Source: a virus
Strand: one strand, 5' to 3'
Length of the DNA: 56,259 bases
IMG/VR virus record: IMGVR_UViG_3300009194_000014
Location: 1-56,259 of that record
Below, piece after piece: positions 1 through 56,259 of this stretch. The position numbers were made by a program, and so were the translations under genes. The notes under the pieces are model-generated. The model was not told the DNA's origin and searched no databases. It saw nothing but the letters and a program-made list of their open reading frames with translations. Every line of letters starts with the position of its first letter. Position 1 is the first letter of the stretch.

Positions 1-1
1 G

Positions 2-187
2 GCTAACTCTGGTGTATTTAGTGGTACGAAAAACAGCAAAAGAGCCAAGAAACTCACAGCGGCCAAGGCAGACGAGTTACGCTCCATTAGACAATCAACC
101 GAATTAAGCTTCAAAGAATTAGGGCGTAAATTCGGAGTGAGCGCCGCAACGGCTTACCATGTATGCAAGAGGGACACATGGACGTGA
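2..187 (+). pseudogene. C-terminal end of a homing endonuclease (NUMOD-type HTH), cut by the window edge
   Basis: An open frame enters from the left edge and stops at 185-187. The 61 visible residues contain a short helix-turn-helix of the kind found at the C-terminus of phage GIY-YIG and HNH homing endonucleases: a lysine-rich lead, then ELGRKFGVSAATAYHVCK. This module normally contacts the DNA target. No nuclease domain is visible, so it may be the tail of a gene starting outside the window or a leftover. Its last codons overlap the TnpB remnant at 178, which suggests a deletion or insertion junction here. Confidence 0.6.
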
Positions 188-309
188 ACTCGCGAAGGGA
201 ATGCGCGGAGTGTGGTGTGCTCCACGACCGGGACGTGAACGCGGCCCGGAATATCCTCAGTCTTGCGCTCGGGCATGAGCGTCCAGAAGTGGGAATCCCC
301 GTCCTTTAG
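178..309 (+). pseudogene. TnpB (IS200/IS605 OrfB) C-terminal remnant
   Basis: A 43-residue frame carries the signature end of the TnpB zinc-ribbon and RuvC III region: CAECG followed by the block DRDVNAARNIL. TnpB proteins are RNA-guided nucleases of about 350-400 residues, so only the last tenth is left and no activity is expected. The frame stops at 307-309, inside the hairpin of the element's right end. No upstream TnpB sequence is present, so the rest was deleted or never transferred. Confidence 0.75.
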
Positions 310-326
310 GGCGGGGAGGATGTCAA
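296..326 (+). mobile_element. Right end of an IS200/IS605 element (omega-RNA 3' hairpin)
   Basis: A 9-bp stem (TCCCCGTCC / GGGCGGGGA, one G-T wobble, loop TTTA) is followed by GGATGTCAA. This is the usual right end of IS605-family elements, where the strand is cut after TCAA (323-326). In complete elements the same region forms the 3' scaffold of the omega-RNA, and the bases after TCAA act as guide. Here those bases (from 327) lie in the 3' end of the neighbouring minus-strand gene. No left end is visible. Confidence 0.65.
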
Positions 327-637
327 GAAGAGGTGATGCGTTTGGTCTTTCTCTCAAAGGAAGTTTGACCTAGTTCTTTGTAGCTATCTGTGATAGCCTT
401 CTTAGCAATGACCACCGGGGGCTGGATGGCAACATGCGGGTAGAACTTGGCTTTGAACACCGAGAAGCGCAGCATCGGATACTCCATCTTCCAATGGATA
501 GCAATCGCCAGCAGTTCGGGGGCATTATGATTGGAACCGAAATCGTAAAAGATGACCTGCTTCTTGGTGCAGAAGTCAACGATTCCTTTGTAGTAAATGT
601 CTTGTGTTTGGATTACATCAAGTAGGGCTTCTTGCAT
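323..637 (-). CDS. Hypothetical protein, 104 aa, 3' end at the IS border
   Basis: Unrecognised protein with mixed hydrophobic and charged residues and no membrane segment. The start at 637 is chosen because GAGGTC lies just upstream, and a TATAAATA box on the same strand (658-665) suggests late transcription. The stop codon TGA is formed by bases of the IS right end (TCA at 323-325), so the natural C-terminus was probably altered by the insertion. The gene faces away from the plus-strand block that begins at 684. Confidence 0.6.
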   Translation of the reverse strand: MQEALLDVIQTQDIYYKGIVDFCTKKQVIFYDFGSNHNAPELLAIAIHWKMEYPMLRFSVFKAKFYPHVAIQPPVVIAKKAITDSYKELGQTSFERKTKRITSS

Positions 638-657
638 AGTGACCTCGTTTTGCAGTG

Positions 658-665
658 TATTTATA
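658..665 (-). promoter_or_regulatory. Late promoter-like box TATAAATA
   Basis: The minus strand reads TATAAATAC, identical to the T4 late promoter core, about 20 bases upstream of the start codon at 637. Related TAAATA boxes precede other structural or membrane genes in this window. No late sigma factor (gp55) gene is visible here to support it. Confidence 0.5.
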
Positions 666-683
666 AGCGAATTGTAAGGAACA

Positions 684-1277
684 ATGAAAATGATAATCGA
701 ATCAGTTGAACACTTCACCGACAAAGAAGAAGCAATGTTATCTTTCTGTGCGAGCATCATTCGTGTGGATATAGATTCCCCACTGGCTCGTTCTCTCTAT
801 GAGGAATGGGTTAACCACGTCGGTACTAAGGCACACCAAGAAGGTTTCTATGTAGATTTCAAATTAAGTGCTCTGTATGATTATGCTGGGGAGCGTAGTC
901 TATTGTATGATATTTATGGGGATAATGCTGGAAACAGTTTTATAAGAATCGATGAAGCGGTGACAGGATCATCAGGAGACAGTATTTTGTTTGGTTATGA
1001 ACCTCCTTATGGTGGTGATTTTTTGATGTTATATGGTATTTCGCCTCGCTTTCGATCAAAACATCATAGGGTAGGTGAGCCAATAGACAGCCCGATTGTT
1101 TGGTTAATAGCCAACCAAAAGGGATTTTATCTCGTCACACCTATCACTGATGAGTTTTATAGTCATTTGAAATATGTTGTTGGTGAAGAGGAACTTAGAG
1201 AAATTCTCAGTAAAGAGATTGGATCAGAAGAAATGAAAGATGATCTTAACAATATGATTTCAATGAAACATCTGTGA
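684..1277 (+). CDS. Hypothetical protein, 197 aa, first of a tandem family
   Basis: Function unknown. The first 35 residues resemble those of the next gene (IESV near the start, then FCAS about 15-20 residues on), and both end in a similar C-terminus (NNMISMKHL here, NNICSFRAL there), so the two appear to be old duplicates. The start at 684 follows TAAGGAACA. A soluble, mildly acidic protein is expected. The last ten residues fit the hydrophobic-every-third-residue pattern shared by twelve proteins in the window. It is the first gene of a close-packed plus-strand set that runs to 3340. Confidence 0.7.
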   Translation: MKMIIESVEHFTDKEEAMLSFCASIIRVDIDSPLARSLYEEWVNHVGTKAHQEGFYVDFKLSALYDYAGERSLLYDIYGDNAGNSFIRIDEAVTGSSGDSILFGYEPPYGGDFLMLYGISPRFRSKHHRVGEPIDSPIVWLIANQKGFYLVTPITDEFYSHLKYVVGEEELREILSKEIGSEEMKDDLNNMISMKHL

Positions 1278-1298
1278 TTGATGGATAGGAGAGTCTTC

Positions 1299-1934
1299 AT
1301 GATGATCGAATCTGTTAAGAGGTACGATGAAACGGAATCAGCTTTCGTCGGGTTCTGTGCTAGTCTTTTGGGTGTTGACGATGAATCCAAATTTGCCGCT
1401 TCCATGTTTCGCTGTTGGAGAATGTATGTTGAAAAGCGTTATAATCAGGGTATCAAGCGCGCTATGGTGTTGAACTTCGTTGATATGATATTCCATGAAA
1501 CACTGTTGAATAGGGAGTCGTTGCCCACCGACTTCTTCTATCACGTCTTCCATGATAAAACCTATTTGAAAGAAGGGTCTATCGATATAGACGAACGTGC
1601 AAAAGGCTCAAGAGGGGTTCGACATTTGGGATTCGATGGAGTTGCGAGGAAAGACTTCCCATTAATGCTTCTGGGGCAAGTTATGATAGAGATTTTCACG
1701 GTACACCCTGATTACAATCAGCCCGCTTGGATGATAAAATTCGAATCTACTCCCTACTATGTTCTCAAATCAACACCCATTGACGGGGATGATACGGTTC
1801 GCCATCTGCCATATATGTTAGATGAGACTGTTGATGAAGGTCTTACAATGTTACAACAGATCACCGAGGAATCCGAGAACGAGGAAATGCTTAAAGCATC
1901 GATCAATAATATCTGTAGTTTCAGAGCATTATAG
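1299..1934 (+). CDS. Hypothetical protein, 211 aa, paralogue of the preceding gene
   Basis: Function unknown. The start at 1299 is preferred over in-frame TTG 1278 and ATG 1281 because AGGAG lies 7 bases upstream and the resulting N-terminus (MMIESV) matches the upstream paralogue. N-terminal FCASLLGVD and C-terminal NNICSFRAL correspond to FCASIIRVD and NNMISMKHL of that gene; the middle is strongly diverged. Spacing to the upstream stop is 21 bases, consistent with one operon. Confidence 0.7.
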   Translation: MMIESVKRYDETESAFVGFCASLLGVDDESKFAASMFRCWRMYVEKRYNQGIKRAMVLNFVDMIFHETLLNRESLPTDFFYHVFHDKTYLKEGSIDIDERAKGSRGVRHLGFDGVARKDFPLMLLGQVMIEIFTVHPDYNQPAWMIKFESTPYYVLKSTPIDGDDTVRHLPYMLDETVDEGLTMLQQITEESENEEMLKASINNICSFRAL

Positions 1935-1943
1935 GAACAGGTG

Positions 1944-2261
1944 ATGTTCAAACAGACCTTCATAATGACTGATTCTGTTCCTATTTCCCTTTCATCTTCA
2001 ACTAGCAGCGTTGATTTGATACTGAGTGGGCGAAAGGTTATTCGCCGCGTGACTGGCGACCTGAATGAGATTCTATCTAGGGTGTTAATGAAGGTAGATA
2101 ACGAGACGGTCAATTTCCGGTGGTTCTTCTGCCATCGAGGAACCCATGGACATATCATTCTCAGTGAGGTAACCTATCTTCAGGCTAAGGAACTCGCCGT
2201 CATGGAGTCTATTTACGACCCCGTGGATATGAAAGAGATACTGGCGTTCTTGTCTTTGTAA
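1944..2261 (+). CDS. Hypothetical protein, 105 aa
   Basis: Small protein without recognisable domain. ATG 1944 is chosen because AGGA ends 7 bases upstream; ATG 1968 is a possible alternative. The centre (VNFRWFFCHRGTHGH) is rich in aromatic residues and histidine. The C-terminus KEILAFLSL fits the shared terminal pattern. It is co-oriented and close to its neighbours. Confidence 0.6.
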   Translation: MFKQTFIMTDSVPISLSSSTSSVDLILSGRKVIRRVTGDLNEILSRVLMKVDNETVNFRWFFCHRGTHGHIILSEVTYLQAKELAVMESIYDPVDMKEILAFLSL

Positions 2262-2271
2262 GGGGAATACA

Positions 2272-2793
2272 ATGCCAATTATCACAGAAGTGCGTCGAAC
2301 GACTACTTTCAGAGACGCCATGAGGCTGTTGCTGGAAGTTGGATTGAACTCGTATGACATCAGTGAATCAGAAATAGATCGACTGTATGAAAAATGGCAT
2401 CGCAGTGTGTTGGACAAGGTTGAACATAGAGGTTATACAAAGATATTTGTAGATGCAGAAATGTTGGTAGAGATTGGTGATTTTGCTGACGGGATACATA
2501 TCTTCGTTGACGAAGGCGGTGGTCGTAAATCGGCTTTTAAGTATCTATTTGAAGATGAGAAATCGTATGAAATGTGCAATCTTCTCTTAGATGTTGTCGA
2601 GCCGACATCGAATAGAAATCACCTGACTGCGGCTTGGCTTTTTGGCTTCGGTGATAGTTTCTTTGTCATTAAGAATGGAAGTAGACGTGAAGAACTCCAT
2701 TTTTCTTATGTGTTGGAATCTGCATTTGATGAAGTGGGCGTCATCGATCTGGTAACCAACTCCAAAGATGCTGAAAGTTCCGTGAACATATAG
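2272..2793 (+). CDS. Hypothetical protein, 173 aa
   Basis: Function unknown. It is preceded by AAGGGG six bases before the ATG. The N-terminal half, with a helix ending in LYEKWHRSVLD, resembles the LYEEWVNHVG region of the gene at 684, so it may be a third, more distant member of the same family. Unlike them it lacks the hydrophobic C-terminal pattern. No membrane segment or metal motif is seen. Confidence 0.65.
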   Translation: MPIITEVRRTTTFRDAMRLLLEVGLNSYDISESEIDRLYEKWHRSVLDKVEHRGYTKIFVDAEMLVEIGDFADGIHIFVDEGGGRKSAFKYLFEDEKSYEMCNLLLDVVEPTSNRNHLTAAWLFGFGDSFFVIKNGSRREELHFSYVLESAFDEVGVIDLVTNSKDAESSVNI

Positions 2794-2818
2794 TAAATCA
2801 CTTGGGTATGAGGTCACT

Positions 2819-3340
2819 ATGAACCCGGTTCTAAAACAATACGAAACAGAAAGCGAAGCCCATTATGCGGTATTACGACACGTCCGAGAATTGTCTGTTT
2901 ACGAGATCGATGGGATAAAGTTCATCGGTGATATGCGTCTAATCGCCCAACGCGGGCGTGACACCATCGGTATACTCGGACGAGAGAATAGTAGTACCGA
3001 ACTGATGTTAAGTTTCGATACTAACTATATGGATGGAGATAGCATCAAATCGACCGAAGGTGAATTGAAGAACGGTCACTGGGCAATTGCTGGCAGAGTC
3101 AGTTATCATGATTGTGCCGTCATATACACCAACTCTCAGCATGGCATTTGGGTTATCTCTAACATTACATTTCAAACACTTGATGATTTGATGTCTATCA
3201 ATAGTAGTATTGAATCCGATGACGGTAGGGAGAGCCACGATGTTGTCAAATGCATTATCAATCCTATTCTTGAGTATCATGATGATCCTGATGGCTTGGT
3301 TGAGTATGTGACCAACGTCCAAGGGATGCGCAACCTATGA
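2819..3340 (+). CDS. Hypothetical protein, 173 aa
   Basis: Function unknown. It starts 25 bases after the previous stop, with GAGGT upstream of ATG 2819. Predicted mostly beta-strand with an acidic C-terminal third. The end (VTNVQGMRNL) fits the C-terminal pattern shared with neighbours. It is the last gene before the promoter at 3345. Confidence 0.65.
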   Translation: MNPVLKQYETESEAHYAVLRHVRELSVYEIDGIKFIGDMRLIAQRGRDTIGILGRENSSTELMLSFDTNYMDGDSIKSTEGELKNGHWAIAGRVSYHDCAVIYTNSQHGIWVISNITFQTLDDLMSINSSIESDDGRESHDVVKCIINPILEYHDDPDGLVEYVTNVQGMRNL

Positions 3341-3344
3341 TGAC

Positions 3345-3372
3345 TTGACAATCCATCGCCAATCGGTACAAT
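3345..3372 (+). promoter_or_regulatory. Sigma70-type promoter TTGACA-16-TACAAT
   Basis: Perfect -35 box TTGACA (3345-3350), 16-base spacer and TACAAT (3367-3372, five of six consensus bases). Transcription would start close to 3379, almost at the ATG of the primase stub (3380). It was probably the early promoter of an ancestral primase gene; the HNH gene now separates it from the intact copy. Confidence 0.7.
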
Positions 3373-3379
3373 ATCGCCT

Positions 3380-3541
3380 ATGAACGATTCCTTTGAACAA
3401 CTCAAGTCTGATATAGTCATCGCTGCCGGGCTTCAATCTCAGGAAGCTACCGGATTCTATGCTATCCATTGCCGTTTGTATAGACTTCGACATAAGGTTC
3501 AAACTTGTTCGATTTGGTTAGGTTTGTGGAGGCATCTATGA
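3380..3541 (+). pseudogene. 5' stub of a second, diverged primase gene
   Basis: The first 31 codons (MNDSFEQLKSDI onward, including QEATGFYA and one Cys) correspond residue by residue to the start of the intact primase at 4348 (MNDAFETMKHDI onward). Similarity ends near 3475, and the frame then runs 22 unrelated codons to a TGA at 3539. The two copies differ at many silent sites, so this is not a recent duplication. The 3' end of the HNH gene on the other strand overlaps the stub from 3462. Confidence 0.75.
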
Positions 3542-4247
3542 TTTGTAAATTCCATGGCACATGAAGACCGCTGACCAACTTCCCTTGAAGTGGAATGATA
3601 TGGTCTACATGAACATCATACCCTTGTTCTCGAAGATTGGTAGCTTCTGCATAGATGGATTTGATTTCATCTTCAAAACCTTCAAAGGAACGATTGAGTT
3701 TAGCTGCACGGCGTTTAGCTGCTGATATTTTTGTCCAAAGTCGTATCTTGTTGATGTTATTTGTACGATACATAGCATACCACTGTTTACGGATTTCGAT
3801 ATTCTCTATCCGCCACCGGGCATGGTACTCATTGCGTTCCTTGCGATTATCAACTTGATATTGCTTCTGATACTCAATTCGTTCTTCTTGATGGCGTTGG
3901 TAATAGTCTTTTTGGTACTCTAAACGGGATTCGCGGTTCTCTTGATAATACAATCTATCTTTCTCGTTCATAAGATCACGGTTTTCTTTGCGATAGATAC
4001 GCTTAGATTCCTTAATCTTCTCTTCATTTCGTTTTCGATACGATTTGGCGCGTGCTTTAATTTCATCGTGTTTCTCTACCTCATAAACAAGTTGACATCG
4101 GAGACATTTCCCGTTACTAGCGTAACGTATTGATATATGCCCGTTACCACATGGGTTTCCTGTAAAGTAATAGCGTATTCCACGTTCTTTCGCGGTACTT
4201 CGAGAAATGAGTTGTCCATAGTGCGGGTGGATGGTGTCACTGATCAT
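3462..4247 (-). CDS. HNH homing endonuclease
   Basis: 261-residue protein. Residues 32-51 hold a CxxGH...CxxC zinc-finger-like knuckle. The middle (about 60-160) is a highly charged helical region with repeated EYQKxYY-type units. The C-terminal HNH domain has [19 protein letters not shown] and a final N-x-x-K-x-N, with His/Asn positions intact. Such free-standing enzymes cut an allele lacking them and spread by repair. The gene lies on the opposite strand between a primase stub and the intact primase. RBS GAAGGAG precedes the start. Confidence 0.9.
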
Positions 4248-4347
4248 TGACTTCTCCTTCGAGGTTTGTTTAAATGACTAGATTGGGTAGCGGCAACGTC
4301 TCTATCCTCAATATTTACCTGCCTACCAATTCGAAGGAGTCGCTTAT

Positions 4348-5295
4348 ATGAACGATGCATTTGAAACTATGAAACACGATATAATGCTGGCGTGCTCACT
4401 CACTACCCAAGAAGCAACAGGCTTTTATGCTACCAACTGTCCTATATGCAAAAAACAGGATAGAAAAACAGGGGGGTTTTTGTTTGAATCTGATACCTGT
4501 GTATTTCAGTGCTTTCGTGGATCATGTGATGCCACTTGTGTTTACCGCGTAGGTGAACCAGTATCTCGCAAGTTCCGGCGTCTCATGGAATCTATTCATG
4601 TTTCAATTCCACTTGAATTGCGGATGGTCAAGTCATCATTCAAGAAAGCCCTAGAAGAGAGTCTGGATGAGTCTCTGTTCAAGAAGCATCATTACAAACA
4701 GATCAATATGCCGGATGGTTGGGTTCCATTGCATTCCGTATCGGATCAGAAACAGGCATTCTGGCTCGATCATTATGACCGTAGGGCAGTGCCTACCCAT
4801 GACATCCTTTACATCGAGAAGGGCACCTACAAGGGGCTGACTGCCATTCCTGCGTATTACTATGATAAGCTGATTGGCTTTCAGGTTGTCAATCCAAAGG
4901 GTCGGGTCAAGTACATAACAGAAACTGATAACACGCACATGATCTATGTCCCTGATCGGTTTCCCGGTGAACGTATTATCGTGGTGGAAGGCATCTTAGA
5001 TGCCAAGTGCTTTCCGATGACCTGTGCCGTCATGAGAAGCAGCATCACGCCAGAACAAGCCTACTTCTTGAAAGGTAAAGACGTTATCTTCTTGCCTGAT
5101 CGAACTGGAAACCATTTCATCGATCAAGTCAAGGATTATGGGTGGAAGATGTGTGTTCCACCTTGGAAGGAAAAAGACTTGAACAGCGCAGTGATCAAGT
5201 ACGGGGTAATGGCTGTCGCCGAGATGATCCATGAGAATACATTTGAAAGTTATCTCGACATCCGAGTTAGATACGATCTTTGGAGGCAGAAATGA
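4348..5295 (+). CDS. DNA primase (zinc-binding, TOPRIM; T4 gp61 role)
   Basis: 315-residue primase that would make RNA primers for lagging-strand synthesis together with the helicase at 6899. An N-terminal zinc site is formed by C31, C34 and two of C51/C55/C60. The TOPRIM fold is marked by IIVVEGILDA (E214) and VIFLPDRTGN (D251). The length is close to that of T4 gp61 (342 aa). RBS GAAGGAG precedes ATG 4348. A homologous 31-codon stub lies about 1 kb upstream. The stop overlaps the next start (ATGA). Confidence 0.85.
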   Translation: MNDAFETMKHDIMLACSLTTQEATGFYATNCPICKKQDRKTGGFLFESDTCVFQCFRGSCDATCVYRVGEPVSRKFRRLMESIHVSIPLELRMVKSSFKKALEESLDESLFKKHHYKQINMPDGWVPLHSVSDQKQAFWLDHYDRRAVPTHDILYIEKGTYKGLTAIPAYYYDKLIGFQVVNPKGRVKYITETDNTHMIYVPDRFPGERIIVVEGILDAKCFPMTCAVMRSSITPEQAYFLKGKDVIFLPDRTGNHFIDQVKDYGWKMCVPPWKEKDLNSAVIKYGVMAVAEMIHENTFESYLDIRVRYDLWRQK

Positions 5296-5819
5296 TCTTT
5301 ACTGATGAAGCCGTTCACGTCACAAAAAGTGTTCACCGTGCGCATAACATAATCAGGTGTTCTGTGACGGACGAAGAAAGAGACGTGATATGTTCCTCGA
5401 TGAATGACATCCTAACTATCAGCACCAATAAGCCAGATCACGTTATAGGCGTTACACAATCCTCTTCTCTCTGGGATGATTGTTTAGGAATCGATATCCT
5501 AGACCGCATCCATGAAAGACAGGTCGGGATGAAGATGATTATCATGTTCGATCCGTTTTGTGATTGTGGGTCTTTCAGTGTTGGCATCCATCAACTTGCG
5601 TCATTCGACCCAATAAACACAAACAAACCGAAGATCATAGACCGTGAACTGTTCTCTGCCAAGATATTGCGCCATGTCATTCAGCGAAGTGATGAGATAG
5701 ACCGCATCATGTTCCCCAATGCCCCCGTGTCGGCAACCGAACTGTATATAGCTGCCTTCTTACCTGAATCATGGAGCGATTTCGACCTTGATACACTCGT
5801 CAAGTTGCACCGTCTTTGA
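5292..5819 (+). CDS. Hypothetical protein, 175 aa
   Basis: Unrecognised. The start at 5292 overlaps the primase stop (ATGA) and has GGAGG at the right distance. No transmembrane helix is predicted; a short CDCGS motif lies mid-protein. The end LDTLVKLHRL fits the shared C-terminal pattern. Translational coupling to the primase suggests early expression. Confidence 0.65.
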   Translation: MIFTDEAVHVTKSVHRAHNIIRCSVTDEERDVICSSMNDILTISTNKPDHVIGVTQSSSLWDDCLGIDILDRIHERQVGMKMIIMFDPFCDCGSFSVGIHQLASFDPINTNKPKIIDRELFSAKILRHVIQRSDEIDRIMFPNAPVSATELYIAAFLPESWSDFDLDTLVKLHRL

Positions 5820-5828
5820 GGATTAGAC

Positions 5829-6179
5829 ATGGAACCTACATCAGAAAGGCAATCGGTTTATGCTGCGATAATAAAAGACGATTTCGACAAGGCGTTCGAA
5901 ACGCTGTTGATGACTGATGTCGAGAAGAGCGTCTTGGTGGCTAGGGCACTTATCGATGGGAGTGGGGTCATCGTTGCTACTGACGTTGTTGAGAATGAGG
6001 ACTGTCTTTCTTATATGATTGTTATCCGTGGTGGGAGAACAATTAAATCGATGATAGATACCCATCACCGCCCAGAATATTTTGAAACCAAAACCTACTT
6101 TCAATCGATAGAACCATCGACTATCAATCCGAGTACGATTGTTAAGATGAAGGATTTGATTGCTTTCTATAACATCTAA
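5829..6179 (+). CDS. Hypothetical protein, 116 aa
   Basis: Unrecognised small protein, 9 bases downstream of the previous stop, RBS GAGGATTAGAC. It ends in KMKDLIAFYNI, close to the end of the gene at 1944 (KEILAFLSL) and of the interrupted gene at 30926 (KDLIGIYQL), although the rest of the sequences do not match. Confidence 0.6.
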   Translation: MEPTSERQSVYAAIIKDDFDKAFETLLMTDVEKSVLVARALIDGSGVIVATDVVENEDCLSYMIVIRGGRTIKSMIDTHHRPEYFETKTYFQSIEPSTINPSTIVKMKDLIAFYNI

Positions 6180-6191
6180 AGGAGATTCAGA

Positions 6192-6686
6192 ATGACTACC
6201 AAAAATGAACTGCTTTACTTCCCCCAAGTCAAACCACTGGACACGTTGGCCATGGCGCTTGAGACGAAGGTGTTAGAAGACCTTGAACGTGTGGAATACA
6301 GACTCGAACAATCTAAAATGATTCGACAAGGGTTCTTTTCAAAGTGCGAAAAACTTTTCAGTGCCTATCGAGAGAATTTCCACATCAGCATCCCGACAAC
6401 GCAAACTGCTACAGAAGTCTTCGATCATGAGGATGAGGATAAGAAGACGTGGAAAGCAAAATTTGTGTTGAGGGGTTACAATCCTGCTACCAAACGAATT
6501 AGAACGATCAACTCTCGTGGTATAATCTATTCTGGTAGTGAAAACATAAATGGGGATTTGTTGGTGTGCGAACTCGCCCTATGGTCAAAGCTGCATGAGG
6601 TGAGGGTGCATGATATCGCCACACAAATAGCAATCGATGCATTGGAAGCAATCGATGCATCGGTACGCTTTGCCTACGCAATGTGA
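6192..6686 (+). CDS. Hypothetical protein, 164 aa
   Basis: Unrecognised. RBS AAAGGAG precedes ATG 6192. The N-terminal third is helical and charged. Near the C-terminus a 13-base direct repeat (GCAATCGATGCAT, twice between 6630 and 6660) encodes two similar AIDA units. It is the last gene of this set; the next start is 212 bases away. Confidence 0.6.
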   Translation: MTTKNELLYFPQVKPLDTLAMALETKVLEDLERVEYRLEQSKMIRQGFFSKCEKLFSAYRENFHISIPTTQTATEVFDHEDEDKKTWKAKFVLRGYNPATKRIRTINSRGIIYSGSENINGDLLVCELALWSKLHEVRVHDIATQIAIDALEAIDASVRFAYAM

Positions 6687-6898
6687 TCAGACAGAGCCTA
6701 TGCCTAACCCAGTAGTCGATGGTTGACATACCTTGTCGATCATGGGATACTGGGCTTCTTGTTATATGGATACTGTGGCATTTAATGGCAGCCTGAGACG
6801 GTTGAAAGAAGACATGGTATCGTTGGCAAAATACCTCTATTGCTTCTGAGACTAACTACGGCACCATTCTATACCTAACACACGTCACAAGGAGAACT
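6687..6898. other. Intergenic region with helicase promoter
   Basis: 212 bases without a convincing gene. It holds the promoter at 6723-6751 and, just before 6899, the ribosome binding site CAAGGAG. No strong terminator is seen. Confidence 0.5.
6723..6751 (+). promoter_or_regulatory. Promoter TTGACA-17-GATACT
   Basis: Perfect -35 box at 6723-6728, 17-base spacer, and GATACT at 6746-6751 (four of six). It would drive the helicase, DHFR-like and thymidylate synthase genes. Confidence 0.6.
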
Positions 6899-8296
6899 AT
6901 GTCAGACACGATTAACAAGAAAGAGAAGATTACCCTTGAGTATGCCCTGTCCGACAGGGAACTCTTTCTTAAAGCCCATTCTGTTCTGAAACCATCATAC
7001 TTCGAACGACCGCTGGATGCGGTTGTCGAATATGCGCTCGAATACTTTAGCAACTACCACAAGATTCCCGACTTCGATCTGATCGAGGCAGAAACCAACG
7101 TCTCGTTGAAATACCGAGATGTTGATGATAGTGATCGTCAGTATGCGGTGGATGAGATTGAACACCACTGTGCCAAACAGGCAATGGTCGAAGCTATCCT
7201 GAAAAGTGCCGATCTGGTCAACGATGACGAAGTTGATTTGACTCAGGTACAGACCCTAGTCAGGGATGCCCTGATGGTCAAGATCGACAAGGTTCTGGGT
7301 ACCGATCTATTTGAATCGCCGAGGGAACGTCGAGAACGCTCAGAACTTAACGTCGATGGGAAACTGATGGGCATTCCGGCTCTCGATGAGATTGCCGAAG
7401 AATGGCGGCGCGGCGAATTGTACTTCTTCGTTGCGGGCACATCCGTGGGTAAGTCTGTCATGCTGGGTAACGTGGCAGAACGGTTCTCATCACAGAAAGA
7501 AGACGTGATGATCTATTCGGTGGAGATGAACGAAGACCTCTATAGCAAGCGTCTGGATTCTATCGTTACCGGAACGCCTATCAAGGAACCCGATGTCGAT
7601 GAGATCGTTGACTATCTGGAATCCAATCGTGAAGATTATGGAAGGATTACAACCAAGAAGGTTAACACCAAGTTCGGAGTAGAAGACCTTCGGGCGCATC
7701 TACTCGAATACCACATGACCTACGGCAAGTATCCCGATGTCTGTATCATCGACTACATCGATATTTTTGGAACGGGTGCCGCTCAATCCAAGAACATGAA
7801 CAAGTATGATATCGATGAACACAAAACGCATTCTATTCGTGATCTTATGGATGAGTTTGGAATGCGAGGCTTCACGGCGGCACAGATGAACCGTGATGGC
7901 TATGGTCTGGCGGATATCGGACCTCAGCACGTTCAAGGCGGTCTGTCCAAGCTGCAAGGCGCGGATGGGGCGTTCGCACTGGTCGCTACCGAAGAGGACT
8001 TGGAAAACGATCAGCTTCAGTGCAAAGGGATCAAACTCCGTAACTCCAACAACAAACACAAGGTGATCACCCTGTATCGGTGTCCCAAGACATTGCGGGT
8101 TACCGATGAACCGTTAATCCCTAAGCAAAAGAACCCTCTTGACAAGCGTAAGGCAGACAAGGACAATGGGGGTCCGAGCAACACCCCCAAGAAAACGACA
8201 TCCAAATCAACATCCAAAAAGGATTTGATTAAGGATACGCCCAAGTCGGGTAAAGACAAACTGAAACAGGCGATGAGCCTAAGTCGAGGACTCTAA
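6899..8296 (+). CDS. 41: Replicative DNA helicase (DnaB / T4 gp41 type)
   Basis: 465-residue hexameric helicase that unwinds DNA 5' to 3' at the fork and loads with the primase. The N-terminal 140 residues are helical, as in DnaB. The RecA-type domain has Walker A GTSVGKS (180-186), Walker B VCIIDYID (281-288), then RGFTAAQMNRDG and a QLQCKGIKLRNS region. The last 60 residues are a Lys/Ser/Thr-rich tail, possibly disordered. T4 gp41 has 475 residues. The stop overlaps the next start (TAATG). Confidence 0.92.
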   Translation: MSDTINKKEKITLEYALSDRELFLKAHSVLKPSYFERPLDAVVEYALEYFSNYHKIPDFDLIEAETNVSLKYRDVDDSDRQYAVDEIEHHCAKQAMVEAILKSADLVNDDEVDLTQVQTLVRDALMVKIDKVLGTDLFESPRERRERSELNVDGKLMGIPALDEIAEEWRRGELYFFVAGTSVGKSVMLGNVAERFSSQKEDVMIYSVEMNEDLYSKRLDSIVTGTPIKEPDVDEIVDYLESNREDYGRITTKKVNTKFGVEDLRAHLLEYHMTYGKYPDVCIIDYIDIFGTGAAQSKNMNKYDIDEHKTHSIRDLMDEFGMRGFTAAQMNRDGYGLADIGPQHVQGGLSKLQGADGAFALVATEEDLENDQLQCKGIKLRNSNNKHKVITLYRCPKTLRVTDEPLIPKQKNPLDKRKADKDNGGPSNTPKKTTSKSTSKKDLIKDTPKSGKDKLKQAMSLSRGL

Positions 8297-8907
8297 TGCG
8301 AATTATCGGGTATGCGGCAGTCGATAGTGATGATGTCATTTGTGGTGAAGTCAATGGTAGGATGCGGCAGACTTCTTACTTCGCCAAGCCGCTCACGAAA
8401 GAACTGGATAAGCAGTTCCTCATGAAACACCTTCGTGGTTATTCGAGGGTGTTGTACGTGTGCGGTGAGAACACGTATAACGACTGTCAATTCATGTTGA
8501 GTCGTGATTCCTGCATGGCGTTGGTGACTTCCCCCAACGAAATCAAATTGTACAACCACACGACCTTTGTGGTTGACGAAGCGGAGTTGCACAACTCCGC
8601 TATTGGACGTGCAATGGATCAATACGATCCCGATGACCATGAATCGACTGCCAAGCTGGCTCACATTCTGGCATGGCACAATCGGCTTGATGCTATCGTG
8701 GTGCTTGGTGGCGTATCGGTTTACGATGCGTTCTCTGATATCTACACCGATTTCTATCTGTCAACCATTAATGGGTCGATCAGAAAAGAAGTGGATGGTG
8801 AACGAAAATCCATTCCTATGACACTTTGGCATGTGCGTGATCGCCTTCGGGCTAAGTATCCACTTGAAGTTTCGTTTGGCGATTACAAGGTGGTACATTA
8901 TTCATAA
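8296..8907 (+). CDS. Dihydrofolate reductase-like protein
   Basis: 203-residue protein, probably reducing dihydrofolate formed by the thymidylate synthase encoded 225 bases downstream. The best match is the NADPH-binding segment VVLGGVSVYDAFSDI followed by DFYLSTI, typical of DHFR; CGENTY corresponds to the GRxTW turn. The usual N-terminal substrate motif is poorly conserved, so it is divergent and could have another pteridine or ribityl reductase role. The start at 8296 overlaps the helicase stop. Confidence 0.65.
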   Translation: MRIIGYAAVDSDDVICGEVNGRMRQTSYFAKPLTKELDKQFLMKHLRGYSRVLYVCGENTYNDCQFMLSRDSCMALVTSPNEIKLYNHTTFVVDEAELHNSAIGRAMDQYDPDDHESTAKLAHILAWHNRLDAIVVLGGVSVYDAFSDIYTDFYLSTINGSIRKEVDGERKSIPMTLWHVRDRLRAKYPLEVSFGDYKVVHYS

Positions 8908-8917
8908 GGAGATTGTG

Positions 8918-9121
8918 ATGGATAAACAAGTTATCAATGCATATTCGGACAGCATGATCAACGAGGCGGCTGCCGAACTGGGACTTGCCAGCGAATATGT
9001 CAACAGTCATACCTCGGTCGAATGGGACGAGAACGGAGATGTGACGATCTCGGTCATCGTGGAAGACGATAATGGTATGACTGTGACCAAAGAAATGACC
9101 CTCAAACAACTCAACGGCTAA
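8918..9121 (+). CDS. Hypothetical protein, 67 aa
   Basis: Small acidic protein between the DHFR-like gene and thymidylate synthase. The start at 8918 is supported by AAGGAG six bases upstream; the longer frame from 8831 overlaps the previous gene and has no RBS. Two beta-rich segments (VEWDENGDVTISV and similar) are seen. No function recognised. Confidence 0.65.
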   Translation: MDKQVINAYSDSMINEAAAELGLASEYVNSHTSVEWDENGDVTISVIVEDDNGMTVTKEMTLKQLNG

Positions 9122-9131
9122 AGGAGCAATG

Positions 9132-11075
9132 ATGAGTTCATACGATCTTCAATACCAAGCGGCACTCAATCGTATTCTTCAATATGGATACGATTCTGAT
9201 GACAGAACCGGTGTCGGAACCCGAAAGATGTTCGATGTCAACTTCAATGATGATCTGCGTCATGAAGTGGCTGACGAATATAAACTACCGGCACTAACCA
9301 TTCGCAAGGTCTTCCCCCGCACGGCATTCTATGAACTGATGTGGATGCTCAACGGGATTACCAACGTCGATTGGCTATATGAACGAAACATCAACATCTG
9401 GAATGGAAACAGCACTCGGGAGTTCCTTGATTCTCGTGGTCTGTATCATATCCGTGAAGGGCATATCGGTCGCGGCTATGGCTATCAGATTCGCAACTTC
9501 AATGGGGTCGATCAACTCGAAGAACTGTTCAAGGGACTGTATTACAATCCTAACGGTAGGCGACATCTAATCTCATTCTGGAATCCCGGCGATCTGAAAG
9601 AGATGGCTCTGCCTCCATGTTTCGTTGCGGGAACACAGGTTGCTCTCGCTACAGGGGAATATAAGGCCATCGATTCGATTTCGGTAGGTGATTCGGTCTT
9701 AACATCATCCGGCGAATATCATCAGGTCTACAATGTGATGAAAACCCCTTATGACGGGGATTTTGTAACTATCAAAGCTACGGGAATTCCAAACACGACA
9801 TGTACTCCAAACCATCTCTTTCTGGTCAAGGACAAAGGATATGTTAAGGCTTCTTCCATCAACGTAGGTGACTTTGTGCTTGTTAGAGGGGCAAGCGAAC
9901 ACGAAAATATTCCTTCTTTCGAAATCAAGAAACATTCTAAAGCGTGGGGGGTAGAATCAGAACGAACGGAAGAAATATTTAGATTGGATTCCGAAGAGAA
10001 ATGGTTTATGCTTGGGTACTTCGTAGGTAATGGGTATGTGACATCTAATCGAGAGGGAGCAAAGCCAGACCGAGGAACGATATCAATACCTCTACATAAA
10101 GAAAATGATATAATCAATAGGTTTGGTGGTGTTATTAATCTCTATGTCAAGAATAGAACACAATCCATGGTGGCTATGGAATTCAGTTCTCGTAGATGGT
10201 CGACTGTCTTTAGAGAATTCGGGAGCAAAGCGCATGGGAAATTCATCCCTACGTGGGTTGAAGAATCTCCTAAGTGGGCAATTGAATCTTTCCTTGAAGG
10301 ATATATCGCAGCAGATGGATGCATACTAGGAAATTCGTATTCGATAACGACGGTATCGCCATCATTGGCATACGGGGTTCAACGGTTATTCACTAAAATG
10401 GGTAAATCGGCTCGGGTCAGTAAACAAGTTCGACCAAAGACTACGATCATAGAGGGCAGAATTGTCAACCAAAGAGACACGTATACAATATCCGTAAGGA
10501 TTGATGAGACAAAACGAAGATCATTCAATTTCATCCATAATGAGAGTGGGATGTGGTGTAAGGTGGCTAAAGTTACCCACGAGAAGTCGAATGAACACGA
10601 TGGGTTTGTGTATAACCTTAGCGTAGATACTGATCACACGTACACTGCGAACAACATAGTCAATCATAATTGCCATTTATTGTACAATTTCGTTGTGACC
10701 GGGGAATATCTCAATCTGAAGTTCTATCAGCGCAGTGCCGATATGATCCTCGGGGTTCCGACAAACATCTGTTTTGCGACATTCTTCCTGACACTGGTCG
10801 CCAAATCACTTGGTTTCAAGGTCGGCGAAGTGGCCCATTCGATTGGGGATGCTCATATCTATTCCAATCATATTGAAGTCGCCGAAGAACTCGTTAATCG
10901 AGATGCCTTCGATCAACCCGTCTTCTCGATGTGGGTTCCCAAATACGATCCGACGCAGGGAATCGAAAGCGTGCTGGCTCCTTATCGTGATGAAAACGCA
11001 TGGGAAACGTATGTCCACCTGACCTACAAATCTCATCCGCCCATTGACAAGTCACGGCTGACCATGGCAGTATAA
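9132..11075 (+). CDS. td: Thymidylate synthase interrupted by an intein
   Basis: The ThyA-type enzyme methylates dUMP to dTMP using methylene-tetrahydrofolate. The open frame is about 647 codons; removing the 351-residue intein leaves about 296 residues, normal for ThyA. Extein landmarks are DRTGVGT near the N-terminus, the split active site ALPP / CHLLYNF, QRSADMILGVP and AHIYSNH. The intein sits directly before the catalytic Cys, so the enzyme is inactive until splicing. ATG 9132 is preferred over 9129 from AAGGAG spacing. A terminator follows at 11084. Confidence 0.93.
   Translation: MSSYDLQYQAALNRILQYGYDSDDRTGVGTRKMFDVNFNDDLRHEVADEYKLPALTIRKVFPRTAFYELMWMLNGITNVDWLYERNINIWNGNSTREFLDSRGLYHIREGHIGRGYGYQIRNFNGVDQLEELFKGLYYNPNGRRHLISFWNPGDLKEMALPPCFVAGTQVALATGEYKAIDSISVGDSVLTSSGEYHQVYNVMKTPYDGDFVTIKATGIPNTTCTPNHLFLVKDKGYVKASSINVGDFVLVRGASEHENIPSFEIKKHSKAWGVESERTEEIFRLDSEEKWFMLGYFVGNGYVTSNREGAKPDRGTISIPLHKENDIINRFGGVINLYVKNRTQSMVAMEFSSRRWSTVFREFGSKAHGKFIPTWVEESPKWAIESFLEGYIAADGCILGNSYSITTVSPSLAYGVQRLFTKMGKSARVSKQVRPKTTIIEGRIVNQRDTYTISVRIDETKRRSFNFIHNESGMWCKVAKVTHEKSNEHDGFVYNLSVDTDHTYTANNIVNHNCHLLYNFVVTGEYLNLKFYQRSADMILGVPTNICFATFFLTLVAKSLGFKVGEVAHSIGDAHIYSNHIEVAEELVNRDAFDQPVFSMWVPKYDPTQGIESVLAPYRDENAWETYVHLTYKSHPPIDKSRLTMAV
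9618..10670 (+). other. Intein in thymidylate synthase (351 aa, LAGLIDADG-type)
   Basis: It begins CFVAGTQVAL (nucleophile Cys, block A), has TCTPNHLF (block B) and ends TANNIVNHN before Cys, the canonical His-Asn/Cys junction. The central region has two dodecapeptide motifs, LGYFVGNGYV and LEGYIAADGCI. The first has Asn where the catalytic Asp normally stands, so homing endonuclease activity may be reduced or lost. The +1 residue is the catalytic Cys of the host enzyme. Confidence 0.9.
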
Positions 11076-11083
11076 CCATTAGA

Positions 11084-11106
11084 GGGGAACGATACGTTCC
11101 CCTTTT
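11084..11106 (+). terminator. Terminator after thymidylate synthase
   Basis: GGGGAAC / GTTCCCC stem (7 bp, loop GATAC) followed by TTTT, eight bases after the stop codon at 11075. Confidence 0.75.
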
Positions 11107-11126
11107 CCATAAAGGAGAACTAGAAA

Positions 11127-11339
11127 GTGATCACCAAATCCAAACTGAAAGAAATCCTCTTAGAGCCTCTGGTTCTGTTCACCCTCATTGCACTGCCACT
11201 TGCTTATACAATCGGTGCGTTCACGAGTCTAAGTCTGAATCCTTTCGAGTGGGGAGGAATGACTCGATTCTTCCTTTCCCTTTTCATCATTTACAGCGTC
11301 ATCATGGGTGGCGTCTTCTCTCACTTCAAACGGTTCTGA
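11127..11339 (+). CDS. Small membrane protein, 70 aa
   Basis: Two hydrophobic segments (about residues 13-33 and 46-65) separated by a short loop predict a two-helix inner-membrane protein. A GTG start at 11127 follows AAGGAG. It lies upstream of a phosphatase and the lysozyme gene. A holin role is conceivable from position and size but not shown by sequence. Confidence 0.6.
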   Translation: MITKSKLKEILLEPLVLFTLIALPLAYTIGAFTSLSLNPFEWGGMTRFFLSLFIIYSVIMGGVFSHFKRF

Positions 11340-11340
11340 T

Positions 11341-11892
11341 ATGAATACACTGATTCTCGATGTCGATGGTGTGCTGTTAGATTACGAAAAAGCGTTCAAT
11401 CGTTTCTTTGGACTGGGCATGGAATTTTGGGAGATGAAGCGCAATGAAAGCGAAGTCGCTATCCCCATGTACCACTATTTCAACGACTCCGATGCCTTCG
11501 GTCTTATTGGTCCTGTGACTGGGGCGAGAGAGGGCGTACAGCTTGCCAGACGGCTTTTCGATAACGTAGTGGCAGTCACGGCTTGCGGTGATTCAGAAGT
11601 CACCAGAGAGCGTCGTGTGGCGAATTTGAACCGGGTCTTTGGTGAATGGGCATTCGATGAAATCCATGTCCTTCCCGTGGCCTCATCCAAATACGAAGTC
11701 TTTGAGGAATATCAAGGTGGACCCGTGATGCTCGTGGACGATTCGGCCCGTCACATCAAAACAGGAATGGAAAACGACTGGCACTGTGTCTATTTCGACA
11801 CCAAGTACAATAGTGATCCCCATCCCGATTTCATTGCTGCCAATGGCTGGGGTCTTGTTCAATTGCAATTCAAGGAGTTTCTAAATGCCTAA
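11341..11892 (+). CDS. HAD-family phosphatase
   Basis: 183-residue haloacid-dehalogenase-type hydrolase. Motif I ILDVDGVLLDY has the nucleophile D7 and D9; VVAVTACGDSE fits motif II; VMLVDDSARHIK has the metal-binding acidic pair of motif IV. Such phage enzymes act on nucleotides or RNA 3'-phosphates; the substrate here cannot be read. Start 11341 follows the previous TGA by one base, and its stop overlaps the lysozyme start. Confidence 0.75.
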   Translation: MNTLILDVDGVLLDYEKAFNRFFGLGMEFWEMKRNESEVAIPMYHYFNDSDAFGLIGPVTGAREGVQLARRLFDNVVAVTACGDSEVTRERRVANLNRVFGEWAFDEIHVLPVASSKYEVFEEYQGGPVMLVDDSARHIKTGMENDWHCVYFDTKYNSDPHPDFIAANGWGLVQLQFKEFLNA

Positions 11893-12472
11893 CCTAATGG
11901 ATGCGATTAAAGCGACTCACAACGCCAAAGACCTCGTGGTGTCTGACGAATGTCCTCTTATCACCAAGCGGTTCGAGGGTTGTGTCCTCGAAGCCTATCA
12001 GGATACTGGTGGGGTATGGACAATCGGCTATGGTCACACCGGATCAGATGTCACACCGGGTATGGTGATCGACATGGATACGGCGTTGCAGCTTCTCAAG
12101 CAAGACCTCAATGAACATGCGGATTATGTTCGAGAAGCGGTTTCTGTTCCTATTACCCAATACCAGTTCGATGCGCTGGCAGATTGGACCTTCAATCTGG
12201 GCGGTCATGCCCTGATGGAGTCTACTCTACTGTCAAAAGTTAATGCATCGGCATCTGATGATGAAATCGCTTATGAGTTCATGCGCTGGGTCTATGATAA
12301 TGGTCAATGGCTTCATGGCCTCACCAAACGTCGTCAGGCAGAAGCATTACTGTTTTGTGGTATGGATTCATTAGACTTCGGTGAGTGGAAGTCTTACAAT
12401 AAACGTCGATACAAGAAGTGGCTCAACACGGTTGATTTCAAAGCAGTAGAACTGGAAAGATACGGACACTAA
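11885..12472 (+). CDS. Endolysin, T4-type lysozyme (glycoside hydrolase 24)
   Basis: 195-residue muramidase cleaving peptidoglycan. The catalytic triad E31, D40, T46 has the exact E-8-D-5-T spacing of T4 lysozyme, within RFEG and GVWTIGYGHT; ALADWTFNLG and the final TKRRQAEALLF helix also fit. There is no signal peptide or anchor, so it would depend on a holin for access. It starts within the last codons of the HAD gene, with AAGGAG upstream. Confidence 0.92.
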   Translation: MPNLMDAIKATHNAKDLVVSDECPLITKRFEGCVLEAYQDTGGVWTIGYGHTGSDVTPGMVIDMDTALQLLKQDLNEHADYVREAVSVPITQYQFDALADWTFNLGGHALMESTLLSKVNASASDDEIAYEFMRWVYDNGQWLHGLTKRRQAEALLFCGMDSLDFGEWKSYNKRRYKKWLNTVDFKAVELERYGH

Positions 12473-12485
12473 AGGAGAATAGAAT

Positions 12486-13553
12486 ATGCGAGAACTGGCA
12501 ACGATTCGTCGGGTTGACGAAGTGACTCCCATTGAAGGCGCTGATGCCATTGAATGTGTCAAGGTGGGTGGTTGGCGTGTGGTAGCAAAGAAGAATGAAA
12601 TGAAGGAAGATGATCTGATTGTCTTCTTCGAGATCGATAGCTTCCTTCCATCTTCCGATGAACGGTTCGCTTTTCTGATGCAACGCGGAACGAAGACTCT
12701 GAATGGTGTCGAAGGCTTCCGTTTGCGCACGGTGAAACTTCGTGGGCAGGTATCCCAAGGGCTGGCTCTTCCCCTGTCCCTCTTCCCTGAACTCGAAGGG
12801 GTAGAAGAGGATACCGATGTATCAGAAACGCTCAATATCATCAAATATGAGCGTCCTGAGCCTCTACGTGGTAAGAAGCCATCACATACCAAAGGTGACT
12901 TCCCGTGGTTCATTAGTAAAACCGATGAGCCGCGTATCCAAAACGTCAAACCGATAACAATTCAGCAACATCGTGATACGCTGTTTGTCCCTACGCTGAA
13001 ACTGGATGGCAGTTCAACGACCGTGTATTACGTCAAGGACGAGCGATACTTCATCAAACCCGAGGAAGGCGAAACCGAACAGGTAGGAATCTGTTCTCGA
13101 AATCTGCTTCTTGATCCTAATAAAGACCCGGATAACCATTTCGTTCGTGGCGCTATCGCCAGTGATCTATTCGAAATCGTGGCGCAGATTGGTCGTGATC
13201 TGGATTGGAACCTTGCGCTACAAGCGGAAACCATCGGTGAAGGTATCGTTAGGTCTTGGGAACAGATTGAAGGCCCAGTATCGTTGGTGTTCTCCATCTA
13301 TGACATCGACCGTGCTGAGTATCTGCCTGCCGGGCGTCTCATGGAACTGATCAAGACCTATGACATTCCTAGTACGATGTTTTACGATCCTATCTATGCA
13401 TTCAGGGATTACACCCAAGACGAACTGATTGCAATGGCTGACGGACCAAGCCTGAAGAATCCTATTCGTGAAGGGCTGGTATTCAAGGCGATGGATGGAT
13501 CGTATTCCTTCAAGTCCATCAGTAACAAATTCCTTTTGAAAGGCGGCGAATGA
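12486..13553 (+). CDS. RNA ligase (Rnl5 / Deinococcus DraRnl type)
   Basis: 355-residue ATP-dependent nucleotidyltransferase that seals RNA ends, likely tRNA or mRNA breaks made by host defences. An N-terminal OB-fold module (about 1-120) precedes the catalytic domain, the arrangement of DraRnl and the reverse of DNA ligases. Motif I is LKLDGSS with nucleophile K172; EGLVFKAMDGSYSFKSIS carries motifs IV and V with both lysines. RBS AAAGGAG. The next gene starts directly at its stop. Confidence 0.88.
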   Translation: MRELATIRRVDEVTPIEGADAIECVKVGGWRVVAKKNEMKEDDLIVFFEIDSFLPSSDERFAFLMQRGTKTLNGVEGFRLRTVKLRGQVSQGLALPLSLFPELEGVEEDTDVSETLNIIKYERPEPLRGKKPSHTKGDFPWFISKTDEPRIQNVKPITIQQHRDTLFVPTLKLDGSSTTVYYVKDERYFIKPEEGETEQVGICSRNLLLDPNKDPDNHFVRGAIASDLFEIVAQIGRDLDWNLALQAETIGEGIVRSWEQIEGPVSLVFSIYDIDRAEYLPAGRLMELIKTYDIPSTMFYDPIYAFRDYTQDELIAMADGPSLKNPIREGLVFKAMDGSYSFKSISNKFLLKGGE

Positions 13554-13745
13554 ATGAATTACCTCAAACGAGGCTGGCAAGCGCATATCGATGTCGTGGT
13601 CACACTCATTGGCATCGCCTTGTACATCATTGCCGCTATGACCGGGCTGGGTGACGGGGCTTATCTAATCTCGCTCGTCATGACACTCGCCGGGTCTTCT
13701 TGGACTTGGCTTGGACTTATCCAACGGTGGAAATATAATGACTGA
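13554..13745 (+). CDS. Small membrane protein, 63 aa
   Basis: Two hydrophobic helices (about 13-31 and 36-53) with a basic N-terminus. The ATG follows the RNA ligase stop without a gap, and its own stop overlaps the next start. First of four consecutive tiny membrane proteins. Confidence 0.6.
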   Translation: MNYLKRGWQAHIDVVVTLIGIALYIIAAMTGLGDGAYLISLVMTLAGSSWTWLGLIQRWKYND

Positions 13746-13917
13746 CTACATCAAAGAAATCGGGCTGTTCTTGGTAACAGTCATGTCAATCGTAATCCTC
13801 TTCGGGGTGATTGGTTGGGGGCTGGTGTTTTTCGCTATCGCTATCGTCGGTCTGTTCCTGATTGGCGTTATCGTCGGGACTTACGAAACCATCAAAAACA
13901 AACTGAAAAGGAAGTAA
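13738..13917 (+). CDS. Small membrane protein, 59 aa
   Basis: Hydrophobic from about residue 7 to 50 (IGLFLVTVMSIVILFG, then VFFAIAIVGLFLIGVIVG), probably two helices, ending in a basic tail KNKLKRK. The start at 13738 overlaps the previous stop; GGTGG lies upstream. No function recognised. Confidence 0.6.
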   Translation: MTDYIKEIGLFLVTVMSIVILFGVIGWGLVFFAIAIVGLFLIGVIVGTYETIKNKLKRK

Positions 13918-13918
13918 T

Positions 13919-14161
13919 ATGTTTAAACGATTCCATGAAATGTTGGTAAAGATTGTATTCTTGATCCCATTCACGATAACTTTCATTCTGATCTCCATCG
14001 GGGTGATCTCGGTGATGATCGGATACACTATCCATCGGGCAATCGCCAAACTTCACAATTGGTTTCTGCCCAAGGATTCAAAATGGAAGCGTGTTGAAAT
14101 GCCAGAATTGACTAAGGTAGTCAAATCCGCAATCAAAGAGCATAAGGAGGAATCAGAATGA
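13919..14161 (+). CDS. Small membrane protein, 80 aa
   Basis: One long hydrophobic segment (about 8-38) and a charged, mostly basic C-terminal half ending in KEHKEESE. AAAGGAAG precedes ATG 13919. The stop overlaps the following start (ATGA). Part of the same tight run of membrane microproteins. Confidence 0.6.
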   Translation: MFKRFHEMLVKIVFLIPFTITFILISIGVISVMIGYTIHRAIAKLHNWFLPKDSKWKRVEMPELTKVVKSAIKEHKEESE

Positions 14162-14262
14162 GCGGCTTGGATTGGATTTTGGTTGCGTGTGGTGTCGGGC
14201 TTGTGGTTGCGGGTCAGCCGATTCTCGGTATGATGTTCATTCTTCTTGCGGCGGTATTTTGA
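14158..14262 (+). CDS. Membrane microprotein, 34 aa
   Basis: Almost entirely hydrophobic (ILVACGVGLVVAG, then GMMFILLAAVF). An AAGGAGG ribosome binding site seven bases upstream of ATG 14158 and the overlap with the previous stop make translation likely. Confidence 0.55.
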   Translation: MSGLDWILVACGVGLVVAGQPILGMMFILLAAVF

Positions 14263-14271
14263 GGGGTTAGT

Positions 14272-14547
14272 ATGGCTATAAAATTCAAAACTAAACGACC
14301 GATTTTTCATGTGTCACATTGTTCTCTTCCGTGTATTATCGAATACGGGAGGGGCGTCTATCTCGTCAATTTTCATCCGAAGGATAGTCACCGTGTCGTG
14401 ATGATGAAGATTCATGATCTGACGGGTGGAAGTAATTGTATCGATGAACATAGTGCGGTGATAATCTTGCCATTAACATCACTCAATGGCTTTCCTTATC
14501 ATGTCGGACCAATTCAATTGGAAAACGATGGTATTGAAGATTGCTAG
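14272..14547 (+). CDS. Hypothetical protein, 91 aa
   Basis: Unrecognised small soluble protein with several His residues (HVSHCSLPC, FHPKDSHR). GAGGGG precedes ATG 14272. It ends just before the promoter at 14557. Confidence 0.6.
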   Translation: MAIKFKTKRPIFHVSHCSLPCIIEYGRGVYLVNFHPKDSHRVVMMKIHDLTGGSNCIDEHSAVIILPLTSLNGFPYHVGPIQLENDGIEDC

Positions 14548-14556
14548 AAGAATGGT

Positions 14557-14585
14557 TTGACTCCACTCCCATACCATAGTAGAAT
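14557..14585 (+). promoter_or_regulatory. Promoter TTGACT-17-TAGAAT before nrdA
   Basis: The -35 box TTGACT (14557-14562), a 17-base spacer and TAGAAT (14580-14585) each differ from consensus at one base. The start site would be near 14592. A terminator follows only about 12 bases later, at 14604. Confidence 0.7.
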
Positions 14586-14603
14586 CATCTGGATAGACCG
14601 CTC

Positions 14604-14633
14604 GGGGAAGATAAATAGACTTCCCCCTTTTTT
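14604..14633 (+). terminator. Terminator or attenuator in the nrdA leader
   Basis: GGGGAAG / CTTCCCC stem (7 bp, loop ATAAATAGA) followed by C and TTTTTT. It lies downstream of the promoter and upstream of the nrdA RBS, so it could limit nrdA transcription as an attenuator, or end upstream transcripts. The loop with its flanking base also reads GATAAATAG, similar to the late promoter boxes. Confidence 0.7.
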
Positions 14634-14658
14634 ATGACACACAAGGAGAAAGGCATAT

Positions 14659-17600
14659 ATGTCAACGATTATGGTTACCAAGCGTGATGGAAGCGTGGAA
14701 GACTTCAAGGTTGAGAAGGTTCGCAAATGCATCAACTGGGCATGTGAAGGTCTTCAAGTCAATCCTCTCGCATTGGAATCCCGTTTCAATGAATATCTCC
14801 AAACCGAAGTAACCACCAAAGTCATTCAAGACAGCCTCGTGTTCTGTGCGCGTTCCCTAGCCACGGCGGCTGATTCGGATTTCGTGTTCGTCGCGGGTCG
14901 CCTGATGACCATGAACATCTGGAAAGAGACGGGCATCTATGAGAAGCCCTTCTATGACGTGCTGACCGATGGCGTGGTTCCCTATGCTATCGATAACACA
15001 ATTCTTTCGAAATACACCAAAGCCGAGATCGAGGAACTGGGTTCCTATATGGTTCAGGAACGTGATCTGAATCATAGCTTTGGTAGCGTTCTGACGGCGA
15101 TCAACAAGTACCTGCTTCCTAATGAAGCCATCCAGCCGATGATCATGGCATCCTCGATGATCATTGCCAGTGTGGAGGATCAGGAGATTCGTGTTGCGAA
15201 GGCCAAAGAGTTCTATGATTCTTTGTCAAATCGTGAACTTTCTTTGGCAACTCCGTGGTGGGGTAACCTGCGCAGCGATGGCAATATCAGTTCGTGTTTC
15301 ATCATCAAGCCGAGTGATAGCCTCGAATCGATCTTCGCTAATGTGACTCGTGCCGCAATGACTTCCAAGGCGGGTGGTGGCCTTGGCGTGTCTATGGCAG
15401 CTATTCGTGCCCAAGGCTCTCCGGTCGGTGGGCGTCCCAACTCGTCCAAAGGCGTATTCAATTGGACGAAGATTTTCAATGATGTTGCGATTGCGGTTGA
15501 CCAGTGTTTTCATCCTGATACACTAGTCACCACTCAGAATGGATTCAAGGCAATCAAAGACATTATTCCCCGCGAGGATCGTGTTCTCACCGACAACGGG
15601 AAGTTTAACCGGGTAGAAGAAAAGATCATGTATGAGCAAAGCGAGCCGATGTATCGTGTTCGCACAGCACATGATCTTGTCGATACCTTTGTAACCGGGG
15701 AACATCCCGTTAAGGCTCTTACCAATCTGGATACCCTTGAACATGGTTACTTGGATGTGAAGGACTTGGAGATTGGTGATTATCTGGGTCAGAAGATTCC
15801 GTCTTATACGATTGAATCGGAGTTGACCCATGAAGAACTGTACGCTTATGGTACGTCGCTCATGCTTCCGGGGGCAAATCACATCGATTCTCGATTCCTC
15901 CATATTGAACCTGAGAAACAGATGTCGATTATCTTTGGTATGATCGATGCCAAAGGATCGGCTGACAATGCAAATGAACTGATCATCGAATCTGCGAATC
16001 TGGCTCATGAGATTCGATATCTGCTTCTCCGTAATGGAATCCCAGTAAAATCAGAATACGTCGGGGGATCATTCAAACTCACTATCCAAGCCACTGGCAA
16101 GCTGGCTCTTATGCTTGGTGTCAACGATGTCGAAGAGGTTGACTGGATCGTTTCGGATGGGTATATTTTCAGCCCCATCACTGAGTTTGAGGACGGGATT
16201 GAATACAATTCAGAAGTTTACGATCTGCGTGTGCAGAGTATTCCGTCTTATCAAACACATGCGTTCATGGCTCACAACGGCGGCAAGCGGGCAGGAGCCA
16301 TTACCGTCGAACTCCCGATCTGGCACCGTGACATCGAAGGGTTCCTTGAGATTCAACATGAAACCGGCGATCTGCGCACCAAGTGCTTTGACATCTTTCC
16401 GCAAGTCGGGATGCATGATCTGTTCATGAAAATGGATGCGGCTGATGGTGAAAACGATTGGCATACATTCTGTCCGTATGAAGTGAAACAGGTTCTCGAT
16501 ATCCAACTGGATGAAGTTTACGGCAAGGAGTTCGAAAAGGCGTACAAGAAGTGTGTCAAAGCCTATGAGAAGGGTGATCTGAAGAACGTCGCCGTGTACA
16601 AGACACGTAACCTGATCAAGTCGATGATGCGTACCCAGTTCGAATCTGGTCTTCCGTATGTGGCCTATCTGGACACCATCAATGATGACAACCCGAATGA
16701 CCATGAAGGCACGATTCCTTCCGTCAACCTTTGTGTCGCTCCCGAGACTTTGGTGCTGACTGACAAGGGCAATCTTCCTATCGTAACACTGAAAGATCAG
16801 TGGGTTAACGTCTGGAATGGACACGAGTTTAGCGAGGTCTTGGTTGAAAAGACGGCGGACCATGCTCATCTGCTGCATGTAGAAACGGAAGGCGGTCGTT
16901 CACTGGATGCGACGGACTATCACAAATGGTATCGCGTCGTCGATGGTGAAATGGAAATGGTTCGGACCTTTGAACTGAAACCGGGCGATGAAGTTTGTGT
17001 AGTCGATAACTATCCCATTGATCGTATCAAGTCTATTGATGACCAATACCGGTGGTCTGATGTATACTGTTTCAATGAACCGAAACGGCATCTGGGCGTA
17101 TTCAATGGCATTATCACCGGGCAATGCAATGAGTCATTCAGTGTCGTCAAGCCGGATGTCTATGGTCACTCGTGCAATCTGATCTCTATCGTCGCCGGTC
17201 GAGTTAAGGATTACGAACATCTGGAATATCTGGCAGGTCTTGCGACTCGAATGCTTGACAATGGGATCGAACTGACCAAAGACCCCATGGACATTGCCGG
17301 TGCCCATAATGAGCGTTACCGCACGATTGGTATTGGCATCCAAGGTCTTCACGATTGGCTTGCCAAGAATCGCAAGATGTACAACGATACTAAATTCATC
17401 GGTGAGTTTGCAGAGACGATTCAATTTGGTGCGGTGAAAGAGAGCATCAAACTAGCTAAAGAACGCGGCGCGTATCCGGCGTACTCGGGTTCTCGGTGGG
17501 ATACCGGTAAGCAGATTGCCAAGTATCGCAAGCACAGTCGTCGTGGTCTTGACTGGAATTCTTTGCAAACTGGACTTGATCAATATGGCATCCGCAATAG

Positions 17601-18024
17601 CCAATTGACTTCTCCGGCACCGAACACAACCACGTCCATTTTCATGGATGCAGGTCCGGGCGTGATGCCGTGCTATGGTGGGTTCTATCTCAAGGACAAT
17701 ACCAATGGGGAGTTCCCGGTTGCCGGTATGTATCTGAAAGAGAATCCGTTGTGCTATGCCAAGAATGCGGCTCGCTATGATCATGAAACACTCGTCAATG
17801 CGGTTGCCGAAATCCAGAAGTTCACGGATGCGGGCATTTCGAGCGAGTATATCTTTGACCACAACAAAGAGGGCTTCAGTGCGAAAGAACTGTATGATCT
17901 GATTCATCTGGCATGGCGTAAGAAGACCAAGGCGGTCTATTACATTCGTAACATCAAGAAAGGTTCTAACCTCGAAGAAGAGGTCGGCATGAGCCAAGCA
18001 TCATGCGAAGGTTGCGCAAACTAA
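14659..18024 (+). CDS. nrdA: Ribonucleotide reductase large subunit with two inteins
   Basis: The class Ia catalytic subunit reduces NDPs to dNDPs with NrdB and glutaredoxin encoded just downstream. The 1121-codon frame contains inteins of 258 and 131 residues; 732 residues remain, close to T4 NrdA (754). An N-terminal ATP-cone (MVTKRDGSVEDFKVEKV), the GGKRAGAITVELPIWH segment, active-site NLC / CNESFS and C-terminal CEGCAN (electron relay cysteines) are visible. The second intein splits the enzyme next to its active-site Cys. RBS AAGGAG; NrdB follows after 15 bases. Confidence 0.95.
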   Translation: MSTIMVTKRDGSVEDFKVEKVRKCINWACEGLQVNPLALESRFNEYLQTEVTTKVIQDSLVFCARSLATAADSDFVFVAGRLMTMNIWKETGIYEKPFYDVLTDGVVPYAIDNTILSKYTKAEIEELGSYMVQERDLNHSFGSVLTAINKYLLPNEAIQPMIMASSMIIASVEDQEIRVAKAKEFYDSLSNRELSLATPWWGNLRSDGNISSCFIIKPSDSLESIFANVTRAAMTSKAGGGLGVSMAAIRAQGSPVGGRPNSSKGVFNWTKIFNDVAIAVDQCFHPDTLVTTQNGFKAIKDIIPREDRVLTDNGKFNRVEEKIMYEQSEPMYRVRTAHDLVDTFVTGEHPVKALTNLDTLEHGYLDVKDLEIGDYLGQKIPSYTIESELTHEELYAYGTSLMLPGANHIDSRFLHIEPEKQMSIIFGMIDAKGSADNANELIIESANLAHEIRYLLLRNGIPVKSEYVGGSFKLTIQATGKLALMLGVNDVEEVDWIVSDGYIFSPITEFEDGIEYNSEVYDLRVQSIPSYQTHAFMAHNGGKRAGAITVELPIWHRDIEGFLEIQHETGDLRTKCFDIFPQVGMHDLFMKMDAADGENDWHTFCPYEVKQVLDIQLDEVYGKEFEKAYKKCVKAYEKGDLKNVAVYKTRNLIKSMMRTQFESGLPYVAYLDTINDDNPNDHEGTIPSVNLCVAPETLVLTDKGNLPIVTLKDQWVNVWNGHEFSEVLVEKTADHAHLLHVETEGGRSLDATDYHKWYRVVDGEMEMVRTFELKPGDEVCVVDNYPIDRIKSIDDQYRWSDVYCFNEPKRHLGVFNGIITGQCNESFSVVKPDVYGHSCNLISIVAGRVKDYEHLEYLAGLATRMLDNGIELTKDPMDIAGAHNERYRTIGIGIQGLHDWLAKNRKMYNDTKFIGEFAETIQFGAVKESIKLAKERGAYPAYSGSRWDTGKQIAKYRKHSRRGLDWNSLQTGLDQYGIRNSQLTSPAPNTTTSIFMDAGPGVMPCYGGFYLKDNTNGEFPVAGMYLKENPLCYAKNAARYDHETLVNAVAEIQKFTDAGISSEYIFDHNKEGFSAKELYDLIHLAWRKKTKAVYYIRNIKKGSNLEEEVGMSQASCEGCAN
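15505..16278 (+). other. Intein 1 in NrdA (258 aa), +1 residue Gly
   Basis: It starts CFHPDTLVTTQNGFKAI (block A), has TGEHPVKAL (block B) and ends THAFMAHN. The host sequence resumes with GGKRAG, the normal NrdA continuation of VDQ, so the +1 residue is Gly rather than Cys, Ser or Thr. The middle keeps one weak LAGLIDADG-like stretch (IFGMIDAKGS) and looks like a decayed endonuclease. Standard splicing chemistry would be impaired. Confidence 0.85.
16732..17124 (+). other. Intein 2 in NrdA (131 aa mini-intein)
   Basis: It starts CVAPETLVLTDKG and ends FNGIITGQ before CNESFS. The last residue is Gln instead of Asn, a known variant. At 131 residues it is at the minimum for splicing domains alone and has no endonuclease. 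The +1 Cys is the conserved NLC cysteine of the NrdA active site. Confidence 0.88.
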
Positions 18025-18039
18025 GGAGAATTTGTTTTA

Positions 18040-19053
18040 ATGGCAGACATTACCAATCGACCGTTGTTCAATACTGCCGGGGATGATTCCCCGGCGTCTC
18101 AGAGCCTCATCGGTGCCAACCCGACTGGGATTCTGAATCTGGACGAGTGTCGTTATGCATGGGTCAATCCCATGTATCGCAAGATGATGGGGAACTTCTG
18201 GATTCCCGAGAAGGTTGACATGACATCGGATCGGGTTAATCGTTCTCACCTGACGGACGATGAGGATGCCAGTGTCCGGGCTACCCTTTCGTTCCTGATC
18301 TATCTGGATAGCGTTCAGGTTTCCAATCTGGACAACATTGCGTCATACATTACCAATGCGGGGGTATCGAATCTTCTGAAGGTTCAAGACTTCCAAGAAG
18401 TCGTTCATACGATGTCCTATCAGTACATCCTTCAGAACATCTACCCGCACTTTGAACGTCAGGAGATTTACAACCTGTGGCGCACTAATCCAATTCTGCG
18501 TAAGCGGAATGAGTTCATTGCGTCGATCTATCAGAGGTTCATCGATGACCAGACCCTTGACAACTTCAAGCGGGTCATCGTGGCTAACCTGCTGCTGGAA
18601 GGTATCTATTTCTATCAGGGATTCAACTTCTTCGAACAGCTTGCCAGTCGTAATAAGCTGGTTGAAACCAACAAGGTGATTCAGTACATCAAGACGGATG
18701 AGAACACCCACCTTGCGCTGTTTATCAACATCATCAATGAAGGGGAAATCGTTGATGTGAAAAAGGATGCCGAGTGGATTTACGAGATGGTGGATGAAGC
18801 CGTTCGTCAGGAAGTAGAGTGGTCCCACTACACCTATGGCAACCGTATCATGGGTATCACCGAGAACTCGTCGGAAACCTATATCAAGTGGCTGGGCAAC
18901 AATCGTCTCCGTGCGATTAAACTCAATCCGCTCTACGAGAATGTCAGCAACCCGTATCAGCACCTCGACGGTGCCAAGGAAGCCAACTTCTTTGAAACTA
19001 CGGTGACTGAGTATAGTCGTTCTGAATCTATTGATGGTTGGGAGGATTTCTAA
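18040..19053 (+). CDS. nrdB: Ribonucleotide reductase small subunit
   Basis: 337-residue di-iron protein that supplies the tyrosyl radical to NrdA. The iron ligands and radical Tyr fit class Ia: D90, EVVHTMSY (E120, H123, Tyr127), LLLEGIYFYQ and DENTHLAL. The C-terminal acidic and aromatic tail (DGWEDF) is the type that docks to the large subunit. AAGGAG lies 11 bases before ATG 18040. The glutaredoxin start follows the stop directly. Confidence 0.95.
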   Translation: MADITNRPLFNTAGDDSPASQSLIGANPTGILNLDECRYAWVNPMYRKMMGNFWIPEKVDMTSDRVNRSHLTDDEDASVRATLSFLIYLDSVQVSNLDNIASYITNAGVSNLLKVQDFQEVVHTMSYQYILQNIYPHFERQEIYNLWRTNPILRKRNEFIASIYQRFIDDQTLDNFKRVIVANLLLEGIYFYQGFNFFEQLASRNKLVETNKVIQYIKTDENTHLALFINIINEGEIVDVKKDAEWIYEMVDEAVRQEVEWSHYTYGNRIMGITENSSETYIKWLGNNRLRAIKLNPLYENVSNPYQHLDGAKEANFFETTVTEYSRSESIDGWEDF

Positions 19054-19284
19054 TTGGAAAAGTTCATCATCTATTCAAAGGAAACGTGTTCCTTTTGTCG
19101 GCGTGCCAAGGAACTGTTGGATAGTGTGGGGTTGGAATACGAAGAACGCAATCTGGTTGACTTCCCTGATATGCATCGGTATTTCGTGGAAAGTGGGTTC
19201 CGAACGGTCCCCCAAATCTACTACAAGGATGACCATATCGGCGGGTACACCGACCTTGAGCAATACCTTCTCGATGTGATGTAA
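19054..19284 (+). CDS. nrdC: Glutaredoxin (NrdC role)
   Basis: 76-residue thioredoxin-fold protein with active site C12-S-F-C15, TVPQIYY (cis-Pro loop) and GGYTDL, as in glutaredoxins that reduce NrdA. It starts with TTG at 19054, immediately after the NrdB stop, with GGGAGG upstream; no in-frame ATG could give the full fold. A strong terminator follows, ending the nrdA-nrdB-glutaredoxin operon. Confidence 0.92.
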   Translation: MEKFIIYSKETCSFCRRAKELLDSVGLEYEERNLVDFPDMHRYFVESGFRTVPQIYYKDDHIGGYTDLEQYLLDVM

Positions 19285-19292
19285 AGACTGAA

Positions 19293-19316
19293 CCCCGGAC
19301 ACCGATCCGGGGTTTT
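19293..19316 (+). terminator. Terminator after the nrd operon
   Basis: CCCCGG / CCGGGG stem with loop ACACCGAT, followed by TTTT, nine bases after the glutaredoxin stop. Confidence 0.8.
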
Positions 19317-19371
19317 CATTTACTGATCATCATGATACGATGAATCGTTGATAGACATAGTGAGGCGAGTG

Positions 19372-19674
19372 ATGAAGGATGTTGATTTGATGGGTATTGA
19401 TTTGATGGATGAATTGGTAAGCAAACAGATCGATATCATTCAGGTTGAATTTGATCAGATGCTAGAATACACCGAAAGGAGCGGCATCCTAAAAGACACA
19501 CAGTATGGTAATAAGGAATCCGTGTTAGAACACATCGTATATGTTTACCGATGGATAGCGTCTGGTGGTATTGATAACAGGAATCACCATGCGTCCGAAG
19601 AACTGATTTCTAATCTATCCGAGTGCGATACGGTAGAAAATGTCCTCGATATGCTCAAGATGGAGTCGCTGTGA
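19372..19674 (+). CDS. Hypothetical protein, 100 aa
   Basis: Unrecognised, helical and acidic. GAGGCGA precedes ATG 19372. The C-terminus VENVLDMLKMESL fits the shared pattern. Its stop TGA overlaps the ATG of the next gene. Confidence 0.6.
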   Translation: MKDVDLMGIDLMDELVSKQIDIIQVEFDQMLEYTERSGILKDTQYGNKESVLEHIVYVYRWIASGGIDNRNHHASEELISNLSECDTVENVLDMLKMESL

Positions 19675-20405
19675 TGAGTGATACGTTTGGATTGCCCTAT
19701 GATGCGTTTGATAAGATTAAATCCTGTATGGACATCATTGATGTGTTCCGTTCTTGTTGTGCTGAACGCTTCAAATTGGATTTGGACAAGTGCTTTGTCC
19801 TGTTTGATAGTTCTATGGATGTGGCGATGGGTAACGTCAACCTCGATTCTCAGGATGAGTATAACCGTATCGGATTGAGTCTATCATTCGTGATTGCTGT
19901 TCCTAATCTGTTATGGAATGGTAATCAGCATAACGAAGACTATGATGCTGAAGATATGAACAGCAATGGAGATAAGGTAAGAATCTATTGTGACGTGTCT
20001 CACATGGTGGACAATATCAATTGCCCAAAGTCTGACAATTTCGATTTCCTCCATGTGGGTGGAGATATTACTTTCGAATCGAAGGACCGAGATAAGATCA
20101 ATAGCATCCATGCAATCATGTGTGATTTGGATAACGACTATGCCGATTTCAATTCTGATCTGGCAGTCCACATAGAACACACGCTTGAAAGGGAATACGA
20201 TAAGTCTTCTTACTCAAAAACCTACCAGCGTGCAGATGAGATCAATCGTTCTTTCATGACGGTCCAAAGTCGTCTGCACAATTGGTTCAACAAGATTTCT
20301 TATTACATAGAAATGGATATCGAAGAGGATGTGGCGAATGACTTGATTCGTGAAGGACGAATGGATAGACTCGGAGGGCTACTGGAGGAACGGTTTCATG
20401 AGTGA
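19674..20405 (+). CDS. Hypothetical protein, 243 aa
   Basis: Unrecognised acidic protein, translationally coupled to the preceding gene (TGATG). No transmembrane segment. Several Cys are scattered (SCCAERF, INCPKSD) without a clear metal site. The C-terminal half is helical. Confidence 0.6.
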   Translation: MSDTFGLPYDAFDKIKSCMDIIDVFRSCCAERFKLDLDKCFVLFDSSMDVAMGNVNLDSQDEYNRIGLSLSFVIAVPNLLWNGNQHNEDYDAEDMNSNGDKVRIYCDVSHMVDNINCPKSDNFDFLHVGGDITFESKDRDKINSIHAIMCDLDNDYADFNSDLAVHIEHTLEREYDKSSYSKTYQRADEINRSFMTVQSRLHNWFNKISYYIEMDIEEDVANDLIREGRMDRLGGLLEERFHE

Positions 20406-20499
20406 GCAATCCAAATCAGTCATGTTGTCGATTCTTCTTATCTATGGAATCGAATACGCGCTGATGATACATCCAACCCAACTCGCACTAGGAGGATGA
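20398..20499 (+). CDS. Possible microprotein, 33 aa
   Basis: Starts within the last codons of the previous gene with CTGGAGG ten bases upstream; one hydrophobic helix (VMLSILLIYGIEYALMI). The spacing and the overlap with the next gene's RBS suggest it is translated, but it is short. Confidence 0.4.
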   Translation: MSEQSKSVMLSILLIYGIEYALMIHPTQLALGG

Positions 20500-20501
20500 A
20501 A

Positions 20502-20819
20502 ATGGCGACCTATATGGGCGACTTTAACAATGGCTACCGGACCGTCATTGATACTTATCGAACAAATCGAAAGTGGGGGACCACAATAACTGATCGTTCA
20601 ATATCACCATTCACACCAGAAGATATCACAATAGAAACCAAACTCGCTGTTAAGATCAAGAATGGCGAGATTAAGTCTTTAGAAATGGATCGTGCCATGG
20701 AACGTAAAGTGATTACGGTTCTAATCGAATCCGAAAAGGACGAATCCACCAAAGACGCAATATACGATTGTACCACCATCAACCAAGCCATCGAAATTTA
20801 CCGATTAAAAAGTCTTTGA
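20502..20819 (+). CDS. Hypothetical protein, 105 aa
   Basis: ATG 20502 is chosen over 20496 because AGGAGG ends six bases before it. Unrecognised, with many charged residues. The end AIEIYRLKSL fits the C-terminal pattern. Confidence 0.6.
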   Translation: MATYMGDFNNGYRTVIDTYRTNRKWGTTITDRSISPFTPEDITIETKLAVKIKNGEIKSLEMDRAMERKVITVLIESEKDESTKDAIYDCTTINQAIEIYRLKSL

Positions 20820-20844
20820 CGCTGTAAGTAATCTTCGATAGACT
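20816..20844 (+). promoter_or_regulatory. Promoter TTGACG-17-TAGACT
   Basis: The -35 box at 20816-20821 overlaps the stop of the previous gene; 17-base spacer; TAGACT at 20839-20844. The -10 box is the same as in the two early promoters at 56 kb. It would drive the lipoprotein gene at 20889. Confidence 0.6.
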
Positions 20845-20888
20845 GGGTTCACACATCAACAATCAATCCCACCACAAAGGAAGCAATC

Positions 20889-21830
20889 ATGAAGAAAGCA
20901 TTCAAACGTATCGGGTACGCTGTCGGTATCGCCTCTCTCGGTCTGTTTCTCTCTGGATGCGGTGATCGTGTCACGGTACCTCCCGTCAATGTCGGCAAGG
21001 TAATGGACACTGATGGTTACAAGGAAGGCATCATCCCAACCAGCACTTTCCGGCTAGATGCCTGCTGGTGGCCCGGAGCCGTGTGTCAAAAACTGGTGCT
21101 TCTTGACATCTCTGATTTCAAGAAGACAGAGCATTTCAAGCTGTTCATGCCCAAGGACAAACTTGAAATGGATTTCACCGTCAACCTGACACTGGCACCT
21201 AAGCCGGGAGAACGCGACAAGCTGTTTGGATTGCTCAGTCCGATGCAACATGGGAAGGAAAACTATAGCATCTCCAATGAGCAAGGATACAGTACCTATG
21301 TTCAGCCGGTTGTGTCTCGGGAAGCCCGCGATTTCATGAGCAAATTTTCAATCATGGAGATTGCCAACAACCGAGAAGCCATTTCGAACAAACTGGCAGA
21401 CCGTCTCACGGAAGTGATCTCGAAACGCACACCGTACATGGCTAAGATGGTTGATTTGGCAGAAACCAACTACCCTGACATCATCACCAAGGCCCAACAG
21501 AAAGCCGCCGAACGGCGTGAACAAATCCAACAGGTCGAAGCCGAAAAACAAATCAATCGGGTCCGCATGGAAAAGGATTTGGAACTCGCCCAGAAGCAAC
21601 GCAAGATTGATGTTGAGAAGGCCCAAGCCGAAGCCAAAGTCAACAAGATTCTGGCAGAGAGTATGACCCCGGCTTACAAGGAATATCGGATGCTCAATGC
21701 GCTCGACAAGATGGCGGAATCTGATAACACCAAGTTCATTCCGGTCGGTATGCTGGATAGCATGGCAGCCCAAACGATGGTCGGAACCGACGACATGAAG
21801 TATGACCTCTCGAAGTCCAACCTGAAATAA
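20889..21830 (+). CDS. SPFH/prohibitin-like lipoprotein
   Basis: 313-residue protein with a lipoprotein signal peptide: basic start, hydrophobic stretch to residue 22 and lipobox LSGC (Cys24). A beta-rich region (about 90-130) is followed by a long charged helix rich in Gln, Glu, Lys and Ala (about 190-265), the arrangement of band-7/SPFH proteins, which form rings at membranes. As a lipoprotein it would face the periplasm. It has its own promoter and RBS (AAAGGAAG). The role in infection is unknown; superinfection or envelope effects are guesses. Confidence 0.6.
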   Translation: MKKAFKRIGYAVGIASLGLFLSGCGDRVTVPPVNVGKVMDTDGYKEGIIPTSTFRLDACWWPGAVCQKLVLLDISDFKKTEHFKLFMPKDKLEMDFTVNLTLAPKPGERDKLFGLLSPMQHGKENYSISNEQGYSTYVQPVVSREARDFMSKFSIMEIANNREAISNKLADRLTEVISKRTPYMAKMVDLAETNYPDIITKAQQKAAERREQIQQVEAEKQINRVRMEKDLELAQKQRKIDVEKAQAEAKVNKILAESMTPAYKEYRMLNALDKMAESDNTKFIPVGMLDSMAAQTMVGTDDMKYDLSKSNLK

Positions 21831-21850
21831 CACTCACCAAACCAAAATAA

Positions 21851-21870
21851 GAGGGGCCAATTGGCCCCTC
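21851..21870. repeat. 20-bp perfect palindrome, copy 1
   Basis: GAGGGGCCAATTGGCCCCTC, present again at 43995-44014. As RNA it forms a ten-pair hairpin. On the plus strand no T-run follows; on the minus strand TTATTTT follows. Possibly a terminator or operator between the SPFH gene and the next. Confidence 0.7.
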
Positions 21871-21892
21871 AGTTATAACAGGAGAACTGAAA

Positions 21893-22321
21893 ATGCAAGT
21901 CTATTTCTACAATGTCATGATGGCGTTTGTTACCAACTACGGTATGGTCATCGTCGCAATTCTGGCGCTGATGACTCTGATCTGGTTAATTTTCAGCTAC
22001 CACATGAAGACCGCTTCGCCCGAAGCCAAGTTTAACATGAGTCAGAATCGTAAAGGTCTGATGAAATGCTTCGGGTATCTCATCGCAATTGTAGTGGTAG
22101 CAGGGGGCATTCTCACTACCACGGACGCGAAATACACCTACAAGAATGAAGCTGGACCCACACCACAGGAAATTCGTTACAAACAGGATTCTTACCAGTA
22201 TGAAATGAAGAGCAATGCTAAGGAAGCTGGACCCATTACCCTCGATGGTGCCCAACTGCCCGAATCCAACGAATCCCGTAAAGCACGGATTGATAAACTC
22301 CTTGATTGGAAGGACGACTGA
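21893..22321 (+). CDS. Membrane protein, 142 aa
   Basis: Two hydrophobic helices (about 14-35 and 58-77) then a hydrophilic C-terminal half of about 65 residues ending in LLDWKDD. AGGAGAACTGAAA precedes the ATG. The dCMP deaminase starts directly at its stop. Function unknown; it may act with the SPFH lipoprotein next door. Confidence 0.6.
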   Translation: MQVYFYNVMMAFVTNYGMVIVAILALMTLIWLIFSYHMKTASPEAKFNMSQNRKGLMKCFGYLIAIVVVAGGILTTTDAKYTYKNEAGPTPQEIRYKQDSYQYEMKSNAKEAGPITLDGAQLPESNESRKARIDKLLDWKDD

Positions 22322-22777
22322 ATGAATCAGAAACGAAACGATACCACCTTCATGAACGCCGCATTGGGATTGGCACAAGACTCCCACTGCGTATCGAAAC
22401 AGGTTGGCTGCGTTATCGTGGCCAACAATAGGATTGTAAGTAGTGGTGTAAATGGAACCCCTGTGGGGTATCATTTCAACTGTGATGATCTCTTCTCGAA
22501 GGCAGAGTTTGATCGAGAGGAACACCACCAATGGAGCCTTGTGCATGAACTGCACGCGGAAACCAATGCCTTCATGGGGCTGGTAGGGGCTGGTGTATCG
22601 GTAAACCATGCTACCTTGTACGTCACCCTACAGCCCTGCACTAGCTGCGCCACCATGATCGTGGCATCGGGTATCATCTCGCGTGTTGTGTATCACACGG
22701 CATATGACAAAGGATCGGCAAAATCTCTTGCCTTTTTAAAAGAAAACGGTATCATTGTTGAGCAGTTCGATCACTGA
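22322..22777 (+). CDS. cd: dCMP deaminase
   Basis: 151-residue zinc enzyme converting dCMP to dUMP, the substrate of thymidylate synthase. The zinc site is H78-A-E80 with P-C106-T-S-C109; an N-terminal GCVIV segment and a Cys/His-containing insertion (near residue 50-70) fit phage dCMP deaminases, which often bind a second zinc. Start directly follows the preceding TGA. Confidence 0.9.
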   Translation: MNQKRNDTTFMNAALGLAQDSHCVSKQVGCVIVANNRIVSSGVNGTPVGYHFNCDDLFSKAEFDREEHHQWSLVHELHAETNAFMGLVGAGVSVNHATLYVTLQPCTSCATMIVASGIISRVVYHTAYDKGSAKSLAFLKENGIIVEQFDH

Positions 22778-22804
22778 CCCACACCCAAAGGAGTATAGAA
22801 ACTG

Positions 22805-23521
22805 ATGGATATCATCAATCTGAAAGAAGTCCTGCAAGAAATCGACAAGGTTGGCATCACCGAGTGTGTCATCGAACCGGGGGATGAAGACGGCAAGACG
22901 CGCATTCGTGGGGCATCTAAGGATACCTCCGTCATCATCTTCGACACCATCGATTCTGAACTCACTGAAGTTCCGATTGGAATCCAATCTGTCAAAGGTT
23001 TTCTGTCTCGTCTCAAACTGTTTGACGGGGACAAGGCTTCTATCGCCCTGAAAAGTAACGACAAGTTTGCCGTGAACGCCACCATCAAACAGGGGCGTCG
23101 CCTAGCCAACTTCCGATTTGCGCCGCCGAACACCCTGCAAGTGCCGGATGCCATGCCTGATTGTGAAGAACCGCCGTTCATCGAATTGGATGAGCAGTAT
23201 GTGGATTTCCTTTCTACCGCCATCGCTTCGATGAGTTACACGGGTAGCAAAGAAGAACGCACGATCAGTATGAAAGTCAATGATGGCGATCTCGGTATCA
23301 ACATTTTCGATGGCGAAGACGATTGCTTCGATGATGTGATGGAAGTCGAAGGTGTTACTGAGTTGCATAATGGTAGCTGGGAACTGGTTCCTTTCCATCT
23401 GGTCATGAAGCAATCACGTCTCTACAACGATACCAAAGCCATCTTCACCATCAACGACTATGGCGTGGCGATCTTTAAGCTGGAAACGATCAAGGTGATG
23501 GTTTCCCCGATGATGGGATAA
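22805..23521 (+). CDS. 45: DNA polymerase sliding clamp (T4 gp45 type)
   Basis: 238-residue trimeric clamp that tethers DNA polymerase and, in T4, activates late transcription. Identification rests on length (T4: 228), the beta-rich pattern, the NGFLSIL-like segment SVKGFLSRLKLFDGD, and position before the SSB. Sequence similarity to T4 gp45 is weak. A likely partner motif, RSLFGFK, ends the polymerase fragment at 33570. RBS CAAAGGAG. Confidence 0.7.
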   Translation: MDIINLKEVLQEIDKVGITECVIEPGDEDGKTRIRGASKDTSVIIFDTIDSELTEVPIGIQSVKGFLSRLKLFDGDKASIALKSNDKFAVNATIKQGRRLANFRFAPPNTLQVPDAMPDCEEPPFIELDEQYVDFLSTAIASMSYTGSKEERTISMKVNDGDLGINIFDGEDDCFDDVMEVEGVTELHNGSWELVPFHLVMKQSRLYNDTKAIFTINDYGVAIFKLETIKVMVSPMMG

Positions 23522-23535
23522 TTTGGAAAAAGGGG

Positions 23536-23563
23536 TTGCAACTTTCCAAAGAATCGGTAGAAT
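23536..23563 (+). promoter_or_regulatory. Promoter TTGCAA-16-TAGAAT
   Basis: -35 TTGCAA (23536-23541), 16-base spacer, -10 TAGAAT (23558-23563), the same -10 as the nrdA promoter. It probably drives the SSB gene. Confidence 0.6.
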
Positions 23564-23640
23564 GGGTTTCAGATTGAAGGGAGAGGAAACGATGTAACAG
23601 CAAGACATGATCAATCGGCAAACTAACCATCTTAGAAGTG

Positions 23641-23648
23641 TATAAATA
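23641..23648 (+). promoter_or_regulatory. Late promoter-like box TATAAATA
   Basis: TATAAATACG at 23641, identical to the T4 late core, about 95 bases upstream of the SSB start. It would allow continued late synthesis of SSB. Confidence 0.5.
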
Positions 23649-23735
23649 CGTTTGTCTTACGAGACACTAAAGAAAATCTAAGGCAAACGTAACGTAAACC
23701 AAAGTTATTCAACGGAAATCAAAAGGTAATCTCAA

Positions 23736-24698
23736 ATGGGTATCAAAAAACTGAATCTCGGCGTTAAGAAAGGTCTGAAGAAAGAAATCGAGCGTGAAAG
23801 CAACGGTGGTCGTGACACCCGCTTCCTGAACTATTTCGATCTGAAAGACGGCGAGAAGATGAAGATCATGTTCCTTCCTGATGCCAATGGCAACTTCTGG
23901 GCGAAGTTCCATAAGCACGGCCCCAACCTGCGGGTTCCGGGTCTGGAAGGTATCTCCTGCCCCTACAAGTCCCAGCGTCAGACGTGCCCGGCATGTCAGA
24001 AAGGATTCGAACTGCTGAACGAATCCAAAGAAGCCGGCGGTGAATCCACCGGACGAGGCAAGGCACTCAAGGAAGAAGCCAAAAAGTGGTTCGCCAAGGA
24101 CTACACCATGGTTCAAGTTCTGGTGCTGGAATCACCTTGCGAAATCGCACAATCTGACGATGGTAACGAAGTCAAGCTGATGTATCTTCCGTTTGCCGTC
24201 GAGAAGATCATCAAGAACACTCTGACCGAAGGTATTCTGGAAGAGGACGAAATCTGTCAGACTCCGTTCTACATCAAGAAGACGATGAATCAGGGTGGTC
24301 AGGCATCGTATTCTGATAGTTACTTCGATCTGCGTCACGAGATCACCGAAGACGATCTGGCTTATTTCGATGATCTCAAGGTTGAACAGTACGATTACGA
24401 CAACCTCGATGTGATTCCGGGTGACGTGTCTACCGAAGAAGTGGAAGCATGGCTCGTGAAGGCCGAAGAAGCTGTCGCCAAGAAGAATGAAAGCAATGAT
24501 GGTAACAAGGGTGGGGGTAACACTCGGGACCGTGTTAGCGACCGTCTGGGGCGTTCTAAGGTCAAAGAAGAGGAAACCCAACCGGCTGAAGACGCTGAAG
24601 ACGCTGAAGAAGGCAATCAGGAACCGGAAGAAGAGAAATCAGAATCCACCGCATCACGGGGTGCCAGCCTCCGTGATCGCCTGAACCGCAAGCGTTAA
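23736..24698 (+). CDS. 32: Single-stranded DNA-binding protein (T4 gp32 type)
   Basis: 320-residue SSB that coats replication and recombination intermediates. The basic N-terminal B domain (about 1-20) serves cooperativity; the zinc subdomain has H59 or H61 with C75, C84, C87 in the gp32 spacing; a long acidic tail (about 270-305) is the protein-interaction domain. Unlike T4 gp32 the tail ends in a basic patch (SLRDRLNRKR). T4 gp32 has 301 residues. A strong terminator follows. Confidence 0.9.
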   Translation: MGIKKLNLGVKKGLKKEIERESNGGRDTRFLNYFDLKDGEKMKIMFLPDANGNFWAKFHKHGPNLRVPGLEGISCPYKSQRQTCPACQKGFELLNESKEAGGESTGRGKALKEEAKKWFAKDYTMVQVLVLESPCEIAQSDDGNEVKLMYLPFAVEKIIKNTLTEGILEEDEICQTPFYIKKTMNQGGQASYSDSYFDLRHEITEDDLAYFDDLKVEQYDYDNLDVIPGDVSTEEVEAWLVKAEEAVAKKNESNDGNKGGGNTRDRVSDRLGRSKVKEEETQPAEDAEDAEEGNQEPEEEKSESTASRGASLRDRLNRKR

Positions 24699-24712
24699 TC
24701 CTACCTAAACAG

Positions 24713-24740
24713 GCGGGGCTTAAACGCCCCGCTTTCTTAT
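24713..24740 (+). terminator. Terminator after SSB
   Basis: GCGGGGC / GCCCCGC stem, loop TTAAAC, then TTTCTTAT. Confidence 0.8.
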
Positions 24741-24756
24741 CAACAAAGGAGATTCT

Positions 24757-25218
24757 ATGACCGAACGCCTTTTCTATCGCCACTACCATATGCCCGAGGT
24801 CGAAAGCAAGTCTCTGACCTTCGCAATCATGGTGGACTCGGCAGACCCTAATCGATTTACCTTCGCTTGGTCAATGTGCCAACCGGAAGACAACTTCTCA
24901 CGCAAGACAGGACGTGAAATCGCTAGTAATCGGTTTGCATCAGGAGACAAACTAACCGGTATCAGAAACCACAATCGTCCACTGATTCAAGACATCCTCG
25001 ATACCATCACTGATTACATGGAGCGGGATTATGATCTTCTCGGGGAAATTAACCCATTCCATATGGAAACGGTAGATGCTCTTGAGTATTACCACCGGCT
25101 GGAAGAGATTGCTCACGATCTAAACGACACGCTATATCGAGTTTCACTGCCTTGGCACAAACGTATTATGCTTTGGTTCTTTGAGAAAACCTTCGTCGCA
25201 AAACTACTTGGCTGGTAA
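24757..25218 (+). CDS. Hypothetical protein, 153 aa
   Basis: Unrecognised. RBS AAAGGAG. Rich in aromatic residues; helical C-terminal part with two Trp. No membrane segment or catalytic motif. Confidence 0.6.
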   Translation: MTERLFYRHYHMPEVESKSLTFAIMVDSADPNRFTFAWSMCQPEDNFSRKTGREIASNRFASGDKLTGIRNHNRPLIQDILDTITDYMERDYDLLGEINPFHMETVDALEYYHRLEEIAHDLNDTLYRVSLPWHKRIMLWFFEKTFVAKLLGW

Positions 25219-25222
25219 TCCA

Positions 25223-25402
25223 ATGTCCATGTACGTGTATCGCAATATCGGCGGTGAGACGTTCCGATGGGATGCTTCAACCAACATCCTCTCACGGCAA
25301 TACGGAAACGAGTTCATCGCTATCGATGTGATTGAAACAGTAACTGAACTTAACGAACGAATTGAATCTGAACTGAAAAAGGAGCAAGTCTATGAACACT
25401 GA
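25223..25402 (+). CDS. Hypothetical protein, 59 aa
   Basis: Small protein. The start at 25223 (MSMYVYRNIGG) is chosen because the longer frame overlaps the previous gene; the RBS is weak. The end overlaps the next gene, which suggests translational coupling. Confidence 0.5.
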   Translation: MSMYVYRNIGGETFRWDASTNILSRQYGNEFIAIDVIETVTELNERIESELKKEQVYEH

Positions 25403-25679
25403 AAACGGTATGTCCAAAATCGTCCCCCTGTCTGATGTCACCGATCAAGATGCCCTGCTGCTGATTCGCCGCAATGAAGACGGTTCGGTAACCATGCACA
25501 TGGCATCGAATGATCCCGATCAGGTTGATGCAACTGCGTATCTTCTCACGACAGCTATCATCACTGCCAGCACCAAGAACATCGAACTCATCGAGTCCGA
25601 GTATGCGGCACTGGTGCAGATGGTTAACGAAGCGGCAGAGAAAGAAGAAAGTGGCGCTTCTGATGAGTCTGGTGTATAA
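25392..25679 (+). CDS. Hypothetical protein, 95 aa
   Basis: Acidic protein; AAAAGGAG precedes ATG 25392. The helical C-terminal half ends in a Glu/Ser-rich tail. Followed by two hairpins, the second a clear terminator. Confidence 0.6.
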   Translation: MNTENGMSKIVPLSDVTDQDALLLIRRNEDGSVTMHMASNDPDQVDATAYLLTTAIITASTKNIELIESEYAALVQMVNEAAEKEESGASDESGV

Positions 25680-25684
25680 TGAAA

Positions 25685-25755
25685 TGGACCTCATTGAACG
25701 AGGTCCATAGCAGTCCAACTCAGCGCCTTCGCCCCGCAATTAGCGGGGCTTTTTT
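25685..25755 (+). terminator. Hairpin plus terminator before the structural block
   Basis: A hairpin TGGACCTC / GAGGTCCA (25685-25707) is followed by GCCCCGC / GCGGGGC (25731-25749) with TTTTTT. The second is a standard intrinsic terminator and separates the early plus-strand genes from the head-completion gene. Confidence 0.8.
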
Positions 25756-25771
25756 ATGACCACGATTCCTG

Positions 25772-25782
25772 TTCTAAATAGA
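25772..25782 (+). promoter_or_regulatory. Late promoter-like box TTCTAAATAGA
   Basis: The same TTCTAAATAGA occurs on the minus strand before 27515, and ACTAAATAGA on the plus strand before 27587; all three precede structural genes. It lies 30 bases upstream of the start at 25813. Confidence 0.5.
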
Positions 25783-25812
25783 ATAGATACGACAAGAACA
25801 GGAATGCATGTT

Positions 25813-26253
25813 ATGCCAAGAAACTATTGCCAAGGGGTTTACGAGATACAGAATTGGGATAAGTACATGGGGACCAAGAATCCCACCTATCGATCCAGTT
25901 GGGAACGAGACTTCTTCACTTGGGCGGATCGTTCACCTGCTGTGATTGAATGGGGATCAGAAATCATAGTGGTTCCTTATTGGTGCAAGGTGAAACAAAA
26001 GAAACGTAGGTATATGGTAGATATTCTCATCAAGTATAAGAATCGGTATGGGGATATCAAGACTGAGATCGTGGAGATTAAGCCTGCAAGCCAAGTATGC
26101 GCTCCTAAGAAGGGAAGGAAGAAACCATCCACTTACCTCGAAGAACAATTGACATGGCAAGTGAATGTTTCCAAATGGGAAGCGGCTACCAAGTATGCCG
26201 AGGAAAGAGGATGGAGGTTTCGTATAATGACTGAAAACGAAATGTATAAGTGA
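25813..26253 (+). CDS. 4: Head-completion nuclease (T4 gp4/gp50 type)
   Basis: 146-residue TnsA-like endonuclease fold protein that finishes the packaged head. Strong agreement with T4 gp4: KYMGTKNPTYRSSWERDFF, a central VVPY, YMVDILI, VEIKPASQ and the ending TWQVNVSKWEAA with GWRFRIMTE. Putative catalytic residues are the Glu of SSWER, the Asp of VDILI and the Glu-x-Lys of VEIKP. ATG 25813 is chosen because the conserved N-terminus begins there. Late promoter just upstream. Confidence 0.9.
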   Translation: MPRNYCQGVYEIQNWDKYMGTKNPTYRSSWERDFFTWADRSPAVIEWGSEIIVVPYWCKVKQKKRRYMVDILIKYKNRYGDIKTEIVEIKPASQVCAPKKGRKKPSTYLEEQLTWQVNVSKWEAATKYAEERGWRFRIMTENEMYK

Positions 26254-26269
26254 AGCCGTTCAGCTTCAC
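26250..26269. terminator. Hairpin between convergent genes
   Basis: GTGAAGC / GCTTCAC with loop CGTTCA spans both stop codons of the convergent genes. No T-run, so efficiency is uncertain. Confidence 0.5.
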
Positions 26270-26826
26270 TTGAGTTCTCCTGACTTCAGTAGTTCCGTAT
26301 ACCGATCCATGATGAGAAAATCGACATCATTGTAATTGAGTGTCACGGTGATGGTATTCGGCTGTCCATCTTCCATCATGGCTTCACTGTGCGTGATCGA
26401 TTCGATGATACAATCCCGAAGCACATAACCTTCCGTCATCGCGTCACGGCTGTTGTAGAGGCTCACCATCACATCAAACCGATAGTGCCGATCCATGTCA
26501 TCCCCGTTGATTTCTCCGATCCTATCCAAGCCCGCATTGGCTTGAGCAAAGACCTGTGCATACAGGAACATCGAGGTCAACCCTTCCTCATCATCTTGAA
26601 AGATGCAATCGACCGTCGAATAGCTTACCCTTCCATGGGAGGTAATGTTGGTTCGGCGGGTCTTGATGTCCTCGTTCTGGAAGGTGACCGTAGGACGGCT
26701 AATCGATTTCACCTGCTTACCGAGAAAGTTCCCTGCCAGTTCTTGCATCTTGAAAAACTGAACGTAAAAGTTATCACTCTTACGATTCTGATTAGCCCTA
26801 TTGATCAGTTTGTCTTTATCTTCCAT
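26266..26826 (-). CDS. Tail tube-like or tail-completion protein
   Basis: 186-residue protein. The pattern LGKQVKSISRPTVTFQ, GRVSYSTVDCIFQDDEEG and final TVTLNYNDVDF is like the strand-rich fold of tail tube and tube-initiator proteins (T4 gp19, gp48, gp54). Position next to a gp15-like gene suggests the tail end or baseplate. Sequence alone does not decide between tube, initiator or gp3-type terminator. Its ATG overlaps the upstream gene's stop region. Confidence 0.5.
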   Translation of the reverse strand: MEDKDKLINRANQNRKSDNFYVQFFKMQELAGNFLGKQVKSISRPTVTFQNEDIKTRRTNITSHGRVSYSTVDCIFQDDEEGLTSMFLYAQVFAQANAGLDRIGEINGDDMDRHYRFDVMVSLYNSRDAMTEGYVLRDCIIESITHSEAMMEDGQPNTITVTLNYNDVDFLIMDRYTELLKSGELK

Positions 26827-27515
26827 TACACACTCCCATCAACAATAACAGACTCTTCCAATGGATCATTCGGTAGATCAGGGTCAAAGATGCGTTCCTT
26901 GATGATTTCTACCATCGGTGCATCAAGGTCCATCGGATAACGAAGGCGGATGGGGCATGAGAATGTTAGGCTCATCATTATCGTGCGACTATCTTGACCC
27001 ATCGGATAATTGACTTGATCCTCAATCGATTCCAATGCCAACTCAGTAATGTAATCCGAGTTGAATACACTGTTTGATGTTTGGAATGCGACACGCGGGT
27101 TAAAAACAAGTAGAATCTGTTCAAGAATCTCGAACATTTGTGTGGTGCTGGATGCATAGATGTCAAGGCGCGTCATAAGCGTCAGGGGCGGCCCCACAAG
27201 ACGTTCTGCAACCTTCTTGGTACCATCCACCGTCTCATAGGCCACGGCGTCTACATGGTGATGTGAACGCTTCCTAGAGGGATCGGGCTGGATGCTATCG
27301 ACGCTCACCGAGAACATTGGCAACACTTGATTCGACAGGCTATCGCGCTTGTTAAGCACGGTAGCGACGATGCGTGACATGTTGCCATAGCGAACGGGTA
27401 CGGTACGGAAGTTGTTGTCGTCCATACGCACCTGAAAGCCACTGAAGACACGCATGATCTGCCCAATGTAGGTCATGAATTGGGCGTCATATTGATAGGG
27501 ATAAGGACTAGCCAT
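26826..27515 (-). CDS. 15: Tail sheath stabiliser / tail terminator (T4 gp15 type)
   Basis: 229-residue protein. Corresponding blocks with T4 gp15: an early FMTYIGQIMRVFSGFQV helix, TVPVRYGNMSRIVA, QVLPMFSVSVDSI, and TQMFEILEQILLVFNPR (T4: MFQIVEQILPYFQPH). It would cap the sheath and join the neck. The gene is on the minus strand, whereas gp14 and gp13 homologues are on the plus strand. A late-type box lies about 20 bases upstream. Confidence 0.75.
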   Translation of the reverse strand: MASPYPYQYDAQFMTYIGQIMRVFSGFQVRMDDNNFRTVPVRYGNMSRIVATVLNKRDSLSNQVLPMFSVSVDSIQPDPSRKRSHHHVDAVAYETVDGTKKVAERLVGPPLTLMTRLDIYASSTTQMFEILEQILLVFNPRVAFQTSNSVFNSDYITELALESIEDQVNYPMGQDSRTIMMSLTFSCPIRLRYPMDLDAPMVEIIKERIFDPDLPNDPLEESVIVDGSV

Positions 27516-27527
27516 GTGGTATACTCT

Positions 27528-27570
27528 CCATTTACCTATCTATTTAGAACCCCTAACTACTAAATAGATG
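27528..27570. promoter_or_regulatory. Divergent late promoter pair
   Basis: A plus-strand ACTAAATAGA (centred near 27562) and a minus-strand TTCTAAATAGA (centred near 27534) face away from each other with about 20 bases between. They serve the genes starting at 27587 and 27515. Confidence 0.5.
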
Positions 27571-27586
27571 ACAGCGAGGAATCTAT

Positions 27587-28378
27587 ATGTTTGAAGACCT
27601 GATTGAAGAAGAGATGGCATTCAGCAATGCATCCTATATGGATGTGACTGATCTCAGAGCCTTGTATTACAACCGGCGTGATCTGTTTGTATCGTTCACC
27701 GACCAAGGGGATTACTACATCGACCCTCAATACAATGAACTGGATAGGCCCAATAGTATCGTTTGTTACCGGGTCGAGGATGTGGTTGGACGCAAGGTGG
27801 CAACGTCCTATTTCTATGCCAACGTCTTTCGCCTGAAGCTGTCTAATTCTTTGCAATGGATCGATAACATCAGGAAGTACAGTTGGCGGGCGCTCGATCT
27901 GGATGTGTTGTCCCTAGAATTGCTTGGTTACACTGATCCGACCAATGTCAAGCGCGTGGCTGATAATGTCATGAAGATGACTACCATTCGCTCGCCTTTC
28001 GAGAAGCTATGGACGATCACCGAATACATTGCAAAGGATGCAGGAGGGGATGACTATGCCTCGCTGTGGCGTAAACTCCTGCTTGATCTCGGGTATGGGG
28101 CCATCACTGATCCTACCAAGACGGGCATCCTGACGGGCGAGAAGAAACCGGTGACTATCTATTTGGATTTCGGGGCTAGGGAAGACTTGGATATCCTCAA
28201 CATTCAGCGTTACCGTCAGGATCATCGTCAGCGAGTTAAACAACACATCGATCTGAAACTGAAACGTATGGCTAATTCTCGCAACCGAATTGCAAAGGTC
28301 AACCCGGATCAATATAAAAACTCGAAGAAAGGAGTTGACTTCGAAAAGATTATCACTAAGGCGACAGAGTATCTATGA
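27587..28378 (+). CDS. Probable structural protein, 263 aa
   Basis: Not recognised. Length, late promoter and overlap with the gp14-like gene suggest a neck or tail component. The first half is mixed alpha/beta; the C-terminal 80 residues are very basic and helical (many Arg, Lys, Gln), possibly contacting DNA. GAGGAATCT precedes the ATG; the stop overlaps the next ATG. Confidence 0.65.
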   Translation: MFEDLIEEEMAFSNASYMDVTDLRALYYNRRDLFVSFTDQGDYYIDPQYNELDRPNSIVCYRVEDVVGRKVATSYFYANVFRLKLSNSLQWIDNIRKYSWRALDLDVLSLELLGYTDPTNVKRVADNVMKMTTIRSPFEKLWTITEYIAKDAGGDDYASLWRKLLLDLGYGAITDPTKTGILTGEKKPVTIYLDFGAREDLDILNIQRYRQDHRQRVKQHIDLKLKRMANSRNRIAKVNPDQYKNSKKGVDFEKIITKATEYL

Positions 28379-29061
28379 AACGTAAAATCGGCGTATACGG
28401 GTCGAAGACTCGGAAGATGCAGCGCAGCTTGACGCGGGAGGCATTCGCTCTCACGTTCAAGTGTGCCAACGTCTATCGGTATCTGGGGAGTGACGAAAGC
28501 GCCACACCTAGCATCGATGACATCCAAACCACCACATTCTTCGAAGTGCCCGATAGGGTATATGATCAGAACACGGTAGAGATAAATATCTATTTCGAAG
28601 CTATGAACGAAAGCCAAATGGACTTTAGTCGCTTTGGCATGATCAGTCCACTCGGTAACGAACAGACCATCCGGGTTCATCTGGACGACATGAAGTGTCT
28701 TGGACGCTGGTTGGTGGTTGGTGATGTGATTGAAATCCCATTCTTCGAACGCGATGGTAAGAAAGCCTTCTGGGAAGTCACAGATGTGGATGACAAACCT
28801 TCCTATGAGAAGTTCTATGTCACCGTGTCCATCGCCACACTGGGCGACAAGCGTGAGACGAAGGACATTCCGTTCGAACGGTCTACCATTGAGATCGACC
28901 AAGCCCTTATGGGACAACAGGATGCGGACTGGGAAGCTGAAGTGCCCTATGAAGGTATTGACACCCCGGCCCAACCGGAACCTGATCCTAAGCCCGTGAG
29001 CAATCGTCGTCCGAAACAAGGATCATTCCTTGACGACCCTACTAAAACATTCGAGGACTAA
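28375..29061 (+). CDS. 14: Neck protein (T4 gp14 type)
   Basis: 228-residue protein. The segment VVGDVIEIPFF...AFWEVTDVDDKPSYEKFY follows the T4 gp14 pattern ([27 protein letters not shown]), with the FGMISPLG turn before it (T4: FGMQVQDE). The C-terminal third is acidic and Pro-rich, probably flexible. Start overlaps the previous stop (ATGA), stop overlaps the next ATG (TAATG). Confidence 0.75.
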   Translation: MKRKIGVYGSKTRKMQRSLTREAFALTFKCANVYRYLGSDESATPSIDDIQTTTFFEVPDRVYDQNTVEINIYFEAMNESQMDFSRFGMISPLGNEQTIRVHLDDMKCLGRWLVVGDVIEIPFFERDGKKAFWEVTDVDDKPSYEKFYVTVSIATLGDKRETKDIPFERSTIEIDQALMGQQDADWEAEVPYEGIDTPAQPEPDPKPVSNRRPKQGSFLDDPTKTFED

Positions 29062-29795
29062 TGCATATGACATTTGAAGACTTCAAAGACGAAATTATCG
29101 TCTCGCTGGGCGGCAATCTGGTAGATGTGGAATTGGAAGACCGGGACATTAAGGTGGCTTTCAATCGTGCCAAGCGCACATACAAACAACGGGGACCGGA
29201 TAACGCTCGTCGTCGGTTCCTCAAGCTACCGGTCAAGAAGGCCATTCGGGAATATAGCCTTCCATCTGAGATCGATACCGTGATTCGAATCATCCAGCCT
29301 TCATTCGGATGGGATATCGAATCCACTGACGCATTTGCATTGCAAGCATTCAATGATCTGTTCATGAATGATGGTAAGGTGGGGTCCGGTGACTATCTCA
29401 CCTATGAACTAGAATTGCAACTGGACGAAACGTACCGTCGATATGCCAACTTCGAAATCCAATTCGATTACGACAAGTATACCCACAAGTTGCGTCCACT
29501 CCATGCACCGCGCAGCGACAACATGAACTGGATCATCGAGTGCTATGCCTCTTTGTGTGACGAAGAATACATGGAGATGTGGTGGATTCTGGAATGGTCT
29601 ATCGCGGAAGCCAAGGAAATTCTCGGCATGGCGTATCGGAAATTCAGTTCTCTTCCGGGGCCAGATGGCGGGAGTGTGTCTTTGAATGGGGAAGGGATGA
29701 TTCAGGAAGCGGCACAAGCGAAGCAAGGTCTGTTAGAAGCCATCACCAACCTCGAATCGGGGGATGTTGACTACTATGAAATCACCATGGGGTGA
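29061..29795 (+). CDS. 13: Neck protein (T4 gp13 type)
   Basis: 244-residue head-tail connector protein. Matches the gp13 family: an N-terminal segment of the LGxxxVxVELxD type followed by helix DIKVAFNRAKRTYKQRG, REYSLPSEIDTVIRI, a beta region, and the C-terminal GMAYRKFSSLPGPDG with SLNGEGMIQEA. T4 order is 13-14-15; here 14 precedes 13 and 15 is divergent. A second in-frame ATG at 29067 is possible. Confidence 0.8.
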   Translation: MHMTFEDFKDEIIVSLGGNLVDVELEDRDIKVAFNRAKRTYKQRGPDNARRRFLKLPVKKAIREYSLPSEIDTVIRIIQPSFGWDIESTDAFALQAFNDLFMNDGKVGSGDYLTYELELQLDETYRRYANFEIQFDYDKYTHKLRPLHAPRSDNMNWIIECYASLCDEEYMEMWWILEWSIAEAKEILGMAYRKFSSLPGPDGGSVSLNGEGMIQEAAQAKQGLLEAITNLESGDVDYYEITMG

Positions 29796-30170
29796 TTAGA
29801 CGTTCTTCATGACTCGAAGCAATGACGCCATCTCGATAATCAAATCGAGATGGCGTTTTTGTAAGATGTATCTGTAATTCTTTCTACCTGCGAAGTTGCT
29901 ACTGTAGAACTGAAGAAATACCGGTTCGTAATTGTTAACGAACCCGCCCAATGCCATTGATCCTTTCCCTGACGAACTCAAAAAGAAAGCCACGTCCACG
30001 GCTTCATTTAGCGTGTCGCCGTAGAACTCGATCAAGTCTGCCATGCGCCGTAGAGCAATGAAGCGCGGGGATTCGTCAAGGCTCGAATCGACAATATCTT
30101 GCTCTAGGTCAAGAAGGGCTTGTTCTATTATGGCATCTTCCTCTAAACGATCACCAACGCATTGAGTCAT
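29796..30170 (-). CDS. Hypothetical protein, 124 aa
   Basis: Unrecognised helical protein. ATG 30170 with GGTGGGA upstream. The last residues LLRVMKNV fit the C-terminal pattern. The plus-strand terminator at 29825-29860 lies inside its 3' coding end. Confidence 0.6.
   Translation of the reverse strand: MTQCVGDRLEEDAIIEQALLDLEQDIVDSSLDESPRFIALRRMADLIEFYGDTLNEAVDVAFFLSSSGKGSMALGGFVNNYEPVFLQFYSSNFAGRKNYRYILQKRHLDLIIEMASLLRVMKNV
29825..29860 (+). terminator. Strong terminator for the plus-strand structural genes
   Basis: A 12-bp perfect stem ACGCCATCTCGA / TCGAGATGGCGT with an eight-base loop, then TTTT. It lies within the C-terminal codons of the convergent minus-strand gene. Confidence 0.8.
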
Positions 30171-30199
30171 TCACGTCCCACCAATAACATCTCCTTGCA

Positions 30200-30556
30200 T
30201 TATAGATCAACCCACTTTAACGAGTCAAGCAACGTTTGTTTCATATCATTATTTAGACGATGTGGTTTGAACTTATCTTCATCCATTCCATGACAAAGAA
30301 CAAGTTCATCATTACGATCCAATAGTAATTCCAAGAAAAGCAAATCGGACGAACTGATGTAGAAGTGCAATACCAGAGCCGCCGTTTTAAAATGCTTCGA
30401 GAATCGCAATTTGAGATAGCAGGTTCTCCTGTTTTTACCGAAAACTTTTGTTGGGTCTATGGACAGAACTTTAACAACCCGCTGATCTACAATGCCCTGA
30501 ATCATTCTATCCATAAGACGATTCACGAACTCATCATTTGTTCCGATAGAAGACAT
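30200..30556 (-). CDS. Hypothetical protein, 118 aa
   Basis: Unrecognised. ATG 30556 (MSSIGTND) is chosen because GGGAGG lies ten bases upstream; it overlaps the end of the SleB-like gene. A hydrophobic segment in the middle (LVLHFYISSSDLLFLELLL) might be a buried beta-alpha unit. Confidence 0.55.
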   Translation of the reverse strand: MSSIGTNDEFVNRLMDRMIQGIVDQRVVKVLSIDPTKVFGKNRRTCYLKLRFSKHFKTAALVLHFYISSSDLLFLELLLDRNDELVLCHGMDEDKFKPHRLNNDMKQTLLDSLKWVDL

Positions 30557-30929
30557 GATTGCCAATCCTCCCTACTTCTGCCAGTAGATTGTAGTTCCAA
30601 TTTGGTTTGATAGACGACGCATGGTAGTACAGTGCGTTGTTCAAGTAAGGTTCATCGCCACTGTAGTAGACCATGGTGGCCAATTGTTTTGCAATCTCTT
30701 TTGAATCATTATCCCTCATCTTTCTATTTGTAATCTGATCGATGAAAGAGAACTGTTTGGGCTGATCCCTGACCTGACAGAAAGTGTCGGGGAACTGGTC
30801 ACTCAGAACCCGATTTCGGGCCACCAGCATAACAGCAAGCATCCCCCCGACACCTTCCCCGCGTGCTTCGAAGTAAGCGATCTCCTGAAGGCAGTGAATC
30901 TGGGCCGCCACAATTAGTGAAGTGATCAT
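30534..30929 (-). CDS. SleB-type cell wall hydrolase
   Basis: 131-residue protein of the Hydrolase_2 (SleB) family of peptidoglycan lytic enzymes. CLQEIAYFEARGEG has the catalytic Glu; MLAVMLVARNRV, FCQVRDQPKQFSF and ALYYHASSIKPNW with a final VGRIGNHVFYR are diagnostic. No signal peptide. It may aid release or act in the virion during DNA entry; a second lytic enzyme is encoded at 11885. Its start overlaps the stop of the upstream interrupted gene. Confidence 0.85.
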   Translation of the reverse strand: MITSLIVAAQIHCLQEIAYFEARGEGVGGMLAVMLVARNRVLSDQFPDTFCQVRDQPKQFSFIDQITNRKMRDNDSKEIAKQLATMVYYSGDEPYLNNALYYHASSIKPNWNYNLLAEVGRIGNHVFYRNK

Positions 30930-31324
30930 AGTTGATAAATCCCAATCAAATCTTTGACTTCTTTGTATTCTGAACGATATATCGGATTATGTTTTTTGAG
31001 GCGATGTTTTTCAATAAGCACAATCCCTAAGTAACGCCTCCTTTCCATGGTCGGGGCTGGGGCATTATCACATCCCACATACAATTCATTCTGTTTCAAT
31101 AGTACATAATGATACTCCCCCTGAACTATATGTACTGTATCAACCTCGTTTCAAACCAGATACATCTTACTCGAATCGGAAAAGATCACTGCGGGGGTTT
31201 CGAGGATGTATTGTAGATTTTTCTTTATTTCGAATGATCCTGCTACTATTACTGCCAACTGACACAGCAACCAAATAGAAACCGGAACTCCAATTCCGAC
31301 GAAGAACACTCCAATCGTTGCCAT
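30926..31324 (-). pseudogene. Membrane protein paralogue interrupted by in-frame TGA
   Basis: From ATG 31324 (RBS AGGAGATATACA) the frame encodes an N-terminal transmembrane helix and stops at TGA 31151-31153. The same frame then continues 74 codons without a break to a TGA at 30926. The total of 132 codons equals the adjacent gene at 31335, and the second part aligns with its C-terminal half (GEYHYVLLK with GETEYYSCLMK; YRSEYKEVKDLIGIYQL with CRKEYKVMMDMVGFTKL). It is either a recent nonsense mutation or a readthrough gene. Confidence 0.7.
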
Positions 31325-31334
31325 TGTATATCTC

Positions 31335-31730
31335 CTATAATTTGGTAAATCCAACCATATCCATCATGACTTTGTATTCTTTTCTGCACAAGATGTTGTA
31401 AGGGCTAACCTTGTTATCTTGGCAGCGAAGTGAGGGTTGAATCCAAAGCGTGATAGGATTAGATTCTTTCCCTTTGCCAACATAATACCCGATTTTGCTT
31501 TTCATCAAGCATGAATAATACTCCGTCTCCCCCTTACAGAACCGTTCATACTCCTTTCGATTATAGATAATGACGGAGTGATCGAGAGGAACCCCGGCAA
31601 TGATCTCTGGATCATCAATAATCGATCTCATACAGATTTTCGCCTTGATCGATTCGCCAAGTTTGGCACCGATAAGAAAGAGAAGCCACGTCGATGTCAG
31701 GCAGACAACCGAAAATGAAAATATAGTCAT
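31335..31730 (-). CDS. Membrane-anchored protein, 131 aa
   Basis: One N-terminal transmembrane helix (about residues 5-24) followed by about 105 soluble residues with five Cys after the helix. It starts at ATG 31730, overlapping the upstream stop (TGATG). Paralogue of the TGA-interrupted gene downstream. C-terminus MMDMVGFTKL fits the shared pattern. Function unknown. Confidence 0.65.
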   Translation of the reverse strand: MTIFSFSVVCLTSTWLLFLIGAKLGESIKAKICMRSIIDDPEIIAGVPLDHSVIIYNRKEYERFCKGETEYYSCLMKSKIGYYVGKGKESNPITLWIQPSLRCQDNKVSPYNILCRKEYKVMMDMVGFTKL

Positions 31731-32356
31731 CACAGCATGAGCATCCGGTATTGAAGGTCATGGATTTCAATCAACTTATCGTACTGTTTACGATTGAAAT
31801 GATTCCTCTTGATGACTCGCTGCGGACACTTCCCTCCTTTATATTTTCTCGGGTGGTCAATCAAAAACACTCGGCGAGTGCGGTCCTTACAGTCGCACAG
31901 GTCTACCACAACATGGGTCAATGCCCAATCGAACGTCATGAACTCATTAGTGGAGAGCCAGTTTGACTCTTTCATGGCTAACGCCAGCCCAAACAAAATG
32001 CTATTGTCCGACCAAGATACTGGGGCGTTTGTGACCAGTAGAAAAGCCTCTTCGGTCTGGTGGATCGTCCCACTACCTGCCCGACCTAGCACCATAGAAG
32101 AGTCCATGTGTCGTACCGCATCATTAAACAACAGTGCGTTATGAACCTTCCGAATGAAGACCGCAATATCATAGCAAGAACCAAATAGGAGTCCAACCGC
32201 TAGACTCCAACCAATCGATACATCCCATACGAAAAACCACAACAAGGAAACACACGCCCCGTATGACCAGAACAACAACGATTTAATTGGATTGTGTGAC
32301 CCGCCATCGATTATCCATCCGGTCATGGCTCTCATCGACTTTGCAAGAGGTTTCAT
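31730..32356 (-). CDS. Membrane protein, 208 aa
   Basis: Two adjacent transmembrane helices (about residues 26-45 and 47-66), then a soluble domain of about 130 residues with a basic C-terminal stretch (HPRKYKGGKCPQRVIKR). ATG 32356 is chosen because GGGGAG lies just upstream; TTG 32368 is less likely. It is coupled to two further membrane-anchored proteins downstream. Confidence 0.65.
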   Translation of the reverse strand: MKPLAKSMRAMTGWIIDGGSHNPIKSLLFWSYGACVSLLWFFVWDVSIGWSLAVGLLFGSCYDIAVFIRKVHNALLFNDAVRHMDSSMVLGRAGSGTIHQTEEAFLLVTNAPVSWSDNSILFGLALAMKESNWLSTNEFMTFDWALTHVVVDLCDCKDRTRRVFLIDHPRKYKGGKCPQRVIKRNHFNRKQYDKLIEIHDLQYRMLML

Positions 32357-32387
32357 AAGTCTCCCCAATGCTAGTATGTCATATATG

Positions 32388-32423
32388 AGAAAACGCCCCA
32401 GAGACGATTCTGAGGCGTTCTGA
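32388..32423 (-). terminator. Terminator after the ligase-like gene
   Basis: On the minus strand ACGCCTCAGA / TCTGGGGCGT forms an imperfect stem followed by TTTTC, just downstream of the stop at 32429. Confidence 0.6.
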
Positions 32424-32428
32424 GGGCA

Positions 32429-33466
32429 TTACAGGGTGTAGAGGTCAGCCAGTTCACTCACCCCACACTCGTACATGCTGTTTGCAGCACGCCTCACATA
32501 TTGCCGTGACTCAGGCAAGATATCAGGAAGCAAAGAAAGGATCGAATCTTCGTCCACATAAACATGGGGATTCTCGGCGATATGCTTCCCTGCGAACGTC
32601 AACAGTGGCATCCGGCGCTCAACGAGCGGTCGTTTATCGATACCAATGCGAAGTTTCGACAGGCTATCAAGCATGTCAACCGCATAGAACATCTCACCGG
32701 CTTTCTCTTGAACGACGAACCCTTCAACAATGAACCCATCGTGATATGCCGTTGGTTCGCCATCGAAAAACTCGAATACCGTTCTGGCGAACTCAATCAT
32801 ATCGCTACGCATAGCGGCATGGCTATGAACAGTTCCGTTTTCGAAACGAATCTGAACGACCGGCTCGCCATGAGAATGAGAAGCAAACAAAAACGCCCGT
32901 GTCCCTCCTACCACTTCATCAAAGAACCATTCCTTCGACTGGGTTGACGCGGGGAATGTTTTATGCTCCGTGCTAGGAGACATCCCTTGCAGGCTGAGAC
33001 GATTTTTGAAATACTCGGGCCACAGAGTTTTCACCTCTTCGTCTGTCAGTCCCGTGTCAAACCCATGGGTGATGATGTCAGTGACAAACTGAATCATGTC
33101 ATACTTATCAGACATGTGCAGTAAAAGCGCGGTCGAGTGAAGTGTGTGGAAGAACTCATGGATATTGCTCGGATTGCGAGCAAGCACCGCGAAGACCATG
33201 AAGAGATCGTCTTCCGTGATGTCGGTAGAACGCTCCAACGTCTGGGTAAGTTGTTCATACCGTTCCCGGTCACCATCACTGATTTCGATATTGTCAAGAT
33301 CAGGAAGGTCATCAAAAAACATATTCACTTGCGGGGAGTGAAAGACATTGACAAGCCCACGGAACATGTAATCGTCTTGGTATTGCTCTTTAACAAACGC
33401 AATCCTGTCTTCAGAGGATTGGATTGCTCGCAACTCATTGAACACGTCAAGGTAACTGTTTGCCAT
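32429..33466 (-). CDS. Degenerate T4-type DNA ligase (pseudoenzyme)
   Basis: 345 residues. The N-terminal part follows T4 DNA ligase: NELRAIQSSEDRIAFVKE (T4 NEIASIGSTKQKQAILEK), FHSPQVNMFFDDLP, TLWPEYF and TFPAS. At motif I the expected K-x-D-G is EVVGGTR: the catalytic Lys is Val185 and Asp is Gly187. DGFIVEGFVV and MFYAVDMLD..ERRMPLL correspond to motifs III and IIIa. The C-terminal OB domain (T4 has 487 residues) is missing, so adenylation is not expected. The frame is intact, so a binding role is possible. Confidence 0.65.
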   Translation of the reverse strand: MANSYLDVFNELRAIQSSEDRIAFVKEQYQDDYMFRGLVNVFHSPQVNMFFDDLPDLDNIEISDGDRERYEQLTQTLERSTDITEDDLFMVFAVLARNPSNIHEFFHTLHSTALLLHMSDKYDMIQFVTDIITHGFDTGLTDEEVKTLWPEYFKNRLSLQGMSPSTEHKTFPASTQSKEWFFDEVVGGTRAFLFASHSHGEPVVQIRFENGTVHSHAAMRSDMIEFARTVFEFFDGEPTAYHDGFIVEGFVVQEKAGEMFYAVDMLDSLSKLRIGIDKRPLVERRMPLLTFAGKHIAENPHVYVDEDSILSLLPDILPESRQYVRRAANSMYECGVSELADLYTL

Positions 33467-33504
33467 CGGTCTTTCCTTATACTTCCTGCGTGAATGTCAG
33501 AATC

Positions 33505-33533
33505 ATGGTACCCGATGGCATTAAGGGTGTCAA
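33505..33533 (-). promoter_or_regulatory. Promoter TTGACA-17-TACCAT (minus strand)
   Basis: The minus strand has a perfect -35 box (33528-33533), a 17-base spacer and TACCAT (33505-33510). It would transcribe the ligase-like gene and the membrane genes beyond. Confidence 0.65.
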
Positions 33534-33544
33534 CCAATAAGAAA

Positions 33545-33564
33545 AGCCGGGGATATCCCCGGCT
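33545..33564 (-). terminator. Terminator after DNA polymerase
   Basis: AGCCGGGG / CCCCGGCT (8 bp, loop ATAT), followed on the minus strand by TTTTC, five bases after the polymerase stop codon. Confidence 0.75.
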
Positions 33565-33569
33565 ACCGA

Positions 33570-34457
33570 TCATTTGAATCCAAATAGACTACGCTTCACT
33601 TCGTTTTTTCTCGATTGGATATCGAATCCCATACCCTTGAGGTAGTTGTTAATCGTCTTGTTGGCTTTCTCCCATTGTTTGTCGTAATCGATAATGATGT
33701 CATCCATGAAATCGGGAAGTGTCATGGCGTCAACCGGATATGCGATGTACTTGGACTTCGGATGCTTGATGTACACCACACCGACCTTATCACCGGGCAT
33801 GATCTGACGATCTGTTTCAGAACACATTGAATTGTAAAACATCGAGGCGCGAACCGTATAATGAAATCCATGTTGGCTCCCGGTTTGCTCAAAGATGTCA
33901 AGACACTTCTTCAGAGTGTTGCACCCTGACGGTGATGCAATCTCCTTCAAAGGCGCTTGCTTATATTCCTGTTTGAACTGCTTCACCATGCGACTCAATT
34001 GGGCAGCATCCTTCCCGTCGATAATCGCTTCCACCACTTCAGTCAGGAATTGCTTCAGGAGAACCGGGGTGTTGCTCTTCCTGATCTCAAGCCCCATCAG
34101 CTTCAACGAGTCGGTCGGCTTCCCTTCCTTGTTGACCACATGAGCAGCGTACCGCTTCTTGGTCAGGAAGAACGACTTATCCGATATGATCTCTCGATCT
34201 GTCTGAATAACGTCCTTGCGGTCCTCGGGGACATTGAAGGCATCCATGATGAACTCGGGGAAAAGAGAATTGACATGCTGACCAATCTCATCCGCGATTT
34301 CACAGACCTCATTCACATCAGCATCCGCGTCGAAGAACGGGAGTTTCATGTAACACGAGTCCGTGTCCCCGGCAATCCCCATGTCAGCATGATAGCTTCG
34401 ATAAACGAATTTATCCCCCTCTTTGAAAAGGGCTGGAAATTCAATCTTATTGCTCAA
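33570..34457 (-). CDS. 43: DNA polymerase, C-terminal fragment (gp43B type)
   Basis: 295 residues forming the rest of the palm and the thumb of a family B polymerase. GDTDSCYM is motif C with both catalytic Asp; the KKRYAAHVV segment follows. The last residues RSLFGFK resemble the clamp-binding tail of RB69 and T4 polymerase. It starts with TTG at 34457, preceded by AGGAG, inside the last codons of the N-terminal fragment. Both fragments must associate to give a working enzyme. Confidence 0.88.
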   Translation of the reverse strand: MSNKIEFPALFKEGDKFVYRSYHADMGIAGDTDSCYMKLPFFDADADVNEVCEIADEIGQHVNSLFPEFIMDAFNVPEDRKDVIQTDREIISDKSFFLTKKRYAAHVVNKEGKPTDSLKLMGLEIRKSNTPVLLKQFLTEVVEAIIDGKDAAQLSRMVKQFKQEYKQAPLKEIASPSGCNTLKKCLDIFEQTGSQHGFHYTVRASMFYNSMCSETDRQIMPGDKVGVVYIKHPKSKYIAYPVDAMTLPDFMDDIIIDYDKQWEKANKTINNYLKGMGFDIQSRKNEVKRSLFGFK

Positions 34458-36186
34458 GACATTCTCCTGCTTCTTTAATTGTATCGTTAACCATCTTCAT
34501 CTGTGCTTTCGAAATGATCTGTCCAGTCAACGTGATTGACTTACCGAGATCGATGTCAAAGAATCGGAAGTGGTTATTGGTGATGGCACCATAGGCGCTG
34601 TTGATGACGATCTTGCTTGCCATCTGGTAGAGGTCGTACAGGGCTTCTTTTTCCTTGTCTCCAGCCTTAGCGGCTTCCTTCATCATTACTTTGTAATGCT
34701 TTCGAGTCTCGAAACCATTGCGAATGACTCGTGACACGAACCCATCTTTTCCGGTGAAGATGCATCCGTTGGCAGAGATACAGTACCCCTGTTCACGAAT
34801 GAACTCCATCGCTTCCTTGCCGGTGAAGTGGAAGTCTTCGCCCTTCAGGTGGCGATAATCCACATGTTGTCCGACCGCTTGCAATACCACTTCATCCTCG
34901 CTTTCGGTTACGATCTTGATGTAATCCTGAAAGCGATTCTTGGCTTGGAAGATGTAGGTTTCTGGACTGATACCAAGCATCATCATCACGGACGGATACA
35001 GACTGGTCAAGTCATACGATGCCATCCATTCGTGTCGCCCGGTCATCGTCTCATAGACGTAACCCCCTTCCAAGGTTTCCTTGTCATGGTCCTTCTTGTC
35101 AGGCACCACCACTAGCTGATTGGGATCATGAGTATGGCAATAGTTGACCACCAGTGATTCAATCATCTTTACGGTACCCAGAACGTCAGGGAACCGAATT
35201 GTAGCTTTGCGTCCCAACTGAATCAGAAGTTCGATGATGCGCTTCTTGTCATTCAGCTTCTTGAGCAATCGGGCATCCTGAAGGCTGTATTCAAAGAATG
35301 TCTGCGGGTCATTCCGATAGAGTTCACCGAGGTTATCATCATAATCGGTTTTCTTCTCGCCCAGTTCTTCCTCGGCAATAGCATTCAGGGCATAGGACCG
35401 CTTGACTTCATACGTGAACTTCTTATAGATGTCCAGCATGTCGAGGTGAAGGCGTCCGACGAGTTCCCATTTGGTGAAGTCATTTCCAAAAGCATCGACC
35501 TTCTCAGACGACTTTGCCAAGAAATCATCACGACAGAGTAGCGAGGGTGCCGATGCTCCGAAGTGTTTAGTAGCCCGCGCCATGATGTAGGGAATATCGA
35601 ACTTATCCCCGTTCCAAGCGGTTAGAATATCGATATCCTTGATGACATCGGCAAAGCACAATAGAAGATCACGCTCATTGCGCGTGCGATGGATTATGAC
35701 AGGATATTCGCCATCCGGGTCTTTCAGAGTGACTTTGTTGAGTTCCGGGGTATCAAACATCAACATATGATATTCGCCTTTAGCGGTATCAAACAGGCTG
35801 ATGGCGTTGATCTCCCCAAAAGGATTCTCGGGTCTTGGATAACCTAGTCCGTCCTTCAGGTTGAAATCGACCTCAATATCAAAGAATCCGATGTGAACCG
35901 GAACTTCCGTATCAGTGGAATGGTAGGTATCAGAAAGATGTTTGTATTCGGGAGCGATGTCCGATTCAAACAGATCGTTGCGATGACTTTTGAAGTCTTT
36001 GAACTCCTTGAAGGACTCGAAATCGACTCGCTTCACCGGGTCACCGAAGATACTGACGGCTTCCGGGGTGGCGGACTTCATGTAGCAGTAATAGGGGGCC
36101 GGAACCACATTCGTAAAGAGTTCACCATTACGATCTCGTTCCCAGCACCAAACTTCGTCTCGAATACGAGTTGCGTCAATGTACAT
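34447..36186 (-). CDS. 43: DNA polymerase, N-terminal fragment (gp43A type)
   Basis: 579 residues with the 3'-5' exonuclease and first half of the polymerase domain. Exo I FFDIEVDF, Exo II WNGDKFDIPY, Exo III YSLQDARLL; motif A YDLTSLYPSVM; motif B KIVINSAYGAITNN. It ends shortly after motif B (KEAGECLEQ). With the second fragment the total is 874 residues, like T4 gp43 (898). ATG 36186 has AAGGAG upstream; an in-frame start at 36222 would overlap a terminator. Confidence 0.92.
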   Translation of the reverse strand: MYIDATRIRDEVWCWERDRNGELFTNVVPAPYYCYMKSATPEAVSIFGDPVKRVDFESFKEFKDFKSHRNDLFESDIAPEYKHLSDTYHSTDTEVPVHIGFFDIEVDFNLKDGLGYPRPENPFGEINAISLFDTAKGEYHMLMFDTPELNKVTLKDPDGEYPVIIHRTRNERDLLLCFADVIKDIDILTAWNGDKFDIPYIMARATKHFGASAPSLLCRDDFLAKSSEKVDAFGNDFTKWELVGRLHLDMLDIYKKFTYEVKRSYALNAIAEEELGEKKTDYDDNLGELYRNDPQTFFEYSLQDARLLKKLNDKKRIIELLIQLGRKATIRFPDVLGTVKMIESLVVNYCHTHDPNQLVVVPDKKDHDKETLEGGYVYETMTGRHEWMASYDLTSLYPSVMMMLGISPETYIFQAKNRFQDYIKIVTESEDEVVLQAVGQHVDYRHLKGEDFHFTGKEAMEFIREQGYCISANGCIFTGKDGFVSRVIRNGFETRKHYKVMMKEAAKAGDKEKEALYDLYQMASKIVINSAYGAITNNHFRFFDIDLGKSITLTGQIISKAQMKMVNDTIKEAGECLEQ

Positions 36187-36212
36187 CAAATCTCCTTCAT
36201 TCAGATAGAAAA

Positions 36213-36232
36213 GGGAGGACACTTGTCCTCCC
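36213..36232 (-). terminator. Terminator upstream of DNA polymerase
   Basis: GGGAGGAC / GTCCTCCC stem with four-base loop, followed by TTTTC on the minus strand. It ends transcripts of the DsbA-like gene; no promoter is obvious between it and the polymerase start, so some readthrough is likely. Confidence 0.7.
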
Positions 36233-36259
36233 CCATATTACCACTTAACTATTCAGCTT

Positions 36260-36550
36260 TCACTCTTCCGGGCGCTGACCTTTCGCATTGCGAGCGGCGG
36301 TTAGCAGTTCTTCATTGAACTCGATGATTGATTCGTTCTTCTCATAGGTCTTGGTAGCAGTCTGATTGAAACGCTCCTTGACCAGTGCATTGAATTGAGA
36401 AGACTTCAGCTTCAGTTCCTCTTTGGCCCGTTCGGCAACGTCCTTACGAAACTGCTTCTCGGAATCTTCACGGATCAGGCTGTCCACGGCTTCCTCGATC
36501 ATGTCGTTCAGCTTGACGAGTTCGGGCTGGGTATACTGGAAATCGCTCAT
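36260..36550 (-). CDS. DsbA-like transcription-associated DNA-binding protein
   Basis: 96-residue charged helical protein. The central VAERAKEELKLKSSQFNALVKERF followed by EFNEELL parallels T4 DsbA (IRAKDELGVDGKMFNRLLALYH, then ELYDTV), a double-stranded DNA-binding protein linked to late transcription. Based on one short stretch, so moderate. RBS AAAAGGAGAAACAC. Confidence 0.55.
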   Translation of the reverse strand: MSDFQYTQPELVKLNDMIEEAVDSLIREDSEKQFRKDVAERAKEELKLKSSQFNALVKERFNQTATKTYEKNESIIEFNEELLTAARNAKGQRPEE

Positions 36551-36593
36551 GTGTTTCTCCTTTTGAATGTTTCAACTAAAGTTGGTGTATCGA

Positions 36594-36896
36594 TTACTTA
36601 CGATTGGTTGACGGATGGAGTTCGAGTTCATCGACCAGTTTGGCCAGTCGGTTCACGTTATCAAAGATGTAATGATTCGGAAACCAGCGGAAACCATAGG
36701 TTTCGATAGTGTTGATTTCGTTTGCGATTTCAATCTGAAGTTCTTTAGTTTCCATAGTGGTGCGCAGGTTACGCATCCGCGCCCGAGTCTTGCGATATAG
36801 CCCCTCGATGGCTGGGACACGACGCGGCTTGTCATTCTGCTTATGGGACTGCTTATTGCGCTGCTGAGACTTTGCAAGATTCTTGAAGTATGCCAT
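36594..36896 (-). CDS. Hypothetical basic protein, 100 aa
   Basis: The N-terminal 45 residues are strongly basic (repeated KQ, RR, KTRARMR); the C-terminal half is a mixed helix. A nucleic acid-binding role is plausible from charge only. Confidence 0.55.
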   Translation of the reverse strand: MAYFKNLAKSQQRNKQSHKQNDKPRRVPAIEGLYRKTRARMRNLRTTMETKELQIEIANEINTIETYGFRWFPNHYIFDNVNRLAKLVDELELHPSTNRK

Positions 36897-36912
36897 GGGT
36901 CTTGTTTCCTAT

Positions 36913-37398
36913 TCACATATCTTTGGTAAACATACGATTGAGTTGCTTCTTACTACGGGTTGTCTTTGTTCGTTTGGATTTAGTCTTTTTCGGAGACTCG
37001 TCTAACTCATGGTTTACTTCCTTTGCCGCTTTCGTCTTATTCTCATTTTCCAATTTATCATCGTTCGAGTCAACACTTTTCTTTGCTAATGCATCGTCAT
37101 TTACTAATTCATTGGAAAACATGATTCGTTTATCAAACTGATAACATCTAAGTTGAATGTCATCTGGATCATAATCGAACTTCTTGGTTTTCGACCCGTT
37201 GACTTTCAAAAGAATTTTCGAATCGTCAAATCCTACTATCTCACCCGGATTGGTAGCAGTTGACGGATCAGACAACCCAATGGTCACTTTGAATCCAATC
37301 ATCCACTCGGCCATATTCTCGGGCCTGAGTGAGACACAAGGGACCACTGTGTAGCCCCTATCGTTGATCGGATAGCGAGTCAGATCAAGCGTATCCAC
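36913..37398 (-). CDS. Hypothetical protein with Lys-rich tail, 161 aa
   Basis: A folded N-terminal part of about 95 residues (beta-rich, VVPCVSLRPENM, GEIVGFDDSKILLKV) is followed by a disordered tail rich in Lys, Glu, Asn and Thr. No RBS stands out. Function unknown; it closely follows the next upstream gene (3-base gap). Confidence 0.55.
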   Translation of the reverse strand: MDTLDLTRYPINDRGYTVVPCVSLRPENMAEWMIGFKVTIGLSDPSTATNPGEIVGFDDSKILLKVNGSKTKKFDYDPDDIQLRCYQFDKRIMFSNELVNDDALAKKSVDSNDDKLENENKTKAAKEVNHELDESPKKTKSKRTKTTRSKKQLNRMFTKDM

Positions 37399-37401
37399 TC
37401 A

Positions 37402-38112
37402 TTAACCCCCGCTGTAGGACGAAGAACGGGCTACACTGGAAGTCCCACGGAAAGGATTCGAACGTGTCGTTACCTTACCCGTCGAACTTGATACATTGAT
37501 ACGCGAAGCCGTCTTGTTGGATTTGAAAGCACCAATTGCCCTAGAATTGGAAGAGAAATACGTGCTGTTGCCATAGGACTTCCGCTTCTTTCGATTATCG
37601 GTGTAGTACATCTGTTTATATCGGTCGCGGGTATGGCTGTTGCCGGTTACATAGCCAGCGAGTGCCCCAATGCCCCCGGCCAGAAGCATGGATGTCATGA
37701 TGTCATTTGACATGTCCTCATGCCGCTGTTCGCCAGCAGAATCCCGATACACTACCCTCGTCTTACAATCAGAATCAATGATCTTCACATCCACGATGTT
37801 AGGATTCTGTTGCATGAGATCATTGCGCATCTTATCGAGATCGATGCCCAGACGTGCAAACATGGCATCGCTGGCAGTTTCGATGAAATACCCAGCCTTT
37901 TCATACATGAAGGCCAGCGCATTGTCCATTGCGGCAGAATAATCGTCCACTTCTTCCGCATCAAATTCTGCGATTTTCAGTGGCGACTCGGATAGGAAGT
38001 TAGGAACCAAAACTTCCAACTCGTTCCGATTGTGTTGATAGATACCCCATGACAGGGTATCTTCAAACATGTTTTCGAGTGAAAGCTGATACGGAACTTC
38101 TTTGATCTTCAC
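37402..38112 (-). CDS. Hypothetical protein with Gly helix and Ser-rich tail, 236 aa
   Basis: The central segment MLLAGGIGALAGYVTGN looks like a Gly-rich membrane helix; the C-terminal 70 residues are Ser, Arg and Asn rich, ending SSYSGG. No domain recognised. Its start overlaps the ClpP-like gene stop. Confidence 0.55.
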   Translation of the reverse strand: MKIKEVPYQLSLENMFEDTLSWGIYQHNRNELEVLVPNFLSESPLKIAEFDAEEVDDYSAAMDNALAFMYEKAGYFIETASDAMFARLGIDLDKMRNDLMQQNPNIVDVKIIDSDCKTRVVYRDSAGEQRHEDMSNDIMTSMLLAGGIGALAGYVTGNSHTRDRYKQMYYTDNRKKRKSYGNSTYFSSNSRAIGAFKSNKTASRINVSSSTGKVTTRSNPFRGTSSVARSSSYSGG

Positions 38113-39113
38113 TGGCTATCTCCATTCTGAATCAATCCTCGCCCTTCGGTCCCTGTTTTGAAGTTCCCACAATCCACATCACCAAGATCGGTGTGTACCA
38201 GAATGTCACCGGTCTTGCGGATTACAAAGTTTCCCTTGCCGATAACATCTTTCAGGCGTTCACGCAACTTCTTCTCACTCAGTGAGTTATCATAAGCATC
38301 TTTACCAATGAATCGAAGTGCGTCAGTCTCATCACCCGTGTGTTCTTCCGTATCGGTTCCTTTGAACACAATATCAAACGGATCATATTCCTCTTCCGAC
38401 ATTTCACTGATCGACACTGGAATCAGGTTTCCAGTTGAATCATTGACGAGGAAGGCTTTTCCTTCATAGACCACCACGTTGTGAAGTTGGGGAGTCATGT
38501 TGTCCCGCTTCATGAAGGTGTTCCAATCGATAGCCTTGCCGCGTTCGATAACATCCCCATCGGTGAGCCAGACTTCGGTATACTTGATCTTGTCCATCTC
38601 GTATTCATTCAGAATGCTACCGAACACTTCCTGAATGTAAGCATCGAAGCGACGCTTGTTGTGAACGAGCAGATCGTTGTGCTGGTCAGTCTTACCACCA
38701 TAGCCGTAGAACTCACGATGACCCATGAACTCAGTATGCGGCTGCGTCACACGCACTTCACCAACCGCCCACAGCATGAACCCGGCTGACGCCACTTGGC
38801 TACAGGCGACGGTGATGGTGTGCTTGAACATCTTCATGATGCTTGCCAGTTCGAGCAGCATATCTACCCGACCGCCACTGGAATTGATATAGAAGATGGC
38901 ACTGGTGTACTTCTCAGCCAATTGATACAGTTCTACCAGTTCATTTGTATTCTCTTGCGGGCTACTGAAATTGCCGCGTAGATGAACCTCCACCCGTTGC
39001 TTCTGTTCATCGACCTTCACCGTCATGAACTTGGCGAACTTAGCCGCCAGCGGGAAACCACCATCATAGTTGGTTGCGTTGAAGTCTTGAACTACCGGAT
39101 TGTGTTGGATCAT
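38109..39113 (-). CDS. ClpP-like serine protease
   Basis: 334 residues. A ClpP/S14 domain spans about 40-200: IFYINSSGGRVD, the nucleophile-containing QVASAGFMLWAVG (Ser109) and EFMGHREFYGYGG (His132). The C-terminal 130 residues are an added domain not found in ClpP. Possible roles are protein turnover during takeover or head maturation; lying among replication genes rather than head genes favours the former. RBS AAAGGAATCC. Confidence 0.8.
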   Translation of the reverse strand: MIQHNPVVQDFNATNYDGGFPLAAKFAKFMTVKVDEQKQRVEVHLRGNFSSPQENTNELVELYQLAEKYTSAIFYINSSGGRVDMLLELASIMKMFKHTITVACSQVASAGFMLWAVGEVRVTQPHTEFMGHREFYGYGGKTDQHNDLLVHNKRRFDAYIQEVFGSILNEYEMDKIKYTEVWLTDGDVIERGKAIDWNTFMKRDNMTPQLHNVVVYEGKAFLVNDSTGNLIPVSISEMSEEEYDPFDIVFKGTDTEEHTGDETDALRFIGKDAYDNSLSEKKLRERLKDVIGKGNFVIRKTGDILVHTDLGDVDCGNFKTGTEGRGLIQNGDSQ

Positions 39114-39123
39114 ACGGATTCCT

Positions 39124-39516
39124 TTATTTGACCTTGTGATTGAGCAGGAATGTCATGCGGTGTTTGCGTGTCATCCCGCTCAACATAGAATACAGATCAC
39201 CGCGTTCAAGGTCAAGCCCTTCTTCCACAACCATCGAATAAACACCATGAACGGTGGGGTCATTCATCATGCGTGACCTAGCGGACCCCATAAACGCAGT
39301 TAGATGGTCGATAGTTTCCTTGGCGGACGGGTCCAATTCATCAACTTTTGCCAATGCGTCCTCGCGTGACAGATCACCGACGAGCATCATGGCATTGAGC
39401 ACTTCCCCGGCCTTGTGCTTCGGCATGGGCAACGCCATGAACATGTCGAGATGAAATTCGTCGTCGCCAGTCTCGGTCATACGCTCGATGGTGGTGAACA
39501 GGTATTCAGTTTCCAT
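39124..39516 (-). CDS. Hypothetical protein, 130 aa
   Basis: ATG 39516 follows GGGGAG. Helical protein with an SGMTRKHRMTFLL C-terminal part. Unrecognised; ten bases upstream of the ClpP-like gene. Confidence 0.6.
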   Translation of the reverse strand: METEYLFTTIERMTETGDDEFHLDMFMALPMPKHKAGEVLNAMMLVGDLSREDALAKVDELDPSAKETIDHLTAFMGSARSRMMNDPTVHGVYSMVVEEGLDLERGDLYSMLSGMTRKHRMTFLLNHKVK

Positions 39517-39517
39517 T

Positions 39518-39796
39518 TCACAACTCCCCGATAAGATTGTAATAGTGATTAGCTGTTTCACGAATTGTTTCTATCACCAACTTTTCATTCCGTTTCAACT
39601 CATCGAATGATGCCGAACGCAAATGAAAAATCCAAAACGGCACGTTGGGGCTTAATGTAATGAGGGCAAACCTATTGGATTCCGCCCTAGCGATTCCATC
39701 TACGTTGCGCAATCGCTTCAACCACGTTACATCACGTTTTTCCATAGTAGCCTCGACCATATCAACCACATGGTCGCGCAGTTCATCGCGTGTCAT
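39518..39796 (-). CDS. Hypothetical protein, 92 aa
   Basis: AAAAGGGG lies upstream of ATG 39796. Unrecognised alpha/beta protein. Nearly contiguous with the following gene. Confidence 0.6.
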   Translation of the reverse strand: MTRDELRDHVVDMVEATMEKRDVTWLKRLRNVDGIARAESNRFALITLSPNVPFWIFHLRSASFDELKRNEKLVIETIRETANHYYNLIGEL

Positions 39797-39819
39797 AAAG
39801 TGCCCCTTTTAAACGCAAA

Positions 39820-39840
39820 GAAGGCCCGCCATGGGCCTTC
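39820..39840 (-). terminator. Hairpin upstream of 39796
   Basis: GAAGGCCC / GGGCCTTC stem followed by TTTGCGTTTAAAAG on the minus strand. A moderate terminator between the genes at 39860 and 39796. Confidence 0.55.
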
Positions 39841-39859
39841 AATATACTACCTTCACTGG

Positions 39860-40258
39860 TCACACACAAACCATTCCCAACGCCGTGTCGGTGCTTCCTG
39901 ACAGCTTCTTGAGCATGTGCCGCGTGTCATTGTCATAGTCGCAGTCAGTGACAAATGCAGGCACTTCAGCCGTACATGGGCAACTGGTGCGCACTGCCAT
40001 TAGGGCTTTGTTGACATCCGATGAACCGTCGTCAACGATGAACGACGTTGCTGCCAATTCTGCACCGGCTTCGTCAAACACACGAACGACGAAAAGGCCG
40101 GTCATGGAAATAGCGGTCAAATGACCTATTCTGTTATAGTCCTCTTTCAAAACAGATTGTAAAAGTTTGCCATTGTCCCGATTATATTCTGTTGGATCAT
40201 CTGCGACAATAGCCAGTGAGATCACATCAGAAATTCGATTAACGAATATATCGTGCAT
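39860..40258 (-). CDS. Hypothetical protein, 132 aa
   Basis: Unrecognised. ATG 40258 (MHDIFVNR) or TTG 40264 could start it; neither RBS is strong. Contains a CPCTAEVPAFVTDCDYD segment with three Cys. Confidence 0.5.
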   Translation of the reverse strand: MHDIFVNRISDVISLAIVADDPTEYNRDNGKLLQSVLKEDYNRIGHLTAISMTGLFVVRVFDEAGAELAATSFIVDDGSSDVNKALMAVRTSCPCTAEVPAFVTDCDYDNDTRHMLKKLSGSTDTALGMVCV

Positions 40259-40271
40259 GTCCAATCATTCT

Positions 40272-40352
40272 TTATAGTACGCCCCTGCTTTGCGCACCGT
40301 AGCTATCCAGCTTCTTTTTCTTCCGTCCTTGTGGCCAGTATGGGGCTTTCAT
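40272..40352 (-). CDS. Possible basic microprotein, 26 aa
   Basis: A short frame MKAPYWPQGRKKKKL... with an internal run of basic residues. It lies between the arfA terminator and the next gene. The RBS is weak; reported with low confidence. Confidence 0.3.
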   Translation of the reverse strand: MKAPYWPQGRKKKKLDSYGAQSRGVL

Positions 40353-40438
40353 ACCTGACTCTCTGCGCGTCCACAACCCATCTTAACAGACCATTACCGG
40401 ATATCAAAGCCCTAATGCCTAAAGATTAGTCATCTCAT

Positions 40439-40456
40439 GCTAATACTTAGGTATTA
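40439..40456. repeat. Inverted repeat downstream of arfA
   Basis: CTAATAC TTAG GTATTAG, a 7-bp perfect stem, AT-rich and without a T-run. Possibly an operator or RNA 3' structure. Confidence 0.5.
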
Positions 40457-40473
40457 GACGGCAGCCATATCCA

Positions 40474-40626
40474 CTAAAAAGCCCGCGTGTTAGCGGGCTT
40501 TTTATGCTTCTGTTTGCGTTTGTACTTCGTCTTATCCCTTTCGACTTTTGGCCGATAGGTCGGAGACGTTACCAACGCTTTCAAGGCATTATCCTTTACC
40601 TTGCCACGCTTACTGTCATGCTTCAT
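40474..40626 (-). CDS. arfA: ArfA-like alternative ribosome rescue factor
   Basis: 50 codons. Residues 8-43 follow E. coli ArfA: RGKVKDNALKALVTSPTYR (E. coli KGQIKDNAIEALLHDPLFR), then KVERDK and a basic KYKRKQKHKK (E. coli SYMRKGKH). ArfA recruits RF2 to ribosomes stalled without a stop codon. The intrinsic terminator at 40476-40503 lies inside the last eight codons, before the TAG, so most transcripts would lack a stop codon. The active core ends before that point. It starts on the stop codon of the upstream zinc-ribbon gene. Confidence 0.85.
   Translation of the reverse strand: MKHDSKRGKVKDNALKALVTSPTYRPKVERDKTKYKRKQKHKKPANTRAF
40476..40503. terminator. Bidirectional terminator inside arfA
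   Basis: GCCCGC / GCGGGC (6 bp, loop GTGTTA) flanked by AAAAA and TTTTT, so it works in both directions. On the minus strand it interrupts the arfA frame after codon 42; the TAG is the three bases after the T-run. Confidence 0.85.
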
Positions 40627-40766
40627 GCCACTTCCTTAACCAACTTCGCTTTCACTTTACAACGCCCACACTCGGGACACTCATCATCTACCACTTCCTC
40701 GTCCATTTCAATCCATTCGGATTGACATTCAGGACAACAATAGTACAATTCAAAAAGAGGTTCCAT
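40623..40766 (-). CDS. Zinc-ribbon microprotein, 47 aa
   Basis: Two CxxC knuckles (CCPEC and CPECG, about 20 residues apart) define a zinc ribbon; the segment between them is acidic. The start overlaps the stop of the preceding gene (TAATG) and the stop overlaps the arfA start (ATGA), so the three genes are translationally coupled. Function unknown. Confidence 0.7.
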   Translation of the reverse strand: MEPLFELYYCCPECQSEWIEMDEEVVDDECPECGRCKVKAKLVKEVA

Positions 40767-41173
40767 TACCAACCCATCAGACCTTTGATTATCATGAACG
40801 CAGTAGGGATCACAACGGAAGTCAACCCCCCGATGGCAATCTTTAGCGTCTTCGCGTTATTGCTTGCTTCTTGTTGTGTTGCTTTCAACTCATCTTTAAT
40901 GCGTCCCAATTCCTTTTCTGTCTCAGCCAGTCGATACTTGATGTTCGACAGTTCCTTATCATGGCGATGTAGCATTTCCGCAATCTGAGAAACAGAATCA
41001 GAAATCTTCAACAGTTCGTCTCGCTGATTGGCAAGCAACGTCTGCGTCTTCACCACTTCCTTGAGAGTATTAGAAATCTCTTGCAAGGATTCCTTATTAA
41101 ACTCATTGGCTGCTTCAAGGGACGCTACCCTTTCACTAATTCTCCTTTCTTCGTATCCAGATTCTAATGACAT
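40766..41173 (-). CDS. Coiled-coil protein with C-terminal membrane helix (XhlA-like)
   Basis: 135 residues. A long coiled coil (about 5-105; heptads of Leu/Ile with Glu, Lys, Asn) is followed by a single hydrophobic helix (about 108-132) ending GLMGW. This resembles haemolysin XhlA/holin-associated proteins, which also have a helical N-terminus and a C-terminal anchor. ATG 41173 has GAGGG eight bases upstream. A GATAAATAC box lies about 35 bases upstream. Confidence 0.6.
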   Translation of the reverse strand: MSLESGYEERRISERVASLEAANEFNKESLQEISNTLKEVVKTQTLLANQRDELLKISDSVSQIAEMLHRHDKELSNIKYRLAETEKELGRIKDELKATQQEASNNAKTLKIAIGGLTSVVIPTAFMIIKGLMGW

Positions 41174-41205
41174 AGCAGTTGCCCTCAAATACATTCTTAT
41201 AAGAT

Positions 41206-41214
41206 GTATTTATC
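41206..41214 (-). promoter_or_regulatory. Late promoter-like box GATAAATAC
   Basis: On the minus strand GATAAATACA, one base from TATAAATAC. It would let the coiled-coil membrane gene, the zinc ribbon and arfA be expressed late independently of the ArsR-controlled promoter. Confidence 0.45.
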
Positions 41215-41235
41215 GGCAACTGCTTTTACATTATG

Positions 41236-41334
41236 TCACTTGTCCTTCATTAAGTCGATAAGGACTGCGGCCCCAATAATGAAGAAAGTAACTATCATCG
41301 AAACGGAAAGCCACCCTAACCATCCTATCGCCAT
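41236..41334 (-). CDS. Membrane microprotein, 32 aa
   Basis: A single hydrophobic helix (WLGWLSVSMIVTFFIIGAAV, then LIDLMKDK). The ATG overlaps the stop of the phosphatase gene, with GGAG upstream. Not recognised. Confidence 0.5.
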   Translation of the reverse strand: MAIGWLGWLSVSMIVTFFIIGAAVLIDLMKDK

Positions 41335-41786
41335 TTCTCCATCATCCGTTGTTCATGCTCAAGCGCACTATAGTATGATACCAAGTCATCCCCACATGAT
41401 GCCCTCAGTGTAGCATACACATGCTTATTGTATAGGCTCCATGTGCCGATATTGCCCGGATAATCCCGATACGTCAGTTTCTTATGTTCAACAAAGAAAC
41501 GACATACCGCTGCACTTCGTGACATGCCCGCATCACAATGGACTAGGATTTGCTTGTCCGTGTTCATGACAGAATCAACCATCTTGATAGCCATGTCCAA
41601 ATCGAACATCACGTAGCCACAAGTTTGGATTGTAATGTCATCGAACTCAAACCTAACCACATCCTCCCATCCAGATAGATTAGCCTGATCGTTAGGATGA
41701 GTAATGCTTATCACTCGGGTATCCGTTAACGCATCCATAGACTCGATGATATGACGAGGAACAAAACCTATTGACCTAGTTATCAT
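41325..41786 (-). CDS. Dual-specificity / tyrosine phosphatase
   Basis: 153 residues of the cysteine phosphatase fold. The P-loop VHCDAGMSRSA has the CX5R signature (C84, R90). The N-terminal part lacks extra domains. Such enzymes remove phosphate from Tyr/Ser/Thr or RNA 5' ends; substrate unknown. Start overlaps the stop of the gene upstream (ATGA), in the operon headed by an ArsR-type repressor. Confidence 0.8.
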   Translation of the reverse strand: MITRSIGFVPRHIIESMDALTDTRVISITHPNDQANLSGWEDVVRFEFDDITIQTCGYVMFDLDMAIKMVDSVMNTDKQILVHCDAGMSRSAAVCRFFVEHKKLTYRDYPGNIGTWSLYNKHVYATLRASCGDDLVSYYSALEHEQRMMEKWR

Positions 41787-42358
41787 CTGATTGCCACGCT
41801 CGGGTCAGATTTGTTCAGGAAATGTTTTTCAGCCGGGCTATGGATGCGAACCCAACCAATAACCGCGTCAAAATCGCGCACCATGCGCTTAGACGAGCCG
41901 AAAGAACCCTTCCGTAGCAACGCCTTACTGTCACCGTTGTCGTCTTTAAACAGGCACACAACGCGATATACGGTGCCTTTCGGTGATTCCCACATCTCAT
42001 GGGGGCGAAATACCTCACAATCTCCATACCGGGCATCATATACCTGATATTGAGAAAGATTGAATTGGCCTTCGACCGAATCCCGCTTGCGGCGAAGGTA
42101 GTCCTCCCAAATGACCCACCCCCGATGGTCATCCGCCAGTGCGTAGAGTTCGTCGGTCACATCTTTATGTGCCCATCTTGCGAAGTCATCCAGACTCATC
42201 GAACGGAATTTGTTTCCTGTTGCAATCGAAGGTGAATCGTATTGGACTTGATTGTTTCCAATCCAAATAACTTGCCGGTCATTTACATAACCGGCACCTG
42301 CCTGACAAGGCTTCTTCCCACGATACACACGATTCTTTTGAATCTCTTCAGGCTGCAT
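41783..42358 (-). CDS. Hypothetical protein, 191 aa
   Basis: Unrecognised. The N-terminus (NRVYRGKKPCQAGAGYVNDRQVIWI) is the kind of short beta-domain seen in other small phage proteins; the C-terminal half is mixed. ATG 42358 lies within the end of the ArsR-type gene, 11-base overlap. GGGGAG upstream. Confidence 0.6.
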   Translation of the reverse strand: MQPEEIQKNRVYRGKKPCQAGAGYVNDRQVIWIGNNQVQYDSPSIATGNKFRSMSLDDFARWAHKDVTDELYALADDHRGWVIWEDYLRRKRDSVEGQFNLSQYQVYDARYGDCEVFRPHEMWESPKGTVYRVVCLFKDDNGDSKALLRKGSFGSSKRMVRDFDAVIGWVRIHSPAEKHFLNKSDPSVAIR

Positions 42359-42665
42359 CACTGGTCGTCTCCCCTCGTTCTACCATTGAATCGCACAGTT
42401 CTACCATGAGCGGAATCGCTTCATCAGAAATCATGTAGAACACACTTTGCCCCACCTTTCGACTGGAAAGCACACCAGACAGCTTCAGAACAGAAAGATG
42501 CTGGGACACACTGGATTGAGACAACTTCAGTGCCTCCGTGAGTTGTGTCACGGACAGTTCGTGGTGCTGGTGAACCCAACGAACGATCTTCAGTCGGTAA
42601 GGATTGCCCAGTGCCTTGAACACTGACGCTACTGCATCATCGAGAACCATGGATTTGGTAGTCAT
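42348..42665 (-). CDS. ArsR-family transcriptional repressor
   Basis: 105-residue winged-helix protein. FKALGNPYRLKIVRWV and the recognition helix LKLSQSSVSQHLSVLK are typical ArsR family; the usual metal-site ELCVCDL is replaced by ELSVTQLT, so it is probably not a metal sensor in that position. It heads a coupled minus-strand operon. The promoter at 42700 contains a small palindrome that could be its operator. Confidence 0.9.
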   Translation of the reverse strand: MTTKSMVLDDAVASVFKALGNPYRLKIVRWVHQHHELSVTQLTEALKLSQSSVSQHLSVLKLSGVLSSRKVGQSVFYMISDEAIPLMVELCDSMVERGETTSDAA

Positions 42666-42699
42666 GTCGGTATCCTTTGGTTTGCTGTTGGACAGGCTC

Positions 42700-42727
42700 A
42701 GTATAGCACTATCTCAACCTATGTTAA
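42700..42727 (-). promoter_or_regulatory. Promoter TTAACA-16-TATACT with palindrome
   Basis: On the minus strand -35 TTAACA (42722-42727), 16-base spacer, -10 TATACT (42700-42705). The palindrome ATAGTGCTAT overlaps the upstream edge of the -10 box, a good place for an autoregulatory operator of the ArsR-type protein. Confidence 0.65.
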
Positions 42728-42728
42728 A

Positions 42729-42753
42729 GGGGACTCGTCCAGATTGAGTCCCC
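42729..42753. terminator. Terminator-like hairpin
   Basis: GGGGACTC / GAGTCCCC (8 bp, nine-base loop) between the ArsR promoter and the gene at 42761. Only CCCCTTT follows on either strand, so termination may be partial. Confidence 0.6.
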
Positions 42754-42760
42754 TTTGGGG

Positions 42761-43279
42761 TCACGCCGCTTCTACAGCGGTTTCTGCGTCCCACGGGTCA
42801 ATCTCGTCCGTGACATCTTCGAGTTTGACGTTTGATTCGCTTTTGACGAATCCTTTCTCTACTGCCGCCTTGCGAGCATCATCCTCGGACGCTGCCACGA
42901 TGTACATGCTTCGCTTGTTACGGTTTGTGGCTTTGAACGTCATGAGATCGGGACGAAGGTACGTCATTTCTTGCGGGACCATTCCCGTGTTGACATACAG
43001 GCGCTTGAAGTCCTCTTCACGGTACACGCGATAGCTAACCCCCGCAGTGTGTTGAGTTGAACGGTTAGACCATGTTCTCACCCCGGAGTGCCACTGGCGA
43101 TTCTTCTTTGAATCAGGATAGAACTCGGCGATTGCGAATTGGTTTCCATTCCATTCTTCAAACGAGATCGTAACACGCCCGCGTCCTTCAACCCACAACA
43201 CAACCCCACGGACATGGTGCATGATTTTGTTGTCGTAGCACAGGGTAACGCGATCACCAGCCTTGAGTTTGGTAGTCAT
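42761..43279 (-). CDS. Hypothetical protein, 172 aa
   Basis: ATG 43279 follows AAAAGGAG. The N-terminal 60 residues (GDRVTLCYDNKIMHHVRGVVLWVEGRG...) look like a small SH3-like beta barrel; an ARKAAVEKG helix is near the end. Not recognised. Confidence 0.6.
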   Translation of the reverse strand: MTTKLKAGDRVTLCYDNKIMHHVRGVVLWVEGRGRVTISFEEWNGNQFAIAEFYPDSKKNRQWHSGVRTWSNRSTQHTAGVSYRVYREEDFKRLYVNTGMVPQEMTYLRPDLMTFKATNRNKRSMYIVAASEDDARKAAVEKGFVKSESNVKLEDVTDEIDPWDAETAVEAA

Positions 43280-43292
43280 TGCTTGTCTCCTT

Positions 43293-43727
43293 TTAACTGA
43301 CATGAGAGAGCGTCTTGTCACGACGCTTGCGCATATTGTGTCGAGCCGTTCGGTCACACCACGTATTCACTGCGCTACGTGAGCAGACAACCCGCTGGTG
43401 GCCCTTGACATGCTTCAGGTTCACCGCCCTAGCACCAACCTCCATCAGTATTGCCGTATCGAGGTTTGCCATCGCGGGCATACAGTCACATTGTATCGTA
43501 ACAAAGCGATTGAAGGCAAGGTTTTTCTTGACCACACAATCAATCGCCTTCACCAAGGCTTCGTATTCTGATTGTGTTGATCCAGTCGTGATTCCACTTC
43601 CAGACCGGCGGATCAAGTTTCCATTGGCACCATATTTGATCCAGAATGCCCATCCGAATACATTAGTGTTCGAATCGTAACTGGCATCCGTGAAAATGGT
43701 TAGAGATAGTTCGGGGTCAAACGGCAT
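43293..43727 (-). CDS. Ribonuclease HI
   Basis: 144-residue RNase H fold. Catalytic acids fit RNase HI: D14 in TIFTDASY, E54 in QSEYEAL, D81 in QCDC and D125 in NTWCDRTAR, after a VKGHQ segment. It would degrade RNA in RNA/DNA hybrids, for example Okazaki primers. Different from T4 RnaseH, which is a FEN-type nuclease. AGGAC precedes the ATG. Confidence 0.85.
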   Translation of the reverse strand: MPFDPELSLTIFTDASYDSNTNVFGWAFWIKYGANGNLIRRSGSGITTGSTQSEYEALVKAIDCVVKKNLAFNRFVTIQCDCMPAMANLDTAILMEVGARAVNLKHVKGHQRVVCSRSAVNTWCDRTARHNMRKRRDKTLSHVS

Positions 43728-43739
43728 GGGATGTCCTCA

Positions 43740-43973
43740 TTATCCTTTATAACAACGGTGCCATGTGAATCGTCCGTCATCCACTAGAAGTACGTTGAAG
43801 TGTTCGAATTGTTGTTCAAACAACCCATGACGCTCGCCGCCATCTTCCGCAACATCGCCCTGTTCGGTCATCCACACCACACCATCTGCGAATGCTTTAG
43901 GAATGTGTTTATCCCATGATTCCATACGCTTGTGTTTCTTCAAGTTTTGACGCTTCATGTATTGAACCCACAT
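43740..43973 (-). CDS. Hypothetical protein, 77 aa
   Basis: Small protein; ATG 43973 has GAGG at seven bases, ATG 43979 is an alternative. N-terminus basic (KRQNLKKHKR), remainder mixed. Unrecognised. Confidence 0.5.
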   Translation of the reverse strand: MWVQYMKRQNLKKHKRMESWDKHIPKAFADGVVWMTEQGDVAEDGGERHGLFEQQFEHFNVLLVDDGRFTWHRCYKG

Positions 43974-43994
43974 ACCCATACCTCGATAAAAAAG

Positions 43995-44014
43995 GAGGGG
44001 CCAATTGGCCCCTC
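43995..44014. terminator. 20-bp palindrome, copy 2; terminator on the minus strand
   Basis: The same GAGGGGCCAATTGGCCCCTC as at 21851. On the minus strand it is followed by CTTTTTT, making an intrinsic terminator after the VWA gene. Confidence 0.75.
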
Positions 44015-44044
44015 AATGGTTGCACGCAACGTCGAACAGCGTTG

Positions 44045-45466
44045 CTACCCTACATCGCGCATGTAGATCGTCTTGCAGTCTTCCAGTTCAATATCTGAAG
44101 CGCCCTCGGATGTAATCACCAGCAGGTTTCGACATTCCATCGGAAGCGCCGATTCCAGTGATTGGTGGGGGATATAGCCATCCGTGAAAATGATGAGTGC
44201 GTTGATAGGCTCACCATCATCCAGTTTCTCGCCAGCATATTCAGCCAACGGGGCCATGTCCGTTCCACCCCCGCCAATCCAATCGAGACTGACGTTACTG
44301 AAGTCGTCACCGTCCTCGGAGTTGTAGATACCGATAACGTGATAGCTGGTATCACATGTCACCAGATGCACGGTCCATGACTCAAATTGATCGAGAATAC
44401 CCTTAAGTTCGGCAGCGGCTTCCTTGAGTTCACGTTCGCTCATCGAACCTGACGTGTCAACACCCCACACCAGTTCAATCTTGCTCCCTGTCAAACTCGG
44501 GAACACCACACCACCTTCACCCGTTCGACGGGACAGACGATTGTAGGTCGGGCGTTCCTTAGTGGAGGCAACGATGTTTTCGTTAAGTTCATCTTTCCAG
44601 TTAACGCGGGGCTTCGCTAAGTCTTGGAAAGAACGCACCATGTCGCCTTCATGCTCACCAATACTTTTTGTGGCACTGGCGTTCGCAACAGCAGCCGCAG
44701 CTTCCTGACGGTTCATGCCCTTTTCACCGTCGCTTTGCTCACGCCCCGAAACGCTATCCATGGGCATCTGACCAGCCGGAGCGCCACCCGCGCTTCCTTG
44801 GCCCTTCGATGGCTTGTCCTTTCCTTGTTGCCCGGCTTGACCTTCACCGTCATCAGGGCGCTGACCGCCGCCGTGGGCTTCGCACGCTTTCTGCGCGTCA
44901 CCATCGTTCTCTTCAAGCAACAGATGGTAAATCTCATCAGATGACATGCCCACGAAGCGTTCTTGATATAGAACGAACTCGGGCCGTTCTACATAAAGAC
45001 GAAATCGCTCATCATGCGAAACACCATCGTTCTCAGTCTTGTACGTACCTGAACAGAACAAATTGATGTTGTAATCCGTGGCGATGTTCCACAATTCAGG
45101 ATTGTAACCGGATTCCATCTGACGCCCGGAGTGTTCCTGAAAGATATGAAGAATCTCATGGAGCAACACGAACGCCCGCTGTTCGTTGTTTTCCAAACGA
45201 TTCATCCAGAATACCGGGTTAATGAAGATCATGTTTTTGCCATTGACCGGCATCGCGCCAGCCGTGGGCAGATCGGGCGACCAGAAATACACACACTGAA
45301 ACATCAGATGCGCCATGAGCGGGGATGCAATCGCAATGCTCGCTCGTGCTTCCGAAAAGGTTTCCATCCATTCAGGCTGAATGTCCTTGTCTTTGATTAG
45401 AGTCGGCATCCGGGTCAGCATGACCTCGCCGATGCCATCCTCTTTCTTATCAGTCTGTGTGGTCAT
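44045..45466 (-). CDS. VWA-domain metallopeptidase-like protein, MoxR partner
   Basis: 473 residues. The N-terminal half carries VLLHEILHIF (H103-E-x-x-H107), a zinc-peptidase signature; a Gly/Gln/Asp-rich linker (about 205-260) follows; the C-terminal VWA domain has a complete MIDAS site: DTSGS (from 337), GGGGTD and IFTDGY. Such proteins work with MoxR AAA+ ATPases to remodel protein complexes; a MoxR gene lies upstream in the same direction. RBS AAAGGAG. Confidence 0.85.
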   Translation of the reverse strand: MTTQTDKKEDGIGEVMLTRMPTLIKDKDIQPEWMETFSEARASIAIASPLMAHLMFQCVYFWSPDLPTAGAMPVNGKNMIFINPVFWMNRLENNEQRAFVLLHEILHIFQEHSGRQMESGYNPELWNIATDYNINLFCSGTYKTENDGVSHDERFRLYVERPEFVLYQERFVGMSSDEIYHLLLEENDGDAQKACEAHGGGQRPDDGEGQAGQQGKDKPSKGQGSAGGAPAGQMPMDSVSGREQSDGEKGMNRQEAAAAVANASATKSIGEHEGDMVRSFQDLAKPRVNWKDELNENIVASTKERPTYNRLSRRTGEGGVVFPSLTGSKIELVWGVDTSGSMSERELKEAAAELKGILDQFESWTVHLVTCDTSYHVIGIYNSEDGDDFSNVSLDWIGGGGTDMAPLAEYAGEKLDDGEPINALIIFTDGYIPHQSLESALPMECRNLLVITSEGASDIELEDCKTIYMRDVG

Positions 45467-45534
45467 TCTCGTTGCTCCTTTGCTCGGTTGACCCGTATAT
45501 CATGGCACACATGGCGATGATACACAAGGTTTTG

Positions 45535-45768
45535 TTAATGCTTCGTCAGACTCTCTTTTTCAATCTGACGTTGACGCCCATAATGTCCTGTTTCTTCACG
45601 ACTCATAACAGGAACCGTTAACGCTTCTTCCAACGTCCAATCTGATTTGAGTCTCCGTCTAACCGTATCAGGTTTGATATTGTGTTTCCGGGCGAGCAAA
45701 GCCAATTCTCCGCGTTTCAGTTTACGATTAGATTTAGCAGTGACGATTTCAGATTGTGTTAACTTCAT
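45535..45768 (-). CDS. HTH DNA-binding protein, 77 aa
   Basis: MKLTQSEI... followed by an HTH (ELALLARKHNIKPDTVRRRL) and WTLEEALTVPV. The combination resembles the C-terminal DNA-binding part of phage homing endonucleases standing alone; it may be a remnant or a small regulator. The start at 45768 is chosen because the upstream residues overlap a terminator. Confidence 0.6.
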   Translation of the reverse strand: MKLTQSEIVTAKSNRKLKRGELALLARKHNIKPDTVRRRLKSDWTLEEALTVPVMSREETGHYGRQRQIEKESLTKH

Positions 45769-45800
45769 TCCCGTGCGTCCTATAAACAAGTCTGAGACAC

Positions 45801-45824
45801 AAAAAAGGGGAACCGAAGTTCCCC
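45801..45824 (-). terminator. Terminator after MoxR
   Basis: GGGGAAC TTCG GTTCCCC with TTTTTT on the minus strand; a stable UUCG-tetraloop terminator 20 bases downstream of the MoxR stop. Confidence 0.85.
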
Positions 45825-45844
45825 TTTCACCTTCCGAGTGTAAC

Positions 45845-47038
45845 TTACTTCACGCCCTTCAGCTTGGACAGAATCTTAGTCACTTGGCCTTGGAAAGCCT
45901 TGAACTTGCGGAACTTGGTGACCAGCTTGATATCTCGCTTGATTGTCTTCATGACGATGATTTTCATCTCGTCGGGGAGTTGTTCGAGGACTGTAGTAAG
46001 GTTATCCATGTCAGTTGTCATGTCAACCTCTTTGCCGTTCTCTTTCTCCCCATGGCGTCCCAGCGCATCCATAATCTCGAATGCCATGGAAGTCGATACC
46101 GCGTACTTGACTTCCTCGCGTCCTTCCGGCATTTGATACTTCAGCGTACCCTTACGAATGGCGCTCCAGTCGGGAAGTTCATCATAGAAGCGACGGAATC
46201 CCATGAACTTCGTGGCGATTTCTGAACCGATGGCACCGGCAACCGCAACCGTCAGCAGGGAGTCATCAGCGGTCAGCGCCGTGTTGTTCAGATGACGATT
46301 GACGAACTCCCATGAACGCGGTGTGGTGAAGGCCGCTTCCGTGTCATTCGGAGCGTTGTAGATGTCCTTTTTCGACCAGCTAAGGAAGCCAATGATAGAC
46401 GGATTGAAACGACGCTCTACCGCATACGTCAGGAATGATTCAGCCGCTTGCTTCGGGTCGATTTCCAGATGCATACCGAAACGGTTAGCCGCAGCCGGAA
46501 GCAGTTCCCGCGCACCAGTCTTGTCAGACTTCAGGTTACCCGCCGCGACGATGGCGCAAGTGTCTGGTAGCTTCGTGCCATTCTGAACAGTGCGGTCCAG
46601 AATCAGACGATAGGCGGCGTGTTGAACATGCGGCGGTGCGTTTTTGATTTCATCCAGAAACAGGATGTAAAACTTGTTCGGGTCTTGCGGCCACCATGAC
46701 GGAGTAGAGAAGAACATCTCTTTCGCATCATAAGTGGTTTCTTCACCGTTGCGATAGTGGCTCATTTCATAGCCCGCATCCGCAACATATGGAATGCCCT
46801 GAACGTCAGCGGCTTCCATGGCTGACAGTCGAATGTCAACGACTTCGACCGGCTTGCCGAGACGTTCGCCGAGACGCTGGGCGAGTTGTCCGATGATGGC
46901 ACTTTTGCCCAGACCGGGGGAACCGTGCAAACAGACCGGATCAGGGACGTAACCAGCGGTAAAGGCGTCGCCGAAAGATGCTTCGATCAGGGTAGCGGCT
47001 TGCTTGATGTTGACGACGTTTTGCTTGTTGCCAGACAT
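45845..47038 (-). CDS. MoxR-type AAA+ ATPase
   Basis: 397 residues. Walker A GSPGLGKS (39-46), Walker B YILFLDE (124-130), sensor AAGNLK and a helical C-terminal lid (about 290-397). Members pair with VWA proteins to remodel substrates, as in RavA-ViaA or CoxD-CoxE; the VWA gene is next downstream after the small HTH gene. RBS AAAGGAAACG. A possible promoter lies at 47088-47116. Confidence 0.88.
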   Translation of the reverse strand: MSGNKQNVVNIKQAATLIEASFGDAFTAGYVPDPVCLHGSPGLGKSAIIGQLAQRLGERLGKPVEVVDIRLSAMEAADVQGIPYVADAGYEMSHYRNGEETTYDAKEMFFSTPSWWPQDPNKFYILFLDEIKNAPPHVQHAAYRLILDRTVQNGTKLPDTCAIVAAGNLKSDKTGARELLPAAANRFGMHLEIDPKQAAESFLTYAVERRFNPSIIGFLSWSKKDIYNAPNDTEAAFTTPRSWEFVNRHLNNTALTADDSLLTVAVAGAIGSEIATKFMGFRRFYDELPDWSAIRKGTLKYQMPEGREEVKYAVSTSMAFEIMDALGRHGEKENGKEVDMTTDMDNLTTVLEQLPDEMKIIVMKTIKRDIKLVTKFRKFKAFQGQVTKILSKLKGVK

Positions 47039-47087
47039 TGTATCGTTTCCTTTGCAGTGAATAACGGTTTGTTTCGATTACATGGGT

Positions 47088-47116
47088 AGGTTACAAGGAT
47101 GAGAGGGTCACGTCAA
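47088..47116 (-). promoter_or_regulatory. Possible promoter TTGACG-17-TAACCT
   Basis: The minus strand has TTGACG (47111-47116), a 17-base spacer and TAACCT (47088-47093, three of six). Weak -10; would serve the MoxR gene. Confidence 0.4.
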
Positions 47117-47135
47117 CCCTCCCAAAGCACATCCA

Positions 47136-48785
47136 TCACATTTTGCTTTTAGCCAACTTCGCCATGGTGGTTTTGATCATTTTCCATGACCGCTTGGCAA
47201 TCATGTCGTGAAACTCGTTGAGACGTTCCGGCTTGTCCTTGAGTGAAGACGCGAAGTATTCACTCATCCCTTCGACCACACGGTACATGCTATGGTCGGT
47301 TTCCTTACTCTTCACGCTGGAATCGTAATACGCCGCCGCATTCTTGCGATGCTGTTCCGGCACGTTCGCTTCCTCTAGCACCGATTCGAGCATGTTGAGC
47401 GCGAATTGGCGGTCGAACTTGCTATCCAGCATTAGTGCAATCATCGGCTGAATCGACTCATTCCACTCTTTAATCAGATTGGTGATGGTCGTTTCGAACG
47501 CGATATGGCTTTCCACCACCCCACGAGTATGCCGCGCAGTCAGATTGAAATTCTGCGAAGTCAACCCCATGAGTTCCGTGCCAGTGTCCACATTATGGGC
47601 GAGCAGACGAAGGTGATGCTTTTTCGTCCCGTCGATAGACGTGATTAGCTGGACAGTCATCTTGATGTTGTCGCGGCAATTCGAAGCCAGCCGGTCCTCG
47701 ATGTCAATGGTCAGGGACTGTCGTCCACCTTCCTGCGACACGTAAACCCGTTGCGGCTTGTGCGGAATTTCCATCGCTTCGAGTTCATGCCGGAGCGATT
47801 CGTAAGCGGCTTTCGGGGGCAGTACCCCGTACAGTCCGGTTACAGTAGAAATGACCTGCTTCTCACCGATACGGTCACGATCAGTCACCACACCGAAAAA
47901 CTGAGTATCACGCCCGCTGGTGGTAATGCCCTTCGCTTCCTGATAATCGTCGTTCTCTTGGAAGTACAGCGGCACCACATCGAACGGATAGTCTACGCAG
48001 TCGATAGCCATGTCCCAAGCGTTTTCGACTTGGGTCAAGTCCATGACGCCTGTCGGGTACTTGGCAATCGGGTTCATGCCTTCCGGCTCGGGTTCCGGTT
48101 CAGACTGAGTTTCTACGACTTCAGGTTCCTCTTTCTTTTCTTCCTCGGGAAGCGGCTTGTACTTGTCCGGGTTGCGCATGAACTCGGGCAGGGAACTATC
48201 ATCGTCTACCCCGTCCAGCAGACTCATAAACTCTGCCCAATCCTTAGCCTCTTCCTTCGTATCAGGCTCGATGGTCGGTTCCTCTTCGACCGGCGCGGAA
48301 GTGGATTCAGTCTTTTCTTCCGAGACAGGCTCAACTTCGTCGGCCTTGCCTTCGGATTCCACTTCCACATCATCGAGTGCGGACAGATCGACCACCGGAG
48401 CCTCTTCCGTTTCCGGGGCTTTCTGTTCCTGTTGTTCGACCGGGGCAGCCTTCGGGCGGCGGAACTTGGGCTTGGCGGGCTTCAGCTTTTTCAGTTCACG
48501 CACCAGCGGGGCCGCAGCGGGCGGATATTTCTGACCGGACTGCTTTGATTCCTCTTTCAGCACCGTATCGAGGAAATGTACCAGACTGCCAAGGTCCGTA
48601 CTCAGAACCTCATAGTTTGGCGCGTAATCCTGTTTTTCTGTCGCGCTATCGTCGGCGAAGGGAAGTACGGTCCCCCCTTCGAGTTCACCGCTGTCAAGCG
48701 CTTCGTTGTGACGCTGGACTGCCCAGTTGAAGTGCGGGGCAGCTTTCGGAGTCAGGGACAGTTTCAGGTTCAGTTCGCGTGCCAT
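47136..48785 (-). CDS. Large acidic protein, DUF932-like C-terminal domain
   Basis: 549 residues from ATG 48785 (GAAGGTGATTCC upstream). Residues about 110-250 are a disordered acidic stretch of Glu, Pro, Ser and Val. The C-terminal 300 residues (TGLYGVLPPKAAYESL, SLTIDIEDRLA, LTSQNFNLTARHTRGVVESH) resemble the plasmid/phage DUF932 family, judged only by general pattern. It precedes the MoxR and VWA genes and may be a substrate or adaptor of that pair. Confidence 0.5.
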   Translation of the reverse strand: MARELNLKLSLTPKAAPHFNWAVQRHNEALDSGELEGGTVLPFADDSATEKQDYAPNYEVLSTDLGSLVHFLDTVLKEESKQSGQKYPPAAAPLVRELKKLKPAKPKFRRPKAAPVEQQEQKAPETEEAPVVDLSALDDVEVESEGKADEVEPVSEEKTESTSAPVEEEPTIEPDTKEEAKDWAEFMSLLDGVDDDSSLPEFMRNPDKYKPLPEEEKKEEPEVVETQSEPEPEPEGMNPIAKYPTGVMDLTQVENAWDMAIDCVDYPFDVVPLYFQENDDYQEAKGITTSGRDTQFFGVVTDRDRIGEKQVISTVTGLYGVLPPKAAYESLRHELEAMEIPHKPQRVYVSQEGGRQSLTIDIEDRLASNCRDNIKMTVQLITSIDGTKKHHLRLLAHNVDTGTELMGLTSQNFNLTARHTRGVVESHIAFETTITNLIKEWNESIQPMIALMLDSKFDRQFALNMLESVLEEANVPEQHRKNAAAYYDSSVKSKETDHSMYRVVEGMSEYFASSLKDKPERLNEFHDMIAKRSWKMIKTTMAKLAKSKM

Positions 48786-48821
48786 TGGAATCACCTTCAA
48801 ATCGTTTTGTTTACGTGACCA

Positions 48822-48850
48822 ATCATATTCCAGATTAGAAGACGTGTCAA
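48822..48850 (-). promoter_or_regulatory. Promoter TTGACA-17-TATGAT
   Basis: The minus strand has a perfect -35 box (48845-48850), a 17-base spacer and TATGAT (48822-48827, five of six). It drives the gene at 48785 and perhaps the MoxR set. The -35 box overlaps the stop of the preceding gene. Confidence 0.75.
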
Positions 48851-49092
48851 GATTCTGTTTGGATAATCTTATCGAGCATTTCACTTACCTTGCCCAGCTT
48901 GAAAGCCATTTGTTCGGCGTCATTAACCGCACGGAGCATGACTGCCTGATTTGACGCTTGAGCGCGACGCAAATCTTTTTGCAGCAGCTTCGCATGAAAG
49001 CGCCGGGCTTCCGGGTCACCGATACGCTTGATTTCTTCAGCGCGGGCGATGACGGCTTTCGGGTCAGTTGAAATAGTCTTAACGTTGGTCAT
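48847..49092 (-). CDS. Hypothetical helical protein, 81 aa
   Basis: ATG 49092 follows AGGGG. Almost wholly helical and charged, with a QASNQAVMLRAVNDAEQMAF segment. Unrecognised. The start overlaps the end of the upstream gene. Confidence 0.6.
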   Translation of the reverse strand: MTNVKTISTDPKAVIARAEEIKRIGDPEARRFHAKLLQKDLRRAQASNQAVMLRAVNDAEQMAFKLGKVSEMLDKIIQTES

Positions 49093-49399
49093 GTTCGTTA
49101 CCCCTGCGTGATGGTGGCCCCCACATAAGGGGCGGTTGACCGGGGCATCCATGGCTACTTCGATAAGTCCTGCGTTGGACTCGCCCCCGTTTCTCGAAAT
49201 AGCGCAAAGCCTGTACTACGTCTGCCTTGTCTTTACTTGACTTCGCGTTCAAACCCGCGCTTTCCGTAATGTCAATAGTAGACAAGTCATGCTGTTCGGT
49301 CAAGATACAAATCAAAACCTTTTTTCGAATTTCCTGCGTTCGTTCGTTGAGTGGCCTTCCAATTCGACCGCTAACCACTTCGTCGTCATACTTTTCCAT
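49079..49399 (-). CDS. Winged-helix-like protein, 106 aa
   Basis: ATG 49399 with AAGGAG upstream. RKKVLICILTEQHDL...DVVQALRYFEKRGRVQRR reads like a winged helix; the final 25 residues contain Cys/Pro/Gly. Possibly a small DNA-binding regulator. Confidence 0.55.
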   Translation of the reverse strand: MEKYDDEVVSGRIGRPLNERTQEIRKKVLICILTEQHDLSTIDITESAGLNAKSSKDKADVVQALRYFEKRGRVQRRTYRSSHGCPGQPPLMWGPPSRRGNEHDQR

Positions 49400-49476
49400 C
49401 ACTAACTCCTTGATATGAGTGATGTTAATGATTGGGCGCGATTTAATTGTACGCGCCCAATTCACTTCTAAGTCTC

Positions 49477-49767
49477 TTAGCGAGTCACTTCTTTCACGTC
49501 CCAAATGTGGATAACATGCCATCCCGCTTTCGCTGCCGCCGCCTTGGCTTCACGTTCCGCCTGTTCCCGAAAGATGGTATCTGACGTATGCGTATAGAGT
49601 TGATACGGCTTGAGCAGGCTGGGCGACTCCCTAACCACTACATCAACACGCAACCCTTTCACCGGGGACACGACAGGCTCGGGACGTTTGTGTTTCGGCT
49701 TCCCTTCCTTGAAATTTTCGAGTACCCGCTTCGCATTCCTCTCAAACGCCTTCAAATCCTTATCCAT
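49477..49767 (-). CDS. Hypothetical protein, 96 aa
   Basis: ATG 49767 follows AAAGGTGG. Lys-rich N-terminal half, then YQLYTHTSDTIFREQAEREA and an Ala-rich helix. Unrecognised. Confidence 0.55.
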   Translation of the reverse strand: MDKDLKAFERNAKRVLENFKEGKPKHKRPEPVVSPVKGLRVDVVVRESPSLLKPYQLYTHTSDTIFREQAEREAKAAAAKAGWHVIHIWDVKEVTR

Positions 49768-49790
49768 AAACCACCTTTCTAATTCTATCG

Positions 49791-50045
49791 TTAAACGTCT
49801 AACCACGAATCTAATGGTAACCGATTGATCGCGTTTAGACAATACCCTTTCGATTCCAATTCTGTTACCACGTCCTGATACTGTTTCAGATTCGCAACCC
49901 GCAACCGCTTCGCTGCCCCTGAGCCGATCACGAAGAAGCCCTTTTCCAAGGAAAAGGCCCGGTATGTCATGGGCGGGGAATCGACATGGGGGAACACGGC
50001 GATGGTAGCAGTACCTTGCCTACGGAATGCAGCATCAAGTCGCAT
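49791..50045 (-). CDS. Hypothetical protein, 84 aa
   Basis: AAAGGAG precedes ATG 50045. Mixed alpha/beta; unrecognised. Confidence 0.55.
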   Translation of the reverse strand: MRLDAAFRRQGTATIAVFPHVDSPPMTYRAFSLEKGFFVIGSGAAKRLRVANLKQYQDVVTELESKGYCLNAINRLPLDSWLDV

Positions 50046-50056
50046 AGCAGACTCCT

Positions 50057-50257
50057 TTACTCGGCGGCGAGCATCGTGATAATCTCTATCCGCCTTAGCT
50101 GTTTATTAATACGGTCAGGGTGACGCTTAGTACCTTTCAGATACTCAAGGAAGTCTAATTCCTTGAGCCATGCCGCGTCAAACTCATCAGCAGTCATTCG
50201 CCGATATGACTCCACCATTGGAAGTTCGGAATCGAGAAACTTTTTGTTACATGCCAT
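50057..50257 (-). CDS. Hypothetical protein, 66 aa
   Basis: ATG 50257 lies inside the end of the upstream gene with GGGGG upstream. Helical; unrecognised. Confidence 0.5.
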   Translation of the reverse strand: MACNKKFLDSELPMVESYRRMTADEFDAAWLKELDFLEYLKGTKRHPDRINKQLRRIEIITMLAAE

Positions 50258-50921
50258 GACAATGCCCCCATAGTTCACCGTCTTCATCAAAGTCATATTC
50301 ATTCGCTTCAATGGATTCAATCACCGCTTCGTCGCTAGTCAGATATTCGTATTCCTTTTCCAGATTGCGATAAATCCAATCGGCAAACGAACGAAGAGTA
50401 TCTTTCAAATGATCGTGATTGTTTTCAACCGCGTCCTCCATGAGTTTGAACGCGGCTTCCTCGCCCATCAAATGTTCAACGGGTATCCATTTGTCAGAAT
50501 CCGCTTCGATATGAACATCCATACAACCTGAATTGTAATAATAATGATGACCATCGTGTTTCATTGTCGCTTCGAGCGAATACCGGGCATCTTTCTGAGC
50601 CGCTTCCAAGGCTTCACCAATCTTAATCAGGGCTTGTAAATCGTCACCACCAACATGATCGGTCAGATTTGCTTTCCAATCCTTGTTGTAAGTGTAACTT
50701 CCTTCGAAACAAGCCCCATCGCCTTGACTATAGAATCCCGAAAAGTAAACATTTTCTATCTCGATTCCCAACGTCTCGCCAATCTGCTTGGCGGCTTCTA
50801 TCGTGAAGTCATACCATTCATGATCGATGTTTATATCCCTGAATCGCTCGATTGCATTCTCTTTTGCATCGTCAGACAATTCATTGAACTTGAAAAGTGT
50901 CACTTCGACTTTAGTAGGCAT
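50247..50921 (-). CDS. Conserved-looking acidic protein, 224 aa
   Basis: The N-terminal part (FKFNELSDDAKENAIERFRD, then VYFSGFYSQGDGACFEGSY) is of a type common in phage and plasmid genomes without known function. Acidic throughout. ATG 50921 follows GAAGGAAG. Confidence 0.65.
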   Translation of the reverse strand: MPTKVEVTLFKFNELSDDAKENAIERFRDINIDHEWYDFTIEAAKQIGETLGIEIENVYFSGFYSQGDGACFEGSYTYNKDWKANLTDHVGGDDLQALIKIGEALEAAQKDARYSLEATMKHDGHHYYYNSGCMDVHIEADSDKWIPVEHLMGEEAAFKLMEDAVENNHDHLKDTLRSFADWIYRNLEKEYEYLTSDEAVIESIEANEYDFDEDGELWGHCHGM

Positions 50922-50947
50922 CTTTGAACTTCCTTCAATGATTGGTA

Positions 50948-51250
50948 TTAAGCACAAAATGGCGGCAAGTCGTCAATGTCAAGGTTGATAACATCATCGT
51001 AATCAACAACTTCCCGCAATTTTCTAATCAGTAAGACATTAGCCCTTCGATTCGGATAATACTCATCCAAGGCATCGAAGTAAGCAGACAGCTTTTCTGG
51101 CATTGCCCTTTCACACTCTTCAAACGTGTTTTTCTTAACATACTCAAACAAGTCTTTAAAGTGACCCCGTACCTTCTCGTCGGCATATTCATTAGCTTCA
51201 TCGACACGACGAAGGTACTCACGGAATGGCATTGCTACGGTAACAGACAT
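50948..51250 (-). CDS. Hypothetical protein, 100 aa
   Basis: ATG 51250 follows GAAGGAAG. Charged helical protein with PFREYLRRVDEANEYADEKV. Unrecognised. Confidence 0.6.
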   Translation of the reverse strand: MSVTVAMPFREYLRRVDEANEYADEKVRGHFKDLFEYVKKNTFEECERAMPEKLSAYFDALDEYYPNRRANVLLIRKLREVVDYDDVINLDIDDLPPFCA

Positions 51251-51315
51251 AATCGAACTTCCTTCGTTGGTGAGTTTTGCGAGGGACATTCTAACACGAA
51301 TGCCCCTGACAAACT

Positions 51316-51879
51316 TCACACGTATACTTGGTCATCGTCACCAAGATACACGTCAACTGACCCGTAGACGTTCGCGGCTTCCGTCAGACGGTCGCCCAAC
51401 TCACCTAGTCCCAGGTCCCAGAAACCGGCACCATGACGGTTTCGAGTCAGGGCGAAGTCATGCCCAAGATAATGCCACGGTGTCCCTTCACTCGGGTCAT
51501 ATTCTCGGCGTTCGACATACTCCAAAACATCATCCATGTTATTGGAAAGAAAGTCATCAACATCGTCACGAGACGCTTTGATAAGTTCCTCGGACGCTTG
51601 GAACCATTCTAATCCGTCAAGCATAGGCGGTTCTTCACCAGAATGTTCCCATGCTGCCCGGATGGCATCTTTTTCAGATTTAAAATCACCGTGGCCTTCT
51701 GTCAAATCATCGAGTTCCCATGCCCATCCCCGTGAACGGTCAGGCAACAAGCGAACGCGATACCCGTCAGGCGCTTCACTATAATCAGGTTCGCCGCCTG
51801 TTGACCACAACAGGGCTTCGATATAGCCAGCGATAACAGCGTCACGGTTCTTTTCGGCAATGTCAGCGAGAGTAGGCAT
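51316..51879 (-). CDS. Acidic hypothetical protein, 187 aa
   Basis: Strongly acidic. The C-terminal block (DFALTRNRHGAGFWDLG...LTEAANVYGSVDVYLG) occurs in many phage proteins of unknown role. TTCAAAGGGG upstream of the start, the RBS block shared by eight early genes. Confidence 0.65.
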   Translation of the reverse strand: MPTLADIAEKNRDAVIAGYIEALLWSTGGEPDYSEAPDGYRVRLLPDRSRGWAWELDDLTEGHGDFKSEKDAIRAAWEHSGEEPPMLDGLEWFQASEELIKASRDDVDDFLSNNMDDVLEYVERREYDPSEGTPWHYLGHDFALTRNRHGAGFWDLGLGELGDRLTEAANVYGSVDVYLGDDDQVYV

Positions 51880-51943
51880 GACAGAATCCCCTTTGAATGG
51901 CTACGGTATGAATGATAGTGGAAACAGAATCAGATTGCAACCG

Positions 51944-52150
51944 TCAGGATGCAATCGAAACAGGAACAGCGGAAGGCTTGGCGTATCTGACACCAGAAAC
52001 GAATTGCGTTTCTTTTGCCGGAATCCTAACTAGAACACACTCGGATTCGATGAGACGGCGACGGCGCTTGTCTCGCGCCGCTTCCCGTTCAGTGATTAGC
52101 GCACCGCTGGGGATAGACCCCAGCGACTTTTTAGCTTGATAGTAACGCAT
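51944..52150 (-). CDS. Hypothetical basic protein, 68 aa
   Basis: AAAGGGAG precedes ATG 52150. Arg-rich middle (RDKRRRRLIES). Unrecognised. Its ATG overlaps the stop of the upstream gene. Confidence 0.55.
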   Translation of the reverse strand: MRYYQAKKSLGSIPSGALITEREAARDKRRRRLIESECVLVRIPAKETQFVSGVRYAKPSAVPVSIAS

Positions 52151-52332
52151 TAGTGAAACTCCCTTTCACATTGGTCGCTCGACATGATTGATACAATGTC
52201 GGCACAACTTGGCGGATACTGGTCACCGAACACGAAGCGCACGAAGGCTTCATTTGGGCCTTCGACTTCCTTTACCATGATGCAATCGTTGACAGTATCG
52301 TGAGCGATGACGACGAAAGTTTGCATAGCCAT
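52150..52332 (-). CDS. Hypothetical protein, 60 aa
   Basis: ATG 52332 follows CAAAGGGAACATC. Small alpha/beta protein. Unrecognised. Confidence 0.5.
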   Translation of the reverse strand: MAMQTFVVIAHDTVNDCIMVKEVEGPNEAFVRFVFGDQYPPSCADIVSIMSSDQCEREFH

Positions 52333-52369
52333 GATGTTCCCTTTGAGTTCCCTTGGACAGTATAGACTA

Positions 52370-52612
52370 TTAGACGACGAGTGTGACCGGAACGATTTGA
52401 CTAGCATCATCAAATGTCCTACCACGTTTGACTGAGTAAGCACTAAACCCACGTTTCTTACACTCGTCATACGCGATACGCTGGTGAGACTCGGACGATT
52501 CTCGACCATCAACGATGATAACCGCCCGGTCGCCGCACGCTTCAATCAGGCGCTCACTGTATCCGTTGTGGATAGTCGGCACGGCGCGGGTATAGAATTG
52601 GATAAAGTACAT
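52370..52612 (-). CDS. Small protein, YFIQFYTR family, copy B (80 aa)
   Basis: Close paralogue of the gene at 53939: both 80 residues with YFIQFYTR at the start, LIEACGDRAV, DGRES, ECKKR and a final VPVTLV. Rossmann-like alternation of strands and helices. TTCAAAGGGG upstream. Function unknown. Confidence 0.7.
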   Translation of the reverse strand: MYFIQFYTRAVPTIHNGYSERLIEACGDRAVIIVDGRESSESHQRIAYDECKKRGFSAYSVKRGRTFDDASQIVPVTLVV

Positions 52613-52657
52613 TTCGATTCCCCTTTGAACTACGTTTTGGTGGATGACACTTCAACC

Positions 52658-52692
52658 ATGCCGACTCATATAGAATCGGCATGAGTAAAGAT
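52658..52692 (-). repeat. Intercistronic element, copy 1 (variant stem)
   Basis: On the minus strand: TTTACTCAT GCCGA TTCTAT ATGAG TCGGC. The inner pair is GCCGA/TCGGC instead of GCCCA/TGGGC, a compensatory change. It begins next to the stop codon of the gene at 52692. Confidence 0.75.
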
Positions 52693-53057
52693 CACGCCAT
52701 GTCTAGGTCCATCGAGGATGCGTCAGGTAGCATGGATGCAACATGGCTTCCATTCCATTTCACTTCCTGACCACCATGCGTATAATACCATTTCCAATCG
52801 CGTTGGTATATACTACCAATCCCCATAGGAAGATTGTCAATCATAGCATTCAACCGCGATTTGGTCGTCCGAGTTTGATAACCGGCGTCAGTCAGGTACG
52901 TTACCAGACCACAATCCATACCATTTGCAATCATGTGTCCGTGCAGAAACACCTTGAAATACTTTCCTGACTTCGAATGGCGTACTTCCGTATTGCCTGA
53001 TTTGAAGTCTTTACGTTCACGAATAGCGTCGATCATCTGGCGTTCAACTTTGCGCAT
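52692..53057 (-). CDS. Hypothetical protein, 121 aa
   Basis: Basic N-terminus, then SGKYFKVFLHGHMIANG and WKWYYTHGGQEVKW. Resembles a short protein made of small beta units; unrecognised. TTTAAAGGGG upstream. Confidence 0.55.
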   Translation of the reverse strand: MRKVERQMIDAIRERKDFKSGNTEVRHSKSGKYFKVFLHGHMIANGMDCGLVTYLTDAGYQTRTTKSRLNAMIDNLPMGIGSIYQRDWKWYYTHGGQEVKWNGSHVASMLPDASSMDLDMA

Positions 53058-53084
53058 GATATTTCCCCCTTTAAACAGATTATG

Positions 53085-53180
53085 TCACATTGATGTTGCT
53101 TTGATAAAAGCAAGGTAGAACATCCCGAAAATCAAAAGGCCGGGAATCAATTCCCGGCCCACAATCCAAAGCAAGCGCAT
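53085..53180 (-). CDS. Membrane microprotein, copy B (31 aa)
   Basis: MRLLWIVGRELIPGLLIFGM plus a short tail. It matches copy A at 53845 (GRELIPGL, IFG, FY.AFI.AT conserved), which supports real coding despite its size. One transmembrane helix. Confidence 0.65.
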   Translation of the reverse strand: MRLLWIVGRELIPGLLIFGMFYLAFIKATSM

Positions 53181-53243
53181 CTTACATATCCCATTGCAGT
53201 AGGAAACGGATTTTAGTTGGTACCCGAGAGACACGAAACAACC

Positions 53244-53277
53244 ATGCCCACTCATAGAATGGGCATGAGTAAAGATC
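53244..53277 (-). repeat. Intercistronic element, copy 2
   Basis: CTCAT GCCCA TTCT ATGAG TGGGC on the minus strand, directly after the stop codon of the gene at 53276. Confidence 0.75.
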
Positions 53278-53767
53278 AAAGATCGCGTTTGCGTTGAACA
53301 TCAATAACCGCTTCGGTCAAAATGACGCCATGACGTTCGAGCCACTTGCCAAACGGTTCGTATGCGCCATTGTCGTGGCGATACCTAGCAGGAACCCAAC
53401 CGGCAGCCGTAATCAATTCGGCGGCGGTTTCTTCCCATTGGTCACCGCCGCCATATGACGACCCGACATACTTCCCATTTTGAATGTCACCATTCAAGAA
53501 CACAAACACACTATGATACGTGTTCCCGTATGACTTTTGAAACCAACGGCGTGCCTCGACGTGTATGGTAGGCTTTGAACCATCCTTGACTTTGAACTTG
53601 CCAGTGTTGAAAGCAGATTCAATGACACTCGCCTTGTAATGATGGCGAGACTTAAATTCGTCATCGCTTACCAAGATGGCATCGCCGCGACCGCTGACGG
53701 ATTCGACCGTCAGGATACCTTTAGCGGTTTCAATTTGCATACCAGAAATAAGAATCGGCGTAGTCAT
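53276..53767 (-). CDS. Hypothetical protein, 163 aa
   Basis: Contains ARRWFQKSYGNTYHSVFVFLNG, a stretch common in small phage proteins of unknown function. ATG 53767 follows TTCAAAGGGGTAACATC. Basic C-terminus. Confidence 0.65.
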   Translation of the reverse strand: MTTPILISGMQIETAKGILTVESVSGRGDAILVSDDEFKSRHHYKASVIESAFNTGKFKVKDGSKPTIHVEARRWFQKSYGNTYHSVFVFLNGDIQNGKYVGSSYGGGDQWEETAAELITAAGWVPARYRHDNGAYEPFGKWLERHGVILTEAVIDVQRKRDL

Positions 53768-53807
53768 GATGTTACCCCTTTGAATTGCGTTATAGGTCAA
53801 ACCAACA

Positions 53808-53842
53808 ATGCCCACTCATTAGAATGGGCATGAGTAAAGTTC
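53808..53842 (-). repeat. Intercistronic element, copy 3
   Basis: CTCAT GCCCA TTCTA ATGAG TGGGC on the minus strand, three bases after the stop of the microprotein at 53845. Confidence 0.75.
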
Positions 53843-53844
53843 AC

Positions 53845-53937
53845 TTAGTTTGTTGCCTGAATGAAAGCCATATAGAACAGCCCGAAAATGATAAGTCCGG
53901 GAATCAGTTCTCGGCCATACAACCACACTTTACGCAT
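53845..53937 (-). CDS. Membrane microprotein, copy A (30 aa)
   Basis: MRKVWLYGRELIPGLIIFGL plus a short tail; paralogue of the microprotein at 53085. Starts one base after the stop of the YFIQFYTR copy A gene, so likely co-translated with it. Confidence 0.7.
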   Translation of the reverse strand: MRKVWLYGRELIPGLIIFGLFYMAFIQATN

Positions 53938-53938
53938 A

Positions 53939-54181
53939 TCACGCCACCAATGTTACAGGAACAATTGTTTGATTGCGAGTGAACGACTCACCACGATGAA
54001 TTGAGTATCCAGAATAGTTACGTTTCTTACACTCTTCGACTGCCAGTATTTCTTGGCTTGTCTGAGACTCACGACCGTCGATGATACATACAGCCCGGTC
54101 GCCACATGCTTCAATAAGATTACGTTTGTAACCATTCCATTCATTCGGAACAGAACGAGTATAGAATTGGATAAAGTACAT
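53939..54181 (-). CDS. Small protein, YFIQFYTR family, copy A (80 aa)
   Basis: Paralogue of the gene at 52370, about half of residues identical. GAGAG precedes ATG 54181. It is followed at once by the membrane microprotein; the pair recurs in altered order downstream. Confidence 0.7.
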   Translation of the reverse strand: MYFIQFYTRSVPNEWNGYKRNLIEACGDRAVCIIDGRESQTSQEILAVEECKKRNYSGYSIHRGESFTRNQTIVPVTLVA

Positions 54182-54192
54182 ATCAACTACTC

Positions 54193-54555
54193 TCACTCTT
54201 CAATGAACACAAAGAAAGCGTATACACTTTCATAATAGTCTTCGTCACTTTCTTCCAAGTCAAGGAAAAGGCGACGTGTTCCTTTGACAGCGGGCCTGAT
54301 ACGATTGACGGCCGCATGGGCTTTCTTATACCACCGGTCGCCCGCTTCACCGGAATCGTCTTGGACGATGGGATTCGACCCGGCAACCGCACCCTGATCC
54401 AATTCAGAATGCAATTCTTCCTTGAGCGCTTTGACTGTCATGCCCCGGTATACGGGTATTTGAATATGCGGCAGATGATGCCCTGACCAAAAGGATGACA
54501 GGCACGTATCGACATGGACACATTCGAGTTTACGCGGAACTTGATACTCAGACAT
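54193..54555 (-). CDS. Hypothetical protein, 120 aa
   Basis: ATG 54555 follows TTCAAAGGGGTAACATC. The N-terminal half (VHVDTCLSSFWSGHHLPHIQIPVY, then MTVKALKEELHSEL) is typical of small early phage proteins; acidic C-terminus. Unrecognised. Confidence 0.6.
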   Translation of the reverse strand: MSEYQVPRKLECVHVDTCLSSFWSGHHLPHIQIPVYRGMTVKALKEELHSELDQGAVAGSNPIVQDDSGEAGDRWYKKAHAAVNRIRPAVKGTRRLFLDLEESDEDYYESVYAFFVFIEE

Positions 54556-54599
54556 GATGTTACCCCTTTGAACTACATGGATGGACTGACACTTCAACA

Positions 54600-54635
54600 A
54601 TGCCCACTCATTAGAATGGGCATGAGTAAAGTTCA
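54600..54635 (-). repeat. Intercistronic element, copy 4
   Basis: CTCAT GCCCA TTCTA ATGAG TGGGC on the minus strand, overlapping the stop codon of the gene at 54633. Confidence 0.75.
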
Positions 54636-54920
54636 TTTAACCGTCATTGCCAGTAGCGACAGGATACGAATACCAGTGAATGTCAGCGGCGCAATGAATG
54701 CCGGTTTGCCGTCTTTGGGATATACAGTGACGAAGTGACCAACAAGATTGGTTCCTTCACACTGCAAGTCCATACCGCGTTCATGCAGCATGTCTAACCA
54801 AGTTTGTGGCAGCGCAAAATCGACCGAATACTCGTTTTCGGGATACAATTCCCTTGCCAACTCGCCTTTAGTCGGGCGGCGATTCAGCAAATCTTGTTCT
54901 TCCATAAACATCTTGAACAT
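54633..54920 (-). CDS. Hypothetical protein, 95 aa
   Basis: TTCAAAGGAG precedes ATG 54920. Contains LNRRPTKGELARELYPEN. Unrecognised. Confidence 0.6.
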   Translation of the reverse strand: MFKMFMEEQDLLNRRPTKGELARELYPENEYSVDFALPQTWLDMLHERGMDLQCEGTNLVGHFVTVYPKDGKPAFIAPLTFTGIRILSLLAMTVK

Positions 54921-54947
54921 AACGATTCTCCTTTGAATTGATAGGGA

Positions 54948-55163
54948 TTAACCACACCGCATATCAGATTCTTCGATGCCTACAACTTCGCAGTAAAACG
55001 ATACTTTGTCGTTAAAATACTTAATGGCATCTTTCTCGGAGTATCCAGAAAGAATTGTATGTTCGTTTGTTGTCCCCGCATCAACTCGACGAAAGATGAA
55101 CGAAGTATTCACGTCGGACCAATACAATTGGAAATGCGTGACGCCATAGCGACGATTTTTCAT
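54948..55163 (-). CDS. Hypothetical protein, 71 aa, first gene of the early operon
   Basis: TTCAAAGGGGTAATGAC precedes ATG 55163. It is the first gene downstream of the boxA leader. Small alpha/beta protein, unrecognised. Confidence 0.6.
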   Translation of the reverse strand: MKNRRYGVTHFQLYWSDVNTSFIFRRVDAGTTNEHTILSGYSEKDAIKYFNDKVSFYCEVVGIEESDMRCG

Positions 55164-56058
55164 GTCATTACCCCTTTGAATTGCTTAGGAATGTTACGTA
55201 AAGCCGTAACGGCGAGCTAGACTTTCCAAAGAATGGAAAGCCCAGCCCGTTACCGCTTCATTTCCGTTTTGTGGCTACTGAGTCGCAAAGGGAGCGCCAA
55301 TCCCACCGAATCCGTTTCAAATTCACCTACAATCCCCGAGGGGTACCGCATTGCAGGTTACAGCGGCAGACGCAACGGCACGTCGATAATTGTCTGCCTG
55401 TAAGCGCCCATCCTTGGGCAAACTTCATCCTAATCGGGCAAAGCGTGGCCATACTTCGTGAACCGCGCCGCATTTGCCCATTATCTAATGAGTAACGCGG
55501 TTCACTGACCCGACAATTGCACCACCGGCATACTCACTTTCTCCGAGGGAGTGAATATTATGGAAACCAATTATGGTCATGATGCAATCATCCGAGAAGG
55601 CCCATGCGTCGATCGGTTGGATGTTTTCGTTTCTGGTATAAAACATCCAAAAGTACCGGCTTGCTTATTTTAATTCGCGCCACACGAATACATAAGATAG
55701 TACTGCTACCAATCTAAGCATGTTTCTCGGGCAAACTATTCAGTACCGTGTTCGCACATAGACGAACAACTATTAGCCTGAAAATCCGGCACCCGCACGA
55801 TGTTTACGTGCTGGCAGAAAGCACATTTGCCGATGCTTTCACTTGACACATTAATCCCTTGGGCGGTGGTCGCCTGCACCAAAAAGTATCAGCATACTTC
55901 GCACGGTCGCAGTAATACTGGTCATCCCGTTAAGATACACTTCCAGCGCACGCACCCTATCTGCGAGGGAGAGTGTGGCACCCGTTCTAAAGATGCGACA
56001 ATCCTTTCCCGTTGGGCCTAATGCTTTGCCATCCGATTTGTTAAAGAGCGTGTTGCTA
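55164..56058 (-). ncRNA. Long structured untranslated leader of the early operon
   Basis: About 890 bases without a convincing gene on either strand. Read as minus-strand RNA it can form several hairpins: a 12-bp stem with a 2-base bulge (55358-55371 with 55392-55403), a 10-bp stem GTGAACCGCG / CGCGGTTCAC (55458-55467 with 55496-55505), and a nested stem near 55206-55252 (CTTTCC/GGAAAG inside GTAACGG/CCGTTAC). Such a leader after tandem promoters and boxA suggests cis-acting RNA for antitermination or stability. Function inferred. Confidence 0.55.
56038..56049 (-). promoter_or_regulatory. boxA, rRNA-operon type
   Basis: The minus strand reads GCTCTTTAACAA, identical to the core of E. coli rrn leader boxA, the site bound by NusB-S10 for antitermination. 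It begins a few bases after the predicted start of the proximal promoter. Confidence 0.75.
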
Positions 56059-56086
56059 AGTCTAGCAAATCAGATTGTGTTGTCAA
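56059..56086 (-). promoter_or_regulatory. Early promoter P2, TTGACA-16-TAGACT
   Basis: On the minus strand -35 at 56081-56086 and -10 TAGACT at 56059-56064; same boxes and spacing as P1, 71 bases away. Confidence 0.75.
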
Positions 56087-56129
56087 GCCAATCTTGCGCT
56101 TGTTTTCAAATCCGTTTTGCTTGATTCCA

Positions 56130-56157
56130 AGTCTATCAGGCTTTCGTGTTCTGTCAA
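56130..56157 (-). promoter_or_regulatory. Early promoter P1, TTGACA-16-TAGACT
   Basis: On the minus strand -35 at 56152-56157 and -10 at 56130-56135. Tandem with P2, as is usual for rRNA operons. Confidence 0.75.
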
Positions 56158-56259
56158 GTTTTATTTTGAATCCCGTTTCATCTTTTGTTATGCAATGCGA
56201 CCCGTTGGGCGATGCTTTCCAGATGAAACCGATTCTCAACTTTCAGGCGCACTTGTCCC

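Follow-up and report, generated by a model that had tools for sequence, protein, structure and literature searches.

Tandem promoters followed by an exact rRNA-type boxA at the head of a phage early operon, with similar leaders in other phages

The DNA analysed here, referred to as the window, is 56,259 bp long and corresponds to a linear virus record in IMG/VR. Judging from its sequence, it represents part of a large phage of the myovirus-like type. Its genes include those for a DNA polymerase, DnaB helicase, ribonucleotide reductase, thymidylate synthase, and tail tube and sheath proteins. The ribonucleotide reductase ORF (14659-18024 (+), 1121 aa) and the thymidylate synthase ORF (9129-11075 (+), 648 aa) each contain a middle segment that matches a different PHROG (phrog_36001 and phrog_21587, respectively), an intein-like interruption. 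A run of minus-strand genes extends from 55163 to approximately 44045 and beyond, and is headed by an untranslated leader at the right end of the window (Table 1). The first-pass annotation had described this run as an early operon of more than 10 kb with closely packed genes and no tRNA or rRNA. No tRNA genes were found in the window and an Rfam search of the leader and window matched no family, GOLLD and ROOL included, but the operon begins with a gene-free stretch of approximately 870 nt rather than with packed genes. Small basic N-like proteins escape Pfam-type models, and a Pfam search of ten early proteins left nine without a match, the tenth belonging to an uncharacterised phage family. 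Terminator-like hairpins lie in the path of the operon at 53160-53137 and 45828-45803, and just beyond the run at 44014-43995, while no such site was detected from the leader to the first genes.

Table 1. Features of the early operon and its leader in the window
Feature	Position	Strand	Description
Promoter P1	56130..56157	-	TTGACA-16-TAGACT, TGn ahead of -10 box
Promoter P2	56059..56086	-	TTGACA-16-TAGACT, TGn ahead of -10 box
boxA	56038..56049	-	exact rrn-type, GCTCTTTAACAA
Untranslated leader	55164..56052	-	~870 nt from boxA to first ORF (874 nt)
Candidate helix, 5' arm	56023..56038	-	AATCG-[GAT]-GGCAAAGC, from last boxA base
Candidate helix, 3' arm	55432..55444	-	GCTTTGCCCGATT
First early ORF	54948..55163	-	71 aa; Shine-Dalgarno-like AAGGGG; no Pfam/PHROG match
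Second early ORF	54633..54920	-	95 aa; phrog_38716
Third early ORF	54193..54636	-	147 aa; common to Slicko01, Slickus01, Lana, UAntarctica and phiK7A1
Remaining same-strand early genes	44045..54196	-	

Both of the tandem promoters claimed in the first-pass annotation were located on the minus strand where it had placed them, offset by 71 bp and each with a spacer of 16. The rrn boxA that it reported shortly after them was also confirmed, as an exact copy that begins 9 nt past the -10 box of P2. This boxA fits the pattern GYTCTTTAANA near a transcript 5' end with sigma70 promoters upstream. From base composition, an exact boxA is expected by chance 0.008 times per window, and the combination TTGACA-N13-TGNTAGACT 0.0005 times. 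The start of P2 transcripts is inferred to lie near 56052, only 2-4 nt 5' of boxA, so its exact position matters. If it were a few nt further downstream, P2 transcripts would lose boxA and P1 alone would be left, with boxA approximately 75 nt from the 5' end of its transcripts. A boxB-type hairpin is absent upstream of the window boxA, where the spacer after the P2 -10 box is 9 nt and the local fold is weak. The window contains a second exact boxA at 33385-33396 (+), antisense to a 345-aa minus-strand ORF, with a TTGACA approximately 40 nt upstream but without a good -10 box.

No credible ORF was found between boxA and the first early ORF. The predicted fold of 55170-56053 has a z score of -5.0 and is better than 20 of 20 shuffles; the signal peaks in the tile 55200-55599 (z -5.2), and the part adjoining boxA is unremarkable. 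Searching phage records with the leader DNA returned no match, and none of the loci compared contains a homologue of the window leader RNA. A candidate helix of 13 Watson-Crick bp, with one 3-nt bulge, would enclose approximately 590 nt and no gene. When bulges were allowed, pairing of this quality was equalled by 1 of 400 shuffles and by 3 of 141 control promoters, and by duplex energy the helix is not significant (p 0.6). The pairing is suggestive of a leader/trailer-like helix after the window boxA.

Among cultured phages, the DNA polymerases nearest to that of the window (39%) belong to Alishewanella phages Slicko01 and Slickus01, and a search via PolB for near relatives returned only remote ones. 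The 147-aa early gene is shared with these two phages and with the Pseudomonas phages phiK7A1, UAntarctica and Lana; no relatives of it were found in IMG/VR. Four of the five (Slicko01, Slickus01, Lana and UAntarctica) have an exact boxA upstream of the shared gene and on its strand, either at the head of the early operon or close to it. The exception is phiK7A1, which has the gene without an exact boxA. Homologues of a 179-aa early gene were found at 12 loci, with one near-match to boxA, lacking clear context, in the fetched stretches and no exact boxA in the parent records.

In Slicko01, exact boxA copies at 8107 and 8341 each lie directly behind a TTGACA promoter, and a copy with one mismatch, GTTCTTTAACAA, is found at 8774. 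This cluster precedes a long series of genes on one strand, tRNA genes among them, and all three motifs are kept in Slickus01. The boxA regions of the two phages have a mean column identity of 98% over 1,063 columns, compared with 92% over the wider 2.5 kb. Of the three tandem boxA of OQ508956.1 (8107-9057) and OQ508957.1, the second precedes a perfect helix of 22 bp that surrounds an ORF of 71 aa. In Lana and UAntarctica, the exact boxA is 8.6-10.3 kb upstream of the shared gene, in a large gap that opens a same-strand gene run, and the first annotated gene is approximately 575 nt (Lana) or 540 nt (UAntarctica) from boxA. Over 412 nt their leader RNAs share 61.7% identity, and each has a second boxA-like sequence, CTCTTTAACA, in its interior. 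The conserved leader spans are at 1536-2130 (-) and 1484-2040 (-) of the fetched stretches, respectively. From this sequence conservation, the Lana and UAntarctica leader is possibly a new noncoding RNA family.

Leaders of this type were sought across IMG/VR with the pattern TTGACA-(14-18)-TANANT-(4-30)-GCTCTTTAACAA, using the same pattern with boxA reversed as the control. Promoter plus boxA was found in 94 stretches, versus 2 for reversed boxA. There were 76 distinct leaders, and the 71 with a spacer of at least 16 nt were examined for hairpins (stems of 4 or more) in the interval from the -10 box to boxA, which is the position occupied by boxB in rrn operons. Such a hairpin is present in 34 of the 71, with 12.2 expected from shuffles. 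A perfect long-range helix (score of at least 13) of 16-31 bp follows boxA in 11 of 65 distinct leaders, versus 0 of 141 control promoters. Its 5' arm comes right after boxA (from +18 in one case) and the partner is 77-534 nt downstream. In several cases a single small ORF lies within the helix and terminates just ahead of the 3' arm, while in others the helix contains no ORF. Seven isolate-derived viral records share GCTCTTTAACAAATCGG followed by conserved sequence (TTAAGTGACATCAAA..), and several of them have a TTGACG-type promoter-like site upstream.

Neither longer untranslated stretches (p 0.66) nor more tRNAs (p 0.26) were found after boxA leaders than after other promoter-like sites; these p values are heuristic, the control sites include spurious ones, and the comparison is weak either way. 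The proposal that such leaders are, as a rule, followed by longer untranslated stretches or by tRNAs was therefore dropped as unsupported. As no general link between boxA and untranslated stretches emerged from this comparison, protection of untranslated RNA from Rho is not a demonstrated general rule.

Exact boxA copies are also present in well-known phages. In T7 it occupies 813-824, downstream of the annotated start of promoter A3 (750) by 63 nt and ahead of gene 0.3, which begins at 925. A long post-boxA helix of the kind seen in SP6-like phages is absent from T7, and the T4 and lambda genomes contain no exact boxA (GYTCTTTAACAA is absent from lambda). SP6 has two exact copies, and in K1E the order is boxA, a helix around gene 2.5, boxA, and a helix around gene 2.8. 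Similar units of boxA, helix and gene are found in related SP6-like coliphages. The SP6-like tandem units, each comprising boxA, a helix arm, a small gene and the other helix arm, precede the ocr gene and resemble repeated pre-rRNA units. Comparison of three Cronosvirus leaders revealed that 16 of 16 compared pairs are kept, 7 of them via changes on both sides, a count that is favoured by the arms having been chosen because they pair. In ICP1 the most abundant transcript is an approximately 800-nt noncoding RNA (PMC7567579). Its region, 10098-11108 (-) of the fetched stretch, starts with a TTGACA promoter-like site and was rejected as a boxA carrier, as it contains no boxA.

In E. coli, NusB and NusE associate with boxA of the growing rRNA transcript, and the complex opposes Rho (PMC5725501, PMC4807359). 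We consider it probable that host NusB-S10 on the leader RNA of the window likewise protects polymerase, mainly from Rho, through the leader and into the early genes. On this view, the region would control the main early operon and would have the layout of the start of an rRNA operon. Host sigma70 polymerase would initiate at the two tandem promoters, and host NusB and S10 (NusE) would bind boxA in the transcript as they do on pre-rRNA and, with NusA, NusG and probably SuhB, travel along with polymerase. Rho would be kept from stopping transcription in the ribosome-free 870-nt stretch, and polymerase would thus get to the early genes and onward for approximately 10 kb. As the leader is 870 nt of untranslated, folded RNA, protection from Rho is a likelier need than readthrough of intrinsic terminators, and by analogy the leader appears to be a type of RNA for which boxA is known to be important. 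It has been proposed that boxA tethering helps the rRNA leader-trailer helix to form (PMC10250234), and the phage helices found right after boxA fit that role. The tether between boxA and polymerase may also aid folding of the leader RNA. What the sequences themselves show is the promoters, boxA, the folded untranslated leader and a boxA ahead of the shared early gene in related phages, and from these we infer factor binding, Rho protection and the folding role at the window leader.

The interpretation of this site as mimicry of rRNA control, put forward in the first-pass annotation, is strengthened in so far as boxA is placed behind promoters far more often than chance allows (94 versus 2) and is found again ahead of the shared early gene in related phages. 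Together, the sequences suggest that imitation of rRNA control could be widespread, and little noticed, in related and unrelated phages including T7. The elements of such imitation would be a promoter, a hairpin, boxA and a long leader-trailer helix. We advance only tentatively, and would not yet favour, the wider view that phages from T7-like podoviruses to large myoviruses imitate the pre-rRNA leader using host factors only, so that early genes or noncoding RNA would be packaged as units that are transcribed and processed in the manner of rRNA. The window would be a large-phage member, with boxA and a helix enclosing a noncoding RNA of approximately 590 nt.

A different reading, which we regard as unlikely, is that transcription here serves mainly to make the leader RNA itself. 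This would be a large, structured, noncoding RNA produced in quantity in the manner of GOLLD or ROOL, boxA would aid both its full synthesis and its folding, as the rRNA complex does for pre-rRNA, and the early genes would be a secondary target. The 870 nt without an ORF and their z score of -5 are consistent with this, as are the 13-bp helix that runs from the end of boxA and closes 590 nt, and the 61.7% identity of the Lana and UAntarctica leaders over 412 nt with the internal CTCTTTAACA; the top transcript of ICP1 is a noncoding RNA of approximately 800 nt (PMC7567579). However, the ICP1 RNA region has no boxA, and the fold signal of the window is concentrated in 55200-55599 and unremarkable beside boxA. 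No homologue of the window leader was found for covariation, Rfam gave no match, and no terminator-like site separates the leader from the first genes.

The exact boxA at 33385 (+), antisense to an ORF and without a good promoter, indicates that exact matches do arise here without context, and the boxA of the operon could in principle be another, leaving merely a strong early promoter pair. Given the expectation of 0.008 per window, the exact placement behind a promoter, the presence of boxA before the shared early gene in related phages and the 94 versus 2 stretches in IMG/VR, we regard a chance match as very improbable. There is scarcely any likelihood that boxA represses, as in the suhB leader, and tunes early expression to free Nus factors. 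In E. coli, suhB is repressed by a boxA close to the start codon, and the survey in that study considered boxA copies no more than 50 bp from the start of a gene (PMC5725501), whereas the window boxA is 874 nt from the first ORF. Its rrn-like placement behind promoters points to antitermination, not repression.

In textbook phage antitermination, a phage protein (N or Q) or a special RNA (put) is needed. In the open-access literature searched, phage boxA appears in a lambda N or N-like context, and no paper brings early genes and a phage leader together with boxA and RNase III. No open-access paper on boxA in T7 or K1E/SP6 was found, though earlier notice elsewhere is possible, especially for T7. 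Phage leaders with an rrn-type boxA are apparently an undescribed group, with the window as a member. If the proposed function is true, many phages borrow host rRNA machinery and tie early transcription to host growth control. The helices that follow boxA in SP6-like and other phages widen the resemblance to pre-rRNA architecture. Phage leaders, with E. coli K-12 and T7, also offer a small, genetically easy system in which a possible contribution of boxA tethering to formation of the leader-trailer helix could be studied.

Among known systems, the Gammaproteobacteria rRNA operon leader (boxB-boxA-boxC and a leader-trailer helix) is matched in the window by the tandem promoters and exact boxA, and in many other phage leaders by the upstream hairpin and the long helix right after boxA. 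The phage cargo differs, being a noncoding leader or small early genes instead of rRNA, and the window is without the upstream hairpin and has a short, uncertain helix. GOLLD and ROOL, which are large ornate phage RNAs, resemble the window leader in being long, structured and noncoding, but the window leader has no Rfam similarity to them and no tRNA island. Lambda-type nut sites consist of boxA then boxB and act with the phage N protein. They share with the window a phage early operon, boxA and the (here proposed) use of host Nus factors, whereas the window has the full 12-base rrn boxA and the Pfam search recognised no N protein among the ten early proteins. HK022 put, which likewise belongs to the leader of a phage early operon and lies close to its promoter, is described as acting through RNA alone (PMC9378689). 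The suhB mRNA leader likewise has boxA in a transcript other than rRNA, though that boxA is repressive and near the start codon (PMC5725501), whereas the window boxA is promoter-proximal. The leaders of T7, SP6, K1E and the Cronobacter phages resemble that of the window in having an exact boxA close to the start of the early region, but in the SP6-like and Cronobacter phages small genes are surrounded by long perfect helices, whereas no gene lies within the candidate helix domain of the window.
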